Positions 1 to 64,000 of a stretch of 64,000 nt of DNA are shown here, one piece after another. Where the stretch lies: assembly GCA_028284935.1 (NCBI GenBank), contig JANQQQ010000039.1, forward strand, positions 186,001 through 250,000. Reading direction: 5' to 3'. This DNA is from Croceivirga sp. (GTDB taxonomy: Bacteria > Bacteroidota > Bacteroidia > Flavobacteriales > Flavobacteriaceae). Under the pieces are notes generated by a model. The model saw nothing but the letters and a program-made list of their open reading frames with translations. It was not told the DNA's origin and did no database searches. The translations under genes and the position numbers were made by a program. How positions within the stretch are numbered: the first letter of the stretch is position 1; each line of letters opens with the position of its first letter.

Positions 1-36
1 AGAACAATCACTAAGTAATGGCGATACCCATTCATA

Positions 37-1116
37 TTACAAGGTAAATAATTTATACTCTTGATGGGTCTGTTTTACCACTTTTTCGGTTCTAGCAGGA
101 TGGGTATCGCTGATGAATAATTGCCCAAAGCTATCTTGCTCCACCAATGAAATGAGTTGAGAAACCCTTTTTTCATCCAGTTTATCAAAAATATCATCCA
201 ATAAAAGAATGGGAGTGGTACCAGATTGTTCTTTGATAAAATGAAACTGCGCCAGTTTCAGTGCTATTAAAAACGATTTTTGCTGCCCTTGACTTCCAAA
301 TTTTTTAATGGGGTGACCAGAAATGGCAAAGTCGAGATCATCTTTGTGGATCCCAACACTTGTATATTGCAAAACCCTGTCCCTATCAATTGCGTTGGTC
401 AAAAGATGGAGAAGTGAATGTTCCGCCAGTTTTGAATCGTATCTTAGCTCAATATGTTCCTCTTTATTGGAAATAATCGCGTATTGTTCCAAAAAAATAG
501 GAATAAAGGCTTCCAAAAATAGTCTGCGCTTGTTGTAGATGACGCTGCCTTTTTCGTGCAATTGATCATTGTAAATGGAAAGGGTGTCCGTACTAAAGGT
601 ATTATTGGCTACAAAGTACTTTAAGAGGGCATTTCGCTGTGCCAGAACCTTATTATATTCAATTAGCGTTTGTAGATAACCTTTATCCGATTGGGAAATA
701 ACCCCATCGATAAACTTTCTTCTGGTTTCGCTTCCCTCTACAATTAAATCACGATCTGCCGGTGAAATAATGACCAAGGGCAAAAAACCAATATGCTCAG
801 AAAATCGTTCGTAAACCTTTCCGTTTCTTTTAATAATCTTTTTGGCACCTTTTTTAAAGCTACAAACTATCTTTTCATGCTTGCCTTCTTTTTCAAACTC
901 CCCTTCAATCACAAAAAATTCCGTTCCGTGCTTTACATTTTGTGTCGAAACCGGATTAAAATAACTTTTGCCAAAAGAAAGATGATAAATGGCGTCAAGG
1001 ATATTGGTCTTGCCTACACCATTTTCCCCGACCAAACAATTGATTACAGGACTAAAATCCAGTGTTTTGGACTCAAAACTTTTATAATTAACTAAGGATA
1101 AGTGTTTTAAGTGCAT
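37..1116 (-). CDS. recF: DNA replication/repair protein RecF
   Basis: RecF is a cytoplasmic SMC-like ATPase that helps load RecA at single-strand gaps through the RecFOR pathway. The 359-residue length is normal for the family. The N-terminal Walker [10 protein letters not shown] lies at residues 30-38, and the C-terminal part has an ABC-type Walker B ([11 protein letters not shown]) with a [14 protein letters not shown] signature before it. The start [14 protein letters not shown] matches the usual RecF beginning. It is transcribed away from the TPR gene, with about 125 bases between the two starts. No dnaA or dnaN is adjacent, so this is not the classical origin-linked recF locus. I am sure of the family. 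Confidence 0.96.
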
Positions 1117-1214
1117 TTAATTCAAACTGCTTAAAGAAGCTCTTCTATACGGAAGTTCATTAAAGGTTTCAAAAATAACGAATAAATTACCTTTCGTTTT
1201 TGGTTGAAATCGAT

Positions 1215-1222
1215 TACTTTTG
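1215..1222 (+). promoter_or_regulatory. Candidate Bacteroidota -7 box (TACTTTTG)
   Basis: The octamer fits the Bacteroidota sigma-A -7 consensus TAnnTTTG and lies about 20 bases before the ATG of the TPR gene. I see no well-spaced TTG -33 element. The same octamer occurs before the MFS gene and before trxB. Confidence 0.4.
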
Positions 1223-1241
1223 CGCGATCAAAATTTGAAGC

Positions 1242-2003
1242 ATGGCCACTTACAAAAAGCGTGGATATAAGCCTAAAAACAAGAAAGAAGAGGCTCAGGC
1301 ACAGGTAGAGAACAGTACAACAGCAGAAGTATTTAGTTCACTGGATGAAAGTGCTTCCAAAACCGAAGCTTGGGTTTCCAAAAACCAAAACTACATTTTG
1401 GGGGGAATAATTGCTGTGGCTGTTGGAGTTTTGGGTTATTTGGCATACAATCAATTCATTATCAAACCAAAGGATGCAAACGCGGCCAATGAATTTTCCT
1501 ACCCTATGCAACATTTTAATGAAGCATTGACCAATGAGGTTCAAAAGGATTCATTGTTGGTACTTGCCCTGAACGGTTCTGAAGGAAAGTTTGGTTTTTT
1601 GGACATCATTGACGAGTATAGCGGAACGCCTACCTCAAACTTGGCAAAATATTCCGCAGGAATGGCCTATTTGAACCTTCAACAATATCAAGAAGCCATT
1701 TCATATTTAGAGGATTTTTCGTCTGATGATGAAGTATACAAACCTTTGGCCCTTGGAGGAATTGGCGATGCCTTTTCGCAATTGGAGCAAGCTGAAGATG
1801 CGTTGGACTATTACGAAAAAGCGATAGCTGCTGCTGGGGAAAATGAATTTTCCGCCCCCAAATTCTTATATAAAGCGGGTGTGGCCGCACTTGGACTGGG
1901 TTACAAGGAGAAGGCGTTGGAATATTTTGAGCGAATCAAGGAAGAGTTTCCAAATTCAAATGAGGGAAATAATATTGATGCTGTGATTGGATCTTCCCAA
2001 TAA
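1242..2003 (+). CDS. Tetratricopeptide repeat membrane protein
   Basis: A 253-residue protein with a charged N-terminal tail rich in K, E and Q, one transmembrane helix at about residues 52-72 (ILGGIIAVAVGVLGYLAY), and a C-terminal domain with TPR-like helical pairs (for example LNLQQYQEAISYLEDF and AEDALDYYEKAIAAAG). The likely topology is a cytoplasmic tail and a periplasmic TPR domain, by analogy with YfgM-like proteins. It starts the plus-strand run that leads into ribH, 8 bases downstream, as is common in flavobacteria. The partner proteins cannot be told from sequence. Role: probable scaffold or chaperone-like envelope protein (inference). Confidence 0.85.
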   Translation: MATYKKRGYKPKNKKEEAQAQVENSTTAEVFSSLDESASKTEAWVSKNQNYILGGIIAVAVGVLGYLAYNQFIIKPKDANAANEFSYPMQHFNEALTNEVQKDSLLVLALNGSEGKFGFLDIIDEYSGTPTSNLAKYSAGMAYLNLQQYQEAISYLEDFSSDDEVYKPLALGGIGDAFSQLEQAEDALDYYEKAIAAAGENEFSAPKFLYKAGVAALGLGYKEKALEYFERIKEEFPNSNEGNNIDAVIGSSQ

Positions 2004-2011
2004 TTCAAGGA

Positions 2012-2500
2012 ATGGCCACTGAGAACAAGAATCTTTCCCATTACGATAAAAGCCAAATTCCCAATGGCGAAAACCTAAAAATAGGTTTGGTCGTTTCTGA
2101 GTGGAACCAGGAAATTACGGAAAACCTTTATACCGGAGCTTTAAATGCCTTGTTGGATTGTGGAGTAGGAAAGGAGAATATATTTCGTTGGAACGTGCCC
2201 GGCAGTTTTGAACTTCCCTTTGGGTGCAAAAAGATGATTACCTCAGAACCCGTTGATGCCATTGTGGCCATTGGAAGTGTGATAAGGGGAGAAACCAGCC
2301 ATTTTGATTATGTCTGTAGCGCCACGGCCCGGGGTATCATGGAATTAAACGTACAAACCAATGTTCCTGTTGTTTTTTGTGTGCTTACGGATGATACCAT
2401 TCAACAATCCCGTGACCGAAGCGGCGGAAAACATGGCAATAAGGGAACTGAAGCCGCTATCGCCGCAATCAAGATGGCCAGTTTGGGCAAACAACTTTAA
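2012..2500 (+). CDS. ribH: 6,7-dimethyl-8-ribityllumazine synthase
   Basis: Lumazine synthase condenses 5-amino-6-ribitylamino-uracil with 3,4-dihydroxy-2-butanone 4-phosphate in the penultimate step of riboflavin synthesis. At 162 residues it has the usual size of a shell-forming subunit. Family motifs are present: VPGSFELPFGCKKM, AIGSVIRGETSHFDYV (with the active-site His), and the phosphate-binding stretch QSRDRSGGKHGNKG. It follows the TPR gene by 8 bases and was probably co-transcribed with it. I see no FMN riboswitch upstream, and no other rib gene is in the window. Confidence 0.97.
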   Translation: MATENKNLSHYDKSQIPNGENLKIGLVVSEWNQEITENLYTGALNALLDCGVGKENIFRWNVPGSFELPFGCKKMITSEPVDAIVAIGSVIRGETSHFDYVCSATARGIMELNVQTNVPVVFCVLTDDTIQQSRDRSGGKHGNKGTEAAIAAIKMASLGKQL

Positions 2501-2599
2501 AAATTCACCCAGCCTTATAGCTGTTAACATTTTTTGTGACCCACCGTTTAAGGCTTGAAGGGTTTTTAAGTACCTTTGAGCGTATGGTAAAAGGGGTAT

Positions 2600-2884
2600 A
2601 TGCGTAATTTTTTAAAGCTTCGAAAAAATCGCGAATTTGATTATAAGCCCCGTTATTACAAGGGCCAGGGAAACCCCTATAAAATTGAGCATAAACTTGA
2701 CAAATTCAGAACTACCGCGCATCATCAAAGAGGGTTAAAAAGCAAATTCTCAAATGCTTTTGATGATTTAAAGAACGAGGGAGACCGACATATGAGAATT
2801 CGTTTTTTTGTGGCTTTGGCAGTGCTAATTTTGATATTCCTCTATATCATTGATTTTGATTTGTCCATATTCTTCAATTCTTAA
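2600..2884 (+). CDS. Small single-pass membrane protein (often labelled 'riboflavin synthase subunit beta')
   Basis: A 94-residue protein: a basic N-terminal half (KLRKNREFDYKPRYYKGQGN) followed by one predicted transmembrane helix at about residues 70-88 and a short tail. Flavobacterial homologues are often named riboflavin synthase subunit beta because they follow ribH. Nothing in the sequence resembles lumazine or riboflavin synthase, so that name looks like a carried-over error. Its TAA stop shares a base with the mutL ATG (TAATG), so the two are probably translationally coupled. Function unknown. Confidence 0.8.
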   Translation: MRNFLKLRKNREFDYKPRYYKGQGNPYKIEHKLDKFRTTAHHQRGLKSKFSNAFDDLKNEGDRHMRIRFFVALAVLILIFLYIIDFDLSIFFNS

Positions 2885-4716
2885 TGGCAGACCTCATTAA
2901 ACTGTTGCCCGACCACGTGGCTAACCAAATTGCGGCAGGGGAAGTGGTTCAGCGGCCATCATCAGTGGTCAAGGAACTACTGGAAAACTCCATTGATGCC
3001 GAAGCAGAACATATCAAACTGATAGTCAAAGACGGGGGCAAAACCTTGATTCAGGTAGTTGACGATGGTATGGGCATGAGTACCACGGATGCCCGACTTT
3101 CTTTTGAGAGGCATGCCACATCAAAAATTTCCACGGCAGACGACCTTTTTAAGCTTCAAACCAAAGGGTTTAGGGGAGAGGCCCTTGCCTCCATTGCGGC
3201 GATTGCCCATGTGGAACTTCACAGCAGAACATCAATGAATGATGTTGGGACATATCTTAAAATTGAGGGAAGTGAGGTGGTGACCCAAGAGGTTACCGCA
3301 ACCGCTAGAGGTACCTCCATAGCAGTGAAACACTTGTTTTTTAATATTCCTGCAAGACGAAATTTTTTAAAGTCAGATCAAGTGGAGTTCCGTCATATCA
3401 TCGATGAGTTTCAAAGGGTAGCGTTGGCACATCCCAAGGTAGCGTTTCAGATGTTCAACAACGGCTCGGAATATTTCAATCTGCCCCGGGAAAATTTCAG
3501 GCAACGTATCGTACACGTTTTTGGTAAGAAGACCAATGAAAAGTTGGTGCCTGTTGAAGAGGAGACAGAGGTGGTAAGAATATCAGGATTCATCTGTAAA
3601 CCAGAGTTTGCCCGGAAGAGTAGGGGAGAGCAGTTCTTTTTCGCCAATGGAAGGTTCATCAAAAGCCCTTATTTACACCATGCCGTGGTTTCCGCTTTTG
3701 AAGGATTATTAAAGACGGATAACCTTCCGGGTTACTTCTTACGATTGGAGGTAGCACCTAAATCCATTGATATCAACATACATCCAACTAAGACCGAGGT
3801 GAAATTTGAAGATGAACACACCCTTTATGCTACTTTGAGAGCAGCGATAAAGCACAGTTTGGGACAGTTCCATGTGGCTCCAGTTTTGGATTTTGAACGG
3901 GATGGCAATTTGGACATGCCCTATAATTTCAAGGACCGTAACGCCCAGATGCCAACGATAACCGTTGATGCCAATTTCAACCCTTTTTTCAAAGGGAGCG
4001 GTTCGCCAACATCAAAAGGCCGTATTGGGAAAAAAAGTACAGAGGGCTGGCAAGATTTATACGACTTTGATAAGGTAGATGGTGGTTTCAGTAAATTACA
4101 GGTAGAGTCGGAGGTGGTCAATGCCGAAATTTTTGAGTCTGCTGATGAAACGATTGAAAGTAAGCAAATTACTTTCCAGCTTCAGCGAAAATATATTGTC
4201 AGTACGGTAAAATCCGGACTTTTGGTCATTGATCAAAACAGGGCGCACCAACGTATCCTATTTGAGCGTTTTTTACGGGAAATAACATTGGAAAAAGGGG
4301 TAACCCAACAACTGCTCTTCCCTGTGGAACTTCAATTTGGGAAAAAGGAGCTAAAGATTTTAGAGGATTTGACCCATGATCTGAACCAACTGGGTTTTGA
4401 TATGGACTTCACTGCAGAAGGACCATTGCGTATTGTGGGAATACCTGCCAATATGCCAGAGACATCGATTAAAGAGGTCATTGATGCCATTTTGGTATCA
4501 AGTTTGGAACATACGTATGATGGATTTTCGAGGGCGGAATGGATTTCGAAAACGATGTGTACTTCCTTAGCCATAAAAAATGGACAGGGATTGAACCAAG
4601 ATGAACAATATATCTTGATTAACGATTTATTTGCGTGTAAAGAACCCAAGCTAAGCCCATTTCAAAGGAAAATTTATGTTATTATTGGGGCTAACGAAAT
4701 TGAAAATAAGTTTTAA
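2884..4716 (+). CDS. mutL: DNA mismatch repair protein MutL
   Basis: MutL links MutS mismatch recognition to strand excision. The N-terminal GHKL ATPase is complete: LLPDHVANQIAAGEVVQRPS, the DDGMGM motif, RHATSKI and GFRGEALASIA. A variable linker follows (about residues 335-420), then the C-terminal dimerisation domain. The position of the endonuclease motif DQHAxxExxxxE reads DQNRAHQRILFE from D450, so the His and the first Glu are replaced. The C-terminal metal-binding motif is also not obvious (ACKEPKLSPFQRK). It may therefore lack nicking activity. Length 610 aa is normal. The start overlaps the upstream stop codon. Confidence 0.95.
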   Translation: MADLIKLLPDHVANQIAAGEVVQRPSSVVKELLENSIDAEAEHIKLIVKDGGKTLIQVVDDGMGMSTTDARLSFERHATSKISTADDLFKLQTKGFRGEALASIAAIAHVELHSRTSMNDVGTYLKIEGSEVVTQEVTATARGTSIAVKHLFFNIPARRNFLKSDQVEFRHIIDEFQRVALAHPKVAFQMFNNGSEYFNLPRENFRQRIVHVFGKKTNEKLVPVEEETEVVRISGFICKPEFARKSRGEQFFFANGRFIKSPYLHHAVVSAFEGLLKTDNLPGYFLRLEVAPKSIDINIHPTKTEVKFEDEHTLYATLRAAIKHSLGQFHVAPVLDFERDGNLDMPYNFKDRNAQMPTITVDANFNPFFKGSGSPTSKGRIGKKSTEGWQDLYDFDKVDGGFSKLQVESEVVNAEIFESADETIESKQITFQLQRKYIVSTVKSGLLVIDQNRAHQRILFERFLREITLEKGVTQQLLFPVELQFGKKELKILEDLTHDLNQLGFDMDFTAEGPLRIVGIPANMPETSIKEVIDAILVSSLEHTYDGFSRAEWISKTMCTSLAIKNGQGLNQDEQYILINDLFACKEPKLSPFQRKIYVIIGANEIENKF

Positions 4717-4719
4717 GGA

Positions 4720-5460
4720 ATGGGAAGAATGACCGAAGCTATAAAGCATTTATTAATCATTAACGTGATTTTATTTGTCGCAACCCTTACTAGTTTCGGT
4801 GAGACGATCTATAGATACTTAGCCCTTTGGTTTCCTGAACATCCATATTTTGAATGGTGGCAAATAGTAAGTCATATGTTCATGCATGGTGGGGTTATGC
4901 ATATCGCCTTTAATATGTATGCCCTCTGGGCCTTTGGATCCCCCCTGGAGCGCATGTGGGGCCGAAATAAATTTTTGTTCTTTTATTTTTCTGCGGGTTT
5001 TGGTGCAGCCCTTCTACACATTGGATACAATTATTTTTTATTTAATAATACTGTTGAGGTCATAGTGGATTCCGGAATTGGAAAAGCAGATTTAATAAAT
5101 CTGTTGAATGAGGGAACAGCAAACCTAAATGTTATTTCGGATGTTTTGGGGGCTAACTTATTTGAAGATTTTAGAAGTTCCTATTTAGGTACGGCGGTTG
5201 GAGCATCCGGAGCGGTGTATGGTATTTTGGTAGCGTTTGCCTTTATGTTCCCGAATGCCGAATTAATGTTGATATTTCTTCCTATTCCCATTAAGGCTAA
5301 GTACTTCGTTCCTGTTTTAATTTTAGGTGATTTATTTTTTGGCTTTAGCAACGTAAATACTGGCATCGCCCATTTTGCACATATCGGTGGGGCGTTGATT
5401 GGTTTTATTATGATGTGGTATTGGAAAAAAAATCAGTTTAATCAAAATCGCTGGAATTAG
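4720..5460 (+). CDS. Rhomboid family intramembrane serine protease (first of a tandem pair)
   Basis: Rhomboids cut transmembrane helices within the membrane using a Ser-His dyad. This 246-residue protein has about six hydrophobic segments. The GASGAVYG motif has the nucleophile at S163, and the second catalytic residue is H221 in AHFAHIGGALIG. The oxyanion/loop-1 signature HMFMHGGVMHIAFNMYALWAFG is present, with its conserved His and Asn. A loop of roughly 50 residues (about 104-150) separates helices 3 and 4. It starts 3 bases after mutL stops and is followed 2 bases later by a second rhomboid. Substrates are unknown. Confidence 0.93.
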   Translation: MGRMTEAIKHLLIINVILFVATLTSFGETIYRYLALWFPEHPYFEWWQIVSHMFMHGGVMHIAFNMYALWAFGSPLERMWGRNKFLFFYFSAGFGAALLHIGYNYFLFNNTVEVIVDSGIGKADLINLLNEGTANLNVISDVLGANLFEDFRSSYLGTAVGASGAVYGILVAFAFMFPNAELMLIFLPIPIKAKYFVPVLILGDLFFGFSNVNTGIAHFAHIGGALIGFIMMWYWKKNQFNQNRWN

Positions 5461-5462
5461 TT

Positions 5463-6344
5463 ATGGCCAATGGAGGGTTACAATATTATCTTGCACGATT
5501 GAACATTGCTGAAAAATTGATTGCCATTAACTTGGCCATCTTTATCATAACAGGCTTGACCAGTGCTCTATTGGGGTTTTCGACGGATTCCATTTTGTAC
5601 TGGTTTGAGCTGCCTAAGGATTTTTTCGCTTTCTTGACCAAACCGTGGTCCTTGGTGACCTATTCCTTTTTTCATGCCGGAATCGGGCACATTTTTTGGA
5701 ATATGCTTGTTCTCTATTTTACAGGGCGTATTTTTTTAAATCTGTTTGATAATCAACGTTTTTTAAACGTATACTTTCTTGGGGTCATTTTAGGGGGGCT
5801 ATTATTTTTAGCGAGTTACAATATATTCCCTACCCTTTTAAATACCAATACTTCATTGATTGGGGCATCAGCTGGGGTCACTGCGGTTCTAATATTCATT
5901 TGTACATACATTCCAAATCAAGAAGTTCGCTTGTTTGGCCTCATCAATCTAAAGTTATGGTATCTGGGAGCCTTTTGGGTTCTCATGGATTTGATACAAA
6001 TTGCGAGTGGGGAAAATATCGGCGGCAGATTGGCTCATTTGGGGGGTGCGTTTCTTGGGTATTTCTATGCAAGGCAACTGTTGAATGGAAGGGATATAGG
6101 GCAAGGATTTTCCGTGTTGTTGAGCGCAATAGGTAATCTATTTAAGTCGGGTAAAAGAAAAGCTCCCCTAAAAACGGTACATCGAAGGGACAGGGCCAAA
6201 GGCGCAAAAAGTGGCGTTGATTACAACAAGGAAACCCGTCAAAGGAAAATAGATGCCATCTTGGATAAAATTAGTAAATCAGGTTATGAAAGCTTGTCCA
6301 AGGCGGAAAAGGACTTTTTGTTTAAGGCCGGGAAAGAAGATTAA
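5463..6344 (+). CDS. Rhomboid family intramembrane serine protease with C-terminal cytosolic domain (second of pair)
   Basis: A 293-residue rhomboid with the nucleophile S136 in GASAG, H192 in RLAHLGG, and the HAGIGHIFWNMLVLYF signature. About six membrane helices end near residue 210. A basic linker (KSGKRKAPLKTVHRRDRAKG) then leads to a small C-terminal helical module (residues about 258-293, with SGYESLSKAEKDFLFKA) that is typical of Bacteroidota rhomboids (DUF6576-like). It is only distantly similar to its upstream neighbour, so the pair looks like ancient paralogues and not a recent duplication. Confidence 0.92.
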   Translation: MANGGLQYYLARLNIAEKLIAINLAIFIITGLTSALLGFSTDSILYWFELPKDFFAFLTKPWSLVTYSFFHAGIGHIFWNMLVLYFTGRIFLNLFDNQRFLNVYFLGVILGGLLFLASYNIFPTLLNTNTSLIGASAGVTAVLIFICTYIPNQEVRLFGLINLKLWYLGAFWVLMDLIQIASGENIGGRLAHLGGAFLGYFYARQLLNGRDIGQGFSVLLSAIGNLFKSGKRKAPLKTVHRRDRAKGAKSGVDYNKETRQRKIDAILDKISKSGYESLSKAEKDFLFKAGKED

Positions 6345-6346
6345 GT

Positions 6347-7393
6347 TTGGGGAAACAAGCTGTTGTTAAATCGATTTTTTGGAGAACAAATGTGTTTCTG
6401 ACAATCCTACTCGGCATAGGGTGGCTCGCGTATTACTTACCTGCCAAGGGCATAATCATACTTTCTATCTTTAGTCTAGTTGTACCCATACTATTGGTCT
6501 TACACTTTCTATTTTTATTGTTGTGGACTGCTAAAAAGGGAAAAAAGGCCTTTCTCTCCCTTTTATGCCTAATCATAAGTTATTCAATTTTTGGAACCTT
6601 TTATCGTTTTTCACCTTCCGATATGGATGGAGGAAGTAACGAATTTTCAATTATGTCCTTTAATGTACGCAGCCTTAACATGCATGGCCAAATACCTGTT
6701 GCTAAAGTAGATAGTTTAATCATTGGATTTATTTTAAAGGAAACACCTGACATTTTGGTTGTGCAAGAGGCGAACCGTGTCATGAGCATAAAAACTCCAC
6801 TTGATGAAATGTATCCCTTTAGGTTTGTGGATTATGAATATGGCGTTCCCAAGATCGGTGTCGCCAATGCAATCTATTCAAAATATCCCATAGCACAGCT
6901 GCAGCTAATTGATTTTCCTGGGAGTGACAATGGGGCACTATTTGCTGATATTGCTTTAAAGAGCGACACGATAAGGATATATAATGCCCATTTACAATCT
7001 TTCAATGTTGTTCCAGATGTAGAGCATTTACAAAATGAGCCATCAGGAAAGCTGTTTAAAAGAATAATAAGGGTGCTGGAAAGACAGGAGGAACAAGCAC
7101 TTACGATTAAACAACACATTTATAGTTCACCGTATCCAGTGCTATTGGCCGGAGATTTCAACAATACCCAATTTTCAAAGGTATATAGGATTTTAAAAGA
7201 AGATTTTAGTGATTCTTTTCTTGAAACCGGTGTTTCATTTGGTAAAACCTTTAAAATGTTTGGCCTGCCTATGCGTATAGATTACATCCTCGCCAATAAA
7301 AACTTTGATATCATGTCCCATACCAATTACAACATTCAACTATCGGATCATGAGCCCATTATGGCCAGATTGAAGTTAAAATCCGATAAATAG
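6347..7393 (+). CDS. Membrane-anchored endonuclease/exonuclease/phosphatase (EEP) family protein
   Basis: A 348-residue hydrolase with three N-terminal hydrophobic helices (about residues 10-85) and an EEP (DNase I-like) fold. Metal and catalytic motifs are visible: MSFNVRSLN, VVQEAN (metal-binding Glu), AGDFNN, RIDYILAN and SDHEPIMARL (catalytic His). The start is TTG at 6347, 2 bases after the rhomboid stop. The first in-frame ATG would remove the membrane helices, which supports the TTG. The substrate cannot be predicted: EEP proteins include nucleases, phospholipases and phosphatases. It converges with the DUF6122 gene, and the two coding ends overlap by 18 bases. Confidence 0.88.
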   Translation: MGKQAVVKSIFWRTNVFLTILLGIGWLAYYLPAKGIIILSIFSLVVPILLVLHFLFLLLWTAKKGKKAFLSLLCLIISYSIFGTFYRFSPSDMDGGSNEFSIMSFNVRSLNMHGQIPVAKVDSLIIGFILKETPDILVVQEANRVMSIKTPLDEMYPFRFVDYEYGVPKIGVANAIYSKYPIAQLQLIDFPGSDNGALFADIALKSDTIRIYNAHLQSFNVVPDVEHLQNEPSGKLFKRIIRVLERQEEQALTIKQHIYSSPYPVLLAGDFNNTQFSKVYRILKEDFSDSFLETGVSFGKTFKMFGLPMRIDYILANKNFDIMSHTNYNIQLSDHEPIMARLKLKSDK

Positions 7394-7690
7394 ACAGTCC
7401 ACGGTATCAGCAAAAATGTGTATAACGAGTGCCAAACCCAGTAACCGTGTCTTTTTCCAAAATGCCAATCCAAAATAGACTGGAATTAAGACATATGAGT
7501 GCAACGGATGGAAGCCAATACTACATCTATTAGGGTCAAAAATAGGATTGGCAAAAATATGGTCAATATCCAGTAACATTCCAGCTAAAAGAGTGAGCAT
7601 CACCTTAAACCTTTTATCCCCATAAAAGAACAATGCTACTCCAATTGGAACCAAAAAATGGATGCCATAATGTAAGAAATGCCTAAGCAT
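7376..7690 (-). CDS. DUF6122 family membrane protein
   Basis: A 104-residue integral membrane protein with three or four hydrophobic helices. His and Asp residues fall in and near the membrane segments (MLRHFLHYGIHFLVP, LLDIDHIFANP, FHPLHSY, HIFADTVDCL). This His/Asp pattern resembles small membrane metal-dependent hydrolases of the YdjM type, but that is only a resemblance. It is the last gene of the minus-strand parA-lepB operon and overlaps the wbqC-like gene by 8 bases, suggesting coupling. Function unknown. Confidence 0.8.
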   Translation of the reverse strand: MLRHFLHYGIHFLVPIGVALFFYGDKRFKVMLTLLAGMLLDIDHIFANPIFDPNRCSIGFHPLHSYVLIPVYFGLAFWKKTRLLGLALVIHIFADTVDCLFIGF

Positions 7691-8309
7691 AGGATAACGA
7701 TTGGTTCTTTAAATATGCTATGGCATGTGGTCCCTCATTAAAAAGTATATCCAAGGTGCTGGTGTTGGAAATAAAGCCATGTCGGTCCCCAAACACCTGA
7801 TTGTACCGTTCGAAAGTAAATGGGGCTGTTTTTTTTGCGTTGACCAAATGCCTATGGTCTTCTCCTTTCTGAAATTCCTTTTCATATATGGAATTACGTT
7901 CCGAACGAAATTTGATTTGTAAAGCACCAATTAAAAAATCAAGACTTTTCCAATTAAAATCGAGTAGGAATTTAAATTGTTTTTCAAATAGAGGGGCCAA
8001 ATCATCTTCATAGAACTCAAAAAATGGGGAAGTCCTATAGGCGGTCTGTAAAGTCCGCCAATGTTGTAGCTGCCAACGATAGCCGTTTTCAATCTGGACG
8101 TCCCTATACTTTTGACGGCCATTTTCCCCACCAATGTGCGTAATGGGAACACTCAATTTATGGAGCCCTTGATCGGTACAAATGTGGTACCGATTGCGAT
8201 AGGTCTGTTTTTGAAAATTATCATGAACCTCCCAAATAACATCTTGCTGCACCAAAACCGACATTGTAGCAATGTTGGAAAAGGAAGTTGGATGAATGAG
8301 GGATTTCAA
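7683..8309 (-). CDS. WbqC family protein
   Basis: WbqC-like proteins occur in glycan-synthesis contexts and may be aminotransferase- or ligase-like, but no reaction is firmly assigned. I chose the TTG start at 8309 (MKSLIHPTSFSNIATM...), which begins 1 base after the lepB stop and matches the N-terminus common in the family. A longer reading frame up to 8381 exists but would overlap lepB. Protein about 208 aa. Conserved features seen: HPTSFSNIATMSVLVQQD, NFQKQTYRNRYHI, and the C-terminal GFISNTSTLDILFNEGPHA. No signal peptide, so it is cytoplasmic. Confidence 0.88.
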   Translation of the reverse strand: MKSLIHPTSFSNIATMSVLVQQDVIWEVHDNFQKQTYRNRYHICTDQGLHKLSVPITHIGGENGRQKYRDVQIENGYRWQLQHWRTLQTAYRTSPFFEFYEDDLAPLFEKQFKFLLDFNWKSLDFLIGALQIKFRSERNSIYEKEFQKGEDHRHLVNAKKTAPFTFERYNQVFGDRHGFISNTSTLDILFNEGPHAIAYLKNQSLSYA

Positions 8310-8310
8310 G

Positions 8311-10023
8311 TTAAGCGTTTTGGGATTTGGATTTTCTCCTCTTTCTAAAGAAATCAAATACGAACCATCCCGCAAGGGCAATTAAGAAATAACGGAAATA
8401 GGAGACCGGTTCCCCATCTCCACCAACCGTGGTAAAAACACGGTCCCATCGCATTTTTTCATTAAATGTGATTCCATCCTGAAAATTGTCAAAACTTAAC
8501 CAGATAAAAACCGGCTTACCCACAATATGATCTGCAGCAACATAACCCCATGCCCGGCTGTCCTCTGAGTGGTCCCTGTTGTCTCCCATCATCCAATAAT
8601 AGTCCTGCTTAAAGGTATAGGAAGAGACCTCTTTTCCATTGATAAACACCTTTTCACCGCTCACTTTTACATCATTCTTCTCATAATCCCTGATGGCTTT
8701 TTTATAAAAGGGGAGAGTGTTTTTATTAATTTCCACCGTAGCCCCTGCTTCGGGAATATAAATGGGCCCAAAATTATCCGTATTCCATGGATACAATGGA
8801 CTTTGCGGAAAGACGTTATAGCCCGCCTTTCCCTTGGGTTCTACATACATTACCACAGAATCGATAAGCTGATTCTTTTTGAGGGATTCGGCCATTTCAA
8901 AAGTGAGATTGGCAAGACGCTGCCTTGGTGTTTCTTCCGTTAACCCTAGTCTTAACCCGCGTATAACGTCAGTGGGAATTCCATTTTTTTCCGTGTATAA
9001 CTCAAATTTTCCGTCTTCCCGTTTTCTAGCATCATAGATATATGGAGTCAAACCGTTCAATTGGGATTGATTAATGGAGGATGCAATAAACTTTCTTTTA
9101 TAATCATCCGCTCCAGCCTCGTTCAACAATCTACTGGAAACCCCTTTACGGCTGTATATGACATGATCGTACATTGGCTTGGCCCTATACGACAATTCAA
9201 GCTTTTCCCCATTGATGTGAACAAAACCATCAATGATTTCAAGGGAATCACCAGGAGTGCCTACACAGCGCTTTACATAATTTGATTTTTTATCGATAGG
9301 TTTTTCAACCCCTTCTTCCGCTTTAAAAAATACCCGTACCGTATCTGCAGGCCAACTAAAAACCACCAAATCATTTTTCTTGGGGCTACTAAGTCCTGGA
9401 AGCCTGAAATAAGGAATCTGAGGTTTGTTCACATAGGATTTTGTCTTAAGTATCGGGAGCGTATCGTGCACCATAGGCGCTGCGATGGCGGTCATAGGAG
9501 TTCTGGCTCCAAAATGAAACTTGCTTACAAACAGAAAATCCCCTACGCGAAGCGTGCGCTCCAAGGAGCCCGTGGGGATAACATAGGGCTGAATAAAGTA
9601 GGTATGCACAAAAGTTGCGGCGACCACCGCAAATACAATGGAGCTGACCCATTCACCCAATCCCGTTCTTGGCTTTAGGTCACGGTCAACTATATATTCG
9701 GCGTCCATTGAATAATTGACCACATAGCTGTAGAAACCAAGGGTAAGGATGACCGCCCAGGTCTGCCATAATTTATTTTGTCCAAAACTCCGAATGGTTT
9801 CAACCCATACCACAGGAAACATCAGCAAGTTGATAATAGGGATAAAAAGTAGTAAAACCCACCACTTGGGACGATTGATGATTTGCATTAAAACGATACC
9901 GTTATAAACAGGAATGGCCGCTTCCCAAGCTTTTCTGCCAGCCTTAACATAGAGTTTCCAAGTCCCTAAAAAGTGAATGACCTGAACCAATAATATGAAT
10001 AAAATCCACTGTGTACCGTTCAT
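8311..10023 (-). CDS. lepB: Signal peptidase I (large flavobacterial type)
   Basis: Type I signal peptidase removes Sec/Tat signal peptides at the periplasmic face. Three or four hydrophobic N-terminal helices (residues 1-105) precede the transmembrane anchor at about 126-145. The nucleophile is S153 in VIPTGSLERTLRVGD and the general base is K251 in NYVKRCVGTPGD. The box GDNRDHSEDSR is near residue 490. At 570 aa it is much longer than E. coli LepB (324 aa), with an insertion of over 200 residues between the Lys box and the GDNR box, as in other Bacteroidota. It lies between dapB (45-base gap) and wbqC. Confidence 0.95.
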   Translation of the reverse strand: MNGTQWILFILLVQVIHFLGTWKLYVKAGRKAWEAAIPVYNGIVLMQIINRPKWWVLLLFIPIINLLMFPVVWVETIRSFGQNKLWQTWAVILTLGFYSYVVNYSMDAEYIVDRDLKPRTGLGEWVSSIVFAVVAATFVHTYFIQPYVIPTGSLERTLRVGDFLFVSKFHFGARTPMTAIAAPMVHDTLPILKTKSYVNKPQIPYFRLPGLSSPKKNDLVVFSWPADTVRVFFKAEEGVEKPIDKKSNYVKRCVGTPGDSLEIIDGFVHINGEKLELSYRAKPMYDHVIYSRKGVSSRLLNEAGADDYKRKFIASSINQSQLNGLTPYIYDARKREDGKFELYTEKNGIPTDVIRGLRLGLTEETPRQRLANLTFEMAESLKKNQLIDSVVMYVEPKGKAGYNVFPQSPLYPWNTDNFGPIYIPEAGATVEINKNTLPFYKKAIRDYEKNDVKVSGEKVFINGKEVSSYTFKQDYYWMMGDNRDHSEDSRAWGYVAADHIVGKPVFIWLSFDNFQDGITFNEKMRWDRVFTTVGGDGEPVSYFRYFLIALAGWFVFDFFRKRRKSKSQNA

Positions 10024-10068
10024 CTGAAAATTTATTTTGAGACGTTAATTCTCAGTTTTTGTTACCAA

Positions 10069-10776
10069 TTATACAAGGTTTAACACATCTTTCATAGAAA
10101 ACACCCCTTTTTTACCTTTAATCCATTCGGCCGCAATTAGGGCTCCCAAGGCGAAACCTTCCCTATTATTTGCAGTATGCCTTATTTCTATGGAGTCCAC
10201 AGAACTGCTATATCTAATGCCGTGGGTACCGGGAACTTCCGCTTCACGTCTCGCGGATATGGGTATTTCAAAATCCGACTTTGCATCTAAGTCCCATCCG
10301 GAATAATGGGTGTGTTCAATAATCCCTTCCGCCAAGGTAATTGCCGTCCCACTTGGGGCATCCAATTTATGGATATGATGGATTTCCTCCATCGCAACTT
10401 TGTAGTCCTTTACATTGGCCATCATTTTTGCCAACTTTTTATTGAGTTCAAAAAAAATGTTCACCCCAAGACTAAAGTTGGAGGCATAAATAAAAGCCCC
10501 ATTTTGTTGTTTACAGATGGATATGGCTTCTTGATAGTTATCCAACCAGCCTGTTGTTCCAGAAACGACAGGAATGTTATTGTTGAGACAATGCTTAATA
10601 TTTTCAAAGGCGGATTCAGGGGCGCTAAATTCGATGGCTACATCGATAGAAGAAAAATCAATCGTTGAAATATCAGTTTCCAATTCTATTTTTAAAGGAA
10701 AAGAGTGTCCTCGTTCCGTTCCCAGTTTTTCGAGCATTTTGCCCATCTTTCCATATCCAAAGAGTGCAATATTCAT
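10069..10776 (-). CDS. dapB: 4-hydroxy-tetrahydrodipicolinate reductase
   Basis: DapB makes tetrahydrodipicolinate in the diaminopimelate/lysine pathway, feeding peptidoglycan. The Rossmann motif is FGYGKMGKM at the N-terminus. The catalytic signature EEIHHIHKLDAPSGTA (about residues 133-148) holds the His-His and Lys residues. VVSGTTGW is also present. The protein is 235 aa, a short form common in Bacteroidota (E. coli DapB is 273). It starts 2 bases after the DUF5683 gene stops, so it is part of the parA-parB operon. Confidence 0.96.
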   Translation of the reverse strand: MNIALFGYGKMGKMLEKLGTERGHSFPLKIELETDISTIDFSSIDVAIEFSAPESAFENIKHCLNNNIPVVSGTTGWLDNYQEAISICKQQNGAFIYASNFSLGVNIFFELNKKLAKMMANVKDYKVAMEEIHHIHKLDAPSGTAITLAEGIIEHTHYSGWDLDAKSDFEIPISARREAEVPGTHGIRYSSSVDSIEIRHTANNREGFALGALIAAEWIKGKKGVFSMKDVLNLV

Positions 10777-10778
10777 AG

Positions 10779-11396
10779 CTAAAAAGTGACAATAACAGCC
10801 AGGCCGTAGTTGGGGTTACCTGTAACTTCGTTTAAATCAAAATAGGGTTTAATTTCATATCCCAATTGCTCATCTACATTGTACTGTTTTAAGTGGGCAT
10901 CCACATTGGCATCGATAATATTTAGCGCATAAAATCCAATGGTAACCACAAGCCATAGGTCTCGATCGCGCTGCAACCGTTCCTGGGCGTCCTGTAGGGC
11001 TTCATCCGAAAAACGATCGAACACCTCGTTTGTGAACCCAGCCCTTCTTTCTTTAAAGGCATCCCTAAATAAATTATACCTGTTATTGGTATCAATAAAT
11101 TGAAACGCTCCCCATCCTATAGCGCCCCAGACTATAGGTACCTTCCAATACCGTTTGTTGTATATCTGTCCCAGTCCCGGAAATAGCGCTGAATAAAAGG
11201 CCGCTTTACTTGGGGCCAGGGGATTGATTTCTTTTTTAACAAAGCTTACCTCTTCAACGGTAATTCCCTTTTGTTTTAAATCCGTTCGTAAGGAATCCAC
11301 TGGATTGGAGGGAAGTACGGAGTCTTGCTCTACCTGGGACTGTCCTACATAAGCAAAAAATAGAAAGAAAGAACATAAAACGAGTGCTCTACCCAC
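10779..11396 (-). CDS. DUF5683 domain-containing secreted/membrane protein
   Basis: About 205 residues from the GTG at 11396. A longer frame runs to 11657 but lies inside parB; the GTG start overlaps parB by only 8 bases and gives a clear signal peptide (GRALVLCSFFLFFAYVGQSQ). After it comes a DUF5683 domain with KAAFYSALFPGLGQIYNKRYWKVPIVWGAIGWG, an amphipathic or membrane hairpin typical of the family, then WLVVTIGFYALNIIDANVDAHL. Role unknown. Conserved linkage with parB and dapB is typical of flavobacteria. Confidence 0.85.
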   Translation of the reverse strand: MGRALVLCSFFLFFAYVGQSQVEQDSVLPSNPVDSLRTDLKQKGITVEEVSFVKKEINPLAPSKAAFYSALFPGLGQIYNKRYWKVPIVWGAIGWGAFQFIDTNNRYNLFRDAFKERRAGFTNEVFDRFSDEALQDAQERLQRDRDLWLVVTIGFYALNIIDANVDAHLKQYNVDEQLGYEIKPYFDLNEVTGNPNYGLAVIVTF

Positions 11397-12303
11397 CGGA
11401 AAGAATGTTTTTGAGGCGTTGAAACTCCTCTTTTGAATGAAAGGGAATGATAATTTTGCCCTTGCCTTTTTCCGAGGCATTGATTTCCACTTTGGAGGCC
11501 ATAAAATCCCGAATAGCACCCAAGTGTTCTCCTGCATATTTTGGTAGTGATTTGCCGGCGTCTTTTTTCTTACCCGAATTTTTTTCCTCAGATTTTCCAC
11601 TGCGATACGTACGTACCAGTTGTTCGGTTTCCCTGACCGAAAGTCCGTTGGCCACAATCCTTTCGAAAATCGCTATTTGGTCTTTTTTCTTTTCAATATT
11701 GATTAAGGCCCTACCGTGTCCCATACTTACAAAGCCATCCCGCATCCCTGTTTGAATGATTGGATGTAACTTAAGGAGACGCAAATAATTTGTTATGGTA
11801 GACCTTTTTTTCCCAACCCGTTCACTTAGTTTTTCTTGCGTCAACTGAATTTCATCAATCAATCTTTGATACGAAAGTGCAATCTCAATGGGATCCAGAT
11901 CTTGGCGCTGAATATTCTCGACCAAGGCCATCTCCAAAGATTCCTGATCATTGGCAATGCGAATATATGCAGGGATGGTTTCAAGACCAACCAATTTGGA
12001 AGCCCTGAACCTTCGTTCCCCGGAAACCAATTGGTAGCTGTTGAAATCCAGCTTGCGAACCGTAATGGGTTGGATAATGCCCAATTCCTTAATGGAACTG
12101 GCCAATTCTTTGAGCGACTCGTCATTGAAATTGGTTCGTGGCTGGAACGGGTTTACCTCAATCGCCTTCAACTCCAACTCCACCACATTTCCAATAACCT
12201 TATCCGCATTTTTGTCTGAAACCGATTGAATATCGTTCTCAGGATCTTTCAATAAAGCAGAAAGCCCTCTTCCAAGGGCCTGTTTTTTTGTCGCTTTCGC
12301 CAT
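11389..12303 (-). CDS. parB: Chromosome partitioning protein ParB
   Basis: ParB is a CTP-dependent clamp that loads at parS and recruits ParA and SMC for chromosome segregation. The 304-residue protein has the N-terminal GRGLSALL ParA-stimulating motif, VNPFQPRTNF (box I), the CTP-binding GERRFRASK (box II) near residue 97, and a helix-turn-helix (TQEKLSERVGKKRSTITNYLRLL). A lysine-rich C-terminal dimerisation region follows. It starts right after parA stops. I found no parS-like palindrome in the window. Confidence 0.96.
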   Translation of the reverse strand: MAKATKKQALGRGLSALLKDPENDIQSVSDKNADKVIGNVVELELKAIEVNPFQPRTNFNDESLKELASSIKELGIIQPITVRKLDFNSYQLVSGERRFRASKLVGLETIPAYIRIANDQESLEMALVENIQRQDLDPIEIALSYQRLIDEIQLTQEKLSERVGKKRSTITNYLRLLKLHPIIQTGMRDGFVSMGHGRALINIEKKKDQIAIFERIVANGLSVRETEQLVRTYRSGKSEEKNSGKKKDAGKSLPKYAGEHLGAIRDFMASKVEINASEKGKGKIIIPFHSKEEFQRLKNILSGG

Positions 12304-13077
12304 TTAAACCTTTTCCTTGTTTTTATTCAACAGTTCCTGTGCGAGGTTCAAGTAATTGGAGGCACCCCTACTACTAGCGTCATACTTGATGATGCTTTCC
12401 CCATAGCTGGGAGCTTCACTTAATTTTACATTTCGTTGGATGATCGTATTAAATACCATGTCAGCAAAATGCTTTTTTACTTCCTCAACTACCTGATTGG
12501 ATAACCGTAACCTAGAATCGTACATTGTCAATAACATACCTTCTATATCCAAATCCATATTGTGGATGCGTTGAACGCTTTTTACCGTATTCAATAATTT
12601 ACCCAATCCTTCCAATGCGAAATACTCACACTGGATAGGAATCATTACGGAGTCCGCTGCGGTTAACGCATTCAATGTCAATAATCCTAAGGAAGGGGCA
12701 CAATCGATCAAAATAAAGTCATAATTGTCCCTGACCTCCTGTACCGCCTTTTTCATCATATATTCCCGATCGTCCTTGTCCACCAATTCTATTTCGATGG
12801 CCACCAAATCAATATGTGAGGGAATAAGGTCTACATTAGGGGAGGCAGTTTCCATAATGGTTTCTTTGGCACTTAAAGTGTGTTCCAGAAGTTGATACGT
12901 ACCCTTTTCAACATTGTCTACCTCAATTCCCAAACCGGAAGTGGCATTGGCCTGCGGGTCAGCATCTATCAATAAAACCTTCTTCTCCAATACCCCCAAA
13001 GAAGCCGCTAAGTTCACCGTTGTCGTGGTCTTACCAACCCCACCCTTTTGGTTCGCAATAGCAATTATTTTGCCCAT
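12304..13077 (-). CDS. parA: Chromosome partitioning ATPase ParA (Soj)
   Basis: ParA is a MinD/ParA-class ATPase that moves ParB-bound origins. The 257-residue protein starts MGKIIAIANQKGGVGKTTTT, giving the deviant Walker A (KGGVGKTT). Switch I (DADPQANATSGLG) and Walker B (FILIDCAPSLGLLTLNAL) follow. The length and lack of an N-terminal helix-turn-helix mark it as the chromosomal Soj type and not a plasmid type. It is the first gene of the minus-strand operon running to DUF6122. Confidence 0.97.
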   Translation of the reverse strand: MGKIIAIANQKGGVGKTTTTVNLAASLGVLEKKVLLIDADPQANATSGLGIEVDNVEKGTYQLLEHTLSAKETIMETASPNVDLIPSHIDLVAIEIELVDKDDREYMMKKAVQEVRDNYDFILIDCAPSLGLLTLNALTAADSVMIPIQCEYFALEGLGKLLNTVKSVQRIHNMDLDIEGMLLTMYDSRLRLSNQVVEEVKKHFADMVFNTIIQRNVKLSEAPSYGESIIKYDASSRGASNYLNLAQELLNKNKEKV

Positions 13078-13170
13078 TACATAAGTTAAGTTAGGGGTTA
13101 AAAATACGATTATTTACAACGCCAGAAAATGGAATTTGTTAACACTGAGTGAATAAGTGGAAACCCCTAC

Positions 13171-13188
13171 GTTAAAGTAAGTTAAAGT
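13171..13188. repeat. Short direct repeat GTTAAAGT upstream of parA
   Basis: Two GTTAAAGT copies sit 10 bases apart in the 137-base gap between the end of the methylmalonyl-CoA mutase operon and parA. A one-helical-turn period would suit a regulator site, but the motif is AT-rich and could be chance. The rest of the gap shows no clear terminator. Confidence 0.3.
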
Positions 13189-13214
13189 TTAATTTATCAA
13201 ATCCTTACAGGAAT

Positions 13215-15284
13215 CTAATCCATCAAAATTTCAAGAATCTCAATGGCGGCATCACTGATTTTAGTGCCTGGTCCAAAAACAGCTACGGCCCCTGCGTCAA
13301 AAAGGAAATCATAATCCTGTTTTGGAATAACCCCACCAACGATGACCATAATATCATCCCTATCATATTTTTTGAGTTCTTGTATGACGGCAGGAACCAA
13401 AGTTTTATGTCCTGCTGCCAGGGACGATACCCCAAGTATGTGAACATCATTTTCTACGGCCTGTTTAGCGACTTCTTCCGGAGTTTGGAACAAGGGGCCA
13501 ATATCCACATCAAAGCCTAAATCGGCATATCCCGTGGCGACCACCTTGGCGCCTCGGTCATGACCGTCTTGGCCCATTTTGGCTACCATGATTCGAGGTC
13601 TACGACCTTCTTGTTCGGCAAAAGTATCAGCCATTTCCCTAGCCTTTTGAAAGGTAGAGTCGCCCTTGATTTCTTTGGAATATACTCCGCTCACAGATTG
13701 AATTTGCGCTTTGTGCCGGCCGAAAGCACTTTCCATGGCATCACTGATTTCTCCCAAGGTAGCCCGCTCTTTGGCCGCAGTTATGGCTAAAGCTAATAAA
13801 TTCCCACCGCTTCCATCCAGCATTTTCTGTTTTGCTGCCTTTTCAAGGGCCGATAGTGCCGATTTAACTTTTTCAGAATCCCGTTCGGCGCGGAGCTTGG
13901 AAATCCCCTCAAGCTGTTGCTGGCGAACCCTTTGATTGTCCACTTCTAAAATCTGAAGATCGTCTTCATCTTCCAATACATATTTGTTCACCCCTACCAA
14001 TACTTCTTGTCCACTATCCAATCTTGCTTGTTTTTTGGCAGCAGCCTCTTCTATACGGAGTTTGGGTATACCTGCCTCAATGGCCTTGGTCATTCCGCCC
14101 AAGTCCTCCACTTCCTTAATCAGTTCCCATGCTTCTGTCGCAATTTCATCAGTCAATTTTTCAACATAATGACTTCCCGCCCAAGGATCGACCGTTCGGG
14201 TAATATGGGTTTCTTGTTGCAAATAGATTTGGGTATTTCGTGCAATTCTAGCACTGAAATCCGTTGGAAGCGCAATGGCTTCGTCCAAAGCATTGGTGTG
14301 AAGACTTTGTGTTCCTCCAAAAGCAGCTGCCATGGCCTCAATCGTCGTTCGTGCCACATTATTAAAAGGGTCTTGTTCCGTAAGGCTCCAACCACTGGTC
14401 TGGGAGTGGGTTCGTAACATCAGCGATTTTTCATTTTGAGGGTCAAATTCCTTAACCAGTTTGGCCCAGAGCATACGTGCTGCCCTCATCTTGGCAATTT
14501 CAGTAAAGTGCTTCATTCCAATACCCCAGAAGAAGGAAAGCCGTGGTGCAAACTCATCAATTTTCAATCCTGCCTTTAGTCCTGTCCTTATATACTCAAT
14601 ACCATCCGCAAGCGTGTAGGCGATTTCCATGGCGGCAGGTGCGCCTGCCTCGTGCATGTGATATCCTGATATACTAATACTGTTGAACCGCGGCATATTT
14701 TGGCTAGTGTACTCAAAGATATCGGCAATCAATTGCATGGACGGGGTGGGAGGGTAGATATAAGTATTCCGAACCATGAACTCCTTTAAAATATCGTTCT
14801 GGATGGTTCCCGAAAGTTGGTTCAGGGCAACGCCCTGCTCCATAGCTGCAACAATGTAAAAAGCCATAACGGGAATAACGGCACCATTCATGGTCATGGA
14901 CACGGACATTTTATCCAGTGGAATACCGTCGAAAAGAATTTTCATGTCCTCAACGGAGTCAATGGCAACTCCCGCTTTACCTACGTCACCAACGACGCGT
15001 TCATTGTCACTGTCATATCCTCGGTGGGTCGGTAGGTCAAAGGCTACCGAAAGCCCCTTTTGACCGGCAGCTAAATTTCTGCGGTAGAAGGCATTACTTT
15101 CTTCTGCGGTAGAAAAACCTGCGTATTGACGGATGGTCCATGGTCGCCGTACGTACATGGTGGAGTAAGGACCGCGAAGAAAGGGTCTAATCCCTGCTGA
15201 AAATGCCTCATGACCAAATTTTGGATGCTGTGTTTTGGAGCTTAATTTTTTGAGCGTGAGCTCTTGAAGGTTTTTTCTACTCAT
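13215..15284 (-). CDS. scpA: Methylmalonyl-CoA mutase, large (catalytic) subunit
   Basis: Catalyses the adenosylcobalamin-dependent interconversion of methylmalonyl-CoA and succinyl-CoA. The 689-residue protein has the substrate-binding TIM barrel ([20 protein letters not shown], then [18 protein letters not shown]) and a C-terminal B12-binding domain. The DGHDRG motif contains the lower axial ligand H575, followed by [12 protein letters not shown] and the glycine-rich VIVGGVIP. It overlaps the small subunit by 8 bases. With the carboxylase genes nearby it should direct propionyl-CoA into the TCA cycle, or work in reverse. No B12 riboswitch is visible. Confidence 0.97.
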
Positions 15285-16668
15285 CTTTTAGTCGGTTTTG
15301 TTCTAAAGCTTCCGATAGTCGCTTTTCAAGAATGGGCTCAATCAAGGTTTTCCGTTTATCCTGTTTTAAGAAAGGGAAAAGTTCAAGATTATTCTTCATA
15401 TGGTCCTCCGGATTTTGATATTTATTGGTACCCAACAACACCAGTTGGCCCTCATCAAAAAACTGTTGCTCCCTGGCTGACGCCTCTTTTATCTTTTTTT
15501 GGAAAATGCCTTTTTTCAGTTCGTTCAAAAATCCTCCTGAAGCCTCAATTTGTTTGAACAGTTCCAAAGCCTTTTGAGCCAGCTGTTGTGTTAATGTTTC
15601 TATATAATAGGTGCCCTCCGATGCCTTAACGGCTGCGTCGAAATAGCTTTCCTCCTTAAGCAGCAACAATTGATTTCTCGCAATGCGCTCTCCAAACTCA
15701 TTGTCCTTGTGGTACAGGGCATCGTAGGATAGGTTACAAACCGTATTTGCTCCTCCCAATACTGCTGCCATACTTTCAGAGGTTGTTCTCAGCATATTTA
15801 CGTTATAATCGTAAAGGGTTTTGTTCCGTTTTGAGGGTGAAGCCAATACATGACATTCTTTGGTGAGCCCATAGGTTGATGCCAATGAGCTCCAGAGCCA
15901 GCGAAGTGCTTTTAATTTGGCAATTTCAAAGAAATAATTAGGTCCAATGGCCACTTTAAAAACAACGGGTTTTTCTATGGCATCCTTGATAACATGGTCA
16001 AAATGATTCAAGTATTCGTTGGCATGTGCCAGCCCATAGGCCAATTGCTGTACCAAATTGGCCCCAGCATTTTGATATAGGCCCATATCAACCGAGATTA
16101 TGCCAATGGATGGGTTTCCATCCATTAATTGGACGACCTCCTCCAAGATTTGGTGGTCTTGTTCCATTCCGTGGAACCAATTGCCACTTTTTGCCAAGTT
16201 TCCAATAAGGTCAAGATGAAGATAGATTTGACAAGGTTTTTCCCCAATGAATTCTTTCAATTTTTGAAATGGTGCCAGTTCCAAAAAGTGAAAACTCAAA
16301 TGAATAGGGGTAGATTCCAACGGAATATTCTGAAACAATGCGGACCAATTGATTTCTGAATCCGGTAATTCAAAAATTAGGGATGTTGCCCCTCTTTTTA
16401 ATACGTCCAGGGCTTTTTTATTGGCCAAATTAGGATGACCTCCATAAATAACTTGACCTACCTGCCAAGCATGGGTATCGGGTAGCGGAAACCCCACAGT
16501 GCCCTCTACATCTTCAACATTGTAAAAGGGTTTGACCTTGATGCCTTCAAGGGATTCCCAGACCAAGGCTTCATTGTAATCCGCACCTTTTAGGTCTACC
16601 TGAATTTTTTGTTTCCATTGTTTGGCCGAAACGACCTCAAATTCCGAAAAAAGCGAATTATTATCCAT
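15277..16668 (-). CDS. mutA: Methylmalonyl-CoA mutase, small subunit
   Basis: Non-catalytic partner of the B12-binding subunit. The 463 residues cover the TIM-barrel domain only ([65 protein letters not shown]). The C-terminal flavodoxin-like domain found in the roughly 620-640 aa small subunits of actinobacteria is absent, which is usual in Bacteroidota. It starts 2 bases after divIC stops and overlaps scpA at its end, so both subunits should be made together. Confidence 0.95.
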
Positions 16669-16670
16669 AT

Positions 16671-16997
16671 TTAGTTCTTCACCTTTGTACTGTCTTCATA
16701 TTCAATTAAAAAGACCTCTTCATCTTGTTTCTTCATGTAATATTTCTCCCTTGCATATTTCTCTAGGGCTTTTGGGTCTTTTAGTTCATTCAGTATTTTT
16801 TTGTCTTTTTCAATTTCTTTTTGCAAAAAATCCTTTTGTTGTTCCAGTTTGTTGATTTCCTGTTGTAATTCCATGTGGATTAAAAGGGAGTTGGTATCAA
16901 AAAAGGCCATCCAAATCACAAAAATGGTCAATACCAGTATATAGGTATTTGTGAAAATCTTGAACCATTTTTTTTCTTTTAGTTCCTTCCAACCCAT
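16671..16997 (-). CDS. Septum formation initiator family protein (FtsB/DivIC)
   Basis: A 108-residue bitopic protein with a short basic cytoplasmic tail, one transmembrane helix at about residues 18-36, a coiled coil (ELQQEINKLEQQKDFLQKEI) and the C-terminal YAREKYYMKKQDEEVF typical of FtsB/DivIC. These proteins bridge FtsL/FtsQ in the divisome. It sits between udk and mutA with gaps of 1 and 2 bases, so cell-division and mutase genes share a transcript. I leave the symbol blank because FtsB and DivIC cannot be separated from sequence. Confidence 0.92.
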   Translation of the reverse strand: MGWKELKEKKWFKIFTNTYILVLTIFVIWMAFFDTNSLLIHMELQQEINKLEQQKDFLQKEIEKDKKILNELKDPKALEKYAREKYYMKKQDEEVFLIEYEDSTKVKN

Positions 16998-16998
16998 A

Positions 16999-17607
16999 TT
17001 ACCGTAGTTTTTGGTTGATAATGCTTCTTACCATATCCACTGCTACAGTATTGTAATGGTTGTTGGGTATAATGATGTCCGCAAATTCCTTTGAGGGTTC
17101 AATGAACTCATTGTGCATAGGTTTTACCGCCGTTTGGTAACGGTGCAATACCTTTTCCAAATCATGCCCCCGTTCTTTAATATCACGTTGCAACCGCCGA
17201 ATCAACCGTTCATCGGAATCTGCATGCACATAAATTTTCATATCAAATAGTTCCCGCAGTTTTGGATTGCTCAATACCAAAATCCCTTCAACAATAACTA
17301 CCTCCTTTGGTTCAGTTGTTACAGTGCCTTCCAATCTCGTTTCTTCCACAAAGGAGTAAATGGGGATTTCAATGGTCTTTCCGGATTTTAATTCGGTAAT
17401 CTGTTCAATGAGCAAATCAAAATCAATGGAGTTGGGATGGTCAAAATTAACCTCACTTCGTTGTGCTTTGGTTAAATGGGATAAATCATTGTAATAAGAA
17501 TCCTGAGAAATGACAACCACTTCATTTTTAGGGAGTTGTTTTACAATTTTATTGACCACAGTGGTCTTTCCACAACCTGTTCCGCCAGCAATTCCTATAA
17601 TGAGCAT
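16999..17607 (-). CDS. udk: Uridine kinase
   Basis: Phosphorylates uridine and cytidine in pyrimidine salvage. From the ATG at 17607 the protein is 202 aa and begins MLIIGIAGGTGCGKTTVVNK, with the Walker A at once, as in E. coli Udk. An upstream in-frame start at 17652 would add 15 hydrophobic residues with no family support. Other motifs: SQDSYYND, NFDHPNSIDFDLL, EGILVLSNP and RRLQRDIKERG. It heads the minus-strand operon udk-divIC-mutA-scpA, back to back with the biotin carrier gene. Confidence 0.95.
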   Translation of the reverse strand: MLIIGIAGGTGCGKTTVVNKIVKQLPKNEVVVISQDSYYNDLSHLTKAQRSEVNFDHPNSIDFDLLIEQITELKSGKTIEIPIYSFVEETRLEGTVTTEPKEVVIVEGILVLSNPKLRELFDMKIYVHADSDERLIRRLQRDIKERGHDLEKVLHRYQTAVKPMHNEFIEPSKEFADIIIPNNHYNTVAVDMVRSIINQKLR

Positions 17608-17744
17608 TACCAAAAATTTAATCCAAATGTACACAATTGAAGGCATCCCCAAAGTTTACCACGGTGAGATTTTGGATGCATAGGTACGATGAAAATCAGC
17701 ATTAAAACATGATAAATTTCATAAAATAATAATATGGGTCAGGG

Positions 17745-17752
17745 TAGTTTTG
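17745..17752 (+). promoter_or_regulatory. Candidate -7 box (TAGTTTTG) for the acyl-CoA carboxylase operon
   Basis: TAGTTTTG fits TAnnTTTG and sits about 60 bases before the ATG of the biotin carrier gene, in the gap shared with udk. No convincing -33 TTG is seen at the right distance, so this is a weak call. Confidence 0.3.
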
Positions 17753-17810
17753 GTTGCCGATTTTGGGTGAAACCTCTATATTTAAAAACAACTACAGTTA
17801 CCCTATATAT

Positions 17811-18296
17811 ATGGAAAAAAAATACAGGCTCAAGGTCAACGACCAATATGAGTTTCAATTTACAACGGCTGACCTGGAATCTTTGGATTTGGTCAAGACC
17901 GGAACTGATTCCCTCCACTTGCTGGATAACCACCTAACCTATCACATTGACTTTGACACCAAAGACTTTAATGGGAAAAGGTATAATGTCAAGGTAAACA
18001 ATGCCAATTACAACGTATCCATTGCCAATCCCTTGGATTTATTGATTGACGACATGGGCTTTGAATTAGGGGCCTCTGCACAAGTAAGCAGTATTGAAGC
18101 TCCAATGCCTGGATTGATTTTGGAAGTATCCGTCACGGAAGGTCAAGACGTTAAGGAAGGGGATCCCCTTTTGATATTGGAAGCCATGAAAATGGAAAAT
18201 GTAATCACCTCTCCCCGCGAGGGAATCATTAAAAATATTGCTGTTAAGCAGGGGGAAGCTGTTGAGAAAAAACATGTATTAATCACTTTTGAATAG
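17811..18296 (+). CDS. Biotin carboxyl carrier protein of an acyl-CoA (propionyl-CoA) carboxylase
   Basis: Carries the biotin that shuttles CO2 between the carboxylase and carboxyltransferase subunits. From the ATG at 17811 it is 161 aa; an upstream in-frame ATG at 17754 adds a tail without family support. A beta-rich N-terminal domain (KKYRLKVNDQYEFQF) is followed by a biotinyl domain at about residues 90-161 with EAMKMEN, where K127 is the expected biotin-lysine. The domain order is like the C-terminus of PCC alpha subunits split off as its own protein. The biotin carboxylase follows 6 bases later. Confidence 0.93.
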   Translation: MEKKYRLKVNDQYEFQFTTADLESLDLVKTGTDSLHLLDNHLTYHIDFDTKDFNGKRYNVKVNNANYNVSIANPLDLLIDDMGFELGASAQVSSIEAPMPGLILEVSVTEGQDVKEGDPLLILEAMKMENVITSPREGIIKNIAVKQGEAVEKKHVLITFE

Positions 18297-18302
18297 GAGA
18301 TT

Positions 18303-19745
18303 ATGAATAAAATACTAGTCGCCAATCGTGGTGAAATAGCCATTCGTGTGATGCGAACGGCAAAAAAAATGGGGATAAAAACCGTTGCCGTTTTTTCCGA
18401 AGCTGACCGAAACGCACCGCATGTTCGTTTTGCGGATGAAGCCGTATGCTTGGGCCCTCCACCCTCCAATCAATCGTACTTGTTGGGAGATAAGATTATT
18501 GAACATGCCAAAAGACTTCATGTAGATGGAATTCATCCAGGATATGGATTTTTGAGCGAAAATGCTGATTTTGCCGAAGCGGTAGAAAAAAATGGATTGA
18601 TTTTCATTGGACCAAAATCACATGCCATACGCATAATGGGAAGTAAATTGGCAGCAAAGGAAGCTGTGAAGAAGTATAATATTCCCATGGTACCTGGAAT
18701 TGATGAAGCCATCACCGATGTTGACAAAGCCCATGAAATTGCCAAGGAAATCGGCTTTCCCGTGTTAATAAAGGCATCTGCGGGTGGAGGTGGAAAAGGA
18801 ATGCGTATTGTGGATAAGGAGAAGGATTTGGAATCGCAAATGAAACGTGCCATCAGCGAGGCAACATCCGCCTTTGGGGATGGATCGGTCTTTATAGAGA
18901 AGTATGTCACCTCTCCTCGCCATATTGAAATTCAGGTCATGGCGGATACCCATGGGAATATACTCCACTTTTTTGAGCGGGAATGTAGTATTCAACGTCG
19001 CCACCAAAAGGTGGTCGAGGAAGCCCCTTCCTCCATTTTGACCCCAGAATTACGAAATGAGATGGGAATCGCAGCCACCAAAGTAGCGGAGGCTTGTGAT
19101 TATGTGGGGGCTGGAACCGTTGAGTTTCTAATGGATGCCGATCACAATTTTTATTTCTTGGAAATGAATACCAGGCTTCAGGTGGAACATCCGGTTTCGG
19201 AATGGATCTCTGGGGTGGACTTGGTAGAGCTGCAGATTAAGGTAGCGAGAGGGGAAACGCTACCCATGAAGCAGGAAGAATTAAAAATTAACGGTCATGC
19301 CATGGAACTTCGAGTGTATGCAGAAGACCCTTTAAATGATTTTCTTCCCAGTGTCGGCAAATTGGAACGTTATCGATTACCTGTGGGAGAAAACATACGG
19401 GTGGACAATGGTTTTGAAGAGGGCATGGACATTCCCATCTATTACGACCCCATGCTATCCAAATTGATTACGTACGGGAAGACCCGCGAGGAATCCATTG
19501 CATTGATGATAAAGGCCATTGAAAACTATGAAGTCGAAGGGGTCCAGACCACCTTACCTTTTGGAGCCTTCGTAATGAAACATGAAGCCTTTCGTTCCGG
19601 GAATTTTGACACCCACTTTGTGAAAAATTACTACGCTCCGGAAATGATTGCGGAAGCAAAGGAAAACGAAGCAAAAATTGCTGCACTTGTTGCCTTAAAA
19701 CAATATCTGGACGACCAAAAACAACTAAAATTACCCACAAACTGA
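18303..19745 (+). CDS. accC: Biotin carboxylase subunit of acyl-CoA carboxylase
   Basis: ATP-grasp enzyme that carboxylates the carrier biotin. The 480-residue protein begins [18 protein letters not shown]. The glycine-rich ATP loop is [14 protein letters not shown], and [15 protein letters not shown] contains the catalytic Glu/Arg/Gln/His cluster. The C-terminal biotin-carboxylase domain is present but no fused BCCP domain, consistent with the separate carrier gene upstream. The gene pairs with a PccB-type carboxyltransferase, so propionyl-CoA is the more likely substrate than acetyl-CoA. A short GGAG lies ahead of the ATG. Confidence 0.94.
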
Positions 19746-19749
19746 TCCC

Positions 19750-21291
19750 ATGGACGAAAAACTAAAAAAGCTAGAAGAACGAGTGACCTTAGCCCATTTG
19801 GGGGGAGGCGAAAAACGAATTGAAAAGCAACATGCCAAAAAGAAATTGACTGCGCGGGAGCGAATCCACTATTTTTTGGATGAAGGGTCTTTTGAGGAAA
19901 TGGGGGTTTTGGTTACGCACCGTACCACGGATTTCGGTATGGAAAAGGAAATATATTTCGGGGATGGGGTAGTTACCGGATATGGGACGGTTAACGGTCG
20001 CTTGGTTTATGTATATGCTCAGGATTTCACGGTTTTTGGTGGTGCGTTGTCAGAAACCCATGCCGAGAAAATCTGCAAAGTGATGGATTTGGCCATGAAA
20101 GTAGGTGCTCCGATTATTGGCTTGAACGATTCGGGTGGGGCCCGTATTCAAGAAGGGGTAAAAAGCTTGGGCGGCTATGCCGATATCTTCTATAGAAACG
20201 TACAAGCATCTGGAGTGATCCCTCAGTTGTCAGCCATTATGGGGCCATGTGCAGGTGGTGCAGTCTACTCGCCAGCTATGACTGATTTTATATTGATGGT
20301 AGAACAGACCAGCTACATGTTCGTTACTGGACCCAATGTGGTCAAAACAGTCACCAATGAAGAGGTTACCTCTGAGGAACTGGGTGGAGCAAGTACCCAT
20401 GCAACTAAATCGGGAGTAGCACATAAGACTTCGGCCAATGATGCGGCTTGTCTTGAAGACTTGAAAAAATTGCTGGACTATTTACCACAGAATAATCAAG
20501 AAACCCCAAAAATGCATCCTTACCAATTGGGCGATGAAATACGGGAGGGTTTACGGAATATTGTTCCCGATAATCCCAATAAACCGTATGATATGCACGA
20601 TGTTATCGATGGGATAATAGATGAGGATTCCTTTTACGAAATCCATAAGGATTATGCAGAGAACATTATTGTAGGTTTTGCCCGATTGGGTGGCCGAAGT
20701 GTGGGAATCGTGGCCAATCAACCCATGGTTTTGGCTGGGGTTTTGGATGTGGACAGTTCCGTAAAAGGCGCCCGATTTACCCGATTTTGCGATGCCTTCA
20801 ACATTCCCCTTTTAGTGTTGGTTGACGTTCCAGGATTCCTACCGGGAACAGACCAGGAGTGGAATGCTATTATCATGAACGGCGCGAAATTGTTATATGC
20901 CTTAAGCGAGGCAACGGTACCTAGAGTGACCGTAATTACTAGAAAAGCATATGGTGGGGCCTATGATGTGATGAATTCCAAGCATATTGGTGCCGACTTC
21001 AACTATGCATGGCCAACGGCTGAAATTGCGGTAATGGGAGCAAAGGGTGCCAGTGAAATCATCTTTAGAAGGGAAATTATGGCAGCTGAAAATCCTGAGG
21101 CCAAACTGAAGGAAAAGGAGCAAGAATACGCGGATAAGTTTGCCAACCCTTATCGTGCAGCTAGACGAGGTTTTGTAGATGAGGTTATTTTACCCGAAAA
21201 TACACGAAGAAAACTGATAAAAACCTTTGCCATGCTAGAAAATAAAGAGGTGGAATCCCCTTGGAAAAAGCATGGGAACATTCCTCTTTGA
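19750..21291 (+). CDS. Acyl-CoA carboxylase carboxyltransferase (propionyl-CoA carboxylase beta type)
   Basis: Transfers CO2 from carboxybiotin to an acyl-CoA. The 513 residues have the length and order of PccB: N-terminal crotonase half ([59 protein letters not shown]) and C-terminal half ([50 protein letters not shown]). No zinc ribbon of AccD type is present. It starts 4 bases after the biotin carboxylase. With methylmalonyl-CoA mutase across the intergenic region it makes a propionate-to-succinyl-CoA module. Confidence 0.95.
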
Positions 21292-21343
21292 TTCGTTAAC
21301 AAAACTATCACACCAAAAGTAGTACCAGTCCAAAGGGTAGTAG

Positions 21344-21351
21344 TACTTTTG
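21344..21351 (+). promoter_or_regulatory. Candidate -7 box (TACTTTTG) close to the MFS gene start
   Basis: The box ends only 4 bases before the ATG at 21356. A start point about 5-8 bases past the box would give a leaderless or nearly leaderless mRNA. No good -33 element is seen, so this is tentative. Confidence 0.3.
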
Positions 21352-21355
21352 CCGA

Positions 21356-22567
21356 ATGCAAAATACGCAGGACCGCCCCCATTTTGAATTCATTGCCTTG
21401 ATGGCATCCTTGATGTCTATCGTGGCACTGGCCATTGATACGTTATTGCCGGCCATACCCAATATTGGGGAAACCATAAATAGCCATGACTCCGCCGAGC
21501 ATCAGTTATTTGTAACCATGATTTTCTTGGGCTTGGGTGTGGGGCAACTATTCTTTGGACCGCTTTCCGACCAATATGGGAGAAAACCTATGGTGTATGC
21601 CGGCTTTGTGGTTTTTGGTATTGCAAGTGCCATTTGTTTGCTGGCCCCGAATCTCGAAGTAATGGTCTTGGGCCGTATTTTACAAGGGATTGGACTTTCT
21701 TCCCACCGAACCATTGCCATTTCCATTATTCGTGATTTGTACAAAGGGGATTATATGGCTCGGGTCATGTCGTTCGTAACCGCTTTTTTTATTTTGGTTC
21801 CCGTAGTCGCCCCGGCCATTGGCAAGGTCATTGTCGACAATTTTAATTGGCAGACCATTTTCTATGTGCATCTTCTTTTGGCAGGAATCCTGTGGATTTG
21901 GTTTTGGAAAAGACAACCAGAAACGTTGCGTCGAGAATATCAAATCAAATTTTCATTTAAAAGTTTTGTTGAGGGCGCCAAGGAAATGTTCCGGTATTCC
22001 GAAACGGTAGCGTTTACCTTTATCTCTGGATTGATTACCGGCTCATTTTTGGTGTATTTGAGTACGGCCCAACACATTTTTGAAGATCAGTACGGCCTTC
22101 GCGATGCATTTCCTTATTTATTTGCTGCACTGGCCATTTCAATCGGCACTTCCACCTTTACCAACGGAACCATGGTGGTACGTTTTGGTATGCGGAAATT
22201 GGCGCTGGCATCCACCATTGGGTTTAGCGCCATAGCTTTGGCCTATGTCCTCTTGTTTCTAAATACGGGTAACCCAAGTGTTGGGGTTTTGGTAGCTTTT
22301 CTCTTCTTTCAATTTTTCTGTTTGGGATTTATGTGGGGCAACTTTCGTTCCATTGCCATGGAACCGATTGGACATATTGCTGGAATAGGAGCTGCCATCA
22401 ACGGATTTATCTCTACCATGATTTCAGTCCCCATAGCCTCTTGGATAGGGGCCTATTTGGACGATACGGCACTTCCTTTGTTTGTTGGACTTGCCATTTG
22501 TGGGTTTCTATCAGTAGGTATCATGTTCCTTGCAAGACAACGGAAAAAAGCATTGGCTCGTCCTTAG
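21356..22567 (+). CDS. MFS transporter, Bcr/CflA drug-efflux type
   Basis: A 403-residue proton-driven exporter with 12 predicted membrane helices. The N-terminal helix has DTLLPAIPNIGE. The MFS motif A after helix 2 reads GPLSDQYGRKPM, and RILQGIGLSSHRTIAI follows in helix 4; both are typical of the Bcr/CflA subfamily (drug:H+ antiporter-1). Closest functional guess: export of small hydrophobic compounds or antibiotics, with no substrate inferable. It stands alone between the carboxylase operon and the convergent anmK gene, overlapping the end of anmK by 4 bases. Confidence 0.9.
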   Translation: MQNTQDRPHFEFIALMASLMSIVALAIDTLLPAIPNIGETINSHDSAEHQLFVTMIFLGLGVGQLFFGPLSDQYGRKPMVYAGFVVFGIASAICLLAPNLEVMVLGRILQGIGLSSHRTIAISIIRDLYKGDYMARVMSFVTAFFILVPVVAPAIGKVIVDNFNWQTIFYVHLLLAGILWIWFWKRQPETLRREYQIKFSFKSFVEGAKEMFRYSETVAFTFISGLITGSFLVYLSTAQHIFEDQYGLRDAFPYLFAALAISIGTSTFTNGTMVVRFGMRKLALASTIGFSAIALAYVLLFLNTGNPSVGVLVAFLFFQFFCLGFMWGNFRSIAMEPIGHIAGIGAAINGFISTMISVPIASWIGAYLDDTALPLFVGLAICGFLSVGIMFLARQRKKALARP

Positions 22568-23652
22568 TCAGCTCTTGTTTCCGGCTCAAAGATTTCCCCA
22601 CTGGAAGAATCCCTTTCGGCTCCAGTGACCGAAGCGTACACGTTGATTTCCCCCACATGTTTGAGGACTCCCATAAAGGCAAAAACCATGGCTTCTTTGT
22701 ATTCGATAAATTTTTTTGGAGGGATGACAACTTCACAAGTCCTACTTAATTTTTCTTGAAGGGTTTCCACGAAAAAGTCGTTCAAGGCCCCACCTCCCGT
22801 GACCAAAACCTGACTTTTACCCTTTGGTTTCTTACTTTTTATGGCTCTGGCAATTTGCTCGGAGTTGTGGTGGATTACGGTATGGAGCAGGTTTTTCGTT
22901 TCAGATTCGGTCTTTTCCAATAGCGGTTTTACTTCTGAGGAAAACCATTCATAACCCGTGGATTTTGGATAAGGAAGTTGATAGTACTCCAAGGCATTGA
23001 GGTCTTCCAAAAGCTTAGGCACCAAGCTTCCGGTGCGCGCCAATGCCCCTCCATTGTCATATTTTAGATTGATTTGTTCCGTAAGATAGTTCAATGGCAT
23101 ATTGGCCATGCCAATATCGTAAGCCAGACGTTTCCCATTTTTTTGAAACGAGATATTGCTAATACCGCCCAGATTCAAACAAAACTGGTATTCAGATAGC
23201 AGTAGGTGATCCCCAATGGGTACCAGTGGCGCCCCTTCTCCTCCGAGGGAAACATCAAGGGTTCTGAAGTCACAGATAACTTTTGCGCCTGATGCATTGG
23301 CAAGTTGTTGTCCGTCGCCCAATTGGAAGGTAATCCCCTCTTCGGGACGATGGTGGGAGGTGTGCCCGTGACTGGCAATAAAATCAATCTGCAATTGATG
23401 TTCTTCAATGAAATCCCGAGCCTGATGACCCAACCAATTCCCATAATCATGGTGTAGTTGCAGATGTTCCTCTTCTGATAGATGAATGGCGTTTTTTAAT
23501 TGTTCAAAAAGCTTTTTATCATAGGATATCGCTCCACACTGTCGAATCTCGAAGTCCCAGGCAACTCCTTTTTTCCAAAAATGGCAATAGGCCAAATCGA
23601 GTCCGTCCAGCGAGGTACCCGACATTAATCCCAAGACCTTGTATTTATTCAT
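22564..23652 (-). CDS. anmK: Anhydro-N-acetylmuramic acid kinase
   Basis: AnmK hydrolyses the 1,6-anhydro bond of anhydroMurNAc and phosphorylates it to MurNAc-6-phosphate. The 362-residue protein has the ASKHA-fold phosphate loop LMSGTSLDGLDLA at the N-terminus, ASHGHTSHH, the catalytic-base region VICDFRTLDVSLGGEGAPL, and a C-terminal VTGGGALNDFF. It is the last gene of the minus-strand recycling operon and overlaps the methyltransferase gene by 8 bases. Its product is the substrate of MurQ, encoded on the divergent arm of the same island. Confidence 0.95.
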   Translation of the reverse strand: MNKYKVLGLMSGTSLDGLDLAYCHFWKKGVAWDFEIRQCGAISYDKKLFEQLKNAIHLSEEEHLQLHHDYGNWLGHQARDFIEEHQLQIDFIASHGHTSHHRPEEGITFQLGDGQQLANASGAKVICDFRTLDVSLGGEGAPLVPIGDHLLLSEYQFCLNLGGISNISFQKNGKRLAYDIGMANMPLNYLTEQINLKYDNGGALARTGSLVPKLLEDLNALEYYQLPYPKSTGYEWFSSEVKPLLEKTESETKNLLHTVIHHNSEQIARAIKSKKPKGKSQVLVTGGGALNDFFVETLQEKLSRTCEVVIPPKKFIEYKEAMVFAFMGVLKHVGEINVYASVTGAERDSSSGEIFEPETRAD

Positions 23653-24316
23653 CTTCCTTAGTTATAATGATAAGCATTGAAAGAGGTTTCTGCTCGTCAT
23701 CTACCACCTCCTGAATCCCAAACGAAGTTTGTGGAATTTTGGAAATCAATGCAATCCAGTCTGCCATGGTAAGGGCATACCAAGAATGCCCATCTTTAAA
23801 CTCACCCGGAAGCCCTTTCCATATATCTTGAAGCCATTGGGAACGATATCCGAAACCGTTCTCTAGCAAGTAAAAGGGATGAAGTGTTTGAATTATCACA
23901 GCTCCGTTTTTTTTGATATCATTCAATACTCGCTGTAAGAGTATGTCCAGATTATCTTTTTGGTATAGGGCGAAGTTGAAGATAGCACCGTCGAAAGGTG
24001 CATTGGGTAACCGTTCACCCTTTATGATATGCTCAAATTCCAATTGGTGATACCTTTCATTCCCTTTTAACTTGGCCAGTTCAATTAAGGCAGAAGTGGC
24101 ATCAATTCCAGTGGCTTCTATTTGGTTTTTAGTCATTTCTCGACATAACCAACCCTCCCCACAACCAAGATCAGCTACCTTTTTAAATCCCAATACTTGT
24201 ATTGTTTCCAAAATGGCCTTATTGGTATATTTTCTTGAAGGAATGCCTTGGCTATCAATTAGTGCATTCCATTCTTTGGCATTCCTCTTCCAAGAATTTA
24301 GGACTTCGTCTTTCAT
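23645..24316 (-). CDS. Class I SAM-dependent methyltransferase (target unknown)
   Basis: A 223-residue methyltransferase from the ATG at 24316, which overlaps the nagZ stop as ATGA. A longer frame up to 24448 would lie inside nagZ and is not needed. Motif I is VADLGCGEGWLCREM, followed by ATGIDATSALIELAK and the post-motif FDGAIFNFALYQKDNLD. The fold fits small-molecule methyltransferases of the Methyltransf_11/25 type. It overlaps both neighbours (nagZ and anmK), so it is translationally coupled into the cell-wall recycling operon, yet no methylation step is known in that pathway. Confidence 0.85.
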   Translation of the reverse strand: MKDEVLNSWKRNAKEWNALIDSQGIPSRKYTNKAILETIQVLGFKKVADLGCGEGWLCREMTKNQIEATGIDATSALIELAKLKGNERYHQLEFEHIIKGERLPNAPFDGAIFNFALYQKDNLDILLQRVLNDIKKNGAVIIQTLHPFYLLENGFGYRSQWLQDIWKGLPGEFKDGHSWYALTMADWIALISKIPQTSFGIQEVVDDEQKPLSMLIIITKEDE

Positions 24317-25845
24317 GAAAGGGTATTTTTTAGGAGCACCGGTAATCTCCCTTTTGCTTTTACCAGACCATTGAAATGGTCGATGGCATGCCGTTGGAAA
24401 ATGGCAAAATCTTGGTAGGCGACCACCACGGCTTTCGCTTTTTGCCACGGGAGTAAATTTAGAACAAAGGGATTGCCAAAGAGATAGACAACAGTTTCCT
24501 TTGTTTCCATAAGCCTTTTCATTTTTTGAAGCTCATCTTTACCAAACCCAAAAGCACCTTTTGGTTTTACTTGAGGCGGAACAATACTTATGAGTGTGCT
24601 TATACTATTGTTTTTGTGGGTGTTCCATTGATTATAAAAAAGACCCCCCGACTTTCCAAATTGCACAAAATTAAAATCGCTTTCACGAAAAGTTTTTAGT
24701 CCAGCGTAATCTCCTTTCAAGAAGGTGATCGACTCCTTTGCCAATTTCCCCAAAAGCCCTTCAAAGGAGATTTCCTCGGAAACCACTGTAGAACTGTTTA
24801 ATGCCTTTTCCTTGAGTTTCCAAAATCTAGTGAAACTTTCCTCTATTCTTTCGGTGCCGCAGTTTTCTAAAATCATTTGAAGACCTTCAGTGACACTATC
24901 GGCAAAACAAAGTACATCGTTACCTGCCTCAAAGGCGGCATATTCCACTCCACCCTTTTCAGGAAAATCTTTGGAAACCGCATGCATGTTAAGGGCATCG
25001 GAGATGATGACCCCCTCCCAACCCAATTCGCCCCTAAGAAAATCAGTCATGATTTCCTTTGAAACAGAGGAGGATGTTTTCGTCCCATTCGCTATGGCGG
25101 GAACTGCCAAGTGACCCACCATGATGGCGTCAAGGTTTTCGTCTATCAATTGGATAAAAGGAAACAGTTCATTTTGTAAGAGCTCTGATTTCGACTTATC
25201 GATAAGTGGCAATCCCAAGTGGGAATCGGTTGCCGTATCGCCATGTCCAGGAAAGTGTTTGATGGAATTTAAGATGCCTTCCGATTGCATTCCTTTTACA
25301 TAAGCCCTAGCGTATTTGGTAACCTTGTTTTTCTTGTCCCCAAATGAACGGTACCCGATAACTGGATTGTGAGGATTCAAGTTGATGTCCACCACAGGGG
25401 AAAGATTCCAGTGAATTCCTGCTTTTTTGCAGTCTTGTGCAATGCCCCTGCCCACCTGGAATACCAAATCATCTTGATGCTGCATAGCTCCCAAAGTAAT
25501 GGCATAGGGGTATTGTGGCGTATTTTCAATGCGCATGGCAAGCCCCCATTCGGCATCAATGGCAATCAGTAAGGGTATGGTAGCCGCTTTTTGATACCGT
25601 TCAATGAGATACAGCAGGCGTTCGTAACTATTTTCATTGTGTATCACTTCTTTTTTACCCTCGAAATTAGTAGCAGCACTGGCCCGACTGTGAAAAAAAC
25701 AAATACTTCCTATATGCCGGTCATTGATGAGTTGCTCCAATTCTTGGATTTCCTCCTCTGTGTCATTAATAAAAGCGGCTGGCATAAACAATTGCCCGAC
25801 TTTTTGTCGTAGACTTAGGGTTTTGGAGGAAGGAAGTTTAGGCAT
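24313..25845 (-). CDS. nagZ: Family 3 glycoside hydrolase, NagZ-like beta-N-acetylhexosaminidase
   Basis: NagZ removes GlcNAc from GlcNAc-anhydroMurNAc (peptides) in the cytoplasm. The diagnostic NagZ loop KHFPGHGDTATDSH ends with the acid/base His at H209. The nucleophile region IISDALNM has D283 (numbering from the ATG at 25845; an ATG at 25866 is also possible). At about 510 aa it is longer than E. coli NagZ (341) and has a C-terminal alpha/beta domain, as in larger NagZ proteins. No signal peptide is seen, so it should be cytoplasmic, consistent with the AmpG-type importer just upstream. Confidence 0.92.
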   Translation of the reverse strand: MPKLPSSKTLSLRQKVGQLFMPAAFINDTEEEIQELEQLINDRHIGSICFFHSRASAATNFEGKKEVIHNENSYERLLYLIERYQKAATIPLLIAIDAEWGLAMRIENTPQYPYAITLGAMQHQDDLVFQVGRGIAQDCKKAGIHWNLSPVVDINLNPHNPVIGYRSFGDKKNKVTKYARAYVKGMQSEGILNSIKHFPGHGDTATDSHLGLPLIDKSKSELLQNELFPFIQLIDENLDAIMVGHLAVPAIANGTKTSSSVSKEIMTDFLRGELGWEGVIISDALNMHAVSKDFPEKGGVEYAAFEAGNDVLCFADSVTEGLQMILENCGTERIEESFTRFWKLKEKALNSSTVVSEEISFEGLLGKLAKESITFLKGDYAGLKTFRESDFNFVQFGKSGGLFYNQWNTHKNNSISTLISIVPPQVKPKGAFGFGKDELQKMKRLMETKETVVYLFGNPFVLNLLPWQKAKAVVVAYQDFAIFQRHAIDHFNGLVKAKGRLPVLLKNTLS

Positions 25846-27115
25846 CTGAATTTCCTTTTTTACCATAATCTGCAGGATATTTGAGGAAAGGGAGTAAAAT
25901 TAAGGCCGGAAGTGCAGCGATGACCACCCAAATGAAAAATCCACCGTATCCCAGCCATTCTTGTATAAACCCACTGAGCATGCCTGGTAGCATCATCCCC
26001 AAGGCCATAAATCCTGTGGCAATGGCGTAGTGCGAAGTTTTTGATTTTCCTTCCGCAATGTATATAAGGTACATCAAGAAGGCAGCAAACCCAAAGCCAT
26101 AACCAAACTTTTCAAAGACTACGGTAGTGGTTACTGCCCATGTGCTCGTTGTTTGCGTCCAAGCCAATATGGCATAGAGGATGTTGGGCACGTTTAATGA
26201 TAAAATCATGGGTAACATCCATTTTTTGAGTCCGTCCCTAGAAATGAGAATTCCCCCGAGAATTCCCCCAATAGAAAGCATAATGACACCAACCGTTCCA
26301 AAAATAGTGCCCAATTTTTCCGTGGAATACGCCAATCCACCTTGCTCCAGTGGATCCAATAGAAATGGTGCGGCCATTTTAACTAACTGTGATTCCCCTA
26401 GGCGATAGGTGAGGATAAAAGCGAGGGCAATTCCAATGTTCGGTTTTTTGAAAAAAGATATAAATACCTCTAAAAAACCTTGGGGTTTATCCAAAGCAAT
26501 AGTTCCGGAGGTTTCATATTTTGGTGTAGCGAAAAAGTTGGAAACCGTCAAGACCAACATCAGGAAGGCGGTTGCCGTCATGGTAATACTCCATGCCTTG
26601 GTATTGTCGCCATAATGGTTTTCCAAAAAACCGGCCAATATCACTATGAGCCCTTCACCGGTAACCATGGCCAATCGATAGAACGTACTACGAATTCCAA
26701 CAAAAAAGGATTGCTTTTTTTCGGTAAGACCAATCATATAATATCCATCAGAGGCAATATCATTGGTAGCAGAAGCAAAAGCGGCCATCCAGAAACACGC
26801 AAGGGTAGTGGTAAAAAAAATGTTGGTGGGAATGCTCAACCCAACGCCAAATAGGGCTAGTGCAATGACCAATTGCATCCATAGAAACCATTTTCGTTTG
26901 GTACTTTTTAAATCCACAAAAGGGCTCCAAATTGGTTTTAAAACCCATGGTAGATATAACCAACTGGTATACAGTCCAATATCGGCATTGCTAACGCCTA
27001 ATTTTTTATACATGATGACCGAAACGGTGACCACAATGACGTAGGGAAGGCCTTGTGTGAAGTATAAAATGGGAACCCATGCCCATGCCCATTTGTCTTT
27101 CCTAATGCCTGCCAT
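25838..27115 (-). CDS. ampG: AmpG-type MFS permease (probable anhydro-muropeptide importer)
   Basis: A 425-residue MFS protein with about 12 membrane helices. Its N-terminus (WVPILYFTQGLPYVIVVTVSVIMYKKLG, then YLPWVLKPIWSPFVD) follows the AmpG/SLC33 pattern of Gly-Leu-Pro in helix 1 and LKPxWxP after helix 2. DIASDGYYMIGL also fits. E. coli AmpG (491 aa) has two more helices. AmpG imports GlcNAc-anhydroMurNAc-peptides, and its place between a GHL10 glycosidase and NagZ supports that role. It starts 2 bases after the GHL10 gene stops. Confidence 0.88.
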   Translation of the reverse strand: MAGIRKDKWAWAWVPILYFTQGLPYVIVVTVSVIMYKKLGVSNADIGLYTSWLYLPWVLKPIWSPFVDLKSTKRKWFLWMQLVIALALFGVGLSIPTNIFFTTTLACFWMAAFASATNDIASDGYYMIGLTEKKQSFFVGIRSTFYRLAMVTGEGLIVILAGFLENHYGDNTKAWSITMTATAFLMLVLTVSNFFATPKYETSGTIALDKPQGFLEVFISFFKKPNIGIALAFILTYRLGESQLVKMAAPFLLDPLEQGGLAYSTEKLGTIFGTVGVIMLSIGGILGGILISRDGLKKWMLPMILSLNVPNILYAILAWTQTTSTWAVTTTVVFEKFGYGFGFAAFLMYLIYIAEGKSKTSHYAIATGFMALGMMLPGMLSGFIQEWLGYGGFFIWVVIAALPALILLPFLKYPADYGKKGNSDA

Positions 27116-27117
27116 AT

Positions 27118-28632
27118 TCAGTTTGTTATTGGGATTGGTTGACTTTCATTTCCAAACGCATCTTTAACTAAAAGTTCCATTTTCTTGGAACTATTCTTTA
27201 AGGTAAAACAGCACTGCGATTCATTTATAGGAAGGTAGACTTTTTTCAGCAATTGAGGAAAACGTCTCCTACCGGGTTTGATTTTGTAGATGGACAGAAA
27301 GCGTGGAACGGAATCATAATGGGAAATGCAAATGTTTTGTCCATTTGAACCGGATTCATTGGAAATGATGCCAGGTTTGGGTATTAAACGACTTGGAAAG
27401 TTTAAGGGCATTGAAGGATTTGTGGGCGAGGAATACAACTTTTGTTGTATTTTTTTGGTAACCTTAGGATGTTGGGGTAATGATTTGGCACTGAAAAAGA
27501 CGTTACCTTTTACCTGCGGTATGGAACGACTTAGCTGAAGCTGGAGTGGAAGCTCCTTTTTTTTGTTCCAAGCTTCATCCGCATTATTTTTAATCTTATA
27601 GGCTCCATTCCCCATATAAAGTTGGGTATTCTCACTGTTGTTGGCCCACCATTCCGTAATTTTTCTATGGGAGGCTGCGGGATAATCCATGCTCCAATAA
27701 GCCTGAGGCACGATGTAATCCAACCAGCCTTGCTTCATCCATAGCAAGGGGTCGGCATATAAATCCTCATAGGTGGTTTGCCCCGCTTTTGTATCGGAAC
27801 CCAGTGGGTCTGTTGATTGATTCTTCCACACACCAAAAGGGCTAATACCAAACTGGATCCAAGGCTTATGCGTTTTTATGGTTTGGTGCACATTCTTGAC
27901 CAAGGAATCCACGTTGCTACGTCGCCAGTCACCAAGGTTTTGGGTCGATAAACCATATTCGGCGTAGGTTAAGGAGTCTGCAAACACCTCCCCGGGAATT
28001 TTATACGGATAGAAATAGTCATCAAAGTGGATACCATCAATATTATAATTTACAACTACCTCTTCGACCACCTTGGTCAGGTGCTTCCAAACTTCGGGAT
28101 TCCCTGGATTGTAATAGTACTTTTTACCATATTTGAGCATCCATTCACGATGTTGGTAAAAGTCATGGCTCTGGGCGAGTAGTGTAGTGTCCAAATCAAA
28201 AGTCGCTCGGTAGGGATTAAGCCACGCATGAAATTGCAAGCCTCTTTCATGGGTTTGGTCAATCAACCATTGTAACGGGTCTTCAAATCCGGATTTTGGT
28301 TCTCCTTCCGATCCTGTCAAAAATCGGGACCACGGAGCCAGATAAGAAGGGTAAAAGGCGTCACCTGCGGTCCGTATTTGAACAATCAACGCGTTGAAAT
28401 TCAACGCTTCATAGAAATCAAGAAATTTTATGAAGTCGACTTTTTGTTTTTGGACAACGTCATTCCCATTTTTAGGCCAGTCGATGTTGACCACAGTGGC
28501 CACCCAAACACCCCTAAACTCAGTTTCAGGAGCGGGCAGGCTTTGGCAACCAAAAACTATCATGACCAAAAATGGCCATGCAAGCTTTTTTTTATACCTC
28601 CTTGGATGGTATTTTTTTTTAAATAAAGTCAA
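27118..28632 (-). CDS. GHL10-family glycoside hydrolase lipoprotein (DigH/YngK-like)
   Basis: A 504-residue lipoprotein with a basic N-terminus, a hydrophobic stretch and a lipobox ending at VFGC. The GHL10 (DUF187) TIM barrel follows: EFRGVWVATVVNIDWP, LNALIVQIRTAGDAFYPS, FHAWLNPYRA, NIDGIHFDDYFYPY (with the acidic residues expected in the active site) and VPQAYWSMD. A C-terminal fibronectin-like segment is likely. E. coli DigH (YddW), of the same family, cuts glycan strands stripped of stem peptides, which fits this operon. The gene starts 2 bases after nagB stops. Likely anchored at the outer or inner membrane. Confidence 0.88.
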   Translation of the reverse strand: MTLFKKKYHPRRYKKKLAWPFLVMIVFGCQSLPAPETEFRGVWVATVVNIDWPKNGNDVVQKQKVDFIKFLDFYEALNFNALIVQIRTAGDAFYPSYLAPWSRFLTGSEGEPKSGFEDPLQWLIDQTHERGLQFHAWLNPYRATFDLDTTLLAQSHDFYQHREWMLKYGKKYYYNPGNPEVWKHLTKVVEEVVVNYNIDGIHFDDYFYPYKIPGEVFADSLTYAEYGLSTQNLGDWRRSNVDSLVKNVHQTIKTHKPWIQFGISPFGVWKNQSTDPLGSDTKAGQTTYEDLYADPLLWMKQGWLDYIVPQAYWSMDYPAASHRKITEWWANNSENTQLYMGNGAYKIKNNADEAWNKKKELPLQLQLSRSIPQVKGNVFFSAKSLPQHPKVTKKIQQKLYSSPTNPSMPLNFPSRLIPKPGIISNESGSNGQNICISHYDSVPRFLSIYKIKPGRRRFPQLLKKVYLPINESQCCFTLKNSSKKMELLVKDAFGNESQPIPITN

Positions 28633-28634
28633 CG

Positions 28635-30566
28635 CTAAAAGTGGTGCCGTACAAATCCTTCTATCGCGGCATATTCTGCTAAACCTAATTTACGATATTT
28701 TTCAGCTGTATTTTTGTTCCGTTCTTGTGCCCGCATCCAAAATTCCCTGGTATCATCCCCTTGGAACATTACTCCATCCTTTTGGGATTGATGACAGAAA
28801 ATGGCATTTCGCTTTTTAATGACTTGGACTGGACTCATGGGTACGGCCATTTCTATTTCGTGAATATCCCATTCGTGCCATGCCCCTCGATATAGCCACA
28901 CCCAGCAGTCTTTCATATATTTCTTGTCCCTCAAAATCGCCAAAGCGGTAAAGACGGCATCAAGGCAAACACTGTGGGTGCCATGTGGGTCTGCAAGATC
29001 GCCCGCTGCGTAAATTTGGTGGGGTTTTACCTCTTTAATTATCTTGACCATAATGTCAACATCATCTTGGGTAAGATTGTTCTTTTTCACGGTGCCCGTT
29101 TCGTAAAACGGCAGGTCAAGAAAGTGGACCTTATCGTCTGGAAGTCCTAAGTACCGAGTGGCTGCATACGACTCCCCCCGTCGGATACTACCTTTGAGTT
29201 TTCTTACCTCAACGGTATCTACTGCGCTTTCCTTTTTGGTAGTAATGGTTTTGACGAGTTCGTCTACCTCCCTAGAGGGTTGAACTGCATTCAAGACTTC
29301 TGCAAATTTCAAGGCTTCAGTATCAGAGACCGCAATATTTCCGGAGGTTTGATATGCTACATGAACTTCGTGTCCCTGACTGATCAAGCGGTCAAAAGTG
29401 CCCCCCATGGATATTACATCATCATCCGGGTGTGGACTAAAAATAATGACCCGTTTTTTTGCAGGTACAGCGCGTTCAGGCCTTTTGGAGTCATCTGCAT
29501 TGGGTTTACCCCCGGGCCAACCGGTTATTGTGTGTTGCAATCTATTGAACATCTTGATGTTGAGGTCGTACGAATCTTGTTGGGCCAATAATCCCGACAT
29601 TCCATTGTCGTTGTAATCTTTATCCGTAAGACTCAAAATAGACTTGTTAAGGGAAATGCTCAGCCACAGCACGGCTTTAGCAGTAAGGGTTTCTGTCCAT
29701 TCGCAAGATTCGTCGACCAACCAAGGCGTTTTATTTCGCGTGAGTTTACTACCGGCACCGTTATCCAAAACAAAAGTGCAATTGTGATGTCTTTGTAAGT
29801 ATGTTGCAGGAACTTCAGACGAGATTTCGCCTTCAACCGTTTTTTTGATGATGTCCGCCTTATTTTGACCCCACCCCAGTAAAACAATTCTTCGGGCATT
29901 GTGCACCGTTGAAATCCCCATGGTAATGGCCCTTCTTGGTACATTGTCTATCCCTAAAAAGGCTGGTGCGGCATCAACCCTGGTGATATGGTCCAATGTA
30001 ATGACCCGGGTGCCCGAGTTATAGTGGGAGCCAGGTTCATTGAAACCAATGTGCCCAGTTCTTCCTATTCCCAATAATTGAAAATCAATGCCCCCGCAAT
30101 CCTTGATTTTCTGCTCATAGTCCAGACAATATGGAATGATGTCATCACCCATCAGTGTGCCATCAGGAATGTTGATATTTTCTGGAGCTATATCAACATG
30201 GTTGAACAAATGCTCGTGCATAAAATACCAGTAGCTCTGACGGTTATCCTTTTCCATGGGAAGGTATTCGTCAAGATTAAAAGTGATTACGTTAAAAAAG
30301 CTCAGGCCCTCTTCTTTATGCATCCGTACAAGTTCTTCATATACCCGGATGGGTGATGAACCTGTTGCCAGACCGAGGACACAGTGCAGGCCCTTTTGCT
30401 GTTTTTTTCGAATTAATGCGGCAATTTCTTGGGCTACGACAATAGATGCCTGACTTGAACTGTTAAAAATAACATTGTGGATTTTTTCAAATCGCGTTTC
30501 TTCGAATTGCCCCACAGGTTTGTACGAGATATCGAAACTTCTTTTTGCTACGGTTGCGGTCTCCAT
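28635..30566 (-). CDS. nagB: Glucosamine-6-phosphate deaminase fused to a PIG-L deacetylase domain
   Basis: About 643 residues from the ATG at 30566; an upstream ATG at 30614 falls in the promoter region. The N-terminal NagB domain (about 1-290) has the sugar-phosphate loop LATGSSPIRVYEEL, FNLDEYLPM and GIGRTGHIGFNEP. H172 and E177 match E. coli His143 and Glu148, while the Asp141 position is T170. The C-terminal domain (about 370-640) is PIG-L/LmbE: PHPDDDV with H379, D381 and D382, plus HGTH with H528 and H531, so the zinc site is intact. PIG-L enzymes remove N-acetyl groups from GlcNAc conjugates. First gene of the recycling operon. Confidence 0.93.
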   Translation of the reverse strand: METATVAKRSFDISYKPVGQFEETRFEKIHNVIFNSSSQASIVVAQEIAALIRKKQQKGLHCVLGLATGSSPIRVYEELVRMHKEEGLSFFNVITFNLDEYLPMEKDNRQSYWYFMHEHLFNHVDIAPENINIPDGTLMGDDIIPYCLDYEQKIKDCGGIDFQLLGIGRTGHIGFNEPGSHYNSGTRVITLDHITRVDAAPAFLGIDNVPRRAITMGISTVHNARRIVLLGWGQNKADIIKKTVEGEISSEVPATYLQRHHNCTFVLDNGAGSKLTRNKTPWLVDESCEWTETLTAKAVLWLSISLNKSILSLTDKDYNDNGMSGLLAQQDSYDLNIKMFNRLQHTITGWPGGKPNADDSKRPERAVPAKKRVIIFSPHPDDDVISMGGTFDRLISQGHEVHVAYQTSGNIAVSDTEALKFAEVLNAVQPSREVDELVKTITTKKESAVDTVEVRKLKGSIRRGESYAATRYLGLPDDKVHFLDLPFYETGTVKKNNLTQDDVDIMVKIIKEVKPHQIYAAGDLADPHGTHSVCLDAVFTALAILRDKKYMKDCWVWLYRGAWHEWDIHEIEMAVPMSPVQVIKKRNAIFCHQSQKDGVMFQGDDTREFWMRAQERNKNTAEKYRKLGLAEYAAIEGFVRHHF

Positions 30567-30607
30567 TGGACTAAATTGAGTTTTAAAATGGCAAAATGCT
30601 GTTATAC

Positions 30608-30662
30608 ACAGCAAAGATACAATTATTTGCTGTTTTTTGCTTTTTTATTTGCTGTTTTTTGC
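30608..30662. promoter_or_regulatory. Operator-like repeats in the nagB/deoR divergent promoter
   Basis: Two exact copies of the 18-mer TTATTTGCTGTTTTTTGC lie at 30623-30640 and 30645-30662, with a 22-base period (about two helical turns). The core TTTGCTGT is also present inverted as ACAGCAAA at 30608-30615. The repeats sit just upstream of a minus-strand -7 box for nagB, about where a regulator would meet polymerase. The DeoR-type protein encoded next door is the obvious binder (inference). Confidence 0.6.
30612..30619 (-). promoter_or_regulatory. Candidate -7 box (TATCTTTG) of nagB
   Basis: On the minus strand this reads TATCTTTG (TAnnTTTG), about 45 bases before the nagB ATG. The direct repeats described at 30623-30662 cover the region where the -33 element should be. 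Confidence 0.45.
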
Positions 30663-30719
30663 AATTAATAACAATTTGATAACTTTATAGCGAATAAAAC
30701 GGCAACAAGATGAAATGGT

Positions 30720-30727
30720 TATCTTTG
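30720..30727 (+). promoter_or_regulatory. Candidate -7 box (TATCTTTG) of the deoR-murQ unit
   Basis: The same TATCTTTG octamer used by the divergent nagB side, 17 bases before the ATG of the regulator. It gives a short leader. Confidence 0.4.
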
Positions 30728-30744
30728 CCTCAGAGGTTTTAAAT

Positions 30745-31494
30745 ATGTTGAAAGAGGAACGACAACGTACTATTTTGAATGAGGTTGAGCTGCACAATCG
30801 AGTACTTCTCACCGATATTGCCGAAAAGTTGGATGTTTCCATTGATACCATACGACGGGATGTTAAGGAACTGGATGCCGATAACAAGTTAAGAAAGGTC
30901 CATGGAGGGGCGGTATCACTCGGATTTGCCAATTATAGCCCTGCGCGAAATAACGTTTATGCACTTGCCCAGAAAACGACAATAGCGGAAAAAGCACTGG
31001 GTCTCATCGGAGATAATAATGTGATATTAATTGACGGAGGTACCACTTGTTTGGAGTTGGCCCGTCTAATTCCGCCAGAGCGAAATATCACCTGTTTTAC
31101 CCTAAGCCTGCCCGTTGCTATGGAACTACTGAACAAACCTAATGTGGAAACCATATTCATAGGGGGGGTGCTCTCAAAGGATTCGCAGATTTCCATAGGG
31201 CCCAATACCATACATAATTTATCCGAAATTAAGGTGGATTACGGATTTATCGGTACGGGCTACGTGGATGCCCATTTTGGCCTAACAGAATTTGATTGGG
31301 ATATTGTCCAGACTAAAAAGGCGGTCATTAAAGCTTCTAAAAAGTCGATTTTGCTCAGTATCTCTGAAAAATTGCATTCACAGCATCGCTATAAAACCTG
31401 TGACATCAATGAGATTGATACACTGATTACCGAATTGGAACCCGATCATCAATTGCTCAATGCATTTAAAGACCAAGATATTAAACTGCTGTAA
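30745..31494 (+). CDS. DeoR/GlpR-family transcriptional regulator
   Basis: A sugar-phosphate-responsive repressor of 249 aa from the ATG at 30745. The N-terminal winged helix-turn-helix has MLKEERQRTILNEV and LTDIAEKLDVSIDTIRRDVKEL, the family signature. The C-terminal effector domain has IDGGTTCLELARLIP and ITCFTLSLPVAMEL. It faces away from nagB, and its stop overlaps the murQ start (TAATG). By location it should sense an amino-sugar phosphate (MurNAc-6P, GlcNAc-6P or GlcN-6P) and control both arms of the recycling island. The effector is an inference. Confidence 0.92.
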   Translation: MLKEERQRTILNEVELHNRVLLTDIAEKLDVSIDTIRRDVKELDADNKLRKVHGGAVSLGFANYSPARNNVYALAQKTTIAEKALGLIGDNNVILIDGGTTCLELARLIPPERNITCFTLSLPVAMELLNKPNVETIFIGGVLSKDSQISIGPNTIHNLSEIKVDYGFIGTGYVDAHFGLTEFDWDIVQTKKAVIKASKKSILLSISEKLHSQHRYKTCDINEIDTLITELEPDHQLLNAFKDQDIKLL

Positions 31495-32309
31495 TGAACG
31501 CATTCAAAAAAATAACCGAACAGTCTTCCCTTCACCATGATTTGGAAAAACAATCCACACTGACCTTGCTCAAGGGAATCAATGAAGAAGATCAAAAGGT
31601 GGCAAAGGCTGTTGAAAAGGTGATTCCTCAAATAGAAGAATTGGTCGATGCTTTGGTCATTCGGTTTGCACAAGGTGGACGTTTGTTCTATATAGGGGCA
31701 GGGACAAGTGGACGTTTGGGAATACTGGACGCTTCAGAGATCCCCCCAACTTTTGGAATGCCCCATGATAGGGTCATTGGTCTTATTGCTGGCGGCGACG
31801 GCGCCATCAGAAAGGCCGTTGAGTTTGCCGAAGATAATACGGTTCAAGCTTGGAAAGACCTGGAGGAATATCACATCAACCAGAATGATGTGGTGGTAGG
31901 AATTGCCGCTTCGGGGACTACACCTTACGTTTTAGGGGGAATCGCGGACGCAAGAAAAAAAGGTCTTTTGACTGCGGGCATTACCAATAACCCTGGCTCC
32001 CCATTGGCTCAAAGTGCTGATATTCCTATTGCAATGGAAGTGGGGCCTGAATTTGTTACGGGAAGTACCCGGATGAAAAGTGGCACAAGTCAAAAACTGG
32101 TGCTGAACATGATTTCCACAACTTTGATGATTAAAATCGGTCGGGTCAAAGGGAACAAAATGGTGGATATGCAATTAAGCAACAACAAATTGGTGGATCG
32201 GGGAACCCGATATTTGGTTGAGGCTTTAGGTCTTGAATATCAAGAGGCGGAGAAAGCCTTAAAAACCTATGGTTCAGTGCGGGAAGCGATTGTTCAATTA
32301 AAATCCTGA
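31494..32309 (+). CDS. murQ: N-acetylmuramic acid 6-phosphate etherase
   Basis: MurQ removes the lactyl ether of MurNAc-6P, giving GlcNAc-6P and D-lactate. The 271-residue SIS-domain protein has FYIGAGTSGRLGILDASEIPPTFG, with the catalytic-type Glu at E82. It continues with GIAASGTTPYVLGG, GITNNPGSPLAQSADIPI and EVGPEFVTGSTRMKSGTSQK, all close to E. coli MurQ (298 aa). Its start overlaps the regulator's stop. Together with AnmK on the other strand it completes the path from anhydroMurNAc to GlcNAc-6P. Confidence 0.96.
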   Translation: MNAFKKITEQSSLHHDLEKQSTLTLLKGINEEDQKVAKAVEKVIPQIEELVDALVIRFAQGGRLFYIGAGTSGRLGILDASEIPPTFGMPHDRVIGLIAGGDGAIRKAVEFAEDNTVQAWKDLEEYHINQNDVVVGIAASGTTPYVLGGIADARKKGLLTAGITNNPGSPLAQSADIPIAMEVGPEFVTGSTRMKSGTSQKLVLNMISTTLMIKIGRVKGNKMVDMQLSNNKLVDRGTRYLVEALGLEYQEAEKALKTYGSVREAIVQLKS

Positions 32310-32327
32310 TTTTTCCGAGTTTGGCCT

Positions 32328-32708
32328 ATGCATGGATTATCACCTAGGGGACTCTTTTTAATTGATGCTTTGGGTGCTTTGACTTCTGCTATCTTGCTGG
32401 GCCTCATACTGCCTTATTTTAAAGAATTCATTGGAATGCCAAAACATATCCTTTGGGTTTTGGCAATTGTGGCATTGCTCTTCTTTTTTTGCTCCATTAG
32501 CTGCTACCTAAAGCTTCCAGTCAATTTGAAATACTATATGAGGGGGATTGCAATAGCGAACTTTTTATATTGCATACTTACAACTAGTTTGTTAATTTTC
32601 TTTTGGTTAGAAGTGACATTGCTGGGAAGGGTTTACTTTATAGGAGAATTGATTTTAATTATGGGTTTGGTGCTTCTGGAATCTAGGATGAGTTCCAAAA
32701 ATTTCTAA
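32328..32708 (+). CDS. Hypothetical four-helix membrane protein
   Basis: A 126-residue, very hydrophobic protein with four predicted transmembrane helices (about residues 8-28, 42-60, 70-92 and 98-118) and a short basic C-terminus. Two Cys residues are close together at the end of helix 2 (FFFCSISCYL). I do not recognise a family. It begins 18 bases after murQ and is followed 8 bases later by the next gene, so it probably shares the murQ transcript. No signal for function. Confidence 0.7.
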   Translation: MHGLSPRGLFLIDALGALTSAILLGLILPYFKEFIGMPKHILWVLAIVALLFFFCSISCYLKLPVNLKYYMRGIAIANFLYCILTTSLLIFFWLEVTLLGRVYFIGELILIMGLVLLESRMSSKNF

Positions 32709-32716
32709 GTTGATGT

Positions 32717-33241
32717 ATGGGTGATTTTGAAAAAAGGTTGACAGGCGGTCACCCCAATTCTTTGGGCAATACCATTGAGGTGGTGGAAGACGTTTTGGCC
32801 AATCATGAACTTTTTGTGGAGCTTTTTAACTGTTATTTTTCTGATGATGAAGTGGTTAGGTTGAGGGTTTCTAATGCAATGAAGCGCATTTGCAAGACCG
32901 AAAAGGTGCTCTTGTTGCCCTTCGTCGATCGGTTTTTAGATGAGATTTCAAAGATTGATCAAGCTTCAACGCAGTGGACCTTATCCCAACTTTTTCTTCA
33001 ATTGGAAAGAGATTTGACACCAACTCAAAAAGCACAGGCGTTGGAGATATTGAAGAACAACCTGTCCACGCACAATGATTGGATTGTGCTATGTCAAACC
33101 ACCGAAACCCTAGGGAGATGGGCTAAAAAAGATCACGAGCTCAAGTCATGGCTTTTGCCTCATTTACAAAGATTGGGTAAAGATAGGCGGAACGCTGTTT
33201 CAAAGAAGGCACAAAAGACCTTAGCGATGTTGAGCGGCTAA
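32717..33241 (+). CDS. Hypothetical HEAT/ARM-like helical protein
   Basis: A 174-residue soluble protein predicted to be all helical with a periodic pattern of Leu and Val, like a short HEAT/armadillo repeat array (for example VVRLRVSNAMKRICKTEKVLLLPFVDRFLDE and WIVLCQTTETLGRWA). No catalytic motif is seen. Such proteins serve as protein-protein adaptors. It lies in the run murQ-DUF-HEAT-membrane protein and has no obvious link to amino-sugar metabolism. Confidence 0.7.
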   Translation: MGDFEKRLTGGHPNSLGNTIEVVEDVLANHELFVELFNCYFSDDEVVRLRVSNAMKRICKTEKVLLLPFVDRFLDEISKIDQASTQWTLSQLFLQLERDLTPTQKAQALEILKNNLSTHNDWIVLCQTTETLGRWAKKDHELKSWLLPHLQRLGKDRRNAVSKKAQKTLAMLSG

Positions 33242-33283
33242 AGGAACGTCGGATTCTTTATATTTGGGCATCGTGTCATTTTA

Positions 33284-34393
33284 GTGTTCATTGCCGCAAC
33301 ATACCACTTATTCAGTACCTCAGAGACATTTCTGTTTTATGGGTGGTGGCAGTTTGTAACCTGTTTATTCGCCTTTATTGCATTATTGTCCATTTGGTGG
33401 CATATTGGTAAAAGGCAAAACGATTTTGGGCAGGTATGGCTGGCCCTATCCATTTTCTGCTGGAGTATCTCAGGACTGGTTGAGGTGTATTTTGCCAAAA
33501 ACCCAGGGTTCAATAGCGTTTATTTGGATGGCCTACGGAGTGTACTGTCTTTATTCAACAGCCTCTTCATCCTTTTGGCCCTGCCTTGGTTTAGGTATTT
33601 GCCCAAATTCCTGGAACAATTGATTACCTCAAAATACTGGCTCTGGATTGTTGGTCTCCCTTTCATTTTTTCGTTGCTTCCTACGATTAACAAGGTAGTA
33701 TTGGGCCGTGAAGGGATTATCAATGAATTGGATGTTTACTATGCCGTGTTGACTTTGATTTTTTTGGGCATGGTATTGTGGCATTCTTTTTCAAAAAGAA
33801 GGCTGACCTCATTGGCCTATTTATCCCTGTTGTGTGTGGGAATTACGTTGATGGCCCAATTTTATAAACTTTCGGGTTCTGCAATCAACCTCACCCTCTT
33901 TTCGGCAATTTTTAAAACATGTTTGATCATGATATTCTTTGCCCTGGCCTTAAGTTGGGTCAAGGAATTATCTGAAAACACGATTCCCCCTGCCAGTCAA
34001 ATTTCGCTGGCTTTTGAGATCATCCGAAAAGGGGATAAGGTGGAACGTTTTGTGTCTTTTGGAGGTTTTCTGGGAAGCGGCAATCGAAAGATTCCATTGA
34101 CGGTTACGCAGTATGAATTGTTCCATCGCTTTGCTGCATTAAAAAAATCCGGCGATGAGCATTGGTTGGAAATACGACCTAAAAATTATCCTGATAAAAA
34201 GAAGACCTACGACATTGGCGATTATAACGAAATAAAAAGGTTGCTACTTTCCCTACTGGATGGGTTATATGGCAGGGGTAATTGGACCAAGGCCCAGCAT
34301 TTGCATCCGTTAAAGGACACCCTTTTTGAACTTTCAAAAAAGAGGGAACGCAAGATTGGACTGCGTATACCTGCAAACAATATCAAACTATAG
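33284..34393 (+). CDS. Hypothetical seven-helix membrane protein with a C-terminal cytosolic domain
   Basis: A 369-residue protein starting at GTG (33284; a stop codon lies just upstream in frame and no early ATG exists). About seven transmembrane helices fill residues 10-235. The soluble C-terminal part (about 245-369) contains a TVTQYELFHRFAAL stretch that resembles the start of an OmpR-type winged helix (LTxxEFELL), plus a basic end (KKRERKIGLRIP). The DNA-binding reading is speculative. The domain is not a histidine kinase, since no H, N or G box is seen. Short CTGACAAT repeats lie directly downstream. Confidence 0.7.
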   Translation: MFIAATYHLFSTSETFLFYGWWQFVTCLFAFIALLSIWWHIGKRQNDFGQVWLALSIFCWSISGLVEVYFAKNPGFNSVYLDGLRSVLSLFNSLFILLALPWFRYLPKFLEQLITSKYWLWIVGLPFIFSLLPTINKVVLGREGIINELDVYYAVLTLIFLGMVLWHSFSKRRLTSLAYLSLLCVGITLMAQFYKLSGSAINLTLFSAIFKTCLIMIFFALALSWVKELSENTIPPASQISLAFEIIRKGDKVERFVSFGGFLGSGNRKIPLTVTQYELFHRFAALKKSGDEHWLEIRPKNYPDKKKTYDIGDYNEIKRLLLSLLDGLYGRGNWTKAQHLHPLKDTLFELSKKRERKIGLRIPANNIKL

Positions 34394-34410
34394 CCCTTTA
34401 TAAGGTGTGG

Positions 34411-34457
34411 ATTGTCAGAATCCCCATTACTGACAATTCTATATTTTTTCTGACAAT
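34411..34457. promoter_or_regulatory. CTGACAAT repeat cluster (inverted plus direct copy) before the AGCS symporter
   Basis: ATTGTCAG at 34411-34418 and CTGACAAT at 34430-34437 form an inverted repeat with an 11-base loop. It is followed by TATATTTTTT and a third CTGACAAT at 34450-34457. The first two could form a weak terminator hairpin after the membrane-protein gene. The third copy is not explained by a hairpin and suggests a protein binding site about 55-100 bases ahead of the symporter. Confidence 0.5.
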
Positions 34458-34512
34458 TTCGCGCTAATAAGTACGATACCCTCAATTTGGTGCCAACTTC
34501 AATATTTCATAA

Positions 34513-36075
34513 ATGGCACTACAAGGAATACAGTTCTTAAAAATTCAATTGCAGCAAAATTCTGCAAAAGGATTGGACGAAAGAATCAACGATGCATTCA
34601 TGCCCTTTGCGATATGGTGGGAAAATCTAATATTCTCACAGATAAGTATTCTAGGTGTTGGTATACCTGTTGTACTTCTCCTACTCCTTTCGGGAGCCCT
34701 GTTTTTTACCATCTACTTCGGATTTGTCAACATTAGATGTTTTCCCCTAGCCATTAATGTAGTGAGGGGCAAGTTTGATGATTTGGAAAAAGCAAAAGAC
34801 CCCTCAGGAAATCATCATATTGAAATGGAAAATTTAGGGGAAGTCAATCACTTCCAGGCATTGACTACAGCAGTATCGGGGACTGTTGGCCTCGGAAATA
34901 TTGCGATGGTTGCCGTGGCCATCTCAATTGGAGGGCCTGGGGCTACGTTCTGGATGATCATTGCAGGGCTATTGGGCATGTCCACGAAATTTGTGGAATG
35001 TACATTGGGAGTAAAATTTCGTGATATTGATCAAGCCGGGAATGTATATGGTGGCCCCATGTACTATCTATCGAAGGGACTCAAAGAAAAGGGACATACT
35101 ATGATTGGAAAAATTCTGGCGGCCCTATTTGCAGTGCTTTGCGTTGGGGCTTCCCTTGGCGGTGGCAATGCCTTTCAGACCAATCAAGCTGCTGCGCAAA
35201 TAATTTCTAGGTTTCATATTGAAAGTGAAAGTTCAGGAAGCGTCATAGGCGTCATTTTTGCTATTTTGGTGGGAATCGTCATTATTGGCGGTATCAAAAG
35301 AATTGCAAAAGTGACCGAAAAAATAGTGCCCTTTATGGCGGCACTTTATGTACTATCTGCCCTCTTTGTCCTTTTTATGAACTTGGATAAAATCGGTACG
35401 GCCCTGAACCTCATCTTTACTGAGGCTTTTACCCCACGGGCTACCATTACCGGAGGTTTTGTATCAGTGATGATACAAGGTTTTCGAAGGGCGGCGTTTT
35501 CCAATGAGGCCGGGGCAGGGTCTGCAGCCATTGCCCATTCCGCTGTAAAGACCAATTATGCCGCCTCTGAAGGTTTGGTTGGTTTATTGGAGCCTTTTAT
35601 CGATACTGTAGTTATTTGTACCATTACAGCATTGGTCATCATCATTTTTAATGTAGACGGGGGATTTGTTTATGGTGATGTTGTCAACCAACAAGTTTTA
35701 ATGGCAGATGGTGCTAGGGTAGGGGGCGTAAATCTAACTTCATTGGCTTTTGAAAATAGCCTCCCAGGATTTTCCTACGTTCTTGTTGTTGCTGTTGTAC
35801 TTTTTGCATTCTCTACCATTATTTCTTGGTCCTACTACGGATTGCAATCTTGGAAATACCTTTTCGGGCGCTCAAAATTTTCAGACTTGGTTTACAAAAT
35901 ACTGTTTTTGGTATTTACGGTTTTAGGAGCTGCCATTACCCTTGACGCCGTAATCAAATTCTCCGATGCCATGATTTTGGCATTGGTATTCCCCAATATC
36001 ATAGGCTTGTTTCTTCTTTTTCCAGAAGCAAAAAAAGAATTGGTAAAGTATCTTGAACTTATAAGGACAAAATAG
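34513..36075 (+). CDS. Sodium:alanine/glycine symporter (AGCS family)
   Basis: A 520-residue secondary transporter of the alanine-or-glycine:cation symporter family with about 11 membrane helices. The family signature is TAVSGTVGLGNIAMVAVAIS followed by GGPGATFWMIIAGLLGM and VECTLGVKFR. GGPMYYLSKGL, RRAAFSNEAGAGSAAIAHS and ISWSYYGLQSWKYLFG are also typical. It imports small neutral amino acids (D- or L-Ala, Gly) with Na+, suiting a marine organism. An N-terminal stretch of about 35 residues precedes the first helix. It is monocistronic and converges on the sugar dehydrogenase gene. Confidence 0.94.
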   Translation: MALQGIQFLKIQLQQNSAKGLDERINDAFMPFAIWWENLIFSQISILGVGIPVVLLLLLSGALFFTIYFGFVNIRCFPLAINVVRGKFDDLEKAKDPSGNHHIEMENLGEVNHFQALTTAVSGTVGLGNIAMVAVAISIGGPGATFWMIIAGLLGMSTKFVECTLGVKFRDIDQAGNVYGGPMYYLSKGLKEKGHTMIGKILAALFAVLCVGASLGGGNAFQTNQAAAQIISRFHIESESSGSVIGVIFAILVGIVIIGGIKRIAKVTEKIVPFMAALYVLSALFVLFMNLDKIGTALNLIFTEAFTPRATITGGFVSVMIQGFRRAAFSNEAGAGSAAIAHSAVKTNYAASEGLVGLLEPFIDTVVICTITALVIIIFNVDGGFVYGDVVNQQVLMADGARVGGVNLTSLAFENSLPGFSYVLVVAVVLFAFSTIISWSYYGLQSWKYLFGRSKFSDLVYKILFLVFTVLGAAITLDAVIKFSDAMILALVFPNIIGLFLLFPEAKKELVKYLELIRTK

Positions 36076-36113
36076 AACTAAGAATTACGCCGTTATGAAT
36101 GAAAGATCCTCAT

Positions 36114-37232
36114 CTATTTGGGGGTCAATTTAAAAATCCCCTTTCCCTCAATACCTACATAAATATAGCCATCTGGGCCTTGGTTGACACTTCGGACCCG
36201 TCCCATCCCATCCAATAACTTTTCGCGATAGGTCACTTTGTTATTTTCCAAAACCAAGCGCTCAAGATATTGAAAGGCCAAGGAACCAGCCAACACATTT
36301 CCCTTCCAGTCAGGATAGTTGTTCGAACTTACAATTTCAAGCCCTGAAGGGGCGATGGAAGGTACCCAATAATAGACAGGTTGCTCCATATTGGGCCGTG
36401 AGGTTTCATCGGTAATTTTTGTTCCACTATAATTGATACCGTAAGTAATTACTGGCCATCCATAGTTCTTCCCTTTTTTAACAATGTTGAGTTCATCACC
36501 ACCCCTGGGACCGTGTTCATGTACCCATATTTCCCCCGTTGTTGGATGTTTTGCCATACCTTGGGGGTTTCTGTGGCCATAGCTGAAAATTGCAGTTTTC
36601 GCACCTTTTTGATTTATAAAAGGGTTATCCTTCGGAATGCTTCCATCATCAAGTATTCTATAAATTTTTCCACCGTCCCGTGTAACATTCTGTGGATTTT
36701 CATCCCTACTCCCCCGATCTCCAACTGAGAAATAGAGGTGACCTTGGTCATCAAATTCAATTCGAGATCCAAAATGGTAAGGTTTACTGGTATTGGGACT
36801 GGCTTTATACAATACTTTTTGGTTGGACAGTTGATTTCCCTCCAATTTGGCGCGCATAATAGCGGTATTTGCACCCCTACCTTCTCCTTCAGGGGAGGAA
36901 TAGGAGAGGTATATCCATTGATTGCGCTCAAAATTAGGATGCAGCTTGACTTCCATTAAGCCTCCCTGACCCAGTACCTTAATCTCTGGCAGGCCTTTGA
37001 TTTCTATCTTTTTCCCGTCTTTAAAGTGAATGAGCTTTCCGGATTTCTCAGTGATTAAAAGGGAACCATCAGGAAGAAAATCAAATCCCCAAGGGATTTT
37101 CAAATCTGGAACGATCAATTCTGTGCTAATAGGGTCCTTTTCCGGAGTTTTTATGCTTTGATCTACAGTTTGGGCACATGCTTGAGAGAGCAGTACAACG
37201 AAAAAATAGGGGTAGATCATACACTTTTTCAT
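36114..37232 (-). CDS. PQQ-dependent sugar dehydrogenase (soluble aldose dehydrogenase family)
   Basis: A 372-residue exported six-bladed propeller of the soluble glucose/aldose dehydrogenase (Asd/YliI) family, which oxidises sugars using PQQ. A signal peptide (MKKCMIYPYFFVVLLSQACA) is present; cleavage after ACA is likely, and the Cys is not in a canonical lipobox. Motifs: LKIPWGFDFLPDGSLLITE, GLMEVKLHP, FGSRIEFDDQGHLYFSVGD, YGHRNPQGMAKHP (with the catalytic-type His) and HEHGPRGGDELN. No PQQ synthesis genes are nearby, so cofactor supply is unclear. It is divergent from the giant adhesin gene. Confidence 0.92.
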   Translation of the reverse strand: MKKCMIYPYFFVVLLSQACAQTVDQSIKTPEKDPISTELIVPDLKIPWGFDFLPDGSLLITEKSGKLIHFKDGKKIEIKGLPEIKVLGQGGLMEVKLHPNFERNQWIYLSYSSPEGEGRGANTAIMRAKLEGNQLSNQKVLYKASPNTSKPYHFGSRIEFDDQGHLYFSVGDRGSRDENPQNVTRDGGKIYRILDDGSIPKDNPFINQKGAKTAIFSYGHRNPQGMAKHPTTGEIWVHEHGPRGGDELNIVKKGKNYGWPVITYGINYSGTKITDETSRPNMEQPVYYWVPSIAPSGLEIVSSNNYPDWKGNVLAGSLAFQYLERLVLENNKVTYREKLLDGMGRVRSVNQGPDGYIYVGIEGKGIFKLTPK

Positions 37233-37388
37233 AATTTTATCGTTAAATGGAGTGAAATGCAGGTCGAATTGCGGTTTATTTCCGTTCGACCGGCATAAAG
37301 ATAATAAGCATTTTATACGATTAGATAATTACTATTAGGAATATTAGGCTCCCAAATCCCAGTATTCCTTAAAAACCAGACTTAACCT

Positions 37389-40300
37389 ATGCCTAAGAGC
37401 AATACAAGGCGACTGCTCTATTTCCTGCTATTGGTGTTCACATCAGCAATAGTTTCGTCGGCAGTGTTAAACAATGATTTTAAAAAAATCATTGCGGATT
37501 TTGGTATATCCAAAAATAAAGCTTCCGATTCAGAAAATTCTTCTTCTGTTTCACTGGATACTAAGAAGGTCAATCTTACGTCAGTTGCCATGCAACCCAT
37601 GTTTACCACCATTATTCAGGGAGCGGATGAAGAGGTGTCATGCACCAATAATGGATTTACCATTGCACGATTCAATTTATGTGGTGATTCTGATGATAGA
37701 ACCATCACTTTGGCAGGTAGTTACAGCAATGTGGAATGGCGGATAATAGATGCTGATTGTTCCTTTGATACGAACCAAGACTGCCCTGAGGCCACTACCA
37801 GTTGCTGGAACGACCCAAGCAATATAGTAAGTTCAACAGCTACTTTCAACCTTGATGCCAGTAGCATTCCCGCAGGTTCGGGAGCTGAGTTTCGAGTTGT
37901 GGCAGACGGACAACAATACTTCTTCAAGGTTAAAAAAAGTACAATTACCCAAACGTTTGTTAAGCGAGACTATATCTGTGGGGTCGATGGTCGTATTCAG
38001 ATTACTAATCTTTCAAGTGCTTATGAGTTTAGTATTGATGGTGGTCTAAATTGGCAAGCATCTCCAATTTTTGATGGGTTGGCTCCTGGCACGTATGTTG
38101 TGACCGCAAGACTTCAGAATACACCAAACACCTGTGAATACCCCTATGAACCTATAGTCATTGAACAGCTGGACATAGGCATTGATGTTGAGTTCACGGA
38201 TGCTCAGTGTTTTGGGGATACGGGAAGTATTCAAGTCACCGTAAATGATGTTCCCGGACCATTTAGATATACGCTTTTGGACGAAGTGGGCATCCCCATT
38301 GAATTTACCACTTTTATCACCACAAATCCATACACCTTTAGTGCGGTGGGGTTTGGTACCTACAGTGTCCAAGTGGAAACCCAACAATGTACTGGGGATA
38401 TTGCCAATGGAATTCCACCTCCCCAGCAAAGTCTTGATATTAATGGAAATCCAATAACCATAGGAGATGGAATAGTTCCTTTATCCGCTTCTACTGAGGT
38501 AAATGAAAGTCTGAGTTCGGAACCGGGATGTGGCTCTTCAACAGTAGACATCATCGTAAGGACTTCCGGAGGTACGGCCCCCTATACCTTTACCGTTAGT
38601 GATGGGGGCAATTCAGGGGGGTCATATACCACCCAAACCGTATATAACGTAAGCACTGCAGGTACGTATGATTTTACCATCACAGATGCCAATGGTTGTC
38701 TTATAACGGCATCTGCCAACGTACAGGAATTGACCCCACCAGATGTTACGGTTACTGGAATTGATGGGACCTGTACCAACGGTGGAGCTCGATTGGATAT
38801 TACTGTGGTTGATGCTAAGGGATATAACCTTTCCTTCAGGCCTACCCCAGCGGATCCTTGGAGCACAGACCCCTTACTTTCCGTTCCGGCCGGCACCTAT
38901 AACGCTATCCAAGTGCGCTATGAGCAAGGTGGTTTTAGCTGTTTTATCACCTTGCCAGATTCCATTACCGTCACTGAAACCGGTGCCATCAATGGTGCGG
39001 ACCCTATATGGGTAGATCTGACTTGCGATGGGGCTGGAGGAGTGAATGACGGATCCATAACCTTTCCTGGTACTTATTCCGGTGCTGGTGGGGGACCTTA
39101 TGAATTCAGTATTAACGGGACTGACTTTTTTACACAACAGACGTTTAATAATCTACCTGCGGGTACCTATACCCCCGCAGTAAGGAATGCTTCAGGATGT
39201 CGAAGGGATTTCACCGCGATTACCATCGCAAACGTTGATCCCCCTACCGATATCGATTTTGTTCAGAGTAATACCAACTGCGCGGCGAACACTTCAGATG
39301 TACAATTGACGCCAACTGCGAATAATCCTATTACGTTGTATGAAATCATTAGTCCGATAACAGCTAGCAATGCAACCGGTATTTTCACTGGGTTAACAAA
39401 CAATGTTAACCATGTTTTTAGAATTACTGATGCCAATAACTGTATCTATGAAGAAAGTTTTACTCCAGCGGTCATTAGCTCCATTCGTGCACGAGTGGGA
39501 TCTGGGGGCGATTTAAGGGTTTGTACTGGTGCTACTGATGGAAATGCTACATTTTTAGTGGATGGTTTTACGAATACGTATTCTTATACAGTCACTCCCG
39601 GTGGTTTTAGTGGCACTGGGGAAACCAATTTACAGGTGCCCATCACCAATTTAGGTGCCAACACCTACACCATTACGGTTACCGATGATGATACGGGCTG
39701 TACCGATACGGCAAGTGTTACCGTTGAAGAACCTACTACACCACTTACCTTGACTCCGGATGTAACGGACATGAGTTGTGCCAATAACAATATTGGTCGG
39801 GTAAGGGCTAATGCATCCGGTGGCTTTGGAGCGTATCGCTATGAATTGGAATGGCCCACACCTCCAGGAATTACTCAGGGGCCTAAAAGCGGTCGTACTT
39901 TTGGTAATCTTACCGCAGAGGGCACGTATACCCTTACGGTAACGGACGCAGAAGGATGTACGGCCTCAACAACTTTTAGCTTGAGTGCTGTTAATCCACC
40001 TACCATTGCTCTTGGAGCTGTGGATTATTGTTTCGGTCCAGGTGATGATGCCTCTATAGCGGTGAGTTCAACAGCGGGAACAGCTGCCGTGGGAACCCAT
40101 CAATACCGTATCAACGGAGGTGCCCTGCAAGGAAGCCCAACGTTCAATGGCCTAGTACCTGGAACGTACACCGTTGAAGTGGTCGATGGAAATAACTGTA
40201 CCGACCAACTCCAAGTAATTATCCCTCCCCAAGTTCAAATAGACTTGGATTTGGTAACTGAAATTCCGTGCGGAGGTAATGGAGCAATGGAAATCACCGT

Positions 40301-43300
40301 TAATGGAGGTGATATTTCAACCCTGGCGACTACCTCATATACTATTTATCTTGACGGAATACCGGTCACAGGCCATATAGGTCTGCCACTGCCCTCAAAC
40401 CCATTTAATTATACCGTTCCTCTGGGTAGTGATGGAGATTATACCGTTGAGGTCACTGATAATAATGGATGTACCAATACGTCACCTCCCTTGACCTTTA
40501 CCCCTCCTGTACCGATTTCGGCAACTGCGGATGCCGTTGGCCCAAGTTGTGGTGACCCCAACAGTGGGTATGTGGAAATCATTCCAGATGTATCTTCCGG
40601 TACCCCAGCATTTGAAGTCATTTTTGCACCCCTGGGAACTGGTTTGGTCGATAGCCCATTTGATGCGGCTCAGCCACTTGGATTCACCTACGGTTCGCAG
40701 ACCATTTATTCCGGTCTGCCCTCAGGGGATTACGAGTACATTGTCAAAGATGCTAGAAACTGTACCACGGGCGTGCTACAGATAACTGTAGCTGCCGACC
40801 CAACAAATCCGCCGGATGCAAGTGTTTCACCAGATCCCGCAGTTTGTCTTGCTGGTGTTGTTTCGGGCGGGATTACCATTAATTCAATTGCGGATGGTCG
40901 ACCTAATTTTATCATCATCGTTGAAGATATTTTTGGAAATGAATTTTTTAGGCAAGAAGATGTTGCTTTGGCCGATCTACCATTGACTATCAATGGTTTG
41001 GCCGAAGGGAATTACAATGTAATTACATTGGATTCCAGAGGATGTATCGACCAAGATCAGGTCAGTATAACCTCCACTACGGTTGATATTGTACCAACTA
41101 CGACACTACCTCTCATTTGTGATGATGCCGGGTTTACTTATTGCGTCGATATTGTCGGTGGTACCGGGCCTTTTGGAATTCGGAGAATTGAAGATCCATC
41201 GTTCACAGATTTGGGAGGTACACCACCAACGCCAAACCGATCGCACTGTTTTGCCAACATCCAATTTGGTCAATCATTTACGGTGGAAGTCATTGATTAT
41301 GCCACAAACTGTACGTATCAAGAACTCATTACCGTTCCGGACGGGCCATCAACGGTAGATGTTGATCTAAATGTTGGGGGAGCCACCTGTTTAGGTGATT
41401 TGGTCACTTTGGACTGGACAATTACCGGTACTACGGGAGCTACATTTTTTGTTGAAATCCAAAACTTGGATACGGGGGCAATCGTATTTACGGATGCCAC
41501 ATCCACTAGCACTACAGGTACCTTGGATGTTCCAGAAGGAGCATATGCCATAACGGTAGTTGACGACGGTGCCGGGGGTACGGAATGCTCGGACGGCGAT
41601 ACCGGTAATGCCATATTGGATTATCCCCGAGTTGATATTATTGACAATCAAAATGCCAATTGTAACGAATTGGGTCAGTTGACCTTTAGGGGCAGCGGGG
41701 GAACACCCTATGCTCCCGGCGTATTGCCCAATGATTCTCCCTATGAATATGCCGTGGTGCCCGCGGGAACTCCGCCTGGAGCTGGCGACTATGGTGTAGA
41801 GACCACCGTGGCTTTGCCTGGTTCCCTGGCACCAGGAACCGCCTATGACATTTGGGTACGTGATGCTCGAGGTTGTGAATTTCAAACTTCAGCAACAGTA
41901 GTTCAATTAGATCCTGATTTGCCTATACCTACCATTGTGGTAAACAATCAGTGTATTACGGGTACGCCTCCTGCCAGTTTCCAAATCGATGTGACCATGC
42001 CCCCCAATGTGGACAACCCTACATTTACTTTGGGCGGTCAAACCTTGGTTCCGGCATACGATGGAATCAATCCTACTACCGCTACATTTAGTGTACCGAG
42101 TATAGGCATATATGATGTGTATGTTATTGATGCCAATGGATGTGATATCCAAACTACTGCCGAGGTATTCCAGATTCTTTCCGCATCAGCGGATTTCTCC
42201 ACGGAACCAAGCTGTAACAATACCGATGGTGTGATTACGGTGACCCCCAATGGAGGTAGTGGCAACTTTACCTTTGAGTTGCGTGATGGAGCGGGAACAC
42301 CCACTGGTAATACAACAGGTGCGACCAGCGGCGTTTTTACCGGAATCGGTCCTGGGGATTATGAAGTGTTCATTAGGGATGACATTGCCAATGATGGAAG
42401 TGTATTCTGCGACTTCACCGTTGATGGCATCACGTTGGATGCCGCTACCCCGCCGGTCATTGCGGATATGGGTGAGAGTGATGTAAGCTGTAATGGACTT
42501 GACGATGGAAGTATCAGTGTGGTGCTAAATACCGGTTCCGATATCGACGGTATTTTGGAGTACCGTTTATATGACTCCGGCAATAATCAAATTAGCAGTA
42601 ATATTTCAGGTTCTTTCCCTGGACTTTCACCAGATACCTATCGCGTGGAGGTGGAGACCGATAGAGGTTGTATTGATGATCAAACCGTAGCCATTAATGA
42701 ACCTCCGGTATTTGAAATCACTGCTACTGATGAAACACTGGTCTGTGAAAATGGTACGAATCGCTTTAGTACCGCGACCATTACGGCAACTATTGTGGGA
42801 GCAAATGTTGGTAATGGAGCCCCATATGGGTATCGTATTGACCCAAGCGATAGCTATCAAAGCAGCCCTAGTTTTGATATTGTGGATAATGGAACGGACC
42901 AAACGATTACCATTTATGCCATAGATGCCAACGGATGTGAGGACAGCGTGACCATTACGGTGTTCGCCCCAACGGACGTATTACCAAGTCTTACCACCTT
43001 GAATGACTTGACCTGTGCAAATCCTGAGCGCGTCGAGATTTCTGTTGTCGGAACTTCCGATTTTACAGTGATCACTTCGGCGCCCTCGGGTAACACAGTG
43101 GCCAATGTTTCGGTAACCGGCGGTGGTACTGCAGTGATTGAACTACCAGTGGAAGGGGATTACTTATTTGAGGTTCAGGATGATAGCCCTAGTGGTTGTA
43201 GTTATCCATTGCCAAGGTACACCGTAGACCCACCCCTATACCCTTATATAACAGTTACCGAGGCCAGTCCCGTATTATGTTACGGGGACACCAACGGAAG

Positions 43301-46004
43301 TGTTTTTATTGAGGTTACCGATTATAGCGGGGTTTACAATTATGAAGCCTTTTTGCTCGATGTCAATGGAAATCGTGTTCTTCCCGCACAGGCTACTGGA
43401 ACCTTTGATACCGCCAATTTCCCAGACGTGAATGGGGATGCCGCCCGTATTACTGGATTGATAGGTGGAAACTATGAAGTGGCCATAACTACTGCTGCCG
43501 ATCCCCAATGCCCGGGCGTTAGTAATGTAACCACAGTCCGTTCCCCGAACGGGCCATTGGTACCCACTGCTATTGAAATAGGTAACGTAAGTTGTAATGA
43601 TGATAGTGGGGTCATCGAGGCCAACTTAAATGGAGGATGGGATTACGCACCGTATGAATATAGATTGGTGTTTGATGGCGATAATGACGGAAATTATGAG
43701 ACCGAAGTCCAGACGTGGAGCAATACGAACCGATTTGAAAATTTGAACAGCGGGGACTATCAGGTTGAATTTAGGGATGTGGAAGGATGTTTGACGAGTT
43801 TTGACATTACCTTAAATGCTATTGATCCCATTCTTGCAGGTATTCGAGAACCCCAAGCCCTAGTTTGTCCGGATGGAAACAATGCCGTTTTGGAGGCCTA
43901 TGATCCCTCAACGGGCGATGCATCTACTGCCGTAGCCGGTGCAACCGGAGGAGTACCCGGAGCAGGATACATCTATCAGCTCATTTACTTGGGAAGCAAT
44001 AATATTGCGGATGAGCTTTCCAGAAGTGGTCTTCAAGATACACCCACCTTTACAGGCGCATCAGGTGGTTTTATTAGCCAAGGATGGTACGCCATTGAGG
44101 TTTCTTCCAGTTATGGTTGTGTTGGCGTTACGGTTCCTTATTATGTAGATCCGCCACCACCAATAATCCCGGATTTGGTTCAAGTTCAGGCCCCCGGTTG
44201 TGGAGGAATGGGTCAAATGCGACTGCAAATTGAAAACCCAGAAGTTGGTTTTGAGTATGAATATCGATTGGCGGATACCGCTGGGGGCAATCCCACCGAT
44301 CCCTTCATTCGAATGGAAGATGGATTTGGTAATCCTGCCACAGAGGTCATTATTGACGGGGTACAAGGGTTTTACCAGTATGAGGTGAGGAAAATCAACG
44401 CTACTAATACCTGTGGGACAATAAATTCCAACGGATTGACCTTGGTGGATGCCCAAAATATTGATTTGGTTGTAAATCAACCGGATGATATCTCTTGTGC
44501 CAATGAAATAGACGGACGTATTGAATCCTTTTCCTCGGGAGGTGTAGGTTCCAATACCTACACGCTTTATTTGGGGGATCCGGTTGATGCTTTCAATCCT
44601 GCTCCAACCGCAACTATGGTTGCTTCTAACAACTTTGGTACGTTTGAAGGATTGGATGATGCTACCGACTATTATATTGCGGTAACCAGTGGGGTAAGTT
44701 GTCAGGATATTGAAGGACCTTATGTGGTATCAAGACCTGAACCTATCATTTATAATGCTATTGGCACTCCCGTAAGTTGCAGTGGGGAAGAAGACGGTAC
44801 CATTACCATTGAGGTAACAGGTGGGGGAGTTGGCTTGGTACAATTTGCCATTGGCCCAAATTTCAATGAGTTTTTCAATGATCCAGCCACTCCAGGAATT
44901 TACACCTTCGAAGATTTGGCAGGAGCTGCCAACGGCCAGGACTACACTATTCTCATTCAGGATTCCGAAGGATGTTCAGAAACCGCTGTTGTACGGGTTT
45001 TTGAGCCTCAGCCCATTCAAATATCGTCCGTCGAAACACCGGAGATTTGTCTTGGTTTCGCGGATGGTACCGCACAGCTTGCGGTAACAGGTGGGACCCC
45101 TTTTGTAGATACCATGGGTACCAATTACTATGAAGTGGCCATCAATTCTTCGGATGATATCGATTTTGTTAGAAATGACAACTTATTCTTTGATAATTTG
45201 ATGGGTGGCGAAAGCTATGTGTTCTTTGTTCGGGATGCCAATGGATGCATGAATACTATAGTGGTTCCCATTGAAATAGGTGTGGATATCAATGCCGAAG
45301 CTATCGTTGAATACGGTTGTGAGGGAATCTTCCCCAACAGTACTACATCTATCGTTCCAATGAACTCCTCCTCACTTTCTGATGTCTTGGTTTCGTTGGA
45401 CGTTGATGATATCACTATCGCCACAGAACAACGACAATGGGCCGATTTACCCTCAGGAGATCACACGGCGTACCTATATCATCCTAACGGTTGTACCACT
45501 TTTGTTGAATTTACTATTGATCATTACGAACCGTTGAATGTAGAAGTGTTAAAAACCGGGCCTGATGAAGTAACGGCCACAGCTACCGGTGGTTTTGGGG
45601 ACTATGAGTATTTCTTTCAAGGAGAATCCCAAGGAAGCGACAATGTCTTCAATATTATATTTGATGCCACAATAATCGTAAGGGTGGTTGATGCGCAGGG
45701 CTGCTTTGTTGAGGTCGTATTCCCATTCAATTTTGAGGGCATGCCAGACTTTCCAAATTTCTTTACCCCGGATGGGGATGGCTTGAATGATGAATGGTTT
45801 CCACGGAATCGGGAATTCTTCCCCAATATCGATGTCATTATTTATGATCGCTATGGACGGGTAGTTGCAAGATTGGATCAAGTCAGGAAATGGGATGGTA
45901 ATTATGAAGGTAGTCCATTACCTACAGGGGATTATTGGTATGTAGTCAACGCCAATGACAATGAAAAACAACAATTTGTAGGACATTTTACCCTATATCG
46001 TTAG
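37389..46004 (+). CDS. Giant SprB-repeat adhesin with type IX (type B) sorting domain
   Basis: A 2871-residue secreted surface protein. A signal peptide (RRLLYFLLLVFTSAIVSSA) is followed by roughly 25 divergent SprB-type beta-sandwich repeats of about 80-110 residues. Each typically ends GxYxxxVxDxxGC, for example NLPAGTYTPAVRNASGC, GLVPGTYTVEVVDGNNC and MGGESYVFFVRDANGC. The last 85 or so residues (from NFFTPDGDGLNDEWFP through KWDGNYEGSPLPTGDYWYVV) are the gliding-motility-associated C-terminal domain that directs type IX export. SprB moves on the cell surface and drives gliding in F. johnsoniae. No SprF/PorP gene is adjacent. Confidence 0.95.
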   Translation: MPKSNTRRLLYFLLLVFTSAIVSSAVLNNDFKKIIADFGISKNKASDSENSSSVSLDTKKVNLTSVAMQPMFTTIIQGADEEVSCTNNGFTIARFNLCGDSDDRTITLAGSYSNVEWRIIDADCSFDTNQDCPEATTSCWNDPSNIVSSTATFNLDASSIPAGSGAEFRVVADGQQYFFKVKKSTITQTFVKRDYICGVDGRIQITNLSSAYEFSIDGGLNWQASPIFDGLAPGTYVVTARLQNTPNTCEYPYEPIVIEQLDIGIDVEFTDAQCFGDTGSIQVTVNDVPGPFRYTLLDEVGIPIEFTTFITTNPYTFSAVGFGTYSVQVETQQCTGDIANGIPPPQQSLDINGNPITIGDGIVPLSASTEVNESLSSEPGCGSSTVDIIVRTSGGTAPYTFTVSDGGNSGGSYTTQTVYNVSTAGTYDFTITDANGCLITASANVQELTPPDVTVTGIDGTCTNGGARLDITVVDAKGYNLSFRPTPADPWSTDPLLSVPAGTYNAIQVRYEQGGFSCFITLPDSITVTETGAINGADPIWVDLTCDGAGGVNDGSITFPGTYSGAGGGPYEFSINGTDFFTQQTFNNLPAGTYTPAVRNASGCRRDFTAITIANVDPPTDIDFVQSNTNCAANTSDVQLTPTANNPITLYEIISPITASNATGIFTGLTNNVNHVFRITDANNCIYEESFTPAVISSIRARVGSGGDLRVCTGATDGNATFLVDGFTNTYSYTVTPGGFSGTGETNLQVPITNLGANTYTITVTDDDTGCTDTASVTVEEPTTPLTLTPDVTDMSCANNNIGRVRANASGGFGAYRYELEWPTPPGITQGPKSGRTFGNLTAEGTYTLTVTDAEGCTASTTFSLSAVNPPTIALGAVDYCFGPGDDASIAVSSTAGTAAVGTHQYRINGGALQGSPTFNGLVPGTYTVEVVDGNNCTDQLQVIIPPQVQIDLDLVTEIPCGGNGAMEITVNGGDISTLATTSYTIYLDGIPVTGHIGLPLPSNPFNYTVPLGSDGDYTVEVTDNNGCTNTSPPLTFTPPVPISATADAVGPSCGDPNSGYVEIIPDVSSGTPAFEVIFAPLGTGLVDSPFDAAQPLGFTYGSQTIYSGLPSGDYEYIVKDARNCTTGVLQITVAADPTNPPDASVSPDPAVCLAGVVSGGITINSIADGRPNFIIIVEDIFGNEFFRQEDVALADLPLTINGLAEGNYNVITLDSRGCIDQDQVSITSTTVDIVPTTTLPLICDDAGFTYCVDIVGGTGPFGIRRIEDPSFTDLGGTPPTPNRSHCFANIQFGQSFTVEVIDYATNCTYQELITVPDGPSTVDVDLNVGGATCLGDLVTLDWTITGTTGATFFVEIQNLDTGAIVFTDATSTSTTGTLDVPEGAYAITVVDDGAGGTECSDGDTGNAILDYPRVDIIDNQNANCNELGQLTFRGSGGTPYAPGVLPNDSPYEYAVVPAGTPPGAGDYGVETTVALPGSLAPGTAYDIWVRDARGCEFQTSATVVQLDPDLPIPTIVVNNQCITGTPPASFQIDVTMPPNVDNPTFTLGGQTLVPAYDGINPTTATFSVPSIGIYDVYVIDANGCDIQTTAEVFQILSASADFSTEPSCNNTDGVITVTPNGGSGNFTFELRDGAGTPTGNTTGATSGVFTGIGPGDYEVFIRDDIANDGSVFCDFTVDGITLDAATPPVIADMGESDVSCNGLDDGSISVVLNTGSDIDGILEYRLYDSGNNQISSNISGSFPGLSPDTYRVEVETDRGCIDDQTVAINEPPVFEITATDETLVCENGTNRFSTATITATIVGANVGNGAPYGYRIDPSDSYQSSPSFDIVDNGTDQTITIYAIDANGCEDSVTITVFAPTDVLPSLTTLNDLTCANPERVEISVVGTSDFTVITSAPSGNTVANVSVTGGGTAVIELPVEGDYLFEVQDDSPSGCSYPLPRYTVDPPLYPYITVTEASPVLCYGDTNGSVFIEVTDYSGVYNYEAFLLDVNGNRVLPAQATGTFDTANFPDVNGDAARITGLIGGNYEVAITTAADPQCPGVSNVTTVRSPNGPLVPTAIEIGNVSCNDDSGVIEANLNGGWDYAPYEYRLVFDGDNDGNYETEVQTWSNTNRFENLNSGDYQVEFRDVEGCLTSFDITLNAIDPILAGIREPQALVCPDGNNAVLEAYDPSTGDASTAVAGATGGVPGAGYIYQLIYLGSNNIADELSRSGLQDTPTFTGASGGFISQGWYAIEVSSSYGCVGVTVPYYVDPPPPIIPDLVQVQAPGCGGMGQMRLQIENPEVGFEYEYRLADTAGGNPTDPFIRMEDGFGNPATEVIIDGVQGFYQYEVRKINATNTCGTINSNGLTLVDAQNIDLVVNQPDDISCANEIDGRIESFSSGGVGSNTYTLYLGDPVDAFNPAPTATMVASNNFGTFEGLDDATDYYIAVTSGVSCQDIEGPYVVSRPEPIIYNAIGTPVSCSGEEDGTITIEVTGGGVGLVQFAIGPNFNEFFNDPATPGIYTFEDLAGAANGQDYTILIQDSEGCSETAVVRVFEPQPIQISSVETPEICLGFADGTAQLAVTGGTPFVDTMGTNYYEVAINSSDDIDFVRNDNLFFDNLMGGESYVFFVRDANGCMNTIVVPIEIGVDINAEAIVEYGCEGIFPNSTTSIVPMNSSSLSDVLVSLDVDDITIATEQRQWADLPSGDHTAYLYHPNGCTTFVEFTIDHYEPLNVEVLKTGPDEVTATATGGFGDYEYFFQGESQGSDNVFNIIFDATIIVRVVDAQGCFVEVVFPFNFEGMPDFPNFFTPDGDGLNDEWFPRNREFFPNIDVIIYDRYGRVVARLDQVRKWDGNYEGSPLPTGDYWYVVNANDNEKQQFVGHFTLYR

Positions 46005-46197
46005 TTTTACGAGCAGTATTTTAAATTTTTCCAATTAACTTTATAAGTTGAGTTTTTCAATTCACCTTGCTTGAATGGCATTTCAACAGCATATTAAGGT
46101 GATTGGATAAATGTTTAAATCAAATGTCGTTGGTGTTACGTTAATTTGTTATCTCAAATGGAACCACTACATATCCTTCTTTCAATCCTCAAGTACA

Positions 46198-46497
46198 ATG
46201 CAAGACAATTCTGACCACTCCATGGATTCTTTTTTATTTAATGACAAGAATGAACTTGACGCTTCTTCTTTAATAAGGCTTAATCTGTATTTAAATAGCT
46301 CGGATCAATCCCTAAAGCCCTATCAGATAGACTACAACGTGTTACTGTTAAGCTATCAAATGTGGGAGGGAAAGAGTTTGGAGGAGTTTTGCAAGAAACA
46401 GACCTTGAGTTATTTTTTGTTTAATCCACAAAATGATTCCGCAGAGGCTCGTGAGGCGATGTATATGGATATTAGGGAGTTTTTAATGGGCAATTAA
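46198..46497 (+). CDS. Hypothetical small acidic protein
   Basis: About 99 residues from the ATG at 46198; an earlier in-frame ATG at 46111 would add 29 residues with no clear support. The protein is soluble and polar (DNSDHSMDSFLFNDKNELDA), with likely helices in the second half (YNVLLLSYQMWEGKSLEEFC and EAREAMYMDIREFLMG). No family recognised. It lies in the gap between the adhesin and the tRNA. Confidence 0.55.
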   Translation: MQDNSDHSMDSFLFNDKNELDASSLIRLNLYLNSSDQSLKPYQIDYNVLLLSYQMWEGKSLEEFCKKQTLSYFLFNPQNDSAEAREAMYMDIREFLMGN

Positions 46498-46554
46498 GCT
46501 TTTCGGTTTATCGTTTTTTATTCCAGCATTATTTCTATTTTTGCAAACCAATTT

Positions 46555-46628
46555 CGGGATGTGGCGCAGTCTGGTAGCGTACGCGCATGGGGTGCGCGTG
46601 GTCGCTGGTTCGAATCCAGTCATCCCGA
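46555..46628 (+). tRNA. tRNA-Pro (anticodon GGG)
   Basis: The 74-base sequence folds as a complete cloverleaf. Acceptor arms CGGGATG/CATCCCG pair over 7 bases, D stem GCGC/GCGT, anticodon stem CGCGC/GCGCG around loop ATGGGGT, and T arm GCTGG-TTCGAAT-CCAGT. Loop positions 34-36 are GGG, reading CCC and CCU codons. The discriminator is A; CCA is not fully encoded (ACA follows). Confidence 0.96.
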
Positions 46629-46633
46629 CAAGA

Positions 46634-46660
46634 TAAAGCCGAGCAAACTGCTCGGCTTTA
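46634..46660 (+). terminator. Hairpin terminator after tRNA-Pro
   Basis: A perfect 12-base-pair stem (TAAAGCCGAGCA/TGCTCGGCTTTA) with a 3-base loop AAC directly follows the tRNA. The trailing sequence is T-rich (TTGTTG) but not a pure T run. Confidence 0.8.
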
Positions 46661-46708
46661 TTGTTGATAAGCCATCATAACTTGCTGTAAGTTTTTGGTC
46701 AAAAAACC

Positions 46709-46716
46709 TACTTTTG
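46709..46716 (+). promoter_or_regulatory. Candidate -7 box (TACTTTTG) of trxB
   Basis: Matches TAnnTTTG, 32 bases before the trxB ATG. It is identical to the octamers before the TPR gene (1215) and the MFS gene (21344). TTG trinucleotides upstream sit at poor spacing. Confidence 0.45.
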
Positions 46717-46747
46717 TCCTAGAACACAATGTAAGAGGATAAGAATT

Positions 46748-47716
46748 ATGTCTGAACAAATGGAACGAATAAAAACACTAATAATAGGTTCTGGACCTGC
46801 AGGGTATACCGCGGCCATTTATGCCGCTCGGGCCGATTTAAAACCTGTTGTATACACAGGTATGGAGCCTGGGGGTCAATTGACCACTACAACCGAAGTA
46901 GATAACTTTCCAGGTTATCCTGATGGGGTTGACGGACCCACCATGATGGTACAGCTACAACAACAGGCGGAGCGCTTTGGTACGGATGTTAGAATTGGAA
47001 TGGTCACTGCAGTGGAATTAAGTGATGAGGTCGGCGGTATGCATAAGGTTACCGTTGATGATAGCCAGCAACTGGAAGCGGAGACCATTATAATTTCTAC
47101 AGGTGCGTCGGCTAAATATTTAGGGCTGCCCAGTGAGCAACGTCTTCGTGGAGGAGGAGTTTCTGCCTGTGCGGTTTGTGATGGTTTCTTCTACAAAGGT
47201 CAGGAAGTGGGCATTGTTGGGGGAGGAGATACCGCTGCCGAGGAGGCTTCGTACTTGGCCAACATATGCAAAAAGGTGACCATGCTCATCCGTAAGGACC
47301 ATATGCGGGCATCAAAAGCGATGCAGCATCGGGTAAATAGCCTAGAAAACATTGACATTAGGTACAATACCGAGATTGATGAAGTATTGGGCGACCAGGT
47401 GGTTGAAGGGTTACGAATGGTCAACAACCAGACCGGGGAGAAAGAGGAAATAGCGATTACGGGACTTTTTATTGCCATTGGTCATAAACCCAATACCGAT
47501 ATATTCAAAGGCCAGTTGGATATGGATGAAACAGGATATATCATCACCGAGCCCGATTCGACCAAAACAAATAAACCGGGGGTATTTGCGAGTGGTGATG
47601 CACAGGATAAAATTTATCGTCAAGCGGTAACGGCCGCAGGGACAGGTTGTATGGCCGCCTTGGATGCAGAACGTTACTTGGCCACCGTTGAAACTACGGC
47701 TCCGGTAAGCTCCTAA
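46748..47716 (+). CDS. trxB: Thioredoxin-disulfide reductase
   Basis: Reduces thioredoxin with NADPH via FAD. The 322-residue protein has the FAD motif GSGPAGYTAAIYAARA, the redox pair C141-A-V-C144 in SACAVCDGFF, the NADPH-binding GGGDTAAEEASYL, and the C-terminal FAD motif GVFASGDAQD. Low-molecular-weight type. It appears monocistronic, with its own promoter box and a strong terminator. Confidence 0.97.
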   Translation: MSEQMERIKTLIIGSGPAGYTAAIYAARADLKPVVYTGMEPGGQLTTTTEVDNFPGYPDGVDGPTMMVQLQQQAERFGTDVRIGMVTAVELSDEVGGMHKVTVDDSQQLEAETIIISTGASAKYLGLPSEQRLRGGGVSACAVCDGFFYKGQEVGIVGGGDTAAEEASYLANICKKVTMLIRKDHMRASKAMQHRVNSLENIDIRYNTEIDEVLGDQVVEGLRMVNNQTGEKEEIAITGLFIAIGHKPNTDIFKGQLDMDETGYIITEPDSTKTNKPGVFASGDAQDKIYRQAVTAAGTGCMAALDAERYLATVETTAPVSS

Positions 47717-47740
47717 AGTATTGGGATGGATGATACAATA

Positions 47741-47771
47741 AAAAACGCTGGGTTACGGCCCAGCGTTTTTT
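47741..47771. terminator. Bidirectional Rho-independent terminator after trxB
   Basis: Stem AAAAACGCTGGG/CCCAGCGTTTTT with loop TTACGG. T runs on both strands serve trxB (plus) and the lipocalin-like gene ending at 47795 (minus). Confidence 0.9.
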
Positions 47772-47794
47772 GTATTTAGTTGGTTATTTAATCG

Positions 47795-48244
47795 CTAATC
47801 AATGCGTTTGTAGTTTTCTGAAAAGGTACGGTTCCCTTCTTCATCCAAACTAATTTGACTGTAGGTATCCTTTTGGAGGTCAAGCTCAAAAACGAACTCC
47901 GTTAAAGTATCCAGAGCCTTCATCATTTGGTCGTCTCCAAAAATAATGGTCTCATGAAGTTCATCCTCGGTGATGTAGTAATTGCCATAGCCAAAGCGCC
48001 CGTGGGGCTCATTGGGCACGTATCTGGACCACATCACTTTTCCATTATAGTACATCTTGACTTGCCGATAGCCCTCAGCCTTGGGTTCTGTACTGGAGAT
48101 ATTGATACCATCATCATAGTGGTGAAAGCTTACCAATTCCCAGGTTCCTTCAATGGAATGAAAAGCATCGGGTGGGTTGGAGGTCAATTCAGTTGCTGAT
48201 ACCAAAATCAGCATCAAGAATAGGAGTCCTAATACTTTTTTCAT
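47795..48244 (-). CDS. Exported lipocalin-like protein
   Basis: A 149-residue protein with a signal peptide (MKKVLGLLFLMLILVSATE). A beta-rich body begins SIEGTWELVSFHHYDDG, the GxW-type start typical of lipocalin-like/DUF4488 domains, and continues with YYNGKVMWSRYVP and GYGNYYITEDELHETI. It likely binds a small hydrophobic ligand in the periplasm, but no ligand can be named. It stands alone, with terminators on both sides. Confidence 0.75.
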   Translation of the reverse strand: MKKVLGLLFLMLILVSATELTSNPPDAFHSIEGTWELVSFHHYDDGINISSTEPKAEGYRQVKMYYNGKVMWSRYVPNEPHGRFGYGNYYITEDELHETIIFGDDQMMKALDTLTEFVFELDLQKDTYSQISLDEEGNRTFSENYKRID

Positions 48245-48372
48245 TTTCAGTGGTTTTAGTGGAATAAAAAAATCACTAATAAGTTACTGATTTTATATGA
48301 AATATTTAAAAATCAATGGTGTAAAATAAGATAATATCAAGAATAAGTGCTGTTGTGTTAGAATTATCAAAT

Positions 48373-48399
48373 AAAAAAATCCCGAGTGAACCGGGATTT
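48373..48399 (-). terminator. Terminator of the PadR-PspC-GIN operon
   Basis: On the minus strand, AAATCCCG-GTTCACT-CGGGATTT is followed by TTTTAT: an 8-base-pair stem and a T tract, about 25 bases past the stop of the GIN-domain gene. The remaining gap to 48244 is AT-rich without other signals. Confidence 0.8.
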
Positions 48400-48424
48400 A
48401 ATTATTGATGGTTGGCGGTTTGTT

Positions 48425-49147
48425 TTAGTATTTATGCACACTTCCGGAAACTGATTTCTTTTTTTGAACGGTGGCATCCCCGGTATAGGAAATGTCAGCA
48501 CCGCTACTGGCATCGGCTACTAGGGATTCTGAAACATTTACGGAAATGTCTGCCCCACTGCTGGCATCTGCCGTACATCTTTTGGCGACCAATCCTCGTG
48601 CTTTGATATCCGATCCGCTGCTCGCATCGGCATAAAGCACTTCCGTTCTACCAGAAACTTTAATGTCCGCACCGCTGCTGGTTTCTGCGATAACTTCTCG
48701 GGCATCCACTTCAACCTCCAAATCGGAACCGCTACTGGCATCCAGTTCAATTTTATCCGTTGAAATGGTATTTTGGGCAATCAAATCGGCTCCACTGGAA
48801 GTACTTAAAGAACTTACATCCGGAAGGGTCACATAAACATTTTTGGTTGCCCTGCCAATGTTTTCGATGGCATGCACCTTAAGTCTACCATCCCTGACGT
48901 CTGTTCCAATAAGATCAATAATATTCTCATCTGCCTCGATGTTAATGCTGAAATTGTCCCCTTGGGTCACAAAAACATCCAAGCCTTCTGATGCATGTAC
49001 CTCAGTAAATTCGTCCGTTACTTTTCGGCTTTCTTCCACCACCTGTCCATTACCTCGTTTACCTTCACCAAAATTGATGTCAAAGGCACAGGAAGAAGTA
49101 AAGAGGGCTAAAAGTGCCGCGATTGCCATTCTTGCTAGTGTAGTCAT
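48425..49147 (-). CDS. Head GIN (DUF2807) domain lipoprotein
   Basis: A 240-residue lipoprotein with signal peptide and lipobox (LLALFTSSC). The body is a right-handed beta-helix of the putative auto-transporter adhesin head GIN type. Six or more turns carry the repeat ASSGADI or ASSGSDI (for example DASSGSDLEVEV and DASSGADISVNV). The repeats also show at DNA level between about 48495 and 48800. It lies in a minus-strand run after the PspC gene, 96 bases away, and ends in a terminator. Likely an envelope surface or stress-linked protein; function unproven. Confidence 0.88.
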   Translation of the reverse strand: MTTLARMAIAALLALFTSSCAFDINFGEGKRGNGQVVEESRKVTDEFTEVHASEGLDVFVTQGDNFSINIEADENIIDLIGTDVRDGRLKVHAIENIGRATKNVYVTLPDVSSLSTSSGADLIAQNTISTDKIELDASSGSDLEVEVDAREVIAETSSGADIKVSGRTEVLYADASSGSDIKARGLVAKRCTADASSGADISVNVSESLVADASSGADISYTGDATVQKKKSVSGSVHKY

Positions 49148-49243
49148 GATTGTTGTTTTTAATGATTGAATAAAATTCGCGTTTGTGTTTTGTTTTATCT
49201 ACTAATGCTTTCCCAATTGTCAAATTTTATGACTGAACTGTAA

Positions 49244-50965
49244 TTAGTCTTGGGCCTTGATTTCAACCCCGTCTTCGTCGATTTTCATTTTAAAGGAATC
49301 ATTACCATCTTCCACGTTGATGTCGATGCCATCTTCATTGATAATGATTCTGCCACTGTCATCGTCGTTCCAATCAAAGTCATCTGGGCAGTTTTGGCAC
49401 TTTAACTCTCCATCACTGCCCATGACCCATAGGTAATCAACTATATCGTTTCTATAAAGATCCTTATTGTTTTTTGTGCTTCTGCCAATGTTTCCCTTCG
49501 CCGATTCGTCAAATTTTAAGACTGCGCCCTCAGGTATATAGACGATATTTCTGACCTCTTGGTTACGCATTTTTTCAGAAATATCACTGGTCAAAAAATC
49601 ATTGAGTACGAGTTCATTTCCGGAAAATGCATATCCGTAGTCAATCATTGACGAACGTTCCCGGGCTTCTTCAAAAGAGCTCCCGTCCGCATCCTTCTTA
49701 ATTTTTAGCCGAATGATGCTGTCCGTAGATTTTTTGATATCGAAGCGAACATCCTCTGAATAAAGTAGGGCTCTTCCGTTTTCATCATAGACCATGGCCA
49801 AATCATCAAAATTAAATCGATTGTCATAATCGATATTTTCCGCGGATTTCATGCTTACCAGAATCGTATCCGTAGGTTGTTCCATGGCAAACTGTTCGTT
49901 GACGGTTGTGGTACCGGTAAAGGCGTGAGCCGCCGCTTGCCGCACTCCTAAGGCAATCAGTACACCAATGGAAAGTAGCCAAAGTCCCAATAAACTGAAT
50001 TTAGCGATGTTACCTATGGACTTGAGGTTGTTGACCAATATTTTCAATCCTACGTACAGCACAAAAAAGAAAGGAATGCCCACGGCTAGGAATAATAATA
50101 TGGATACCAACCAAACCGGTGCACCGGTAGTGTTGACAATATCGTAGAAGTCTACGCCCGGAAAGTGCACCACGTCTATGATGCCAACCGTGACAAGACC
50201 AACAAATAGTCCTATTAAGGTGGCTGCACCAATGATGATCAATAAGATACCAATAAACTTGCCGAATACTTTGAAAAGGAACATGAAAATATCCCCTATG
50301 GTGTCAAAAAAGGTCTTGGAGCTGCTTTTGACCTTGTTGCCCACTTGTTCGTAGTCAACGTTTTTCACCTTATCTGCAACATCATCAAACCCCTCTTTTA
50401 CTTTGCGTTCTATATTGCTGATGTTGATAGGCTCTCCCCGCATGTCCAGTTTTTGCGAGGTGGTTATAGCTTCCGGTACCAATATCCATAATAGGATATA
50501 GGCAATAAGGCCGAAACCGGTAAATACGGCCAAAAGAATGAATATCAAACGAATCCATAAGGCATCAAAACCTAAGTAATGTTCAAGTCCGGAACATACG
50601 CCACCGATATATTTGGATTCCGTATCCCGATATAATTTTTTAACCCGTGATGAACTCGTGGTTTTCGATTTTGACCTAGGTTCATCTTCAAAGATATCTT
50701 CGTCAACCATATAATCTTCTGGTTGGCCCATGACGTTGATGACCGCATCCACCTCCTTTTGGGTGATGACCTGCCGCTCATGCTCCATCTTTTCGGAAAA
50801 GAGCTCCGCTATTCGAGCTTCTATATCGGCAATGATTTCGTCGCTACCGGCCGTACCTGAAAACGAACGTTTTATTGCTTCCAGATAGCGCCTTAGCTTA
50901 TTGTACGCTTCCTCGTCAATATGGAAGAAGGTATTTGCTAAATTTATATTTACTGTCTTGTTCAT
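49244..50965 (-). CDS. PspC domain-containing membrane protein
   Basis: A 573-residue protein in four parts: an N-terminal cytosolic helical region (residues 1-100, with NLANTFFHIDEEAYNKLRRYLEA), a PspC domain at about 105-170 (KLYRDTESKYIGGVCSGLEHYLG then a helix ending LLWILVPEA), a block of further membrane helices (about 225-360), and a C-terminal periplasmic domain rich in Asp (about 370-573). PspC domains sense or respond to envelope stress. It is 10 bases downstream of a PadR-type regulator, a pairing common in Bacteroidota. Confidence 0.9.
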   Translation of the reverse strand: MNKTVNINLANTFFHIDEEAYNKLRRYLEAIKRSFSGTAGSDEIIADIEARIAELFSEKMEHERQVITQKEVDAVINVMGQPEDYMVDEDIFEDEPRSKSKTTSSSRVKKLYRDTESKYIGGVCSGLEHYLGFDALWIRLIFILLAVFTGFGLIAYILLWILVPEAITTSQKLDMRGEPINISNIERKVKEGFDDVADKVKNVDYEQVGNKVKSSSKTFFDTIGDIFMFLFKVFGKFIGILLIIIGAATLIGLFVGLVTVGIIDVVHFPGVDFYDIVNTTGAPVWLVSILLFLAVGIPFFFVLYVGLKILVNNLKSIGNIAKFSLLGLWLLSIGVLIALGVRQAAAHAFTGTTTVNEQFAMEQPTDTILVSMKSAENIDYDNRFNFDDLAMVYDENGRALLYSEDVRFDIKKSTDSIIRLKIKKDADGSSFEEARERSSMIDYGYAFSGNELVLNDFLTSDISEKMRNQEVRNIVYIPEGAVLKFDESAKGNIGRSTKNNKDLYRNDIVDYLWVMGSDGELKCQNCPDDFDWNDDDSGRIIINEDGIDINVEDGNDSFKMKIDEDGVEIKAQD

Positions 50966-50975
50966 TTTTTGTTGA

Positions 50976-51305
50976 CTATTTGTTGTTGGTTACCAAGTTG
51001 ACTGCATTTCTAAGTTCATCCCAAGTGCCATTCAATTCCTTTAAAAACAATTGACCGGTTTCCGTGAGGGCATAGTATTTTCTGGGTGGTCCTGACGTGG
51101 ATTCTTCCCAACGATAATTGAGCAATCCGGCATTCTTTAACCGTGTAAGCAAAGGGTAAATGGTACCCTCCACGACAAGCATCTTTGCGTCTTTAAGGGC
51201 TCCCAGAATTTCTGATGCATATTTGTCATTTTCCCTAAGAATGGAAAGAATGCAATACTCCAGAACCCCTTTTCGCATTTGCGCTTTTGTGTTTTCTATA
51301 TTCAT
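50976..51305 (-). CDS. PadR family transcriptional regulator
   Basis: A 109-residue winged helix-turn-helix repressor of the short (PadR-s2) kind: KGVLEYCILSILRENDKYASEILGAL, then VVEGTIYPLLTRLKNAGLLNYRWEES and the wing SGPPRKYYALTETGQLFL. PadR proteins bind operators in their own promoter and release on ligand or stress. It heads the unit PadR-PspC-GIN and likely autoregulates it. Confidence 0.94.
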   Translation of the reverse strand: MNIENTKAQMRKGVLEYCILSILRENDKYASEILGALKDAKMLVVEGTIYPLLTRLKNAGLLNYRWEESTSGPPRKYYALTETGQLFLKELNGTWDELRNAVNLVTNNK

Positions 51306-51343
51306 AACTTCATGGTTCTAATTTAATTAACTGTTCGTTTTGT

Positions 51344-51385
51344 GTTTCCACCCACTCCTCCGTGATGAGCGGAGGGAGTGGAAAC
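51344..51385. other. Large inverted repeat between PadR and DUF4440 genes
   Basis: GTTTCCAC...CTCCG and CGGAG...GTGGAAAC form an imperfect stem of about 16-19 bases around TGATGAG. It lies in the leader of the PadR gene and downstream of the DUF4440 gene, in a 191-base gap otherwise filled with TTGATTGAT-like AT-rich repeats. It may be a terminator or a PadR-type operator or leader structure. Confidence 0.5.
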
Positions 51386-51496
51386 TTCTCTCGTTGATCG
51401 ATCCTTCCATTTCGTAAAGGACTGGTGTTTGATTGTTTTGATTGATGCTTTTTTGTTCGTTTTTTATTGATGATTAAACTCCCTTATTTTGATTGA

Positions 51497-52006
51497 TTAT
51501 TGTTGTAATTGATGATCGTAACTTAATTCGCGTCTAATTTTCCATTCCCCTTCATCCAGTATCCAAACATGGGTGAATTTTGCAATGTCCCCTTTTTGGT
51601 ATTCCCCTTTTTCATTTAAAAATTCAAAAGTGTGGACCCCGTGCTGAATGGCACCATAGAGCACTCCATTATTGAACATTGGATAGACCTCCAAACTATT
51701 GGGAACTAAAATTCTTTTTGCCGGTTGAGGGTCATTGTCGCTTCTATTTTTGCATCCTTCTTCAATGCGACCTACAAATGCCTCTCGCCCTTCGGTTATA
51801 CCTCCCCTGTCGTGATAAAATTCAAAATCATTGGTGAAAATTGAATTTAGTGCGGCGATACCACAGGTGTTGAAGGCTGCATCAAACAAAAGACTGTCTT
51901 TCTTTTTCAATACAATGAACAGCTCATCTTCGGTATACTCCTGGGCTTGTAATCCCATTGTGATTATCCCAAAAATTAATAAAGATGTTTTTTTCAACTC
52001 CCTCAT
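51497..52006 (-). CDS. Exported DUF4440 (NTF2-like) protein
   Basis: A 169-residue protein with a signal peptide (KKTSLLIFGIITMGLQAQ). An NTF2-like DUF4440 fold follows: LKKKDSLLFDAAFNTCGIAALNSIFTNDFEFYHDRGG, then HVWILDEGEWKIRRELSYDHQ. Such cone-shaped domains bind small ligands or act as isomerase-like enzymes; no catalytic residues can be assigned. Its start overlaps the stop of the DUF4870 gene (TAATG), so the two are translationally coupled. Confidence 0.85.
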   Translation of the reverse strand: MRELKKTSLLIFGIITMGLQAQEYTEDELFIVLKKKDSLLFDAAFNTCGIAALNSIFTNDFEFYHDRGGITEGREAFVGRIEEGCKNRSDNDPQPAKRILVPNSLEVYPMFNNGVLYGAIQHGVHTFEFLNEKGEYQKGDIAKFTHVWILDEGEWKIRRELSYDHQLQQ

Positions 52007-52488
52007 TACTTGATGAATTTAATGGTGAAAGGATATTGAAAACGTTGTCCTTCATTGGTTCTAATGGTGGCCAAAATGGTGTACACCACATTGACGACAA
52101 CCAAAGCTCCATGTAACAAACCTGCTATACCGGCTGGCCAAAACCATCTTCCAAACCTAAAATTGTCACTGCTGATGTGAATGTCAAGGTTGTTCAAATC
52201 ACTTAAGCGATCAAAACCCCAAAAACTGCCATCAAATAAATCTGGAAGAAAACCTATAAAAAAGGGAATACTGATAAGACTCACTATGACCGAATAGAGC
52301 AACATGCTTATTTGAAAGTTCAACGCCTGTTTTCCATTATAATCCACAAATTCATATTCCTTTTTATTGGCCGTCCAAAGTATCAATGGAAAAATAAAAT
52401 TCCCAAAGGGGATAAAGTACTTTGAAAAGGTTGACGCGTGTATGATCGCCGATAGATTTCTTTCATGTTTGGTTACTACGGTTGCCAT
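52006..52488 (-). CDS. DUF4870 domain membrane protein
   Basis: A 160-residue protein with three or four membrane helices. The DUF4870/Tic20-like pattern is visible: SAIIHASTFSKYFIPFGNFIFPLILW, the charged KKEYEFVDYNGKQALNFQIS, and two further helices. A Gly/Phe/Asp-rich loop lies between helices 2 and 3. Function unknown. First gene of a two-gene unit with DUF4440. Confidence 0.85.
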   Translation of the reverse strand: MATVVTKHERNLSAIIHASTFSKYFIPFGNFIFPLILWTANKKEYEFVDYNGKQALNFQISMLLYSVIVSLISIPFFIGFLPDLFDGSFWGFDRLSDLNNLDIHISSDNFRFGRWFWPAGIAGLLHGALVVVNVVYTILATIRTNEGQRFQYPFTIKFIK

Positions 52489-52529
52489 TTTTGATTGATG
52501 ATTTAACGATTACCTATTAGCTTACGATG

Positions 52530-52561
52530 CAAATATATATCTAAAAGATGGTACTATGCAA
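52530..52561 (-). promoter_or_regulatory. Candidate promoter of the DUF4870-DUF4440 unit
   Basis: On the minus strand TTG (52561-52559) and TATATTTG (52537-52530) are 21 bases apart, close to the Bacteroidota TTG/TAnnTTTG arrangement, and about 40 bases ahead of the DUF4870 ATG. The rest of the 271-base gap to the Crp gene (52489-52759) is AT-rich with no other clear signal. Confidence 0.45.
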
Positions 52562-52759
52562 AACAAAGTACTAAGAATTAACAAATAATTAACAATATTA
52601 TGATTTGATGACACGATATAAAAGACAATACAAATATTTGATATTCAATTATTTAAATGGAACTGATAGGGATATGACGTTTTTTTGGATACAACGTCAT
52701 CGAGTTATCAGCCTATTTTAAATTGGTTATCTTAGTAGTACATTATAAGGCCTCCGTGA

Positions 52760-53353
52760 GTGAAAAATCATGCTAATCTTCGAAATAAGATTCTTGGTTA
52801 TACCCAAGTTGATGACGAAATATTGACTGGGGAGTTGGTACACTATGACCAAATAGAATTATCCAAAGGGGAAACCTTACTTACTCCAGGTAAAGTGGAA
52901 AATAGGTTCTATTATTTGGAAAAGGGCTGCGTTTGTTACTATAAAGAGCAGGAGGGTGAAATCAAAGTGTTGGAATTTTACACCGAGGACGTCTTTTTTA
53001 CCGATTTGCTCTCCTATGTCAATGAAGAAACTTCGAACTGCTATCTTAAGGCACTCGAGGAGACTATCGTATTTGCCGTAAACAAAAAAGTGGCTGAAAC
53101 CAGTTTTGAAAACTCCCATCAATTGGAACGTTTTGGCCGTCTGTCGATGCAGGAAGCTTTTATGAAACTATTTACTAGGGTGGAGCGAATGACACTTCGT
53201 AGCAACGAAGAACGCTACCTTAGGCTTTTGGAAAAACGACCCGAATTATTTCAACGGGTTCCCAATTATCTTATCGCGAGCTATTTGGGAATGACCCCTG
53301 TTGGTCTTTCAAAACTTCGAAAACGGCTGAGCGCAAATATTTCAGTGACCTGA
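52760..53353 (+). CDS. Crp/Fnr family transcriptional regulator
   Basis: A 197-residue regulator with a cyclic-nucleotide-binding-like N-terminal beta barrel (LSKGETLLTPGKVENRFYYLEKGCVCYY) and a C-terminal HTH (RVPNYLIASYLGMTPVGLSKLRKRL). There is no Fnr-type cysteine cluster. The start is GTG at 52760, the only good candidate. The effector is unknown; Bacteroidota Crp-like proteins of this size often act without cAMP. It converges on the BASS transporter gene, 12 bases apart at the stops. Confidence 0.88.
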   Translation: MKNHANLRNKILGYTQVDDEILTGELVHYDQIELSKGETLLTPGKVENRFYYLEKGCVCYYKEQEGEIKVLEFYTEDVFFTDLLSYVNEETSNCYLKALEETIVFAVNKKVAETSFENSHQLERFGRLSMQEAFMKLFTRVERMTLRSNEERYLRLLEKRPELFQRVPNYLIASYLGMTPVGLSKLRKRLSANISVT

Positions 53354-53364
53354 TTGTTTGGAAA

Positions 53365-54231
53365 TCAATCGGTTTCTTTTCGCCTTCCCAACACCCACAT
53401 CAAAATACCCCCGGTCACAAACATCCAAATGGAGTAAGCAGCAATGGGTATCCCCATTTCGGTATTCTTGAGAATGGTGGAAACAATGACAAAGGCCAAG
53501 GTGCCATTTTGTATACCGCTTTCAATGGTGATTGAAATGGTGCTCTTAAAGTCAAGTTTGAACAGTTTTGATGAAAGAAAACCAAGCCCCATGGTCGCCA
53601 AGTTGAGTAGTAAGGTTACCAGCCCCACTTCTTTTAAACCTCGAAGAATGGTTTCGGAGTTTGCCGCAATTACTGCGGCGAGCACAAGAATAAAAAGTAG
53701 GGCAGAGGCAGTTCTCATAGGCCTTTCCATTCGCTCGGTGAATTTCGGTTTGAACTTCTTAATTAACATTCCGATCGAAATGGGAATCACGGTGATGACC
53801 ATGACTTGAAGTATGGTATCCATGACGGGCAATTCAATGGTGAGATCCGTGGTGTTGCCAAAATAGTCCAGTGTTTCAGAGAGAATCAGGGGAATGGTCA
53901 AAATAGTAATAAAACTGGCAATCGCGGTTAAGGTAACGGAGAGTGCAATGTTTCCCTTACAGGTGTGCGTGATCAAATTACTGGTAGGGCCACCAGGGGA
54001 GACGGCCAAAACCATTAAACCCATGGCCATAAGCGGTTCCAATTTAAAAGTCAGGGTAATTAAAAATGCAATTAAGGGCAGCAGCACCAGCTGGTTGGTA
54101 AGACCCAAAAGGACCGATTTAGGATAAATGATAATTCGTTTAAAATCGGCAGGAATCAGGGTCATACCCATGCCAAACATGATAATGGCAAGGGAAAGGG
54201 GAAGAAATACAGTGCTCAACAGTTCGGCCAT
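53365..54231 (-). CDS. Bile acid:sodium symporter family (BASS) transporter
   Basis: A 288-residue membrane protein with 9-10 helices of the BASS/SBF family. It begins TVFLPLSLAIIMFGMGMTL and has the family motif LMVLAVSPGGPTSNLITHTCKGNIALSVTLTA in helix 4 and GIQNGTLAFVI near the C-terminus, both part of the Na+ and substrate site. Bacterial members carry organic anions such as pantoate or steroids; the substrate here is unknown. Divergent from the acyl-CoA catabolic operon. Confidence 0.92.
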   Translation of the reverse strand: MAELLSTVFLPLSLAIIMFGMGMTLIPADFKRIIIYPKSVLLGLTNQLVLLPLIAFLITLTFKLEPLMAMGLMVLAVSPGGPTSNLITHTCKGNIALSVTLTAIASFITILTIPLILSETLDYFGNTTDLTIELPVMDTILQVMVITVIPISIGMLIKKFKPKFTERMERPMRTASALLFILVLAAVIAANSETILRGLKEVGLVTLLLNLATMGLGFLSSKLFKLDFKSTISITIESGIQNGTLAFVIVSTILKNTEMGIPIAAYSIWMFVTGGILMWVLGRRKETD

Positions 54232-54394
54232 TTGTTGCGATTTTAGAAAAAAAAGATAGTGATTGCTGATTGATTTTAAATTTGAAGCCGGCTTTTTTAC
54301 AAATTTCTCTAGGAACCTCTTTTTTTATTATACTGGTTTAACAAGATTGGCATGAATAAGTGCTAATTTTCTACCTAAATTAAATCTAGATGCT

Positions 54395-56206
54395 ATGCCC
54401 AATGAATATGTTGATATAGAGACCTTGAAGTTCTTACTCTTCCAAGTTCAAAATGTTAAGGAAGTACTTGATCAAGAACGATTTTCAGAGTATGATGAAG
54501 AAGCCATCGAAATGTTTGTGGATTCGGTAAAAGATTTCGCCGACAAAGAAATGTTTCCTTTTTTCAAGGAAATGGACGAACATCCGGCGCATTTCAAGGA
54601 TGGGGAGATTATAGTGCACCCTCAGATCAACAAATACATGAAACAGGCCGGTGAAATGGGCTTCGTTGGGGCACCGTTTGATTATGAAATTGGTGGATTG
54701 CAAATGCCCTCAATGGCCGTGAACGCCTCAGCCTTTATTCAGGAGGCGGCAAATAACCACATGCCCGGATATGCGGGGCTTACCCTAGGAGCGGCAGAAC
54801 TCATTATTCATTTTGCCAATCAACACTTGAATGAGACCTATGTTCCAAAAATGATTTCCGGGGATTGGGGAGGTACCATGTGTTTGACAGAACCCCAAGC
54901 GGGAAGTTCGCTTTCTGATATTGTTACCACGGCCACCCCAGATGGCGATGCGTACAAAATTCACGGTCAAAAAATATTCATTTCCGGAGGTGATTATACA
55001 GGAGCCGAAAATATTGTTCACTTGGTATTGGCTCGAATTAAAGGTGCTCCTGCGGGAACCAAAGGAATTTCGCTGTTTGTCGTTCCTAAGAATAGACCTA
55101 AATCCGACGGTTCTTTGGAATCTAATGACGTAACCACTGTTGCCGACTTTCAAAAAATGGGTCAAAAAGGCTATTGTACCACCCATCTCTTCTTTGGTGA
55201 TAAAGAAAATTGCACGGGTTGGTTGGTCGGTGAGCCGCACCAAGGTTTACGATACATGTTCTTGATGATGAACGGGGCCCGTATTGCAGTGGGTCGCGGT
55301 GCCGCGGCCATTGCCACGGCGGCGTATCACGCGTCGTTAAATTATGCCCATGAACGTCCTCAAGGGCGCGAATTACAAAGCTCCGGCAAAAAGGATGCTT
55401 CAACGGAACAAACGCTTATTGTCAACCATCCTGATGTTCGCAGAATGCTCTTGCTACAAAAGGCGGTATCTGAAGGATCTTTGAGTCTGATTTTCCTTTG
55501 TTCAAAATATCACGACCTGTCCATTTCAGCTGCCGACGCGGAAGCGCGTGAAAGGAATAACTTGTTGTTGGAAATTCTCACTCCGGTTGTTAAAACCTAT
55601 CCTGCTGAAATGGGCGTTACCTCGGTCAATAATGGCGTTCAAGTTCTCGGTGGGTATGGCTTTTGTTCCGATTATATCTTGCAACAGTATCTCAGGGATA
55701 TTCGAATTTCTGCTATTTATGAAGGTACTACGGGGATTCAATCACAGGATTTATTGGGAAGGAAGGTCACCATGGAAAATGGCAAGGCTTTGATGTTTTT
55801 ATCCGAAGAAATCCAGCGTTCCATCACAGGTGCAATGGCCTATGAATCCCTTGTTCCTTATACTAAAAAATTGGGAGCAAAATTGGAATTGACCCAGCAG
55901 GTTTTACAATCGTTAATGGGGTATGCCATGCAAGGCGATTACCAGCGGTTTCTAGCGGATGCCACACCCTTTATGGAATTTTTCAGCACTATTGTGGTCG
56001 CTTGGCAATGGCTGGTTATCGGTACTAACGCACAACAGGCTCTGGTGATGGGTTCAAAACAGTATTCTGACGAATTCTATGAAAGTAAGCTCCACACCAT
56101 GAAGTTTTACTTCAAATATGAGCTTCCGAAAACACAGGGATTGTCGGAAATTTTGATGGACAAGGAGGCCTTGACTTTAAATACGGATAAAAAGATCTTT
56201 GCTTAG
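54395..56206 (+). CDS. Acyl-CoA dehydrogenase with C-terminal extension
   Basis: A 603-residue flavoenzyme that makes trans-2-enoyl-CoA. Motifs: MCLTEPQAGSSLSDIVTTA and FISGGDYTGAENIVHLVLARI; the catalytic Glu lies in IYEGTTGIQSQDLLGRK. A C-terminal domain of about 130 residues beyond the core is the type found in DmdC/FadE5-like enzymes, compared with about 380 aa for short-chain types. First gene of a long plus-strand operon, it stops one base before the next ATG. The substrate is unknown; medium-chain or modified acyl-CoAs are likely. Confidence 0.93.
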   Translation: MPNEYVDIETLKFLLFQVQNVKEVLDQERFSEYDEEAIEMFVDSVKDFADKEMFPFFKEMDEHPAHFKDGEIIVHPQINKYMKQAGEMGFVGAPFDYEIGGLQMPSMAVNASAFIQEAANNHMPGYAGLTLGAAELIIHFANQHLNETYVPKMISGDWGGTMCLTEPQAGSSLSDIVTTATPDGDAYKIHGQKIFISGGDYTGAENIVHLVLARIKGAPAGTKGISLFVVPKNRPKSDGSLESNDVTTVADFQKMGQKGYCTTHLFFGDKENCTGWLVGEPHQGLRYMFLMMNGARIAVGRGAAAIATAAYHASLNYAHERPQGRELQSSGKKDASTEQTLIVNHPDVRRMLLLQKAVSEGSLSLIFLCSKYHDLSISAADAEARERNNLLLEILTPVVKTYPAEMGVTSVNNGVQVLGGYGFCSDYILQQYLRDIRISAIYEGTTGIQSQDLLGRKVTMENGKALMFLSEEIQRSITGAMAYESLVPYTKKLGAKLELTQQVLQSLMGYAMQGDYQRFLADATPFMEFFSTIVVAWQWLVIGTNAQQALVMGSKQYSDEFYESKLHTMKFYFKYELPKTQGLSEILMDKEALTLNTDKKIFA

Positions 56207-56980
56207 ATGAGTGAGATAAAATCAAAATTTGACCTTACTGGCAAAGTTGCCATTGTAACAGGCTCCAGCAAGGGAATTGGTCGATCCATTGCCCAAGGTC
56301 TCGCAGAACATGGCGCTAAGGTTATCGTTAGTAGTCGAAAGCAAATAGCTGTTGACAAGGTAGTCGAAGCATTTAGGGCACAAGGTTTGGAGGCTACAGG
56401 TATTGCCTGTCATATTGGTGATGCAGACCAGCGAAAAAATCTTATTGAGCAAACCATAACTGCCTACGGCAGATTGGATATTTTGGTAAACAATGCCGCC
56501 ATTAACCCCTATTATGGGCCCTTGGAGGCCGCTGGAGAAGAGGTATTTGACAAGATTATGGACGTAAATGTAAAAGCTCCGTGGTTATTGTCGAATTTGG
56601 CGCAGCCCCATATGAAACAGGAAGGCGGTAGTATTATCAATATTTCTTCCGTGGAAGGTGTACATCCCGGTTTTCGGTTGGGACTGTACAGCATGACCAA
56701 AGCAGCATTGATCATGTTGACCAAAAACCAAGCCAAGGAATGGGGAAAATATGGCATTCGTTCCAATGTGGTATGTCCTGGGTTGATCAAAACAAAATTC
56801 AGTGAGGCCTTGTGGACTGACGAAAAAACCTTGGGCATGTACACCAATACCCTGCCTTTAAAGCGGATGGCCGAGCCTGATGAAATGGCTGGATTGGTGA
56901 TGCTTTTAGCTTCCGATGCAGGGTCATACATGACGGGAGGCATATATATTGCAGATGGAGGGTATTTGATTTCTGGATAA
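56207..56980 (+). CDS. Short-chain dehydrogenase/reductase (SDR)
   Basis: A 257-residue NAD(P)-dependent oxidoreductase of the classical SDR type. The cofactor loop TGSSKGIG is near residue 18, then [14 protein letters not shown]. The catalytic tetrad includes the Ser of INISSVEG and the YSMTK motif, and a C-terminal [14 protein letters not shown] follows. In this operon it could oxidise a 3-hydroxyacyl-CoA or reduce a 4-oxoacyl-CoA, as LvaD does in the levulinate pathway; sequence alone does not decide. It begins directly after the dehydrogenase stop. Confidence 0.92.
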
Positions 56981-56990
56981 TAGACACGAT

Positions 56991-58205
56991 ATGAATTTTG
57001 AATACAGTGAAAGGTCGTTACAGCTTCAAAAGGAACTGAACCAGTTTATTTCCGAACACATTGAACCGGTAGAGGAAGAAGTTTATGACTTTCACGCCAA
57101 TCCCACAAATGTTTGGAAACGATGGCCAGGTACTAATGACTTGAAACAAAAAGCAAAGGAACAGGGGTTGTGGAACCTGTTTTTGCCAAAGTCCTACAAA
57201 GCATTTAGTCCTGGATTGAGTAATCTGGAATATGCCCCTTTAGCGGAACAAATGGGACGAATCCTCTGGTCTTCAGAAATCTTTAATTGTAGCGCCCCTG
57301 ATACCGGAAATATGGAGGTGCTTGCCAAATACGGCTCTAAGGAACAACAGGACAAATGGTTAAGACCCTTGCTTGAAGGGGAAATCCGCTCTGCTTTTTT
57401 GATGACTGAGCCCGCAGTGGCCTCATCCGATGCTACCAATATTGAAACCTCCATCAAAGCCGATGGAGAGGAGTATGTCATTAATGGAAGAAAGTGGTGG
57501 TCCTCAGGGGCTATGGATCCCAATTGTAAAATCGCCATTGTGATGGGGAAGACCGATTTTAAGGCTCCAAGGCACAAACAGCAGAGCATGATTTTGGTGC
57601 CTATGGACACCCCCGGTCTTGAAATCATACGGTCACTCACCGTTTTCGGATATACGGACTCGCCCGAAGGCCATGCCGAAGTGCAGTTGAACGATGTGCG
57701 TGTGCCAAAATCCAATCTTATTTTGGGAGAGGGTAGGGGTTTTGAAATAGCGCAGGGTCGCTTGGGACCTGGACGTATCCACCATTGCATGCGATTGATT
57801 GGCATGGCACAGAGCGCTTTGGAAATTATGGCTAAGCGAACCGTTCAGCGGAAACCTTTTGGACGCACATTGGATACCTACAGTAGTGTTCGTCAAGCCA
57901 TTGCCAAATCTGCATGTGATATAGAACAGACCAGGTTACTGGTGTTGTCTGCTGCGGATAAAATGGATACCGTTGGAAACAAAGAAGCCAAGGATTTGAT
58001 TGCCATGATTAAAATTAGTGCCCCGAATATGGCCTTACGGGTCATTGATAGGGCCATTCAGGTTTTGGGCGGAAAAGGGGTTGGCAATGATACCCCATTG
58101 GCCCATTTCTTTGCGGCAGCGCGTATGCTTCGCCTTGCGGATGGACCGGATGAGGTGCATATGAGTCAGTTGGGCAAAAGCATCATAAAAAGGTATACAA
58201 AATAG
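56991..58205 (+). CDS. ACAD10/11-type acyl-CoA dehydrogenase homologue
   Basis: A 404-residue member of the acyl-CoA dehydrogenase superfamily. The ACAD10/11-like box is [15 protein letters not shown] (near residue 135). C-terminally the usual catalytic YEGT is replaced by ADGPDEVH at about residues 382-389, as in ACAD10/11 and LvaC-type proteins. Those enzymes eliminate phosphate from a 4-phosphoacyl-CoA using FAD chemistry, instead of simple dehydrogenation. The next gene, 3 bases on, is the matching kinase. This gene pair is the strongest pathway clue in the operon. Confidence 0.9.
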
Positions 58206-58208
58206 GTT

Positions 58209-59288
58209 ATGGCTTTTAACAACCCTATAAGAGCTGTGCGACAGGGCGAGGAGCTGTCCGCCCAAAAATTAAAGGAATTTTTGATCAAGAATGATTTAAT
58301 TGTTTCGACAGCTAGTGAACTGGTTGCCCATCAATTCTCAAATGGCTACTCCAACCTTACGTATTTGCTTCAAATTGAGCATCGGGAGTATGTGCTTCGC
58401 CGCCCACCTTTCAATGCCCCCAAGCGAGGCCATGATATGGGTCGTGAGTATAAGGTGCTAAAGCATTTGAATCCTGTTTTTGATAAAACCCCTAAGGTTT
58501 TTGTCTATACTGAGGATGAAACGATTATAGGCGCTCCTTTTTATCTTATGGAAAAAGTGGATGGCGAGATTTTATCTGCTAAGGCCGCATTCAAAAGGCA
58601 AATACCCCCAGATGAATTTAAGACGATTTCCAATACATGGCTCGATACGTTTGTGGCCTTTCATGAAATCGATTATAAAGCGGTAGGTTTGTCTAATTTA
58701 GGCAAGCCTGACGGGTATGTGAACCGCCAAGTTTTGAATTGGGGAAAACAATACCTCGCTGCGGCTACTGATGACGTTCCAGAAGCGGAAAAGGTGATGC
58801 AGTGGATGGACATCAATCAACCCAAACGGTATGACCACAGTTTGATTCACAATGACTTCAAATATGACAATGTTGTTTTTTCAGGAAGTGATTGGAAAAA
58901 CATATCAGCCATATTGGACTGGGAGATGTGCACCCTTGGTGACCCCTTAATGGATTTAGGAACTTCCTTGGGCTATTGGACCACAAACGATGATGCAGAA
59001 TTCATGAAACAAGGCTTGCCTTCACCTACTGTGATGAAAGGCAATCCCACCCGAACGGAAATCGTACATCAGTATGCTTTAAAAAGTGGTCGGTCCATAG
59101 ACCATTTGGTGTTCTACTATGCCTATGGTCTTTTCAAAATAGCGGTAATAGCCCAACAGATTTACTATCGCTACAAACATGGACACACCAGTGACCCAAA
59201 ATTCGCAAACCTCAATAGGGCAGCGGGATTGTGTTGCAAAACAGCCTGGAGGGCTATTCAAAAAAAACAAATTGACAACTTGAACTAA
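58209..59288 (+). CDS. APH-fold phosphotransferase, ACAD10/11 N-domain / LvaA type
   Basis: A 359-residue kinase of the aminoglycoside-phosphotransferase fold. The catalytic loop HNDFKYDN (H214, D216, N221) and the metal-binding ILDWE (D237) are intact, and HQFSNGYSNLTYLLQ forms the nucleotide-binding start. This subfamily is fused to ACAD in human ACAD10/11 and separate in bacteria. LvaA, a family member, phosphorylates 4-hydroxyvaleryl-CoA. It lies 3 bases after the ACAD10/11-like gene and directly before the DUF1330 gene. An antibiotic-resistance role is unlikely in this context. Confidence 0.9.
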   Translation: MAFNNPIRAVRQGEELSAQKLKEFLIKNDLIVSTASELVAHQFSNGYSNLTYLLQIEHREYVLRRPPFNAPKRGHDMGREYKVLKHLNPVFDKTPKVFVYTEDETIIGAPFYLMEKVDGEILSAKAAFKRQIPPDEFKTISNTWLDTFVAFHEIDYKAVGLSNLGKPDGYVNRQVLNWGKQYLAAATDDVPEAEKVMQWMDINQPKRYDHSLIHNDFKYDNVVFSGSDWKNISAILDWEMCTLGDPLMDLGTSLGYWTTNDDAEFMKQGLPSPTVMKGNPTRTEIVHQYALKSGRSIDHLVFYYAYGLFKIAVIAQQIYYRYKHGHTSDPKFANLNRAAGLCCKTAWRAIQKKQIDNLN

Positions 59289-59678
59289 ATGGAATCCTAC
59301 CTAAGAGTAAACCCTGAAGTTTTTCTGAATTTCAAAGATGCGACCGATGATGAACCGGTGATCATGTTGAATCTTTTGAGGTATAAAGAACGGGTGGAGG
59401 AGACCGGCGAAACGGGTAAGGAAGGATATAGTATCTATTTGAAGGCCGCTACGCCTTTTCTGGAAAGAGCAGAAGCCACGGTTTTGTTCTTTGGTGTCCC
59501 CAAGCATATGTTGATCGGTCCAGTTGATGAAGCCCTTTGGGACGCGGTCATTGTGGTCAGGTACAATTCATTTGCGCACTTTATGGGTATGGTAAAGGCG
59601 GAGGGATACCCATCCTACCTTAGGGAAAGGGCATTGGAAGATTCAAGATTAATTCATTGCAAATCCATCAATAAATGA
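59289..59678 (+). CDS. DUF1330 domain protein
   Basis: A 129-residue ferredoxin-like (dimeric alpha/beta barrel) protein: PVIMLNLLRYKERVEETG, YSIYLKAATPFLERAEATVLFFG and the C-terminal VVRYNSFAHFMGMVKAEGYPSYLRERALEDS. DUF1330 proteins have no firm function. The start immediately follows the kinase stop, and its end overlaps the next gene by 4 bases, so its synthesis is tied to the kinase. In the Lva pathway a small protein (LvaB, a different family) is needed for kinase activity; this may be an analogue (inference). Confidence 0.88.
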   Translation: MESYLRVNPEVFLNFKDATDDEPVIMLNLLRYKERVEETGETGKEGYSIYLKAATPFLERAEATVLFFGVPKHMLIGPVDEALWDAVIVVRYNSFAHFMGMVKAEGYPSYLRERALEDSRLIHCKSINK

Positions 59679-60433
59679 ACCTAAAAGATAAAATAGTCAT
59701 CATTACGGGAGCGGGAAGTGGAATTGGAAGGGCCACGGCGAAATTATTTGGAAGCTATGGCGCCCATGTGATTGTTTCCGATATCAATAAGGAAGATGCC
59801 CAAAGCGTTGCTGAGGAAATTTTATTGGATGATGGGAAGGCTGTAGCCCAAAAAACGGATGTTACCGATTTCAATGCGGTCAAAGATTTGGTGTATGGGA
59901 CTTATGAGAAATACAAAAACATTGATATAATGGTCAATAATGCGGGTATTGGCGGTAAGAACCAGGCCAAAACCGCGGATCATACGTTGGACGATTGGCA
60001 CGATGTCATAGCCGTCAACCAAACAGGGGTGTTTTACTGTATGAAACTGGTTTTGGGCATCATGTCAAAACAAGGTCACGGCAATATTATCAATGTAGCC
60101 TCACTGGCAGGCTTAAAACCTTCGGGGAATAATCTGTCCTATTCGGCAAGCAAGTTTGCCGTTGTGGGCATGACCAAATCAGCGGCACTGGAATACGGCC
60201 GAAGAAACATACGGATCAACGCGGTCTGTCCTGGTTTTACGGAGTCGGCCTTATTGGATCAGTTGTTGGCGGTGAGCCCTGAGATGGGGGATAAATTAAA
60301 GCGATTCATACCTATGGGTCGTTTTGGTAAGGCTGATGAAATTGCCGAAGCCATTTGTTGGCTGTCTTCGGACAGTTCAAAGTTCATTACCGGACAGCCC
60401 ATTATTCTTGATGGAGGAAATTCATTGATTTAA
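59675..60433 (+). CDS. Short-chain dehydrogenase/reductase (SDR)
   Basis: A 252-residue classical SDR: TGAGSGIGRATAK near residue 12, NNAGIGG, the catalytic YSASK, and the C-terminal FITGQPIILDGGNSLI. The Asp in IVSDINKED after beta-2 suggests NAD preference, which suits an oxidative step such as 3-hydroxyacyl-CoA dehydrogenation. It overlaps DUF1330 by 4 bases (ATGA) and is followed 1 base later by the enoyl-CoA isomerase gene. Confidence 0.92.
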   Translation: MNLKDKIVIITGAGSGIGRATAKLFGSYGAHVIVSDINKEDAQSVAEEILLDDGKAVAQKTDVTDFNAVKDLVYGTYEKYKNIDIMVNNAGIGGKNQAKTADHTLDDWHDVIAVNQTGVFYCMKLVLGIMSKQGHGNIINVASLAGLKPSGNNLSYSASKFAVVGMTKSAALEYGRRNIRINAVCPGFTESALLDQLLAVSPEMGDKLKRFIPMGRFGKADEIAEAICWLSSDSSKFITGQPIILDGGNSLI

Positions 60434-60434
60434 G

Positions 60435-61211
60435 ATGTGTATGAATACAATACAATTAATTAAAAAGGAGGGATATACCATTGTTCAGTTGGACCGTGGG
60501 AAGGTGAATGCCATCAACTTGGAAATGGTCCACGAATTAAGGGAGGTGTTCCATAGCCTGTCTAAAGGTGATGATGTAAAAGGGGTTATCCTTACGGGAA
60601 AGCCACATTTTTTCTCAGCGGGTTTGGATTTAGTGGAACTCATTCAATACGATAAACCTAAAATGGACGATTTCTTTACGGCTTTCGGAAGCCTGTACAC
60701 GGAAATGCTTCAATTCAAAAAGCCCCTTATTGCCGCAATTACCGGTCATTCCCCGGCAGGGGGTTGTGTTTTGGCGGTGACCTGTGACAATAGGTATATG
60801 GCGGAAGGGGAAAAGTATGTGATTGGGTTGAACGAGGTGGCTGTCAATGTCCAAATCAGTCAAGATCTCACAGCATGTTACGCCTATTGGTTGGGTGATG
60901 GTTTGGCCCATCGCTATGTTTTGGAGGGAAAATTGTTGAAGGGACCCGAGGCCCTTTCCTGTGGATTGGTAGATGAACTTCTTCCATTGGAAGAGGTTTT
61001 ACCACGTGCTGAGAAGCAAATGCTACATTATTTAAGGGCGGATCAAGAAATCCTTGTCAACACCAAAGCCAAACTACGAAAATCGCTTTTGGAAAAGTTG
61101 GAAGCCAATCCGGAAAACGCGATGAATCAAGCGGCCGAATTATGGTGGAAGCCTGAAATACGAGGAAAAATGAAGGCCTACGTGGCCAGTTTTACGAACA
61201 AGAAAAAATAG
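60435..61211 (+). CDS. Enoyl-CoA hydratase/isomerase family, delta3-delta2-enoyl-CoA isomerase-like
   Basis: A 258-residue crotonase. The oxyanion hole strand and helix read HFFSAGLDLVEL and AAITGHSPAGGCVLAVTCDNRYM. The segment YVIGLNEV has E134 at the position of the catalytic Glu of mitochondrial delta3-delta2-enoyl-CoA isomerase (ECI1: YCIGLNE). The second hydratase Glu is missing: the segment around PAGG has no Glu. I therefore favour an isomerase over a hydratase. An alternative ATG lies 6 bases downstream. It would convert 3-enoyl-CoA to 2-enoyl-CoA. Confidence 0.88.
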   Translation: MCMNTIQLIKKEGYTIVQLDRGKVNAINLEMVHELREVFHSLSKGDDVKGVILTGKPHFFSAGLDLVELIQYDKPKMDDFFTAFGSLYTEMLQFKKPLIAAITGHSPAGGCVLAVTCDNRYMAEGEKYVIGLNEVAVNVQISQDLTACYAYWLGDGLAHRYVLEGKLLKGPEALSCGLVDELLPLEEVLPRAEKQMLHYLRADQEILVNTKAKLRKSLLEKLEANPENAMNQAAELWWKPEIRGKMKAYVASFTNKKK

Positions 61212-61222
61212 AACTGAAGAAA

Positions 61223-62227
61223 ATGAACAAACAATTACTATTTGTAAAAAGACCCGTTGGGGAAGCGGGTGCAGATACTTGGAACCTCATGTCCCATCCC
61301 ATTCCTGAACCTAAGGACGGCGAGGTATTGATTAAACAGCATTATATATCATTGGACCCAGCGATGCGGGGTTGGATGAACGATTCCAAATCCTACATTG
61401 AACCCATGGCCATAGGTTCGGTAATGCGGGCAGGTTCGGTGGGGGAGGTCGTTAAATCCAACAACCATCCTAAATTTAAGGTAGGTGATTTTGTTTCGGG
61501 GAACGGTGGGGTGCAGCAGTATGTAGCGACGGATGGCAAGGGGTACTATCCCGTTGACCCAAATTTGGCACCGCTGCCAACCTACATCGGTACCTTAGGA
61601 ATGCCAGGAATGACGGCTTATTTTGGTATTCTTGAGGTGGGAAAAATTAAGGAAGGCGATGTGGTCTTGGTTTCTGGAGCTGCTGGTGCGGTGGGCAGTG
61701 TCGTTGGTCAAATTGCGAAAATTAAAGGGTGTACCGTGGTTGGAATTGCCGGCGGTACTGATAAGTGCACCTACATTAAAGATGAACTCTGTTTTGATGG
61801 CGCCATTGACTACAAAAATGAGAAGGTACGCGACCGACTCAAGGAACTATGTCCTAAGGGTATTGATGTGTATTTCGATAATGTAGGCGGCGAAATCCTG
61901 GATACAGCATTGACACGACTTCGTATGCATGCCCGAATTGTCATCTGCGGGGCCATTTCCCAGTACAACAATAAAATGGCAATCAAAGGCCCAAGCAATT
62001 ACCTTTCCCTTTTGGTCAATAGAGCTACGATGCAGGGCATGGTCGTTTTTGATTGGGCAAAACGCTATGGCGAAGGCGCCCAACAGATGGGCATGTGGAT
62101 GGCACAGGGAAAATTAAAAAGTAAGGAAGATGTGTACGAAGGCATTGAAAATTTCCCAGAAACCTATAGCCGACTTTTTAGTGGGGACAAAATGGGGAAG
62201 TTGGTGCTCAAAGTCTTAGAGGAATAG
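61223..62227 (+). CDS. NADP-dependent MDR oxidoreductase (prostaglandin reductase/CurA type)
   Basis: A 334-residue zinc-free medium-chain reductase. It starts KRPVGEAGADTWNLMSHPIPEPKDGEVLIKQHYISLDPAMRGWM, as in YncB/CurA and leukotriene B4 12-hydroxydehydrogenase. The NADPH motif is VSGAAGAVGSVVGQIAKIKG, and VYFDNVGGEILDTAL follows. These enzymes reduce the C=C of alpha,beta-unsaturated ketones and aldehydes. In this operon it may clear enones or oxidised lipid intermediates. Confidence 0.9.
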   Translation: MNKQLLFVKRPVGEAGADTWNLMSHPIPEPKDGEVLIKQHYISLDPAMRGWMNDSKSYIEPMAIGSVMRAGSVGEVVKSNNHPKFKVGDFVSGNGGVQQYVATDGKGYYPVDPNLAPLPTYIGTLGMPGMTAYFGILEVGKIKEGDVVLVSGAAGAVGSVVGQIAKIKGCTVVGIAGGTDKCTYIKDELCFDGAIDYKNEKVRDRLKELCPKGIDVYFDNVGGEILDTALTRLRMHARIVICGAISQYNNKMAIKGPSNYLSLLVNRATMQGMVVFDWAKRYGEGAQQMGMWMAQGKLKSKEDVYEGIENFPETYSRLFSGDKMGKLVLKVLEE

Positions 62228-62232
62228 GCACT

Positions 62233-63207
62233 ATGAAAGCAATTCGGTGTAAATCGTATGGCCCACCTTCCAATTTGGTTTTGGAGGATCTTGATGCTCT
62301 AAAAACGGGACCAAAACAGGTGGTGGTCGCTACGAAAGCATGTGGCCTCAACTTTCCGGACACCTTGATTATCCAAGGCTTATATCAATTCAAGCCGGAT
62401 TTGCCCTTTACACCGGGCAGTGACTTGGCCGGGATTGTAAAGGAAGTGGGCGAGGGGGTAAAGCATCTGGAAGTGGGACAGGAAGTATTCGGGTTCGTAC
62501 CTTACGGTGCCCTGGCAGAGGAGGTTTTGGTGCCGGCGAGTGCCTGTTTTCCAAAACCACCGCAAATGGATTTTGAGACGGCAGCCTCATTTTTAATGGC
62601 ATACGGTACGTCCTATCATGCACTGCATGACCGTGGTCAACTGAAGGAAGGGGAAACCCTTTTGGTACTTGGAGCGTCAGGAGGTGTTGGGCTGGCTGCG
62701 GTGGAATTAGGCAAATTAATGGGAGCTAGGGTAATTGCCGCAGCTTCAACGGATGGGAAATTAGAACTCTGTAAAGGTTACGGGGCGGACATCACAATAA
62801 ATTACAATGAGCAGGACCTAAAGACCACATTGAAGGAATTGACCAATGGCAAAGGAGTCGATGTTGTTTACGATCCCGTTGGTGGTCCTTATTCAGAACC
62901 TGCCTTGAGGGCCACGGCACGTTATGGACGATTTTTGGTTGTTGGATTTGCTGCGGGCGATATTCCAAAAATCCCCTTGAACCTGCCCTTGCTTAAAGAG
63001 GCCGAAGTTGTTGGGGTTTTCTGGGGTAGCTTCGCCATGAAAGAACCTCAGGCCAATATGGCCAACAGCATGCAACTGATGAAATGGCATGCCGAGGGAA
63101 AGCTAAAACCCTATATCCATAAAACATATGAACTACAGGAAACTGCTGTAGCTCTGGAGGAAATGATACAACGCAAGGTTATGGGAAAACTGGTGGTAAC
63201 CATTTAA
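62233..63207 (+). CDS. NADPH:quinone oxidoreductase family protein (MDR)
   Basis: A 324-residue zinc-free MDR enzyme of the quinone oxidoreductase (QOR) family: CGLNFPDTLIIQGLYQFKPDLPFTPGSD, cofactor loop LGASGGVGLAAVELGKLMGARVIAAAS, and DVVYDPVGGPYSEPALRA. Members reduce quinones or enoyl/enone substrates; some act as enoyl-thioester reductases. It begins 5 bases after the CurA-like gene. The two MDR genes are distant paralogues with different N-termini. Confidence 0.9.
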   Translation: MKAIRCKSYGPPSNLVLEDLDALKTGPKQVVVATKACGLNFPDTLIIQGLYQFKPDLPFTPGSDLAGIVKEVGEGVKHLEVGQEVFGFVPYGALAEEVLVPASACFPKPPQMDFETAASFLMAYGTSYHALHDRGQLKEGETLLVLGASGGVGLAAVELGKLMGARVIAAASTDGKLELCKGYGADITINYNEQDLKTTLKELTNGKGVDVVYDPVGGPYSEPALRATARYGRFLVVGFAAGDIPKIPLNLPLLKEAEVVGVFWGSFAMKEPQANMANSMQLMKWHAEGKLKPYIHKTYELQETAVALEEMIQRKVMGKLVVTI

Positions 63208-63216
63208 AACTAGTAT

Positions 63217-63954
63217 ATGAGACTCAACGATAAAGTAGCTATAGTCACTGGGGGTTCACGTGGCATTGGACAAGCGATATCCGAATTATTTGCAAAAGAA
63301 GGAGCCGCCGTAATCATCATTGATTTACTTCCGCAAGGAGAAGCTGTTGCCAAAGGAATCAATTTAAACGGGGGAAAAGCCGAATTCCACTCAGTATCGG
63401 TGACGGACAAGGCGGCCATAGAAGCTTTGTTTGAAAAGATTAACTCGGAACATGGGAAAATAGACATCCTGATTAATAATGCTGGAATCACGCGTGACCG
63501 CACCTTGGAAAAAATGAGCGAAGACGAATGGGATGCGGTCATAGAGGTAAATTTAAAAGGGGTCTTTATTTGCACCCAAGCAGTTGCCCCTTACATGAAA
63601 GCCAACAAATATGGGCGCATCGTTAGTGCGGCATCCAATGTTGGACTGCGCGGTAATTTTGGTCAAACCAACTACGCCGCAACAAAAGCGGGGGTCATCG
63701 CCATGAGCAAAACATGGACCATGGAATTAGGTAAGTATGGCATCACCGCAAATGCTATTGCTCCCGGGTTCACCATGACAGATATGGTCAAAAAAATACC
63801 TGAGGAGCATTTTGCTGCGATTAAAGCAAGTATTCCCCTCAAAACTGTGGCCCAACCTATGGATATCGCTTACGGGTATTTATACCTGGCGTCTGATGAA
63901 GCTCGATTTGTTTCAGGGATTTGTCTAACCATTGATGGGGGAACTTCAAGATAA
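63217..63954 (+). CDS. SDR, 3-oxoacyl-ACP/CoA reductase (FabG/PhaB-like)
   Basis: A 245-residue SDR with TGGSRGIGQAISELF at the N-terminus, NNAGITRDRTLEKMSEDEWDAVIEVNLKGVF, the catalytic Ser in VSAASNVG, YAATK, and the C-terminal RFVSGICLTIDGGTSR. The NNAGITRD element is typical of FabG/PhaB reductases. With a separate FAS cluster not in view, a role on CoA thioesters in this operon is likely. It is the third SDR of the operon. Confidence 0.92.
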   Translation: MRLNDKVAIVTGGSRGIGQAISELFAKEGAAVIIIDLLPQGEAVAKGINLNGGKAEFHSVSVTDKAAIEALFEKINSEHGKIDILINNAGITRDRTLEKMSEDEWDAVIEVNLKGVFICTQAVAPYMKANKYGRIVSAASNVGLRGNFGQTNYAATKAGVIAMSKTWTMELGKYGITANAIAPGFTMTDMVKKIPEEHFAAIKASIPLKTVAQPMDIAYGYLYLASDEARFVSGICLTIDGGTSR

Positions 63955-63959
63955 TCGGT

Positions 63960-64000
63960 ATGTCAAAATTGGAATTGGAAAATTTATCGGCCTTGCAAAC
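63960..64000 (+). CDS. Start of the next operon gene (truncated by window edge)
   Basis: An ATG at 63960, 5 bases past the previous stop, opens a frame reading MSKLELENLSALQ before the window ends. The spacing matches the rest of the operon. The few residues would suit the start of a MaoC-like hydratase, but 13 residues are not enough to call it. Confidence 0.5.
   Translation, partial: MSKLELENLSALQ

Follow-up and report, generated by a model that had tools for sequence, protein, structure and literature searches.

A flavobacterial beta-oxidation cluster with a predicted split-gene ACAD11 counterpart and a DHRS4/IBR1-like SDR as its regular third partner

A cluster of up to 13 closely packed genes begins at position 54395 of the window (the whole 64,000-nucleotide stretch analysed, from Croceivirga, a marine flavobacterium) and continues past the window end. 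With a probability of roughly 0.78, judged from sequence comparison and from analogy with characterised enzymes, it is a beta-oxidation cluster dedicated to acids whose breakdown leads to 4-oxo- or 4-hydroxyacyl-CoA, and the split-gene equivalent of ACAD11, in which a DHRS4/IBR1-like SDR (SDR1, 56207-56980) is the regular third partner. The initial annotation had proposed a 4-hydroxy- or 4-oxoacyl-CoA module at 56991..61211. The genes and motifs it listed (the ADGPDEVH-bearing ACAD, the APH kinase with HNDFKYDN and ILDWE, the SDR at 59675-60433 and the ECI1-like crotonase) lie where it placed them, but its range is too short and leaves SDR1 outside. Its interpretation is supported in part, by the ACAD11 clade position, the pocket residues and the constant kinase, but not in the role given to the isomerase, in the SDR named as reductase or in levulinate as a substrate. 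Its 'oxidised or algal fatty acids' are a guess at the substrates.

The 404-residue product of 56991-58205 (forward strand) carries ADGPDEVH at the position of the canonical YEGT. In the PDB it matches human ACAD11 (2wbi, 6e-137) best, followed by mouse ACAD11 (8v3u, 3e-136) and 4hr3 (5e-127); the next ACAD comes only at 1.4e-40. In a quick ML tree of 43 of the 87 collected rows, with long outgroup branches and with neither LvaC nor ACAD10 among the rows, it groups with the ACAD11 proteins of mouse and human, apart from six canonical ACADs (SH-aLRT 100). Section 7 of PMC12440821 probes H597, R626, H634, R637 and the Asp base of mouse ACAD11. Window R257, R262, H265 and R268 correspond to mouse R626, R631, H634 and R637 and are kept in all 81 aligned rows; D384 corresponds to D753 and is Asp in 80 of 81, the remaining row being a gap in a truncated sequence, and the H597 counterpart is likewise present in 80 of 81, with one gap. 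The phosphate pocket is also conserved by alignment in the divergent ACADs of loci L061, L072, L097, L101, L103 and L106. The adjacent canonical ACAD keeps R631 alone of the pocket counterparts, a residue common to all ACADs. Judged by these comparisons, the protein is an ACAD10/11- and LvaC-type phosphate-eliminating acyl-CoA dehydrogenase homologue.

The next gene, at 58209-59288 (forward strand), encodes a 359-residue APH-fold protein (Pfam APH, 5e-44), a proposed 4-hydroxyacyl-CoA kinase in which HNDFKYDN and ILDWE are both intact. It shares 33.2% identity with the kinase domain of mouse ACAD11 over 295 aligned residues, and is the sole match in the genome when that domain is the query. 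R79, E80, R173, H214, D216, N221, D237 and E239 are kept in 94 of the 95 rows; the last row has a gap. Mouse residues were mapped with the structure-chain numbering, which is that of PMC12440821 minus 1: D216 and N221 are the catalytic Asp and Asn (mouse D220, N225), D237 is the second Asp, in LDWE, and R173 is the CoA-side Arg (R176). After this shift, R86 of the paper corresponds to a residue other than Arg; window R79 is aligned with the Arg that neighbours the alphaC Glu. The deepest split of a quick kinase tree (37 of 98 collected rows, midpoint-rooted without outgroup, LvaA and ACAD10 not included) sets the window kinase with 9o56 on one side and the mouse ACAD11 kinase with 3dxp on the other (SH-aLRT 99). 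By sequence it belongs to another subfamily than the mouse ACAD11 kinase, a placement that is not defining for the wider family; we know of no assay for the window kinase's subfamily. Phylogenies of both proteins had been suggested as a check in the initial annotation: the ACAD lies inside the ACAD11 clade and not with true dehydrogenases, whereas the kinase keeps a constant ACAD companion but differs in subfamily from that of mouse ACAD11, in a tree without LvaA.

SDR1 (56207..56980, forward strand) has DHRS4 chains as its top three PDB matches (220, 214 and 177 bits, the next match having 159), and a pig DHRS4 segment ranks it first in the genome (218 versus 136 bits). DHRS4 is thus its nearest relative among the structurally known SDRs, and the relation is reciprocal within the genome. 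ACAD and kinase occur in the identical 18 of 247 Bacteroidota genomes (11 of 122 genera), a coincidence with a chance of about 1e-27 if genomes were independent, and adjoin each other in 12 of the 18; in one genome (G190) they are on separate contigs and in another (G178) 7.7 kb apart. SDR1 is found in 16 of the 247 genomes, 15 of them among these 18; at the cut-off used it is absent from three of the 18, and in three of the 15 genomes with both it lies on a different contig from the ACAD. The synteny sample comprised 80 Bacteroidota loci. In 62 of them the sequence extends at least 3 kb upstream of the kinase, and of these 62, 55 have the ACAD and 53 have SDR1 no further than 3 kb from the kinase. 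Outside Bacteroidota SDR1 is only partly linked to the pair: of 13 genera, 8 have the ACAD, 8 have the kinase and 3 have neither, and loci L093, L096 and L099 have neighbouring SDRs of other types. As SDR1 accompanies ACAD and kinase so regularly, it is probably their partner by this sequence-level evidence, and the proposed 4-oxoacyl-CoA reductase; the initial annotation had given reduction to the downstream SDR, whereas the strongly linked one lies upstream of its range. The kinase-ACAD operon is compact and patchily distributed, with a nearly constant DHRS4-like SDR. Of the 247 genomes, 10 have the isomerase and 9 the DUF1330-like protein, and 5 and 3 of these, respectively, belong to the 18; both were rejected as core partners.

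The cluster opens at 54395..56206 (forward strand, as are all its window genes) with a FadE-type acyl-CoA dehydrogenase that has a PF12806 C-terminal domain and a normal YEGT; the gap to SDR1 is 0 bases. The kinase is followed at 59289..59678 by a DUF1330-like protein of predicted alpha/beta-barrel type. Its DUF1330 label was the weakest claim of the initial annotation: the window protein is below the Pfam cut-off (PF07045, 12.5 bits versus a curated 23, E 0.2), and 17 of 26 aligned members match at E up to 1 (best 8e-4). The fold is predicted with pLDDT 89.8, and its best structure matches (3hhl/3dca, then 3lo3 and 2fiu) are all proteins of unknown function. SDR2 (59675..60433) resembles FabG and (3R)-hydroxyacyl-CoA dehydrogenase, with 2et6 of the latter kind as second PDB match. 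The crotonase at 60435..61211, a probable delta3,delta2-enoyl-CoA isomerase, has '3,2-trans-enoyl-CoA isomerase, mitochondrial' (1xx4, 9e-32) as best PDB match; of the two Glu residues catalytic in hydratases, the first is replaced by Val in alignment with 1xx4, and the Glu of IGLNE is kept. The two enone reductases of the initial annotation are present as enone-reductase-like genes, but downstream of its range, at 61223-63207. One (61223..62227) is a CurA / prostaglandin reductase / double-bond-reductase-like NADPH enone reductase (NF058644, 381 bits, below the cut-off of 440), with prostaglandin reductases 1 and 2 and 2-alkenal reductases among its PDB relatives; the other (62233..63207) is a quinone-oxidoreductase-like medium-chain dehydrogenase/reductase (TIGR02824, 237 bits, below its cut-off). 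SDR3, a FabG/PhaB-like 3-ketoacyl reductase / 3-hydroxyacyl dehydrogenase (63217..63954), precedes a MaoC-type hydratase whose first bases are in the window (63960..64000; whole gene L006:960-1424). Beyond the window follow, after an 83-base gap, a 605-residue AMP-binding acyl-CoA synthetase (PF23562, L006:1508-3325) and a DUF4442 protein (L006:3329-3799). No thiolase was seen within the DNA stretch read around the cluster, a point against the preferred reading.

Upstream, a Crp/cNMP-binding-type protein (52760..53353, forward strand; Pfam cNMP_binding, 7e-10) is the candidate operon regulator; among the 58 Bacteroidota loci whose sequence extends 6 kb upstream, 23 have a homologue of at least 45% identity no further than 6 kb from the kinase. 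Operon boundaries were set by spacing and synteny, because a promoter scan gave 19 sites against 17.8 ± 4.1 in shuffles, no excess, and a terminator scan gave 15 against 10.0 ± 2.9, a slight excess. The cluster is largely kept in related Flavobacteriaceae; by the kinase, the nearest relatives are Croceivirga, Maribacter and Allomuricauda, in a search that may omit the genome of the window itself and others very close to it.

From the enzyme families, the synthetase would activate the acid; the FadE-type ACAD, MaoC hydratase and FabG-like SDRs would shorten the acyl chain, while the isomerase would shift odd double bonds and the enone reductases would remove conjugated ones. A carbonyl or hydroxyl reaching C4 would hinder beta-oxidation. 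SDR1 would then turn 4-oxo into 4-hydroxy, the kinase would phosphorylate the 4-hydroxyl with ATP, and the ACAD10/11-type protein would eliminate the phosphate in an FAD-dependent, net redox-neutral reaction, giving a 2-enoyl-CoA that would return to beta-oxidation. The last two steps are modelled on tested relatives, which carry out the kinase and ACAD reactions with 2-enoyl-CoA as the ACAD10/11 product (PMC12440821, PMC11342911), and on the fully conserved phosphate pocket. An isomerase correcting a 3-enoyl product, as first proposed, is unnecessary because these relatives already give 2-enoyl-CoA; its co-occurrence is also loose (5 of 10 genomes). Oleate hydratase (PF06100), a source of 10-hydroxystearate, had no matches in the genome.

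The same chemistry could serve a different substrate class, in which the hydroxyl sits elsewhere than at C4 or the acid is not a fatty acid (for example a terpenoid, a sterol or an aromatic side-chain acid). This is judged unlikely, with three points in its favour: the kinase subfamily is apart from that of mouse ACAD11, DHRS4, the nearest relative of known structure to SDR1, is said in the available portion of PMC10288848 to act on aromatic carbonyls, steroids and bile acids, and a gene of the SBF (bile acid:sodium symporter) family lies beside the operon. That gene, however, is a divergently transcribed and doubtful member (53365..54231, reverse strand; Pfam SBF, 4e-33) with a homologue of at least 35% identity in only 9 of 80 Bacteroidota loci, and the ACAD pocket residues are unchanged. 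An SBF gene is also near the kinase-ACAD module of Pseudoalteromonas. A levulinate operon of lva type, acting on 4-hydroxyvaleryl-CoA, is quite improbable, although enzymes of LvaA and LvaC type are both present along with SDRs and an acyl-CoA synthetase. LvaB is presumably a member of the DUF2889 (PF11136) family, which had no matches in the genome, in a search that found it in 2 of 12 plasmid records and 0 of 14 control genomes; the cluster is not considered an lva operon for this reason. One DUF2889-positive stretch in Azoarcus and one in Cupriavidus have no neighbouring kinase in the 16 kb and 3.4 kb read, respectively, and so provide no LvaA/LvaC reference. Moreover, a cluster with a PF23562 synthetase, a FadE-type ACAD, an isomerase and enone reductases points to substrates that are longer or unsaturated. 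A true dehydrogenase beside an unrelated phosphotransferase such as an aminoglycoside kinase, as domain names only would allow, is highly improbable given the ACAD11-clade position, the catalytic Asp replacing Glu, three extra phosphate-contact residues and a distribution over 18 of 247 genomes that the two genes share, the linkage for which an aminoglycoside-resistance role was dropped.

The preferred reading, breakdown of 4-oxo- and 4-hydroxyacyl-CoA, draws on mammalian ACAD11 and ACAD10, from which the same two activities would be expected of the window pair (PMC12440821, PMC11342911); the probed ACAD residues and the kinase Asp/Asn pair of mouse ACAD11 are conserved. In contrast to the mammalian proteins, the window has two genes, ACAD before kinase, no HAD domain and a beta-oxidation operon, and its kinase is from another subfamily in a comparison that covered ACAD11, not ACAD10. 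By description, the Pseudomonas putida lva system as cited in PMC12440821 and PMC11342911 is similar: there too the kinase and the ACAD have a gene each, and their operon includes an SDR and an acyl-CoA synthetase. The window differs in its lack of DUF2889/LvaB, in the extra FadE, isomerase, MaoC and enone reductases, and in the DHRS4-like SDR1. The lva operon with LvaA and LvaC was reportedly described by Rand et al. in 2017. Kinase-ACAD clusters that include a histidine phosphatase (Deinococcus, Streptomyces, Azospirillum, Pseudoalteromonas and Ideonella plasmids) share the ACAD type and the side of the kinase tree with the window; of the 8 plasmid loci taken for kinase/ACAD matches, 5 have the phosphatase adjoining the kinase, and the window operon has none.

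In Arabidopsis, IBR3 presumably has an APH domain, and we take IBR10 to be isomerase-like and ECH2 MaoC-like. In the portions available of PMC6616111, PMC8133310 and PMC10288848, IBR1 (SDRa), IBR3, IBR10 and ECH2 are described as a DHRS4-like SDR, an ACAD-like protein and two predicted hydratases of one pathway. The window counterparts, matched by published description rather than plant sequence, are the SDR of the DHRS4 group, the ACAD, the crotonase and the MaoC hydratase; the plant set, by contrast, converts indole-3-butyrate to auxin (same sources). SDRa/IBR1 is grouped with DHRS4 by published phylogeny, and its 'functional mechanism' is called still unknown (PMC10288848, available portion). 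The SDR1 linkage, the SDRa-DHRS4 grouping and the pathway shared by IBR1 and IBR3 together suggest that IBR1/DHRS4 enzymes serve 4-oxo/4-hydroxyacyl-CoA breakdown. A bolder version is tentative, with the odds against it: DHRS4 in animals and IBR1/SDRa in plants may be 4-oxoacyl-CoA reductases feeding ACAD11 and IBR3, the plant IBR1-IBR3-IBR10-ECH2 set for indole-3-butyrate may at root be a 4-oxo/4-hydroxyacyl-CoA salvage route inherited from bacteria as a functional unit, and the operon would be a Rosetta stone for eukaryotic peroxisomes.

It was only in 2024-2025 that breakdown of 4-hydroxy acids by the kinase-ACAD route was attributed to mammalian ACAD10/11 (PMC11342911, PMC12440821). An operon with a nearly constant DHRS4-like SDR yields a concrete prediction for DHRS4 and plant SDRa/IBR1, and bacterial proteins to test it on. 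In bacteria, the operon would mark a bypass of the beta-oxidation block caused by a C4 hydroxyl.

The genes of interest lie on the + strand in a cluster that begins at 54395, with intergenic gaps of -4 to 11 bases as far as SDR3 (63217-63954), in a genome of 4.23 Mb with a given completeness of 99.99%. The order is FadE-type ACAD, SDR1 (56207-56980), ACAD10/11-type protein (56991-58205), APH-fold kinase (58209-59288), DUF1330-like protein, SDR2 (59675-60433), ECI1-like crotonase (the isomerase, 60435-61211), CurA-like reductase (61223-62227), quinone-oxidoreductase-like protein and SDR3. A MaoC hydratase on the same strand follows and spans the window end; 83 bases past it come an AMP-binding acyl-CoA synthetase and then a DUF4442 protein. 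The initial annotation placed a kinase-dependent 4-hydroxyacyl-CoA module at 56991-61211; the genes are as it described, but that interval is only the middle of the cluster. Upstream are a Crp-type regulator and a divergent SBF-family transporter (53365-54231), possibly an acid importer. A transporter of this family, 33% identical, also adjoins the module on a Pseudoalteromonas plasmid (L096:4611-5477). The top matches to the predicted fold of the DUF1330-like protein (3hhl and 3dca) both lack a known function; the weaker ones include 4-methylmuconolactone methylisomerase, which would suit lactone handling but proves nothing. Elsewhere in the window, the gene at 37389-46004 encodes a protein of 2871 aa that contains SprB repeats as well as a type IX secretion signal of the CHU_C type; it is predicted to be a large adhesin-like surface or secreted protein.

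The PDB matches of the ACAD10/11-type protein fall into two tiers: the first, made up of 4hr3 and the human and mouse ACAD11 structures, has E-values of 5e-127 or lower, and the next match follows at 1.4e-40. In mouse ACAD11, three residues (R626, H634 and R637) hold the phosphate, the acyl-CoA is oriented by R631, and D753 serves as base; elimination suffered most from non-conservative substitutions at the three phosphate positions and was partly reduced by a change of H597 (PMC12440821). By alignment, the counterparts in the window protein are R257, H265, R268, R262, D384 and H228, respectively. Across the window protein and 80 homologues (at least 34% identity in the best segment, lower ones excluded), the R626, R631, H634 and R637 positions are invariant (81/81 rows), and the D753-type Asp and the H597 position are each present in 80 rows, the remaining row being a gap each time. 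A canonical ACAD from Cetobacterium in the same alignment shares only R631 and has the usual EGT. In a quick tree of 43 of the 87 collected rows, without LvaC or ACAD10 and with several long outgroup branches that drew a tool warning, the ACAD10/11-type proteins and human and mouse ACAD11 group together against six canonical ACADs (SH-aLRT 100). In two loci from relatives (L061 and L072) the same kinase and SDR1 are accompanied by a divergent ACAD, 37-39% identical, in which the pocket is preserved and the motif reads YDGADEVH, a putative second ACAD lineage paired with this kinase.

The kinase shares 33.2% identity with the kinase domain of mouse ACAD11 across 295 residues, and is the sole match to that domain in this genome. 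In 94 of 95 aligned rows its catalytic and CoA-side positions do not vary, the last row being a gap. A tree of 37 of the 98 collected rows, without an outgroup, has two sides: on one, mouse ACAD11 and 3dxp together with the Haloferax copy and the seven proteobacterial copies that neighbour SDR1 matches; on the other, the window kinase, the Bacteroidota rows, 9o56 and copies from Deinococcus, Cytobacillus, Streptomyces, Azospirillum, Pseudoalteromonas and Ideonella. Because of this split, the mouse ACAD11 kinase is a cousin rather than a sister of the window kinase, and the substrate can be carried over from relatives with less confidence for the kinase than in the case of the ACAD. Judged by the kinase, the closest relatives belong to Croceivirga, Maribacter and Allomuricauda. 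Both 3dxp and 9o56 align with the kinase over most of their own length, yet the PDB calls the former a putative acyl-CoA dehydrogenase and the latter an aminoglycoside phosphotransferase; these names may be misleading.

One even draw covered 247 Bacteroidota genomes (122 genera, completeness at least 90%; E cut-offs 1e-70 for ACAD, 1e-30 for kinase and 1e-60 for SDR1). The ACAD and the kinase were each found in 18 of these, the same genomes, from 11 genera. The module is thus a patchy trait, present in about 7% of drawn genomes. Fewer than 300 bases separate the two genes in 12 genomes, about 2 kb in four (G003, G008, G050 and G058) and 7.7 kb in G178; in G190 they are on separate contigs. SDR1 was found in 16 genomes, 15 of them within this set; G088, G049 and G186 have the pair without SDR1 at the cut-off, and G155 has SDR1 alone. 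It adjoins the ACAD in 12 of the 15, and is on a separate contig in G178, G190 and G146. The probability of such overlap by chance is about 1e-27 for ACAD and kinase and 3e-20 for SDR1 with genomes taken as independent, or about 7e-16 and 5e-12 per genus, all too small given relatedness. The isomerase (5 of its 10 genomes inside the set, chance 2e-4) and the DUF1330-like gene (3 of 9, chance 0.02) are much more weakly associated with the pair in this draw than SDR1.

Synteny was compared in the best 80 of 435 confirmed kinase relatives, with a separate identity cut-off for each gene (at least 50% for SDR1). Within 3 kb of the kinase, the ACAD is present in 55 and SDR1 in 53 of the 62 loci reaching that far upstream, and SDR2 in 48, CurA in 44, the isomerase in 38 and the DUF1330-like gene in 37 of the 67 reaching that far downstream. 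SDR1 lies within 600 bases of the ACAD in 57 of 65 ACAD-bearing loci.

Beyond Bacteroidota, the best 13 distinct genera from an SDR1 plasmid search were compared over about 8 kb (ACAD-type cut-off at least 50%). The ACAD type is near SDR1 in eight, the kinase in eight, either in ten and both in six; neither is nearby in Methylobacterium, Moraxella and Mesorhizobium. The order is phosphatase, kinase, SDR1, ACAD in Azoarcus and Caballeronia, ACAD, SDR1, kinase in Bosea, and ACAD, kinase, SDR1 in Novosphingobium. The linkage of SDR1 thus covers both kinase subfamilies. In a small SDR3 control (five loci hand-chosen from 25 matches listed), neither the ACAD type nor the kinase was nearby (0/5 each), and one locus had a canonical ACAD at 26%. 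SDR1-type genes without the pair are those at G155:C2:277716-278465 and L105:7995-10903; the Moraxella one has as neighbour a FadE-type ACAD with a MaoC-like match instead. Among eight further loci, fetched by kinase or ACAD match and hand-chosen for spread, an SDR clearly of the SDR1 kind occurs only in Azospirillum (47%). In L092, L094 and L097 the SDRs come closest to SDR1 (33-35%), but barely closer than to SDR2 or SDR3; the neighbouring SDRs of L093, L096 and L099 are closest to SDR2 or SDR3, and L098 has neither SDR nor kinase listed.

A histidine phosphatase adjoins the kinase in 12 of the 80 Bacteroidota loci, as in other phyla (L092, L093, L095, L096, L099, L101, L103 and L106), with none in the window operon. 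The Haloferax ACAD neighbours a HAD hydrolase (L097:6876-7598), and ACAD10 carries a HAD domain (PMC11342911). Phosphatase folds seem to have been recruited repeatedly beside this kinase, perhaps for removal of stray phosphoacyl-CoA.

The top three PDB matches of SDR1 are all DHRS4 (220, 214 and 177 bits; next 159), and a pig DHRS4 segment finds SDR1 first of 27 matches in this genome (218 versus 136 bits). In PMC10288848, Arabidopsis SDRa/IBR1 is grouped with human DHRS4, and its mechanism is described as still unknown, perhaps carbonyl reduction. IBR1, IBR3, IBR10 and ECH2 function in indole-3-butyrate breakdown, and their mutants are described as free of the seedling defect typical of fatty-acid oxidation mutants (PMC6616111, PMC8133310). 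The main texts of the ACAD10/11 papers (PMC12440821, PMC11342911) contain no mention of IBR3, Arabidopsis, DHRS4 or indole. In the literature searched, which lacks most subscription papers and so cannot prove that the link is new, IBR3 and ACAD11 appear together in a single paper, among tabulated annotations of yeast genes; none of the 15 papers that name three of IBR1, IBR3, IBR10 and ACAD11 includes ACAD11. One paper names both IBR3 and phosphotransferase.

Gene content, order, intact residues and co-occurrence are read directly from sequence. From DHRS4 chemistry and linkage, SDR1 would reduce a 4-oxo group to 4-hydroxy; from tested relatives, the kinase would phosphorylate this hydroxyl and the ACAD eliminate the phosphate, and the remaining enzymes of the cluster may shorten the chain. 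Every part of ACAD10 is replaceable by a bacterial orthologue (PMC11342911). By reasoning from known pathways, a hydroxyl on an even carbon would arrive at C4 once beta-oxidation has shortened the chain; ricinoleate and similar hydroxy acids would thus suit the pathway, and the isomerase would handle their double bonds.

What the initial annotation observed holds, and its interpretation is right in its core, with some details wrong and others unproved. Among systems of the known ACAD10/11-LvaA/LvaC kind, this one is a variant with separate genes and a DHRS4-like third partner; its kinase belongs to a different subfamily from that of mouse ACAD11, and it has no DUF2889 protein. Its value lies in a testable prediction for DHRS4 and IBR1.
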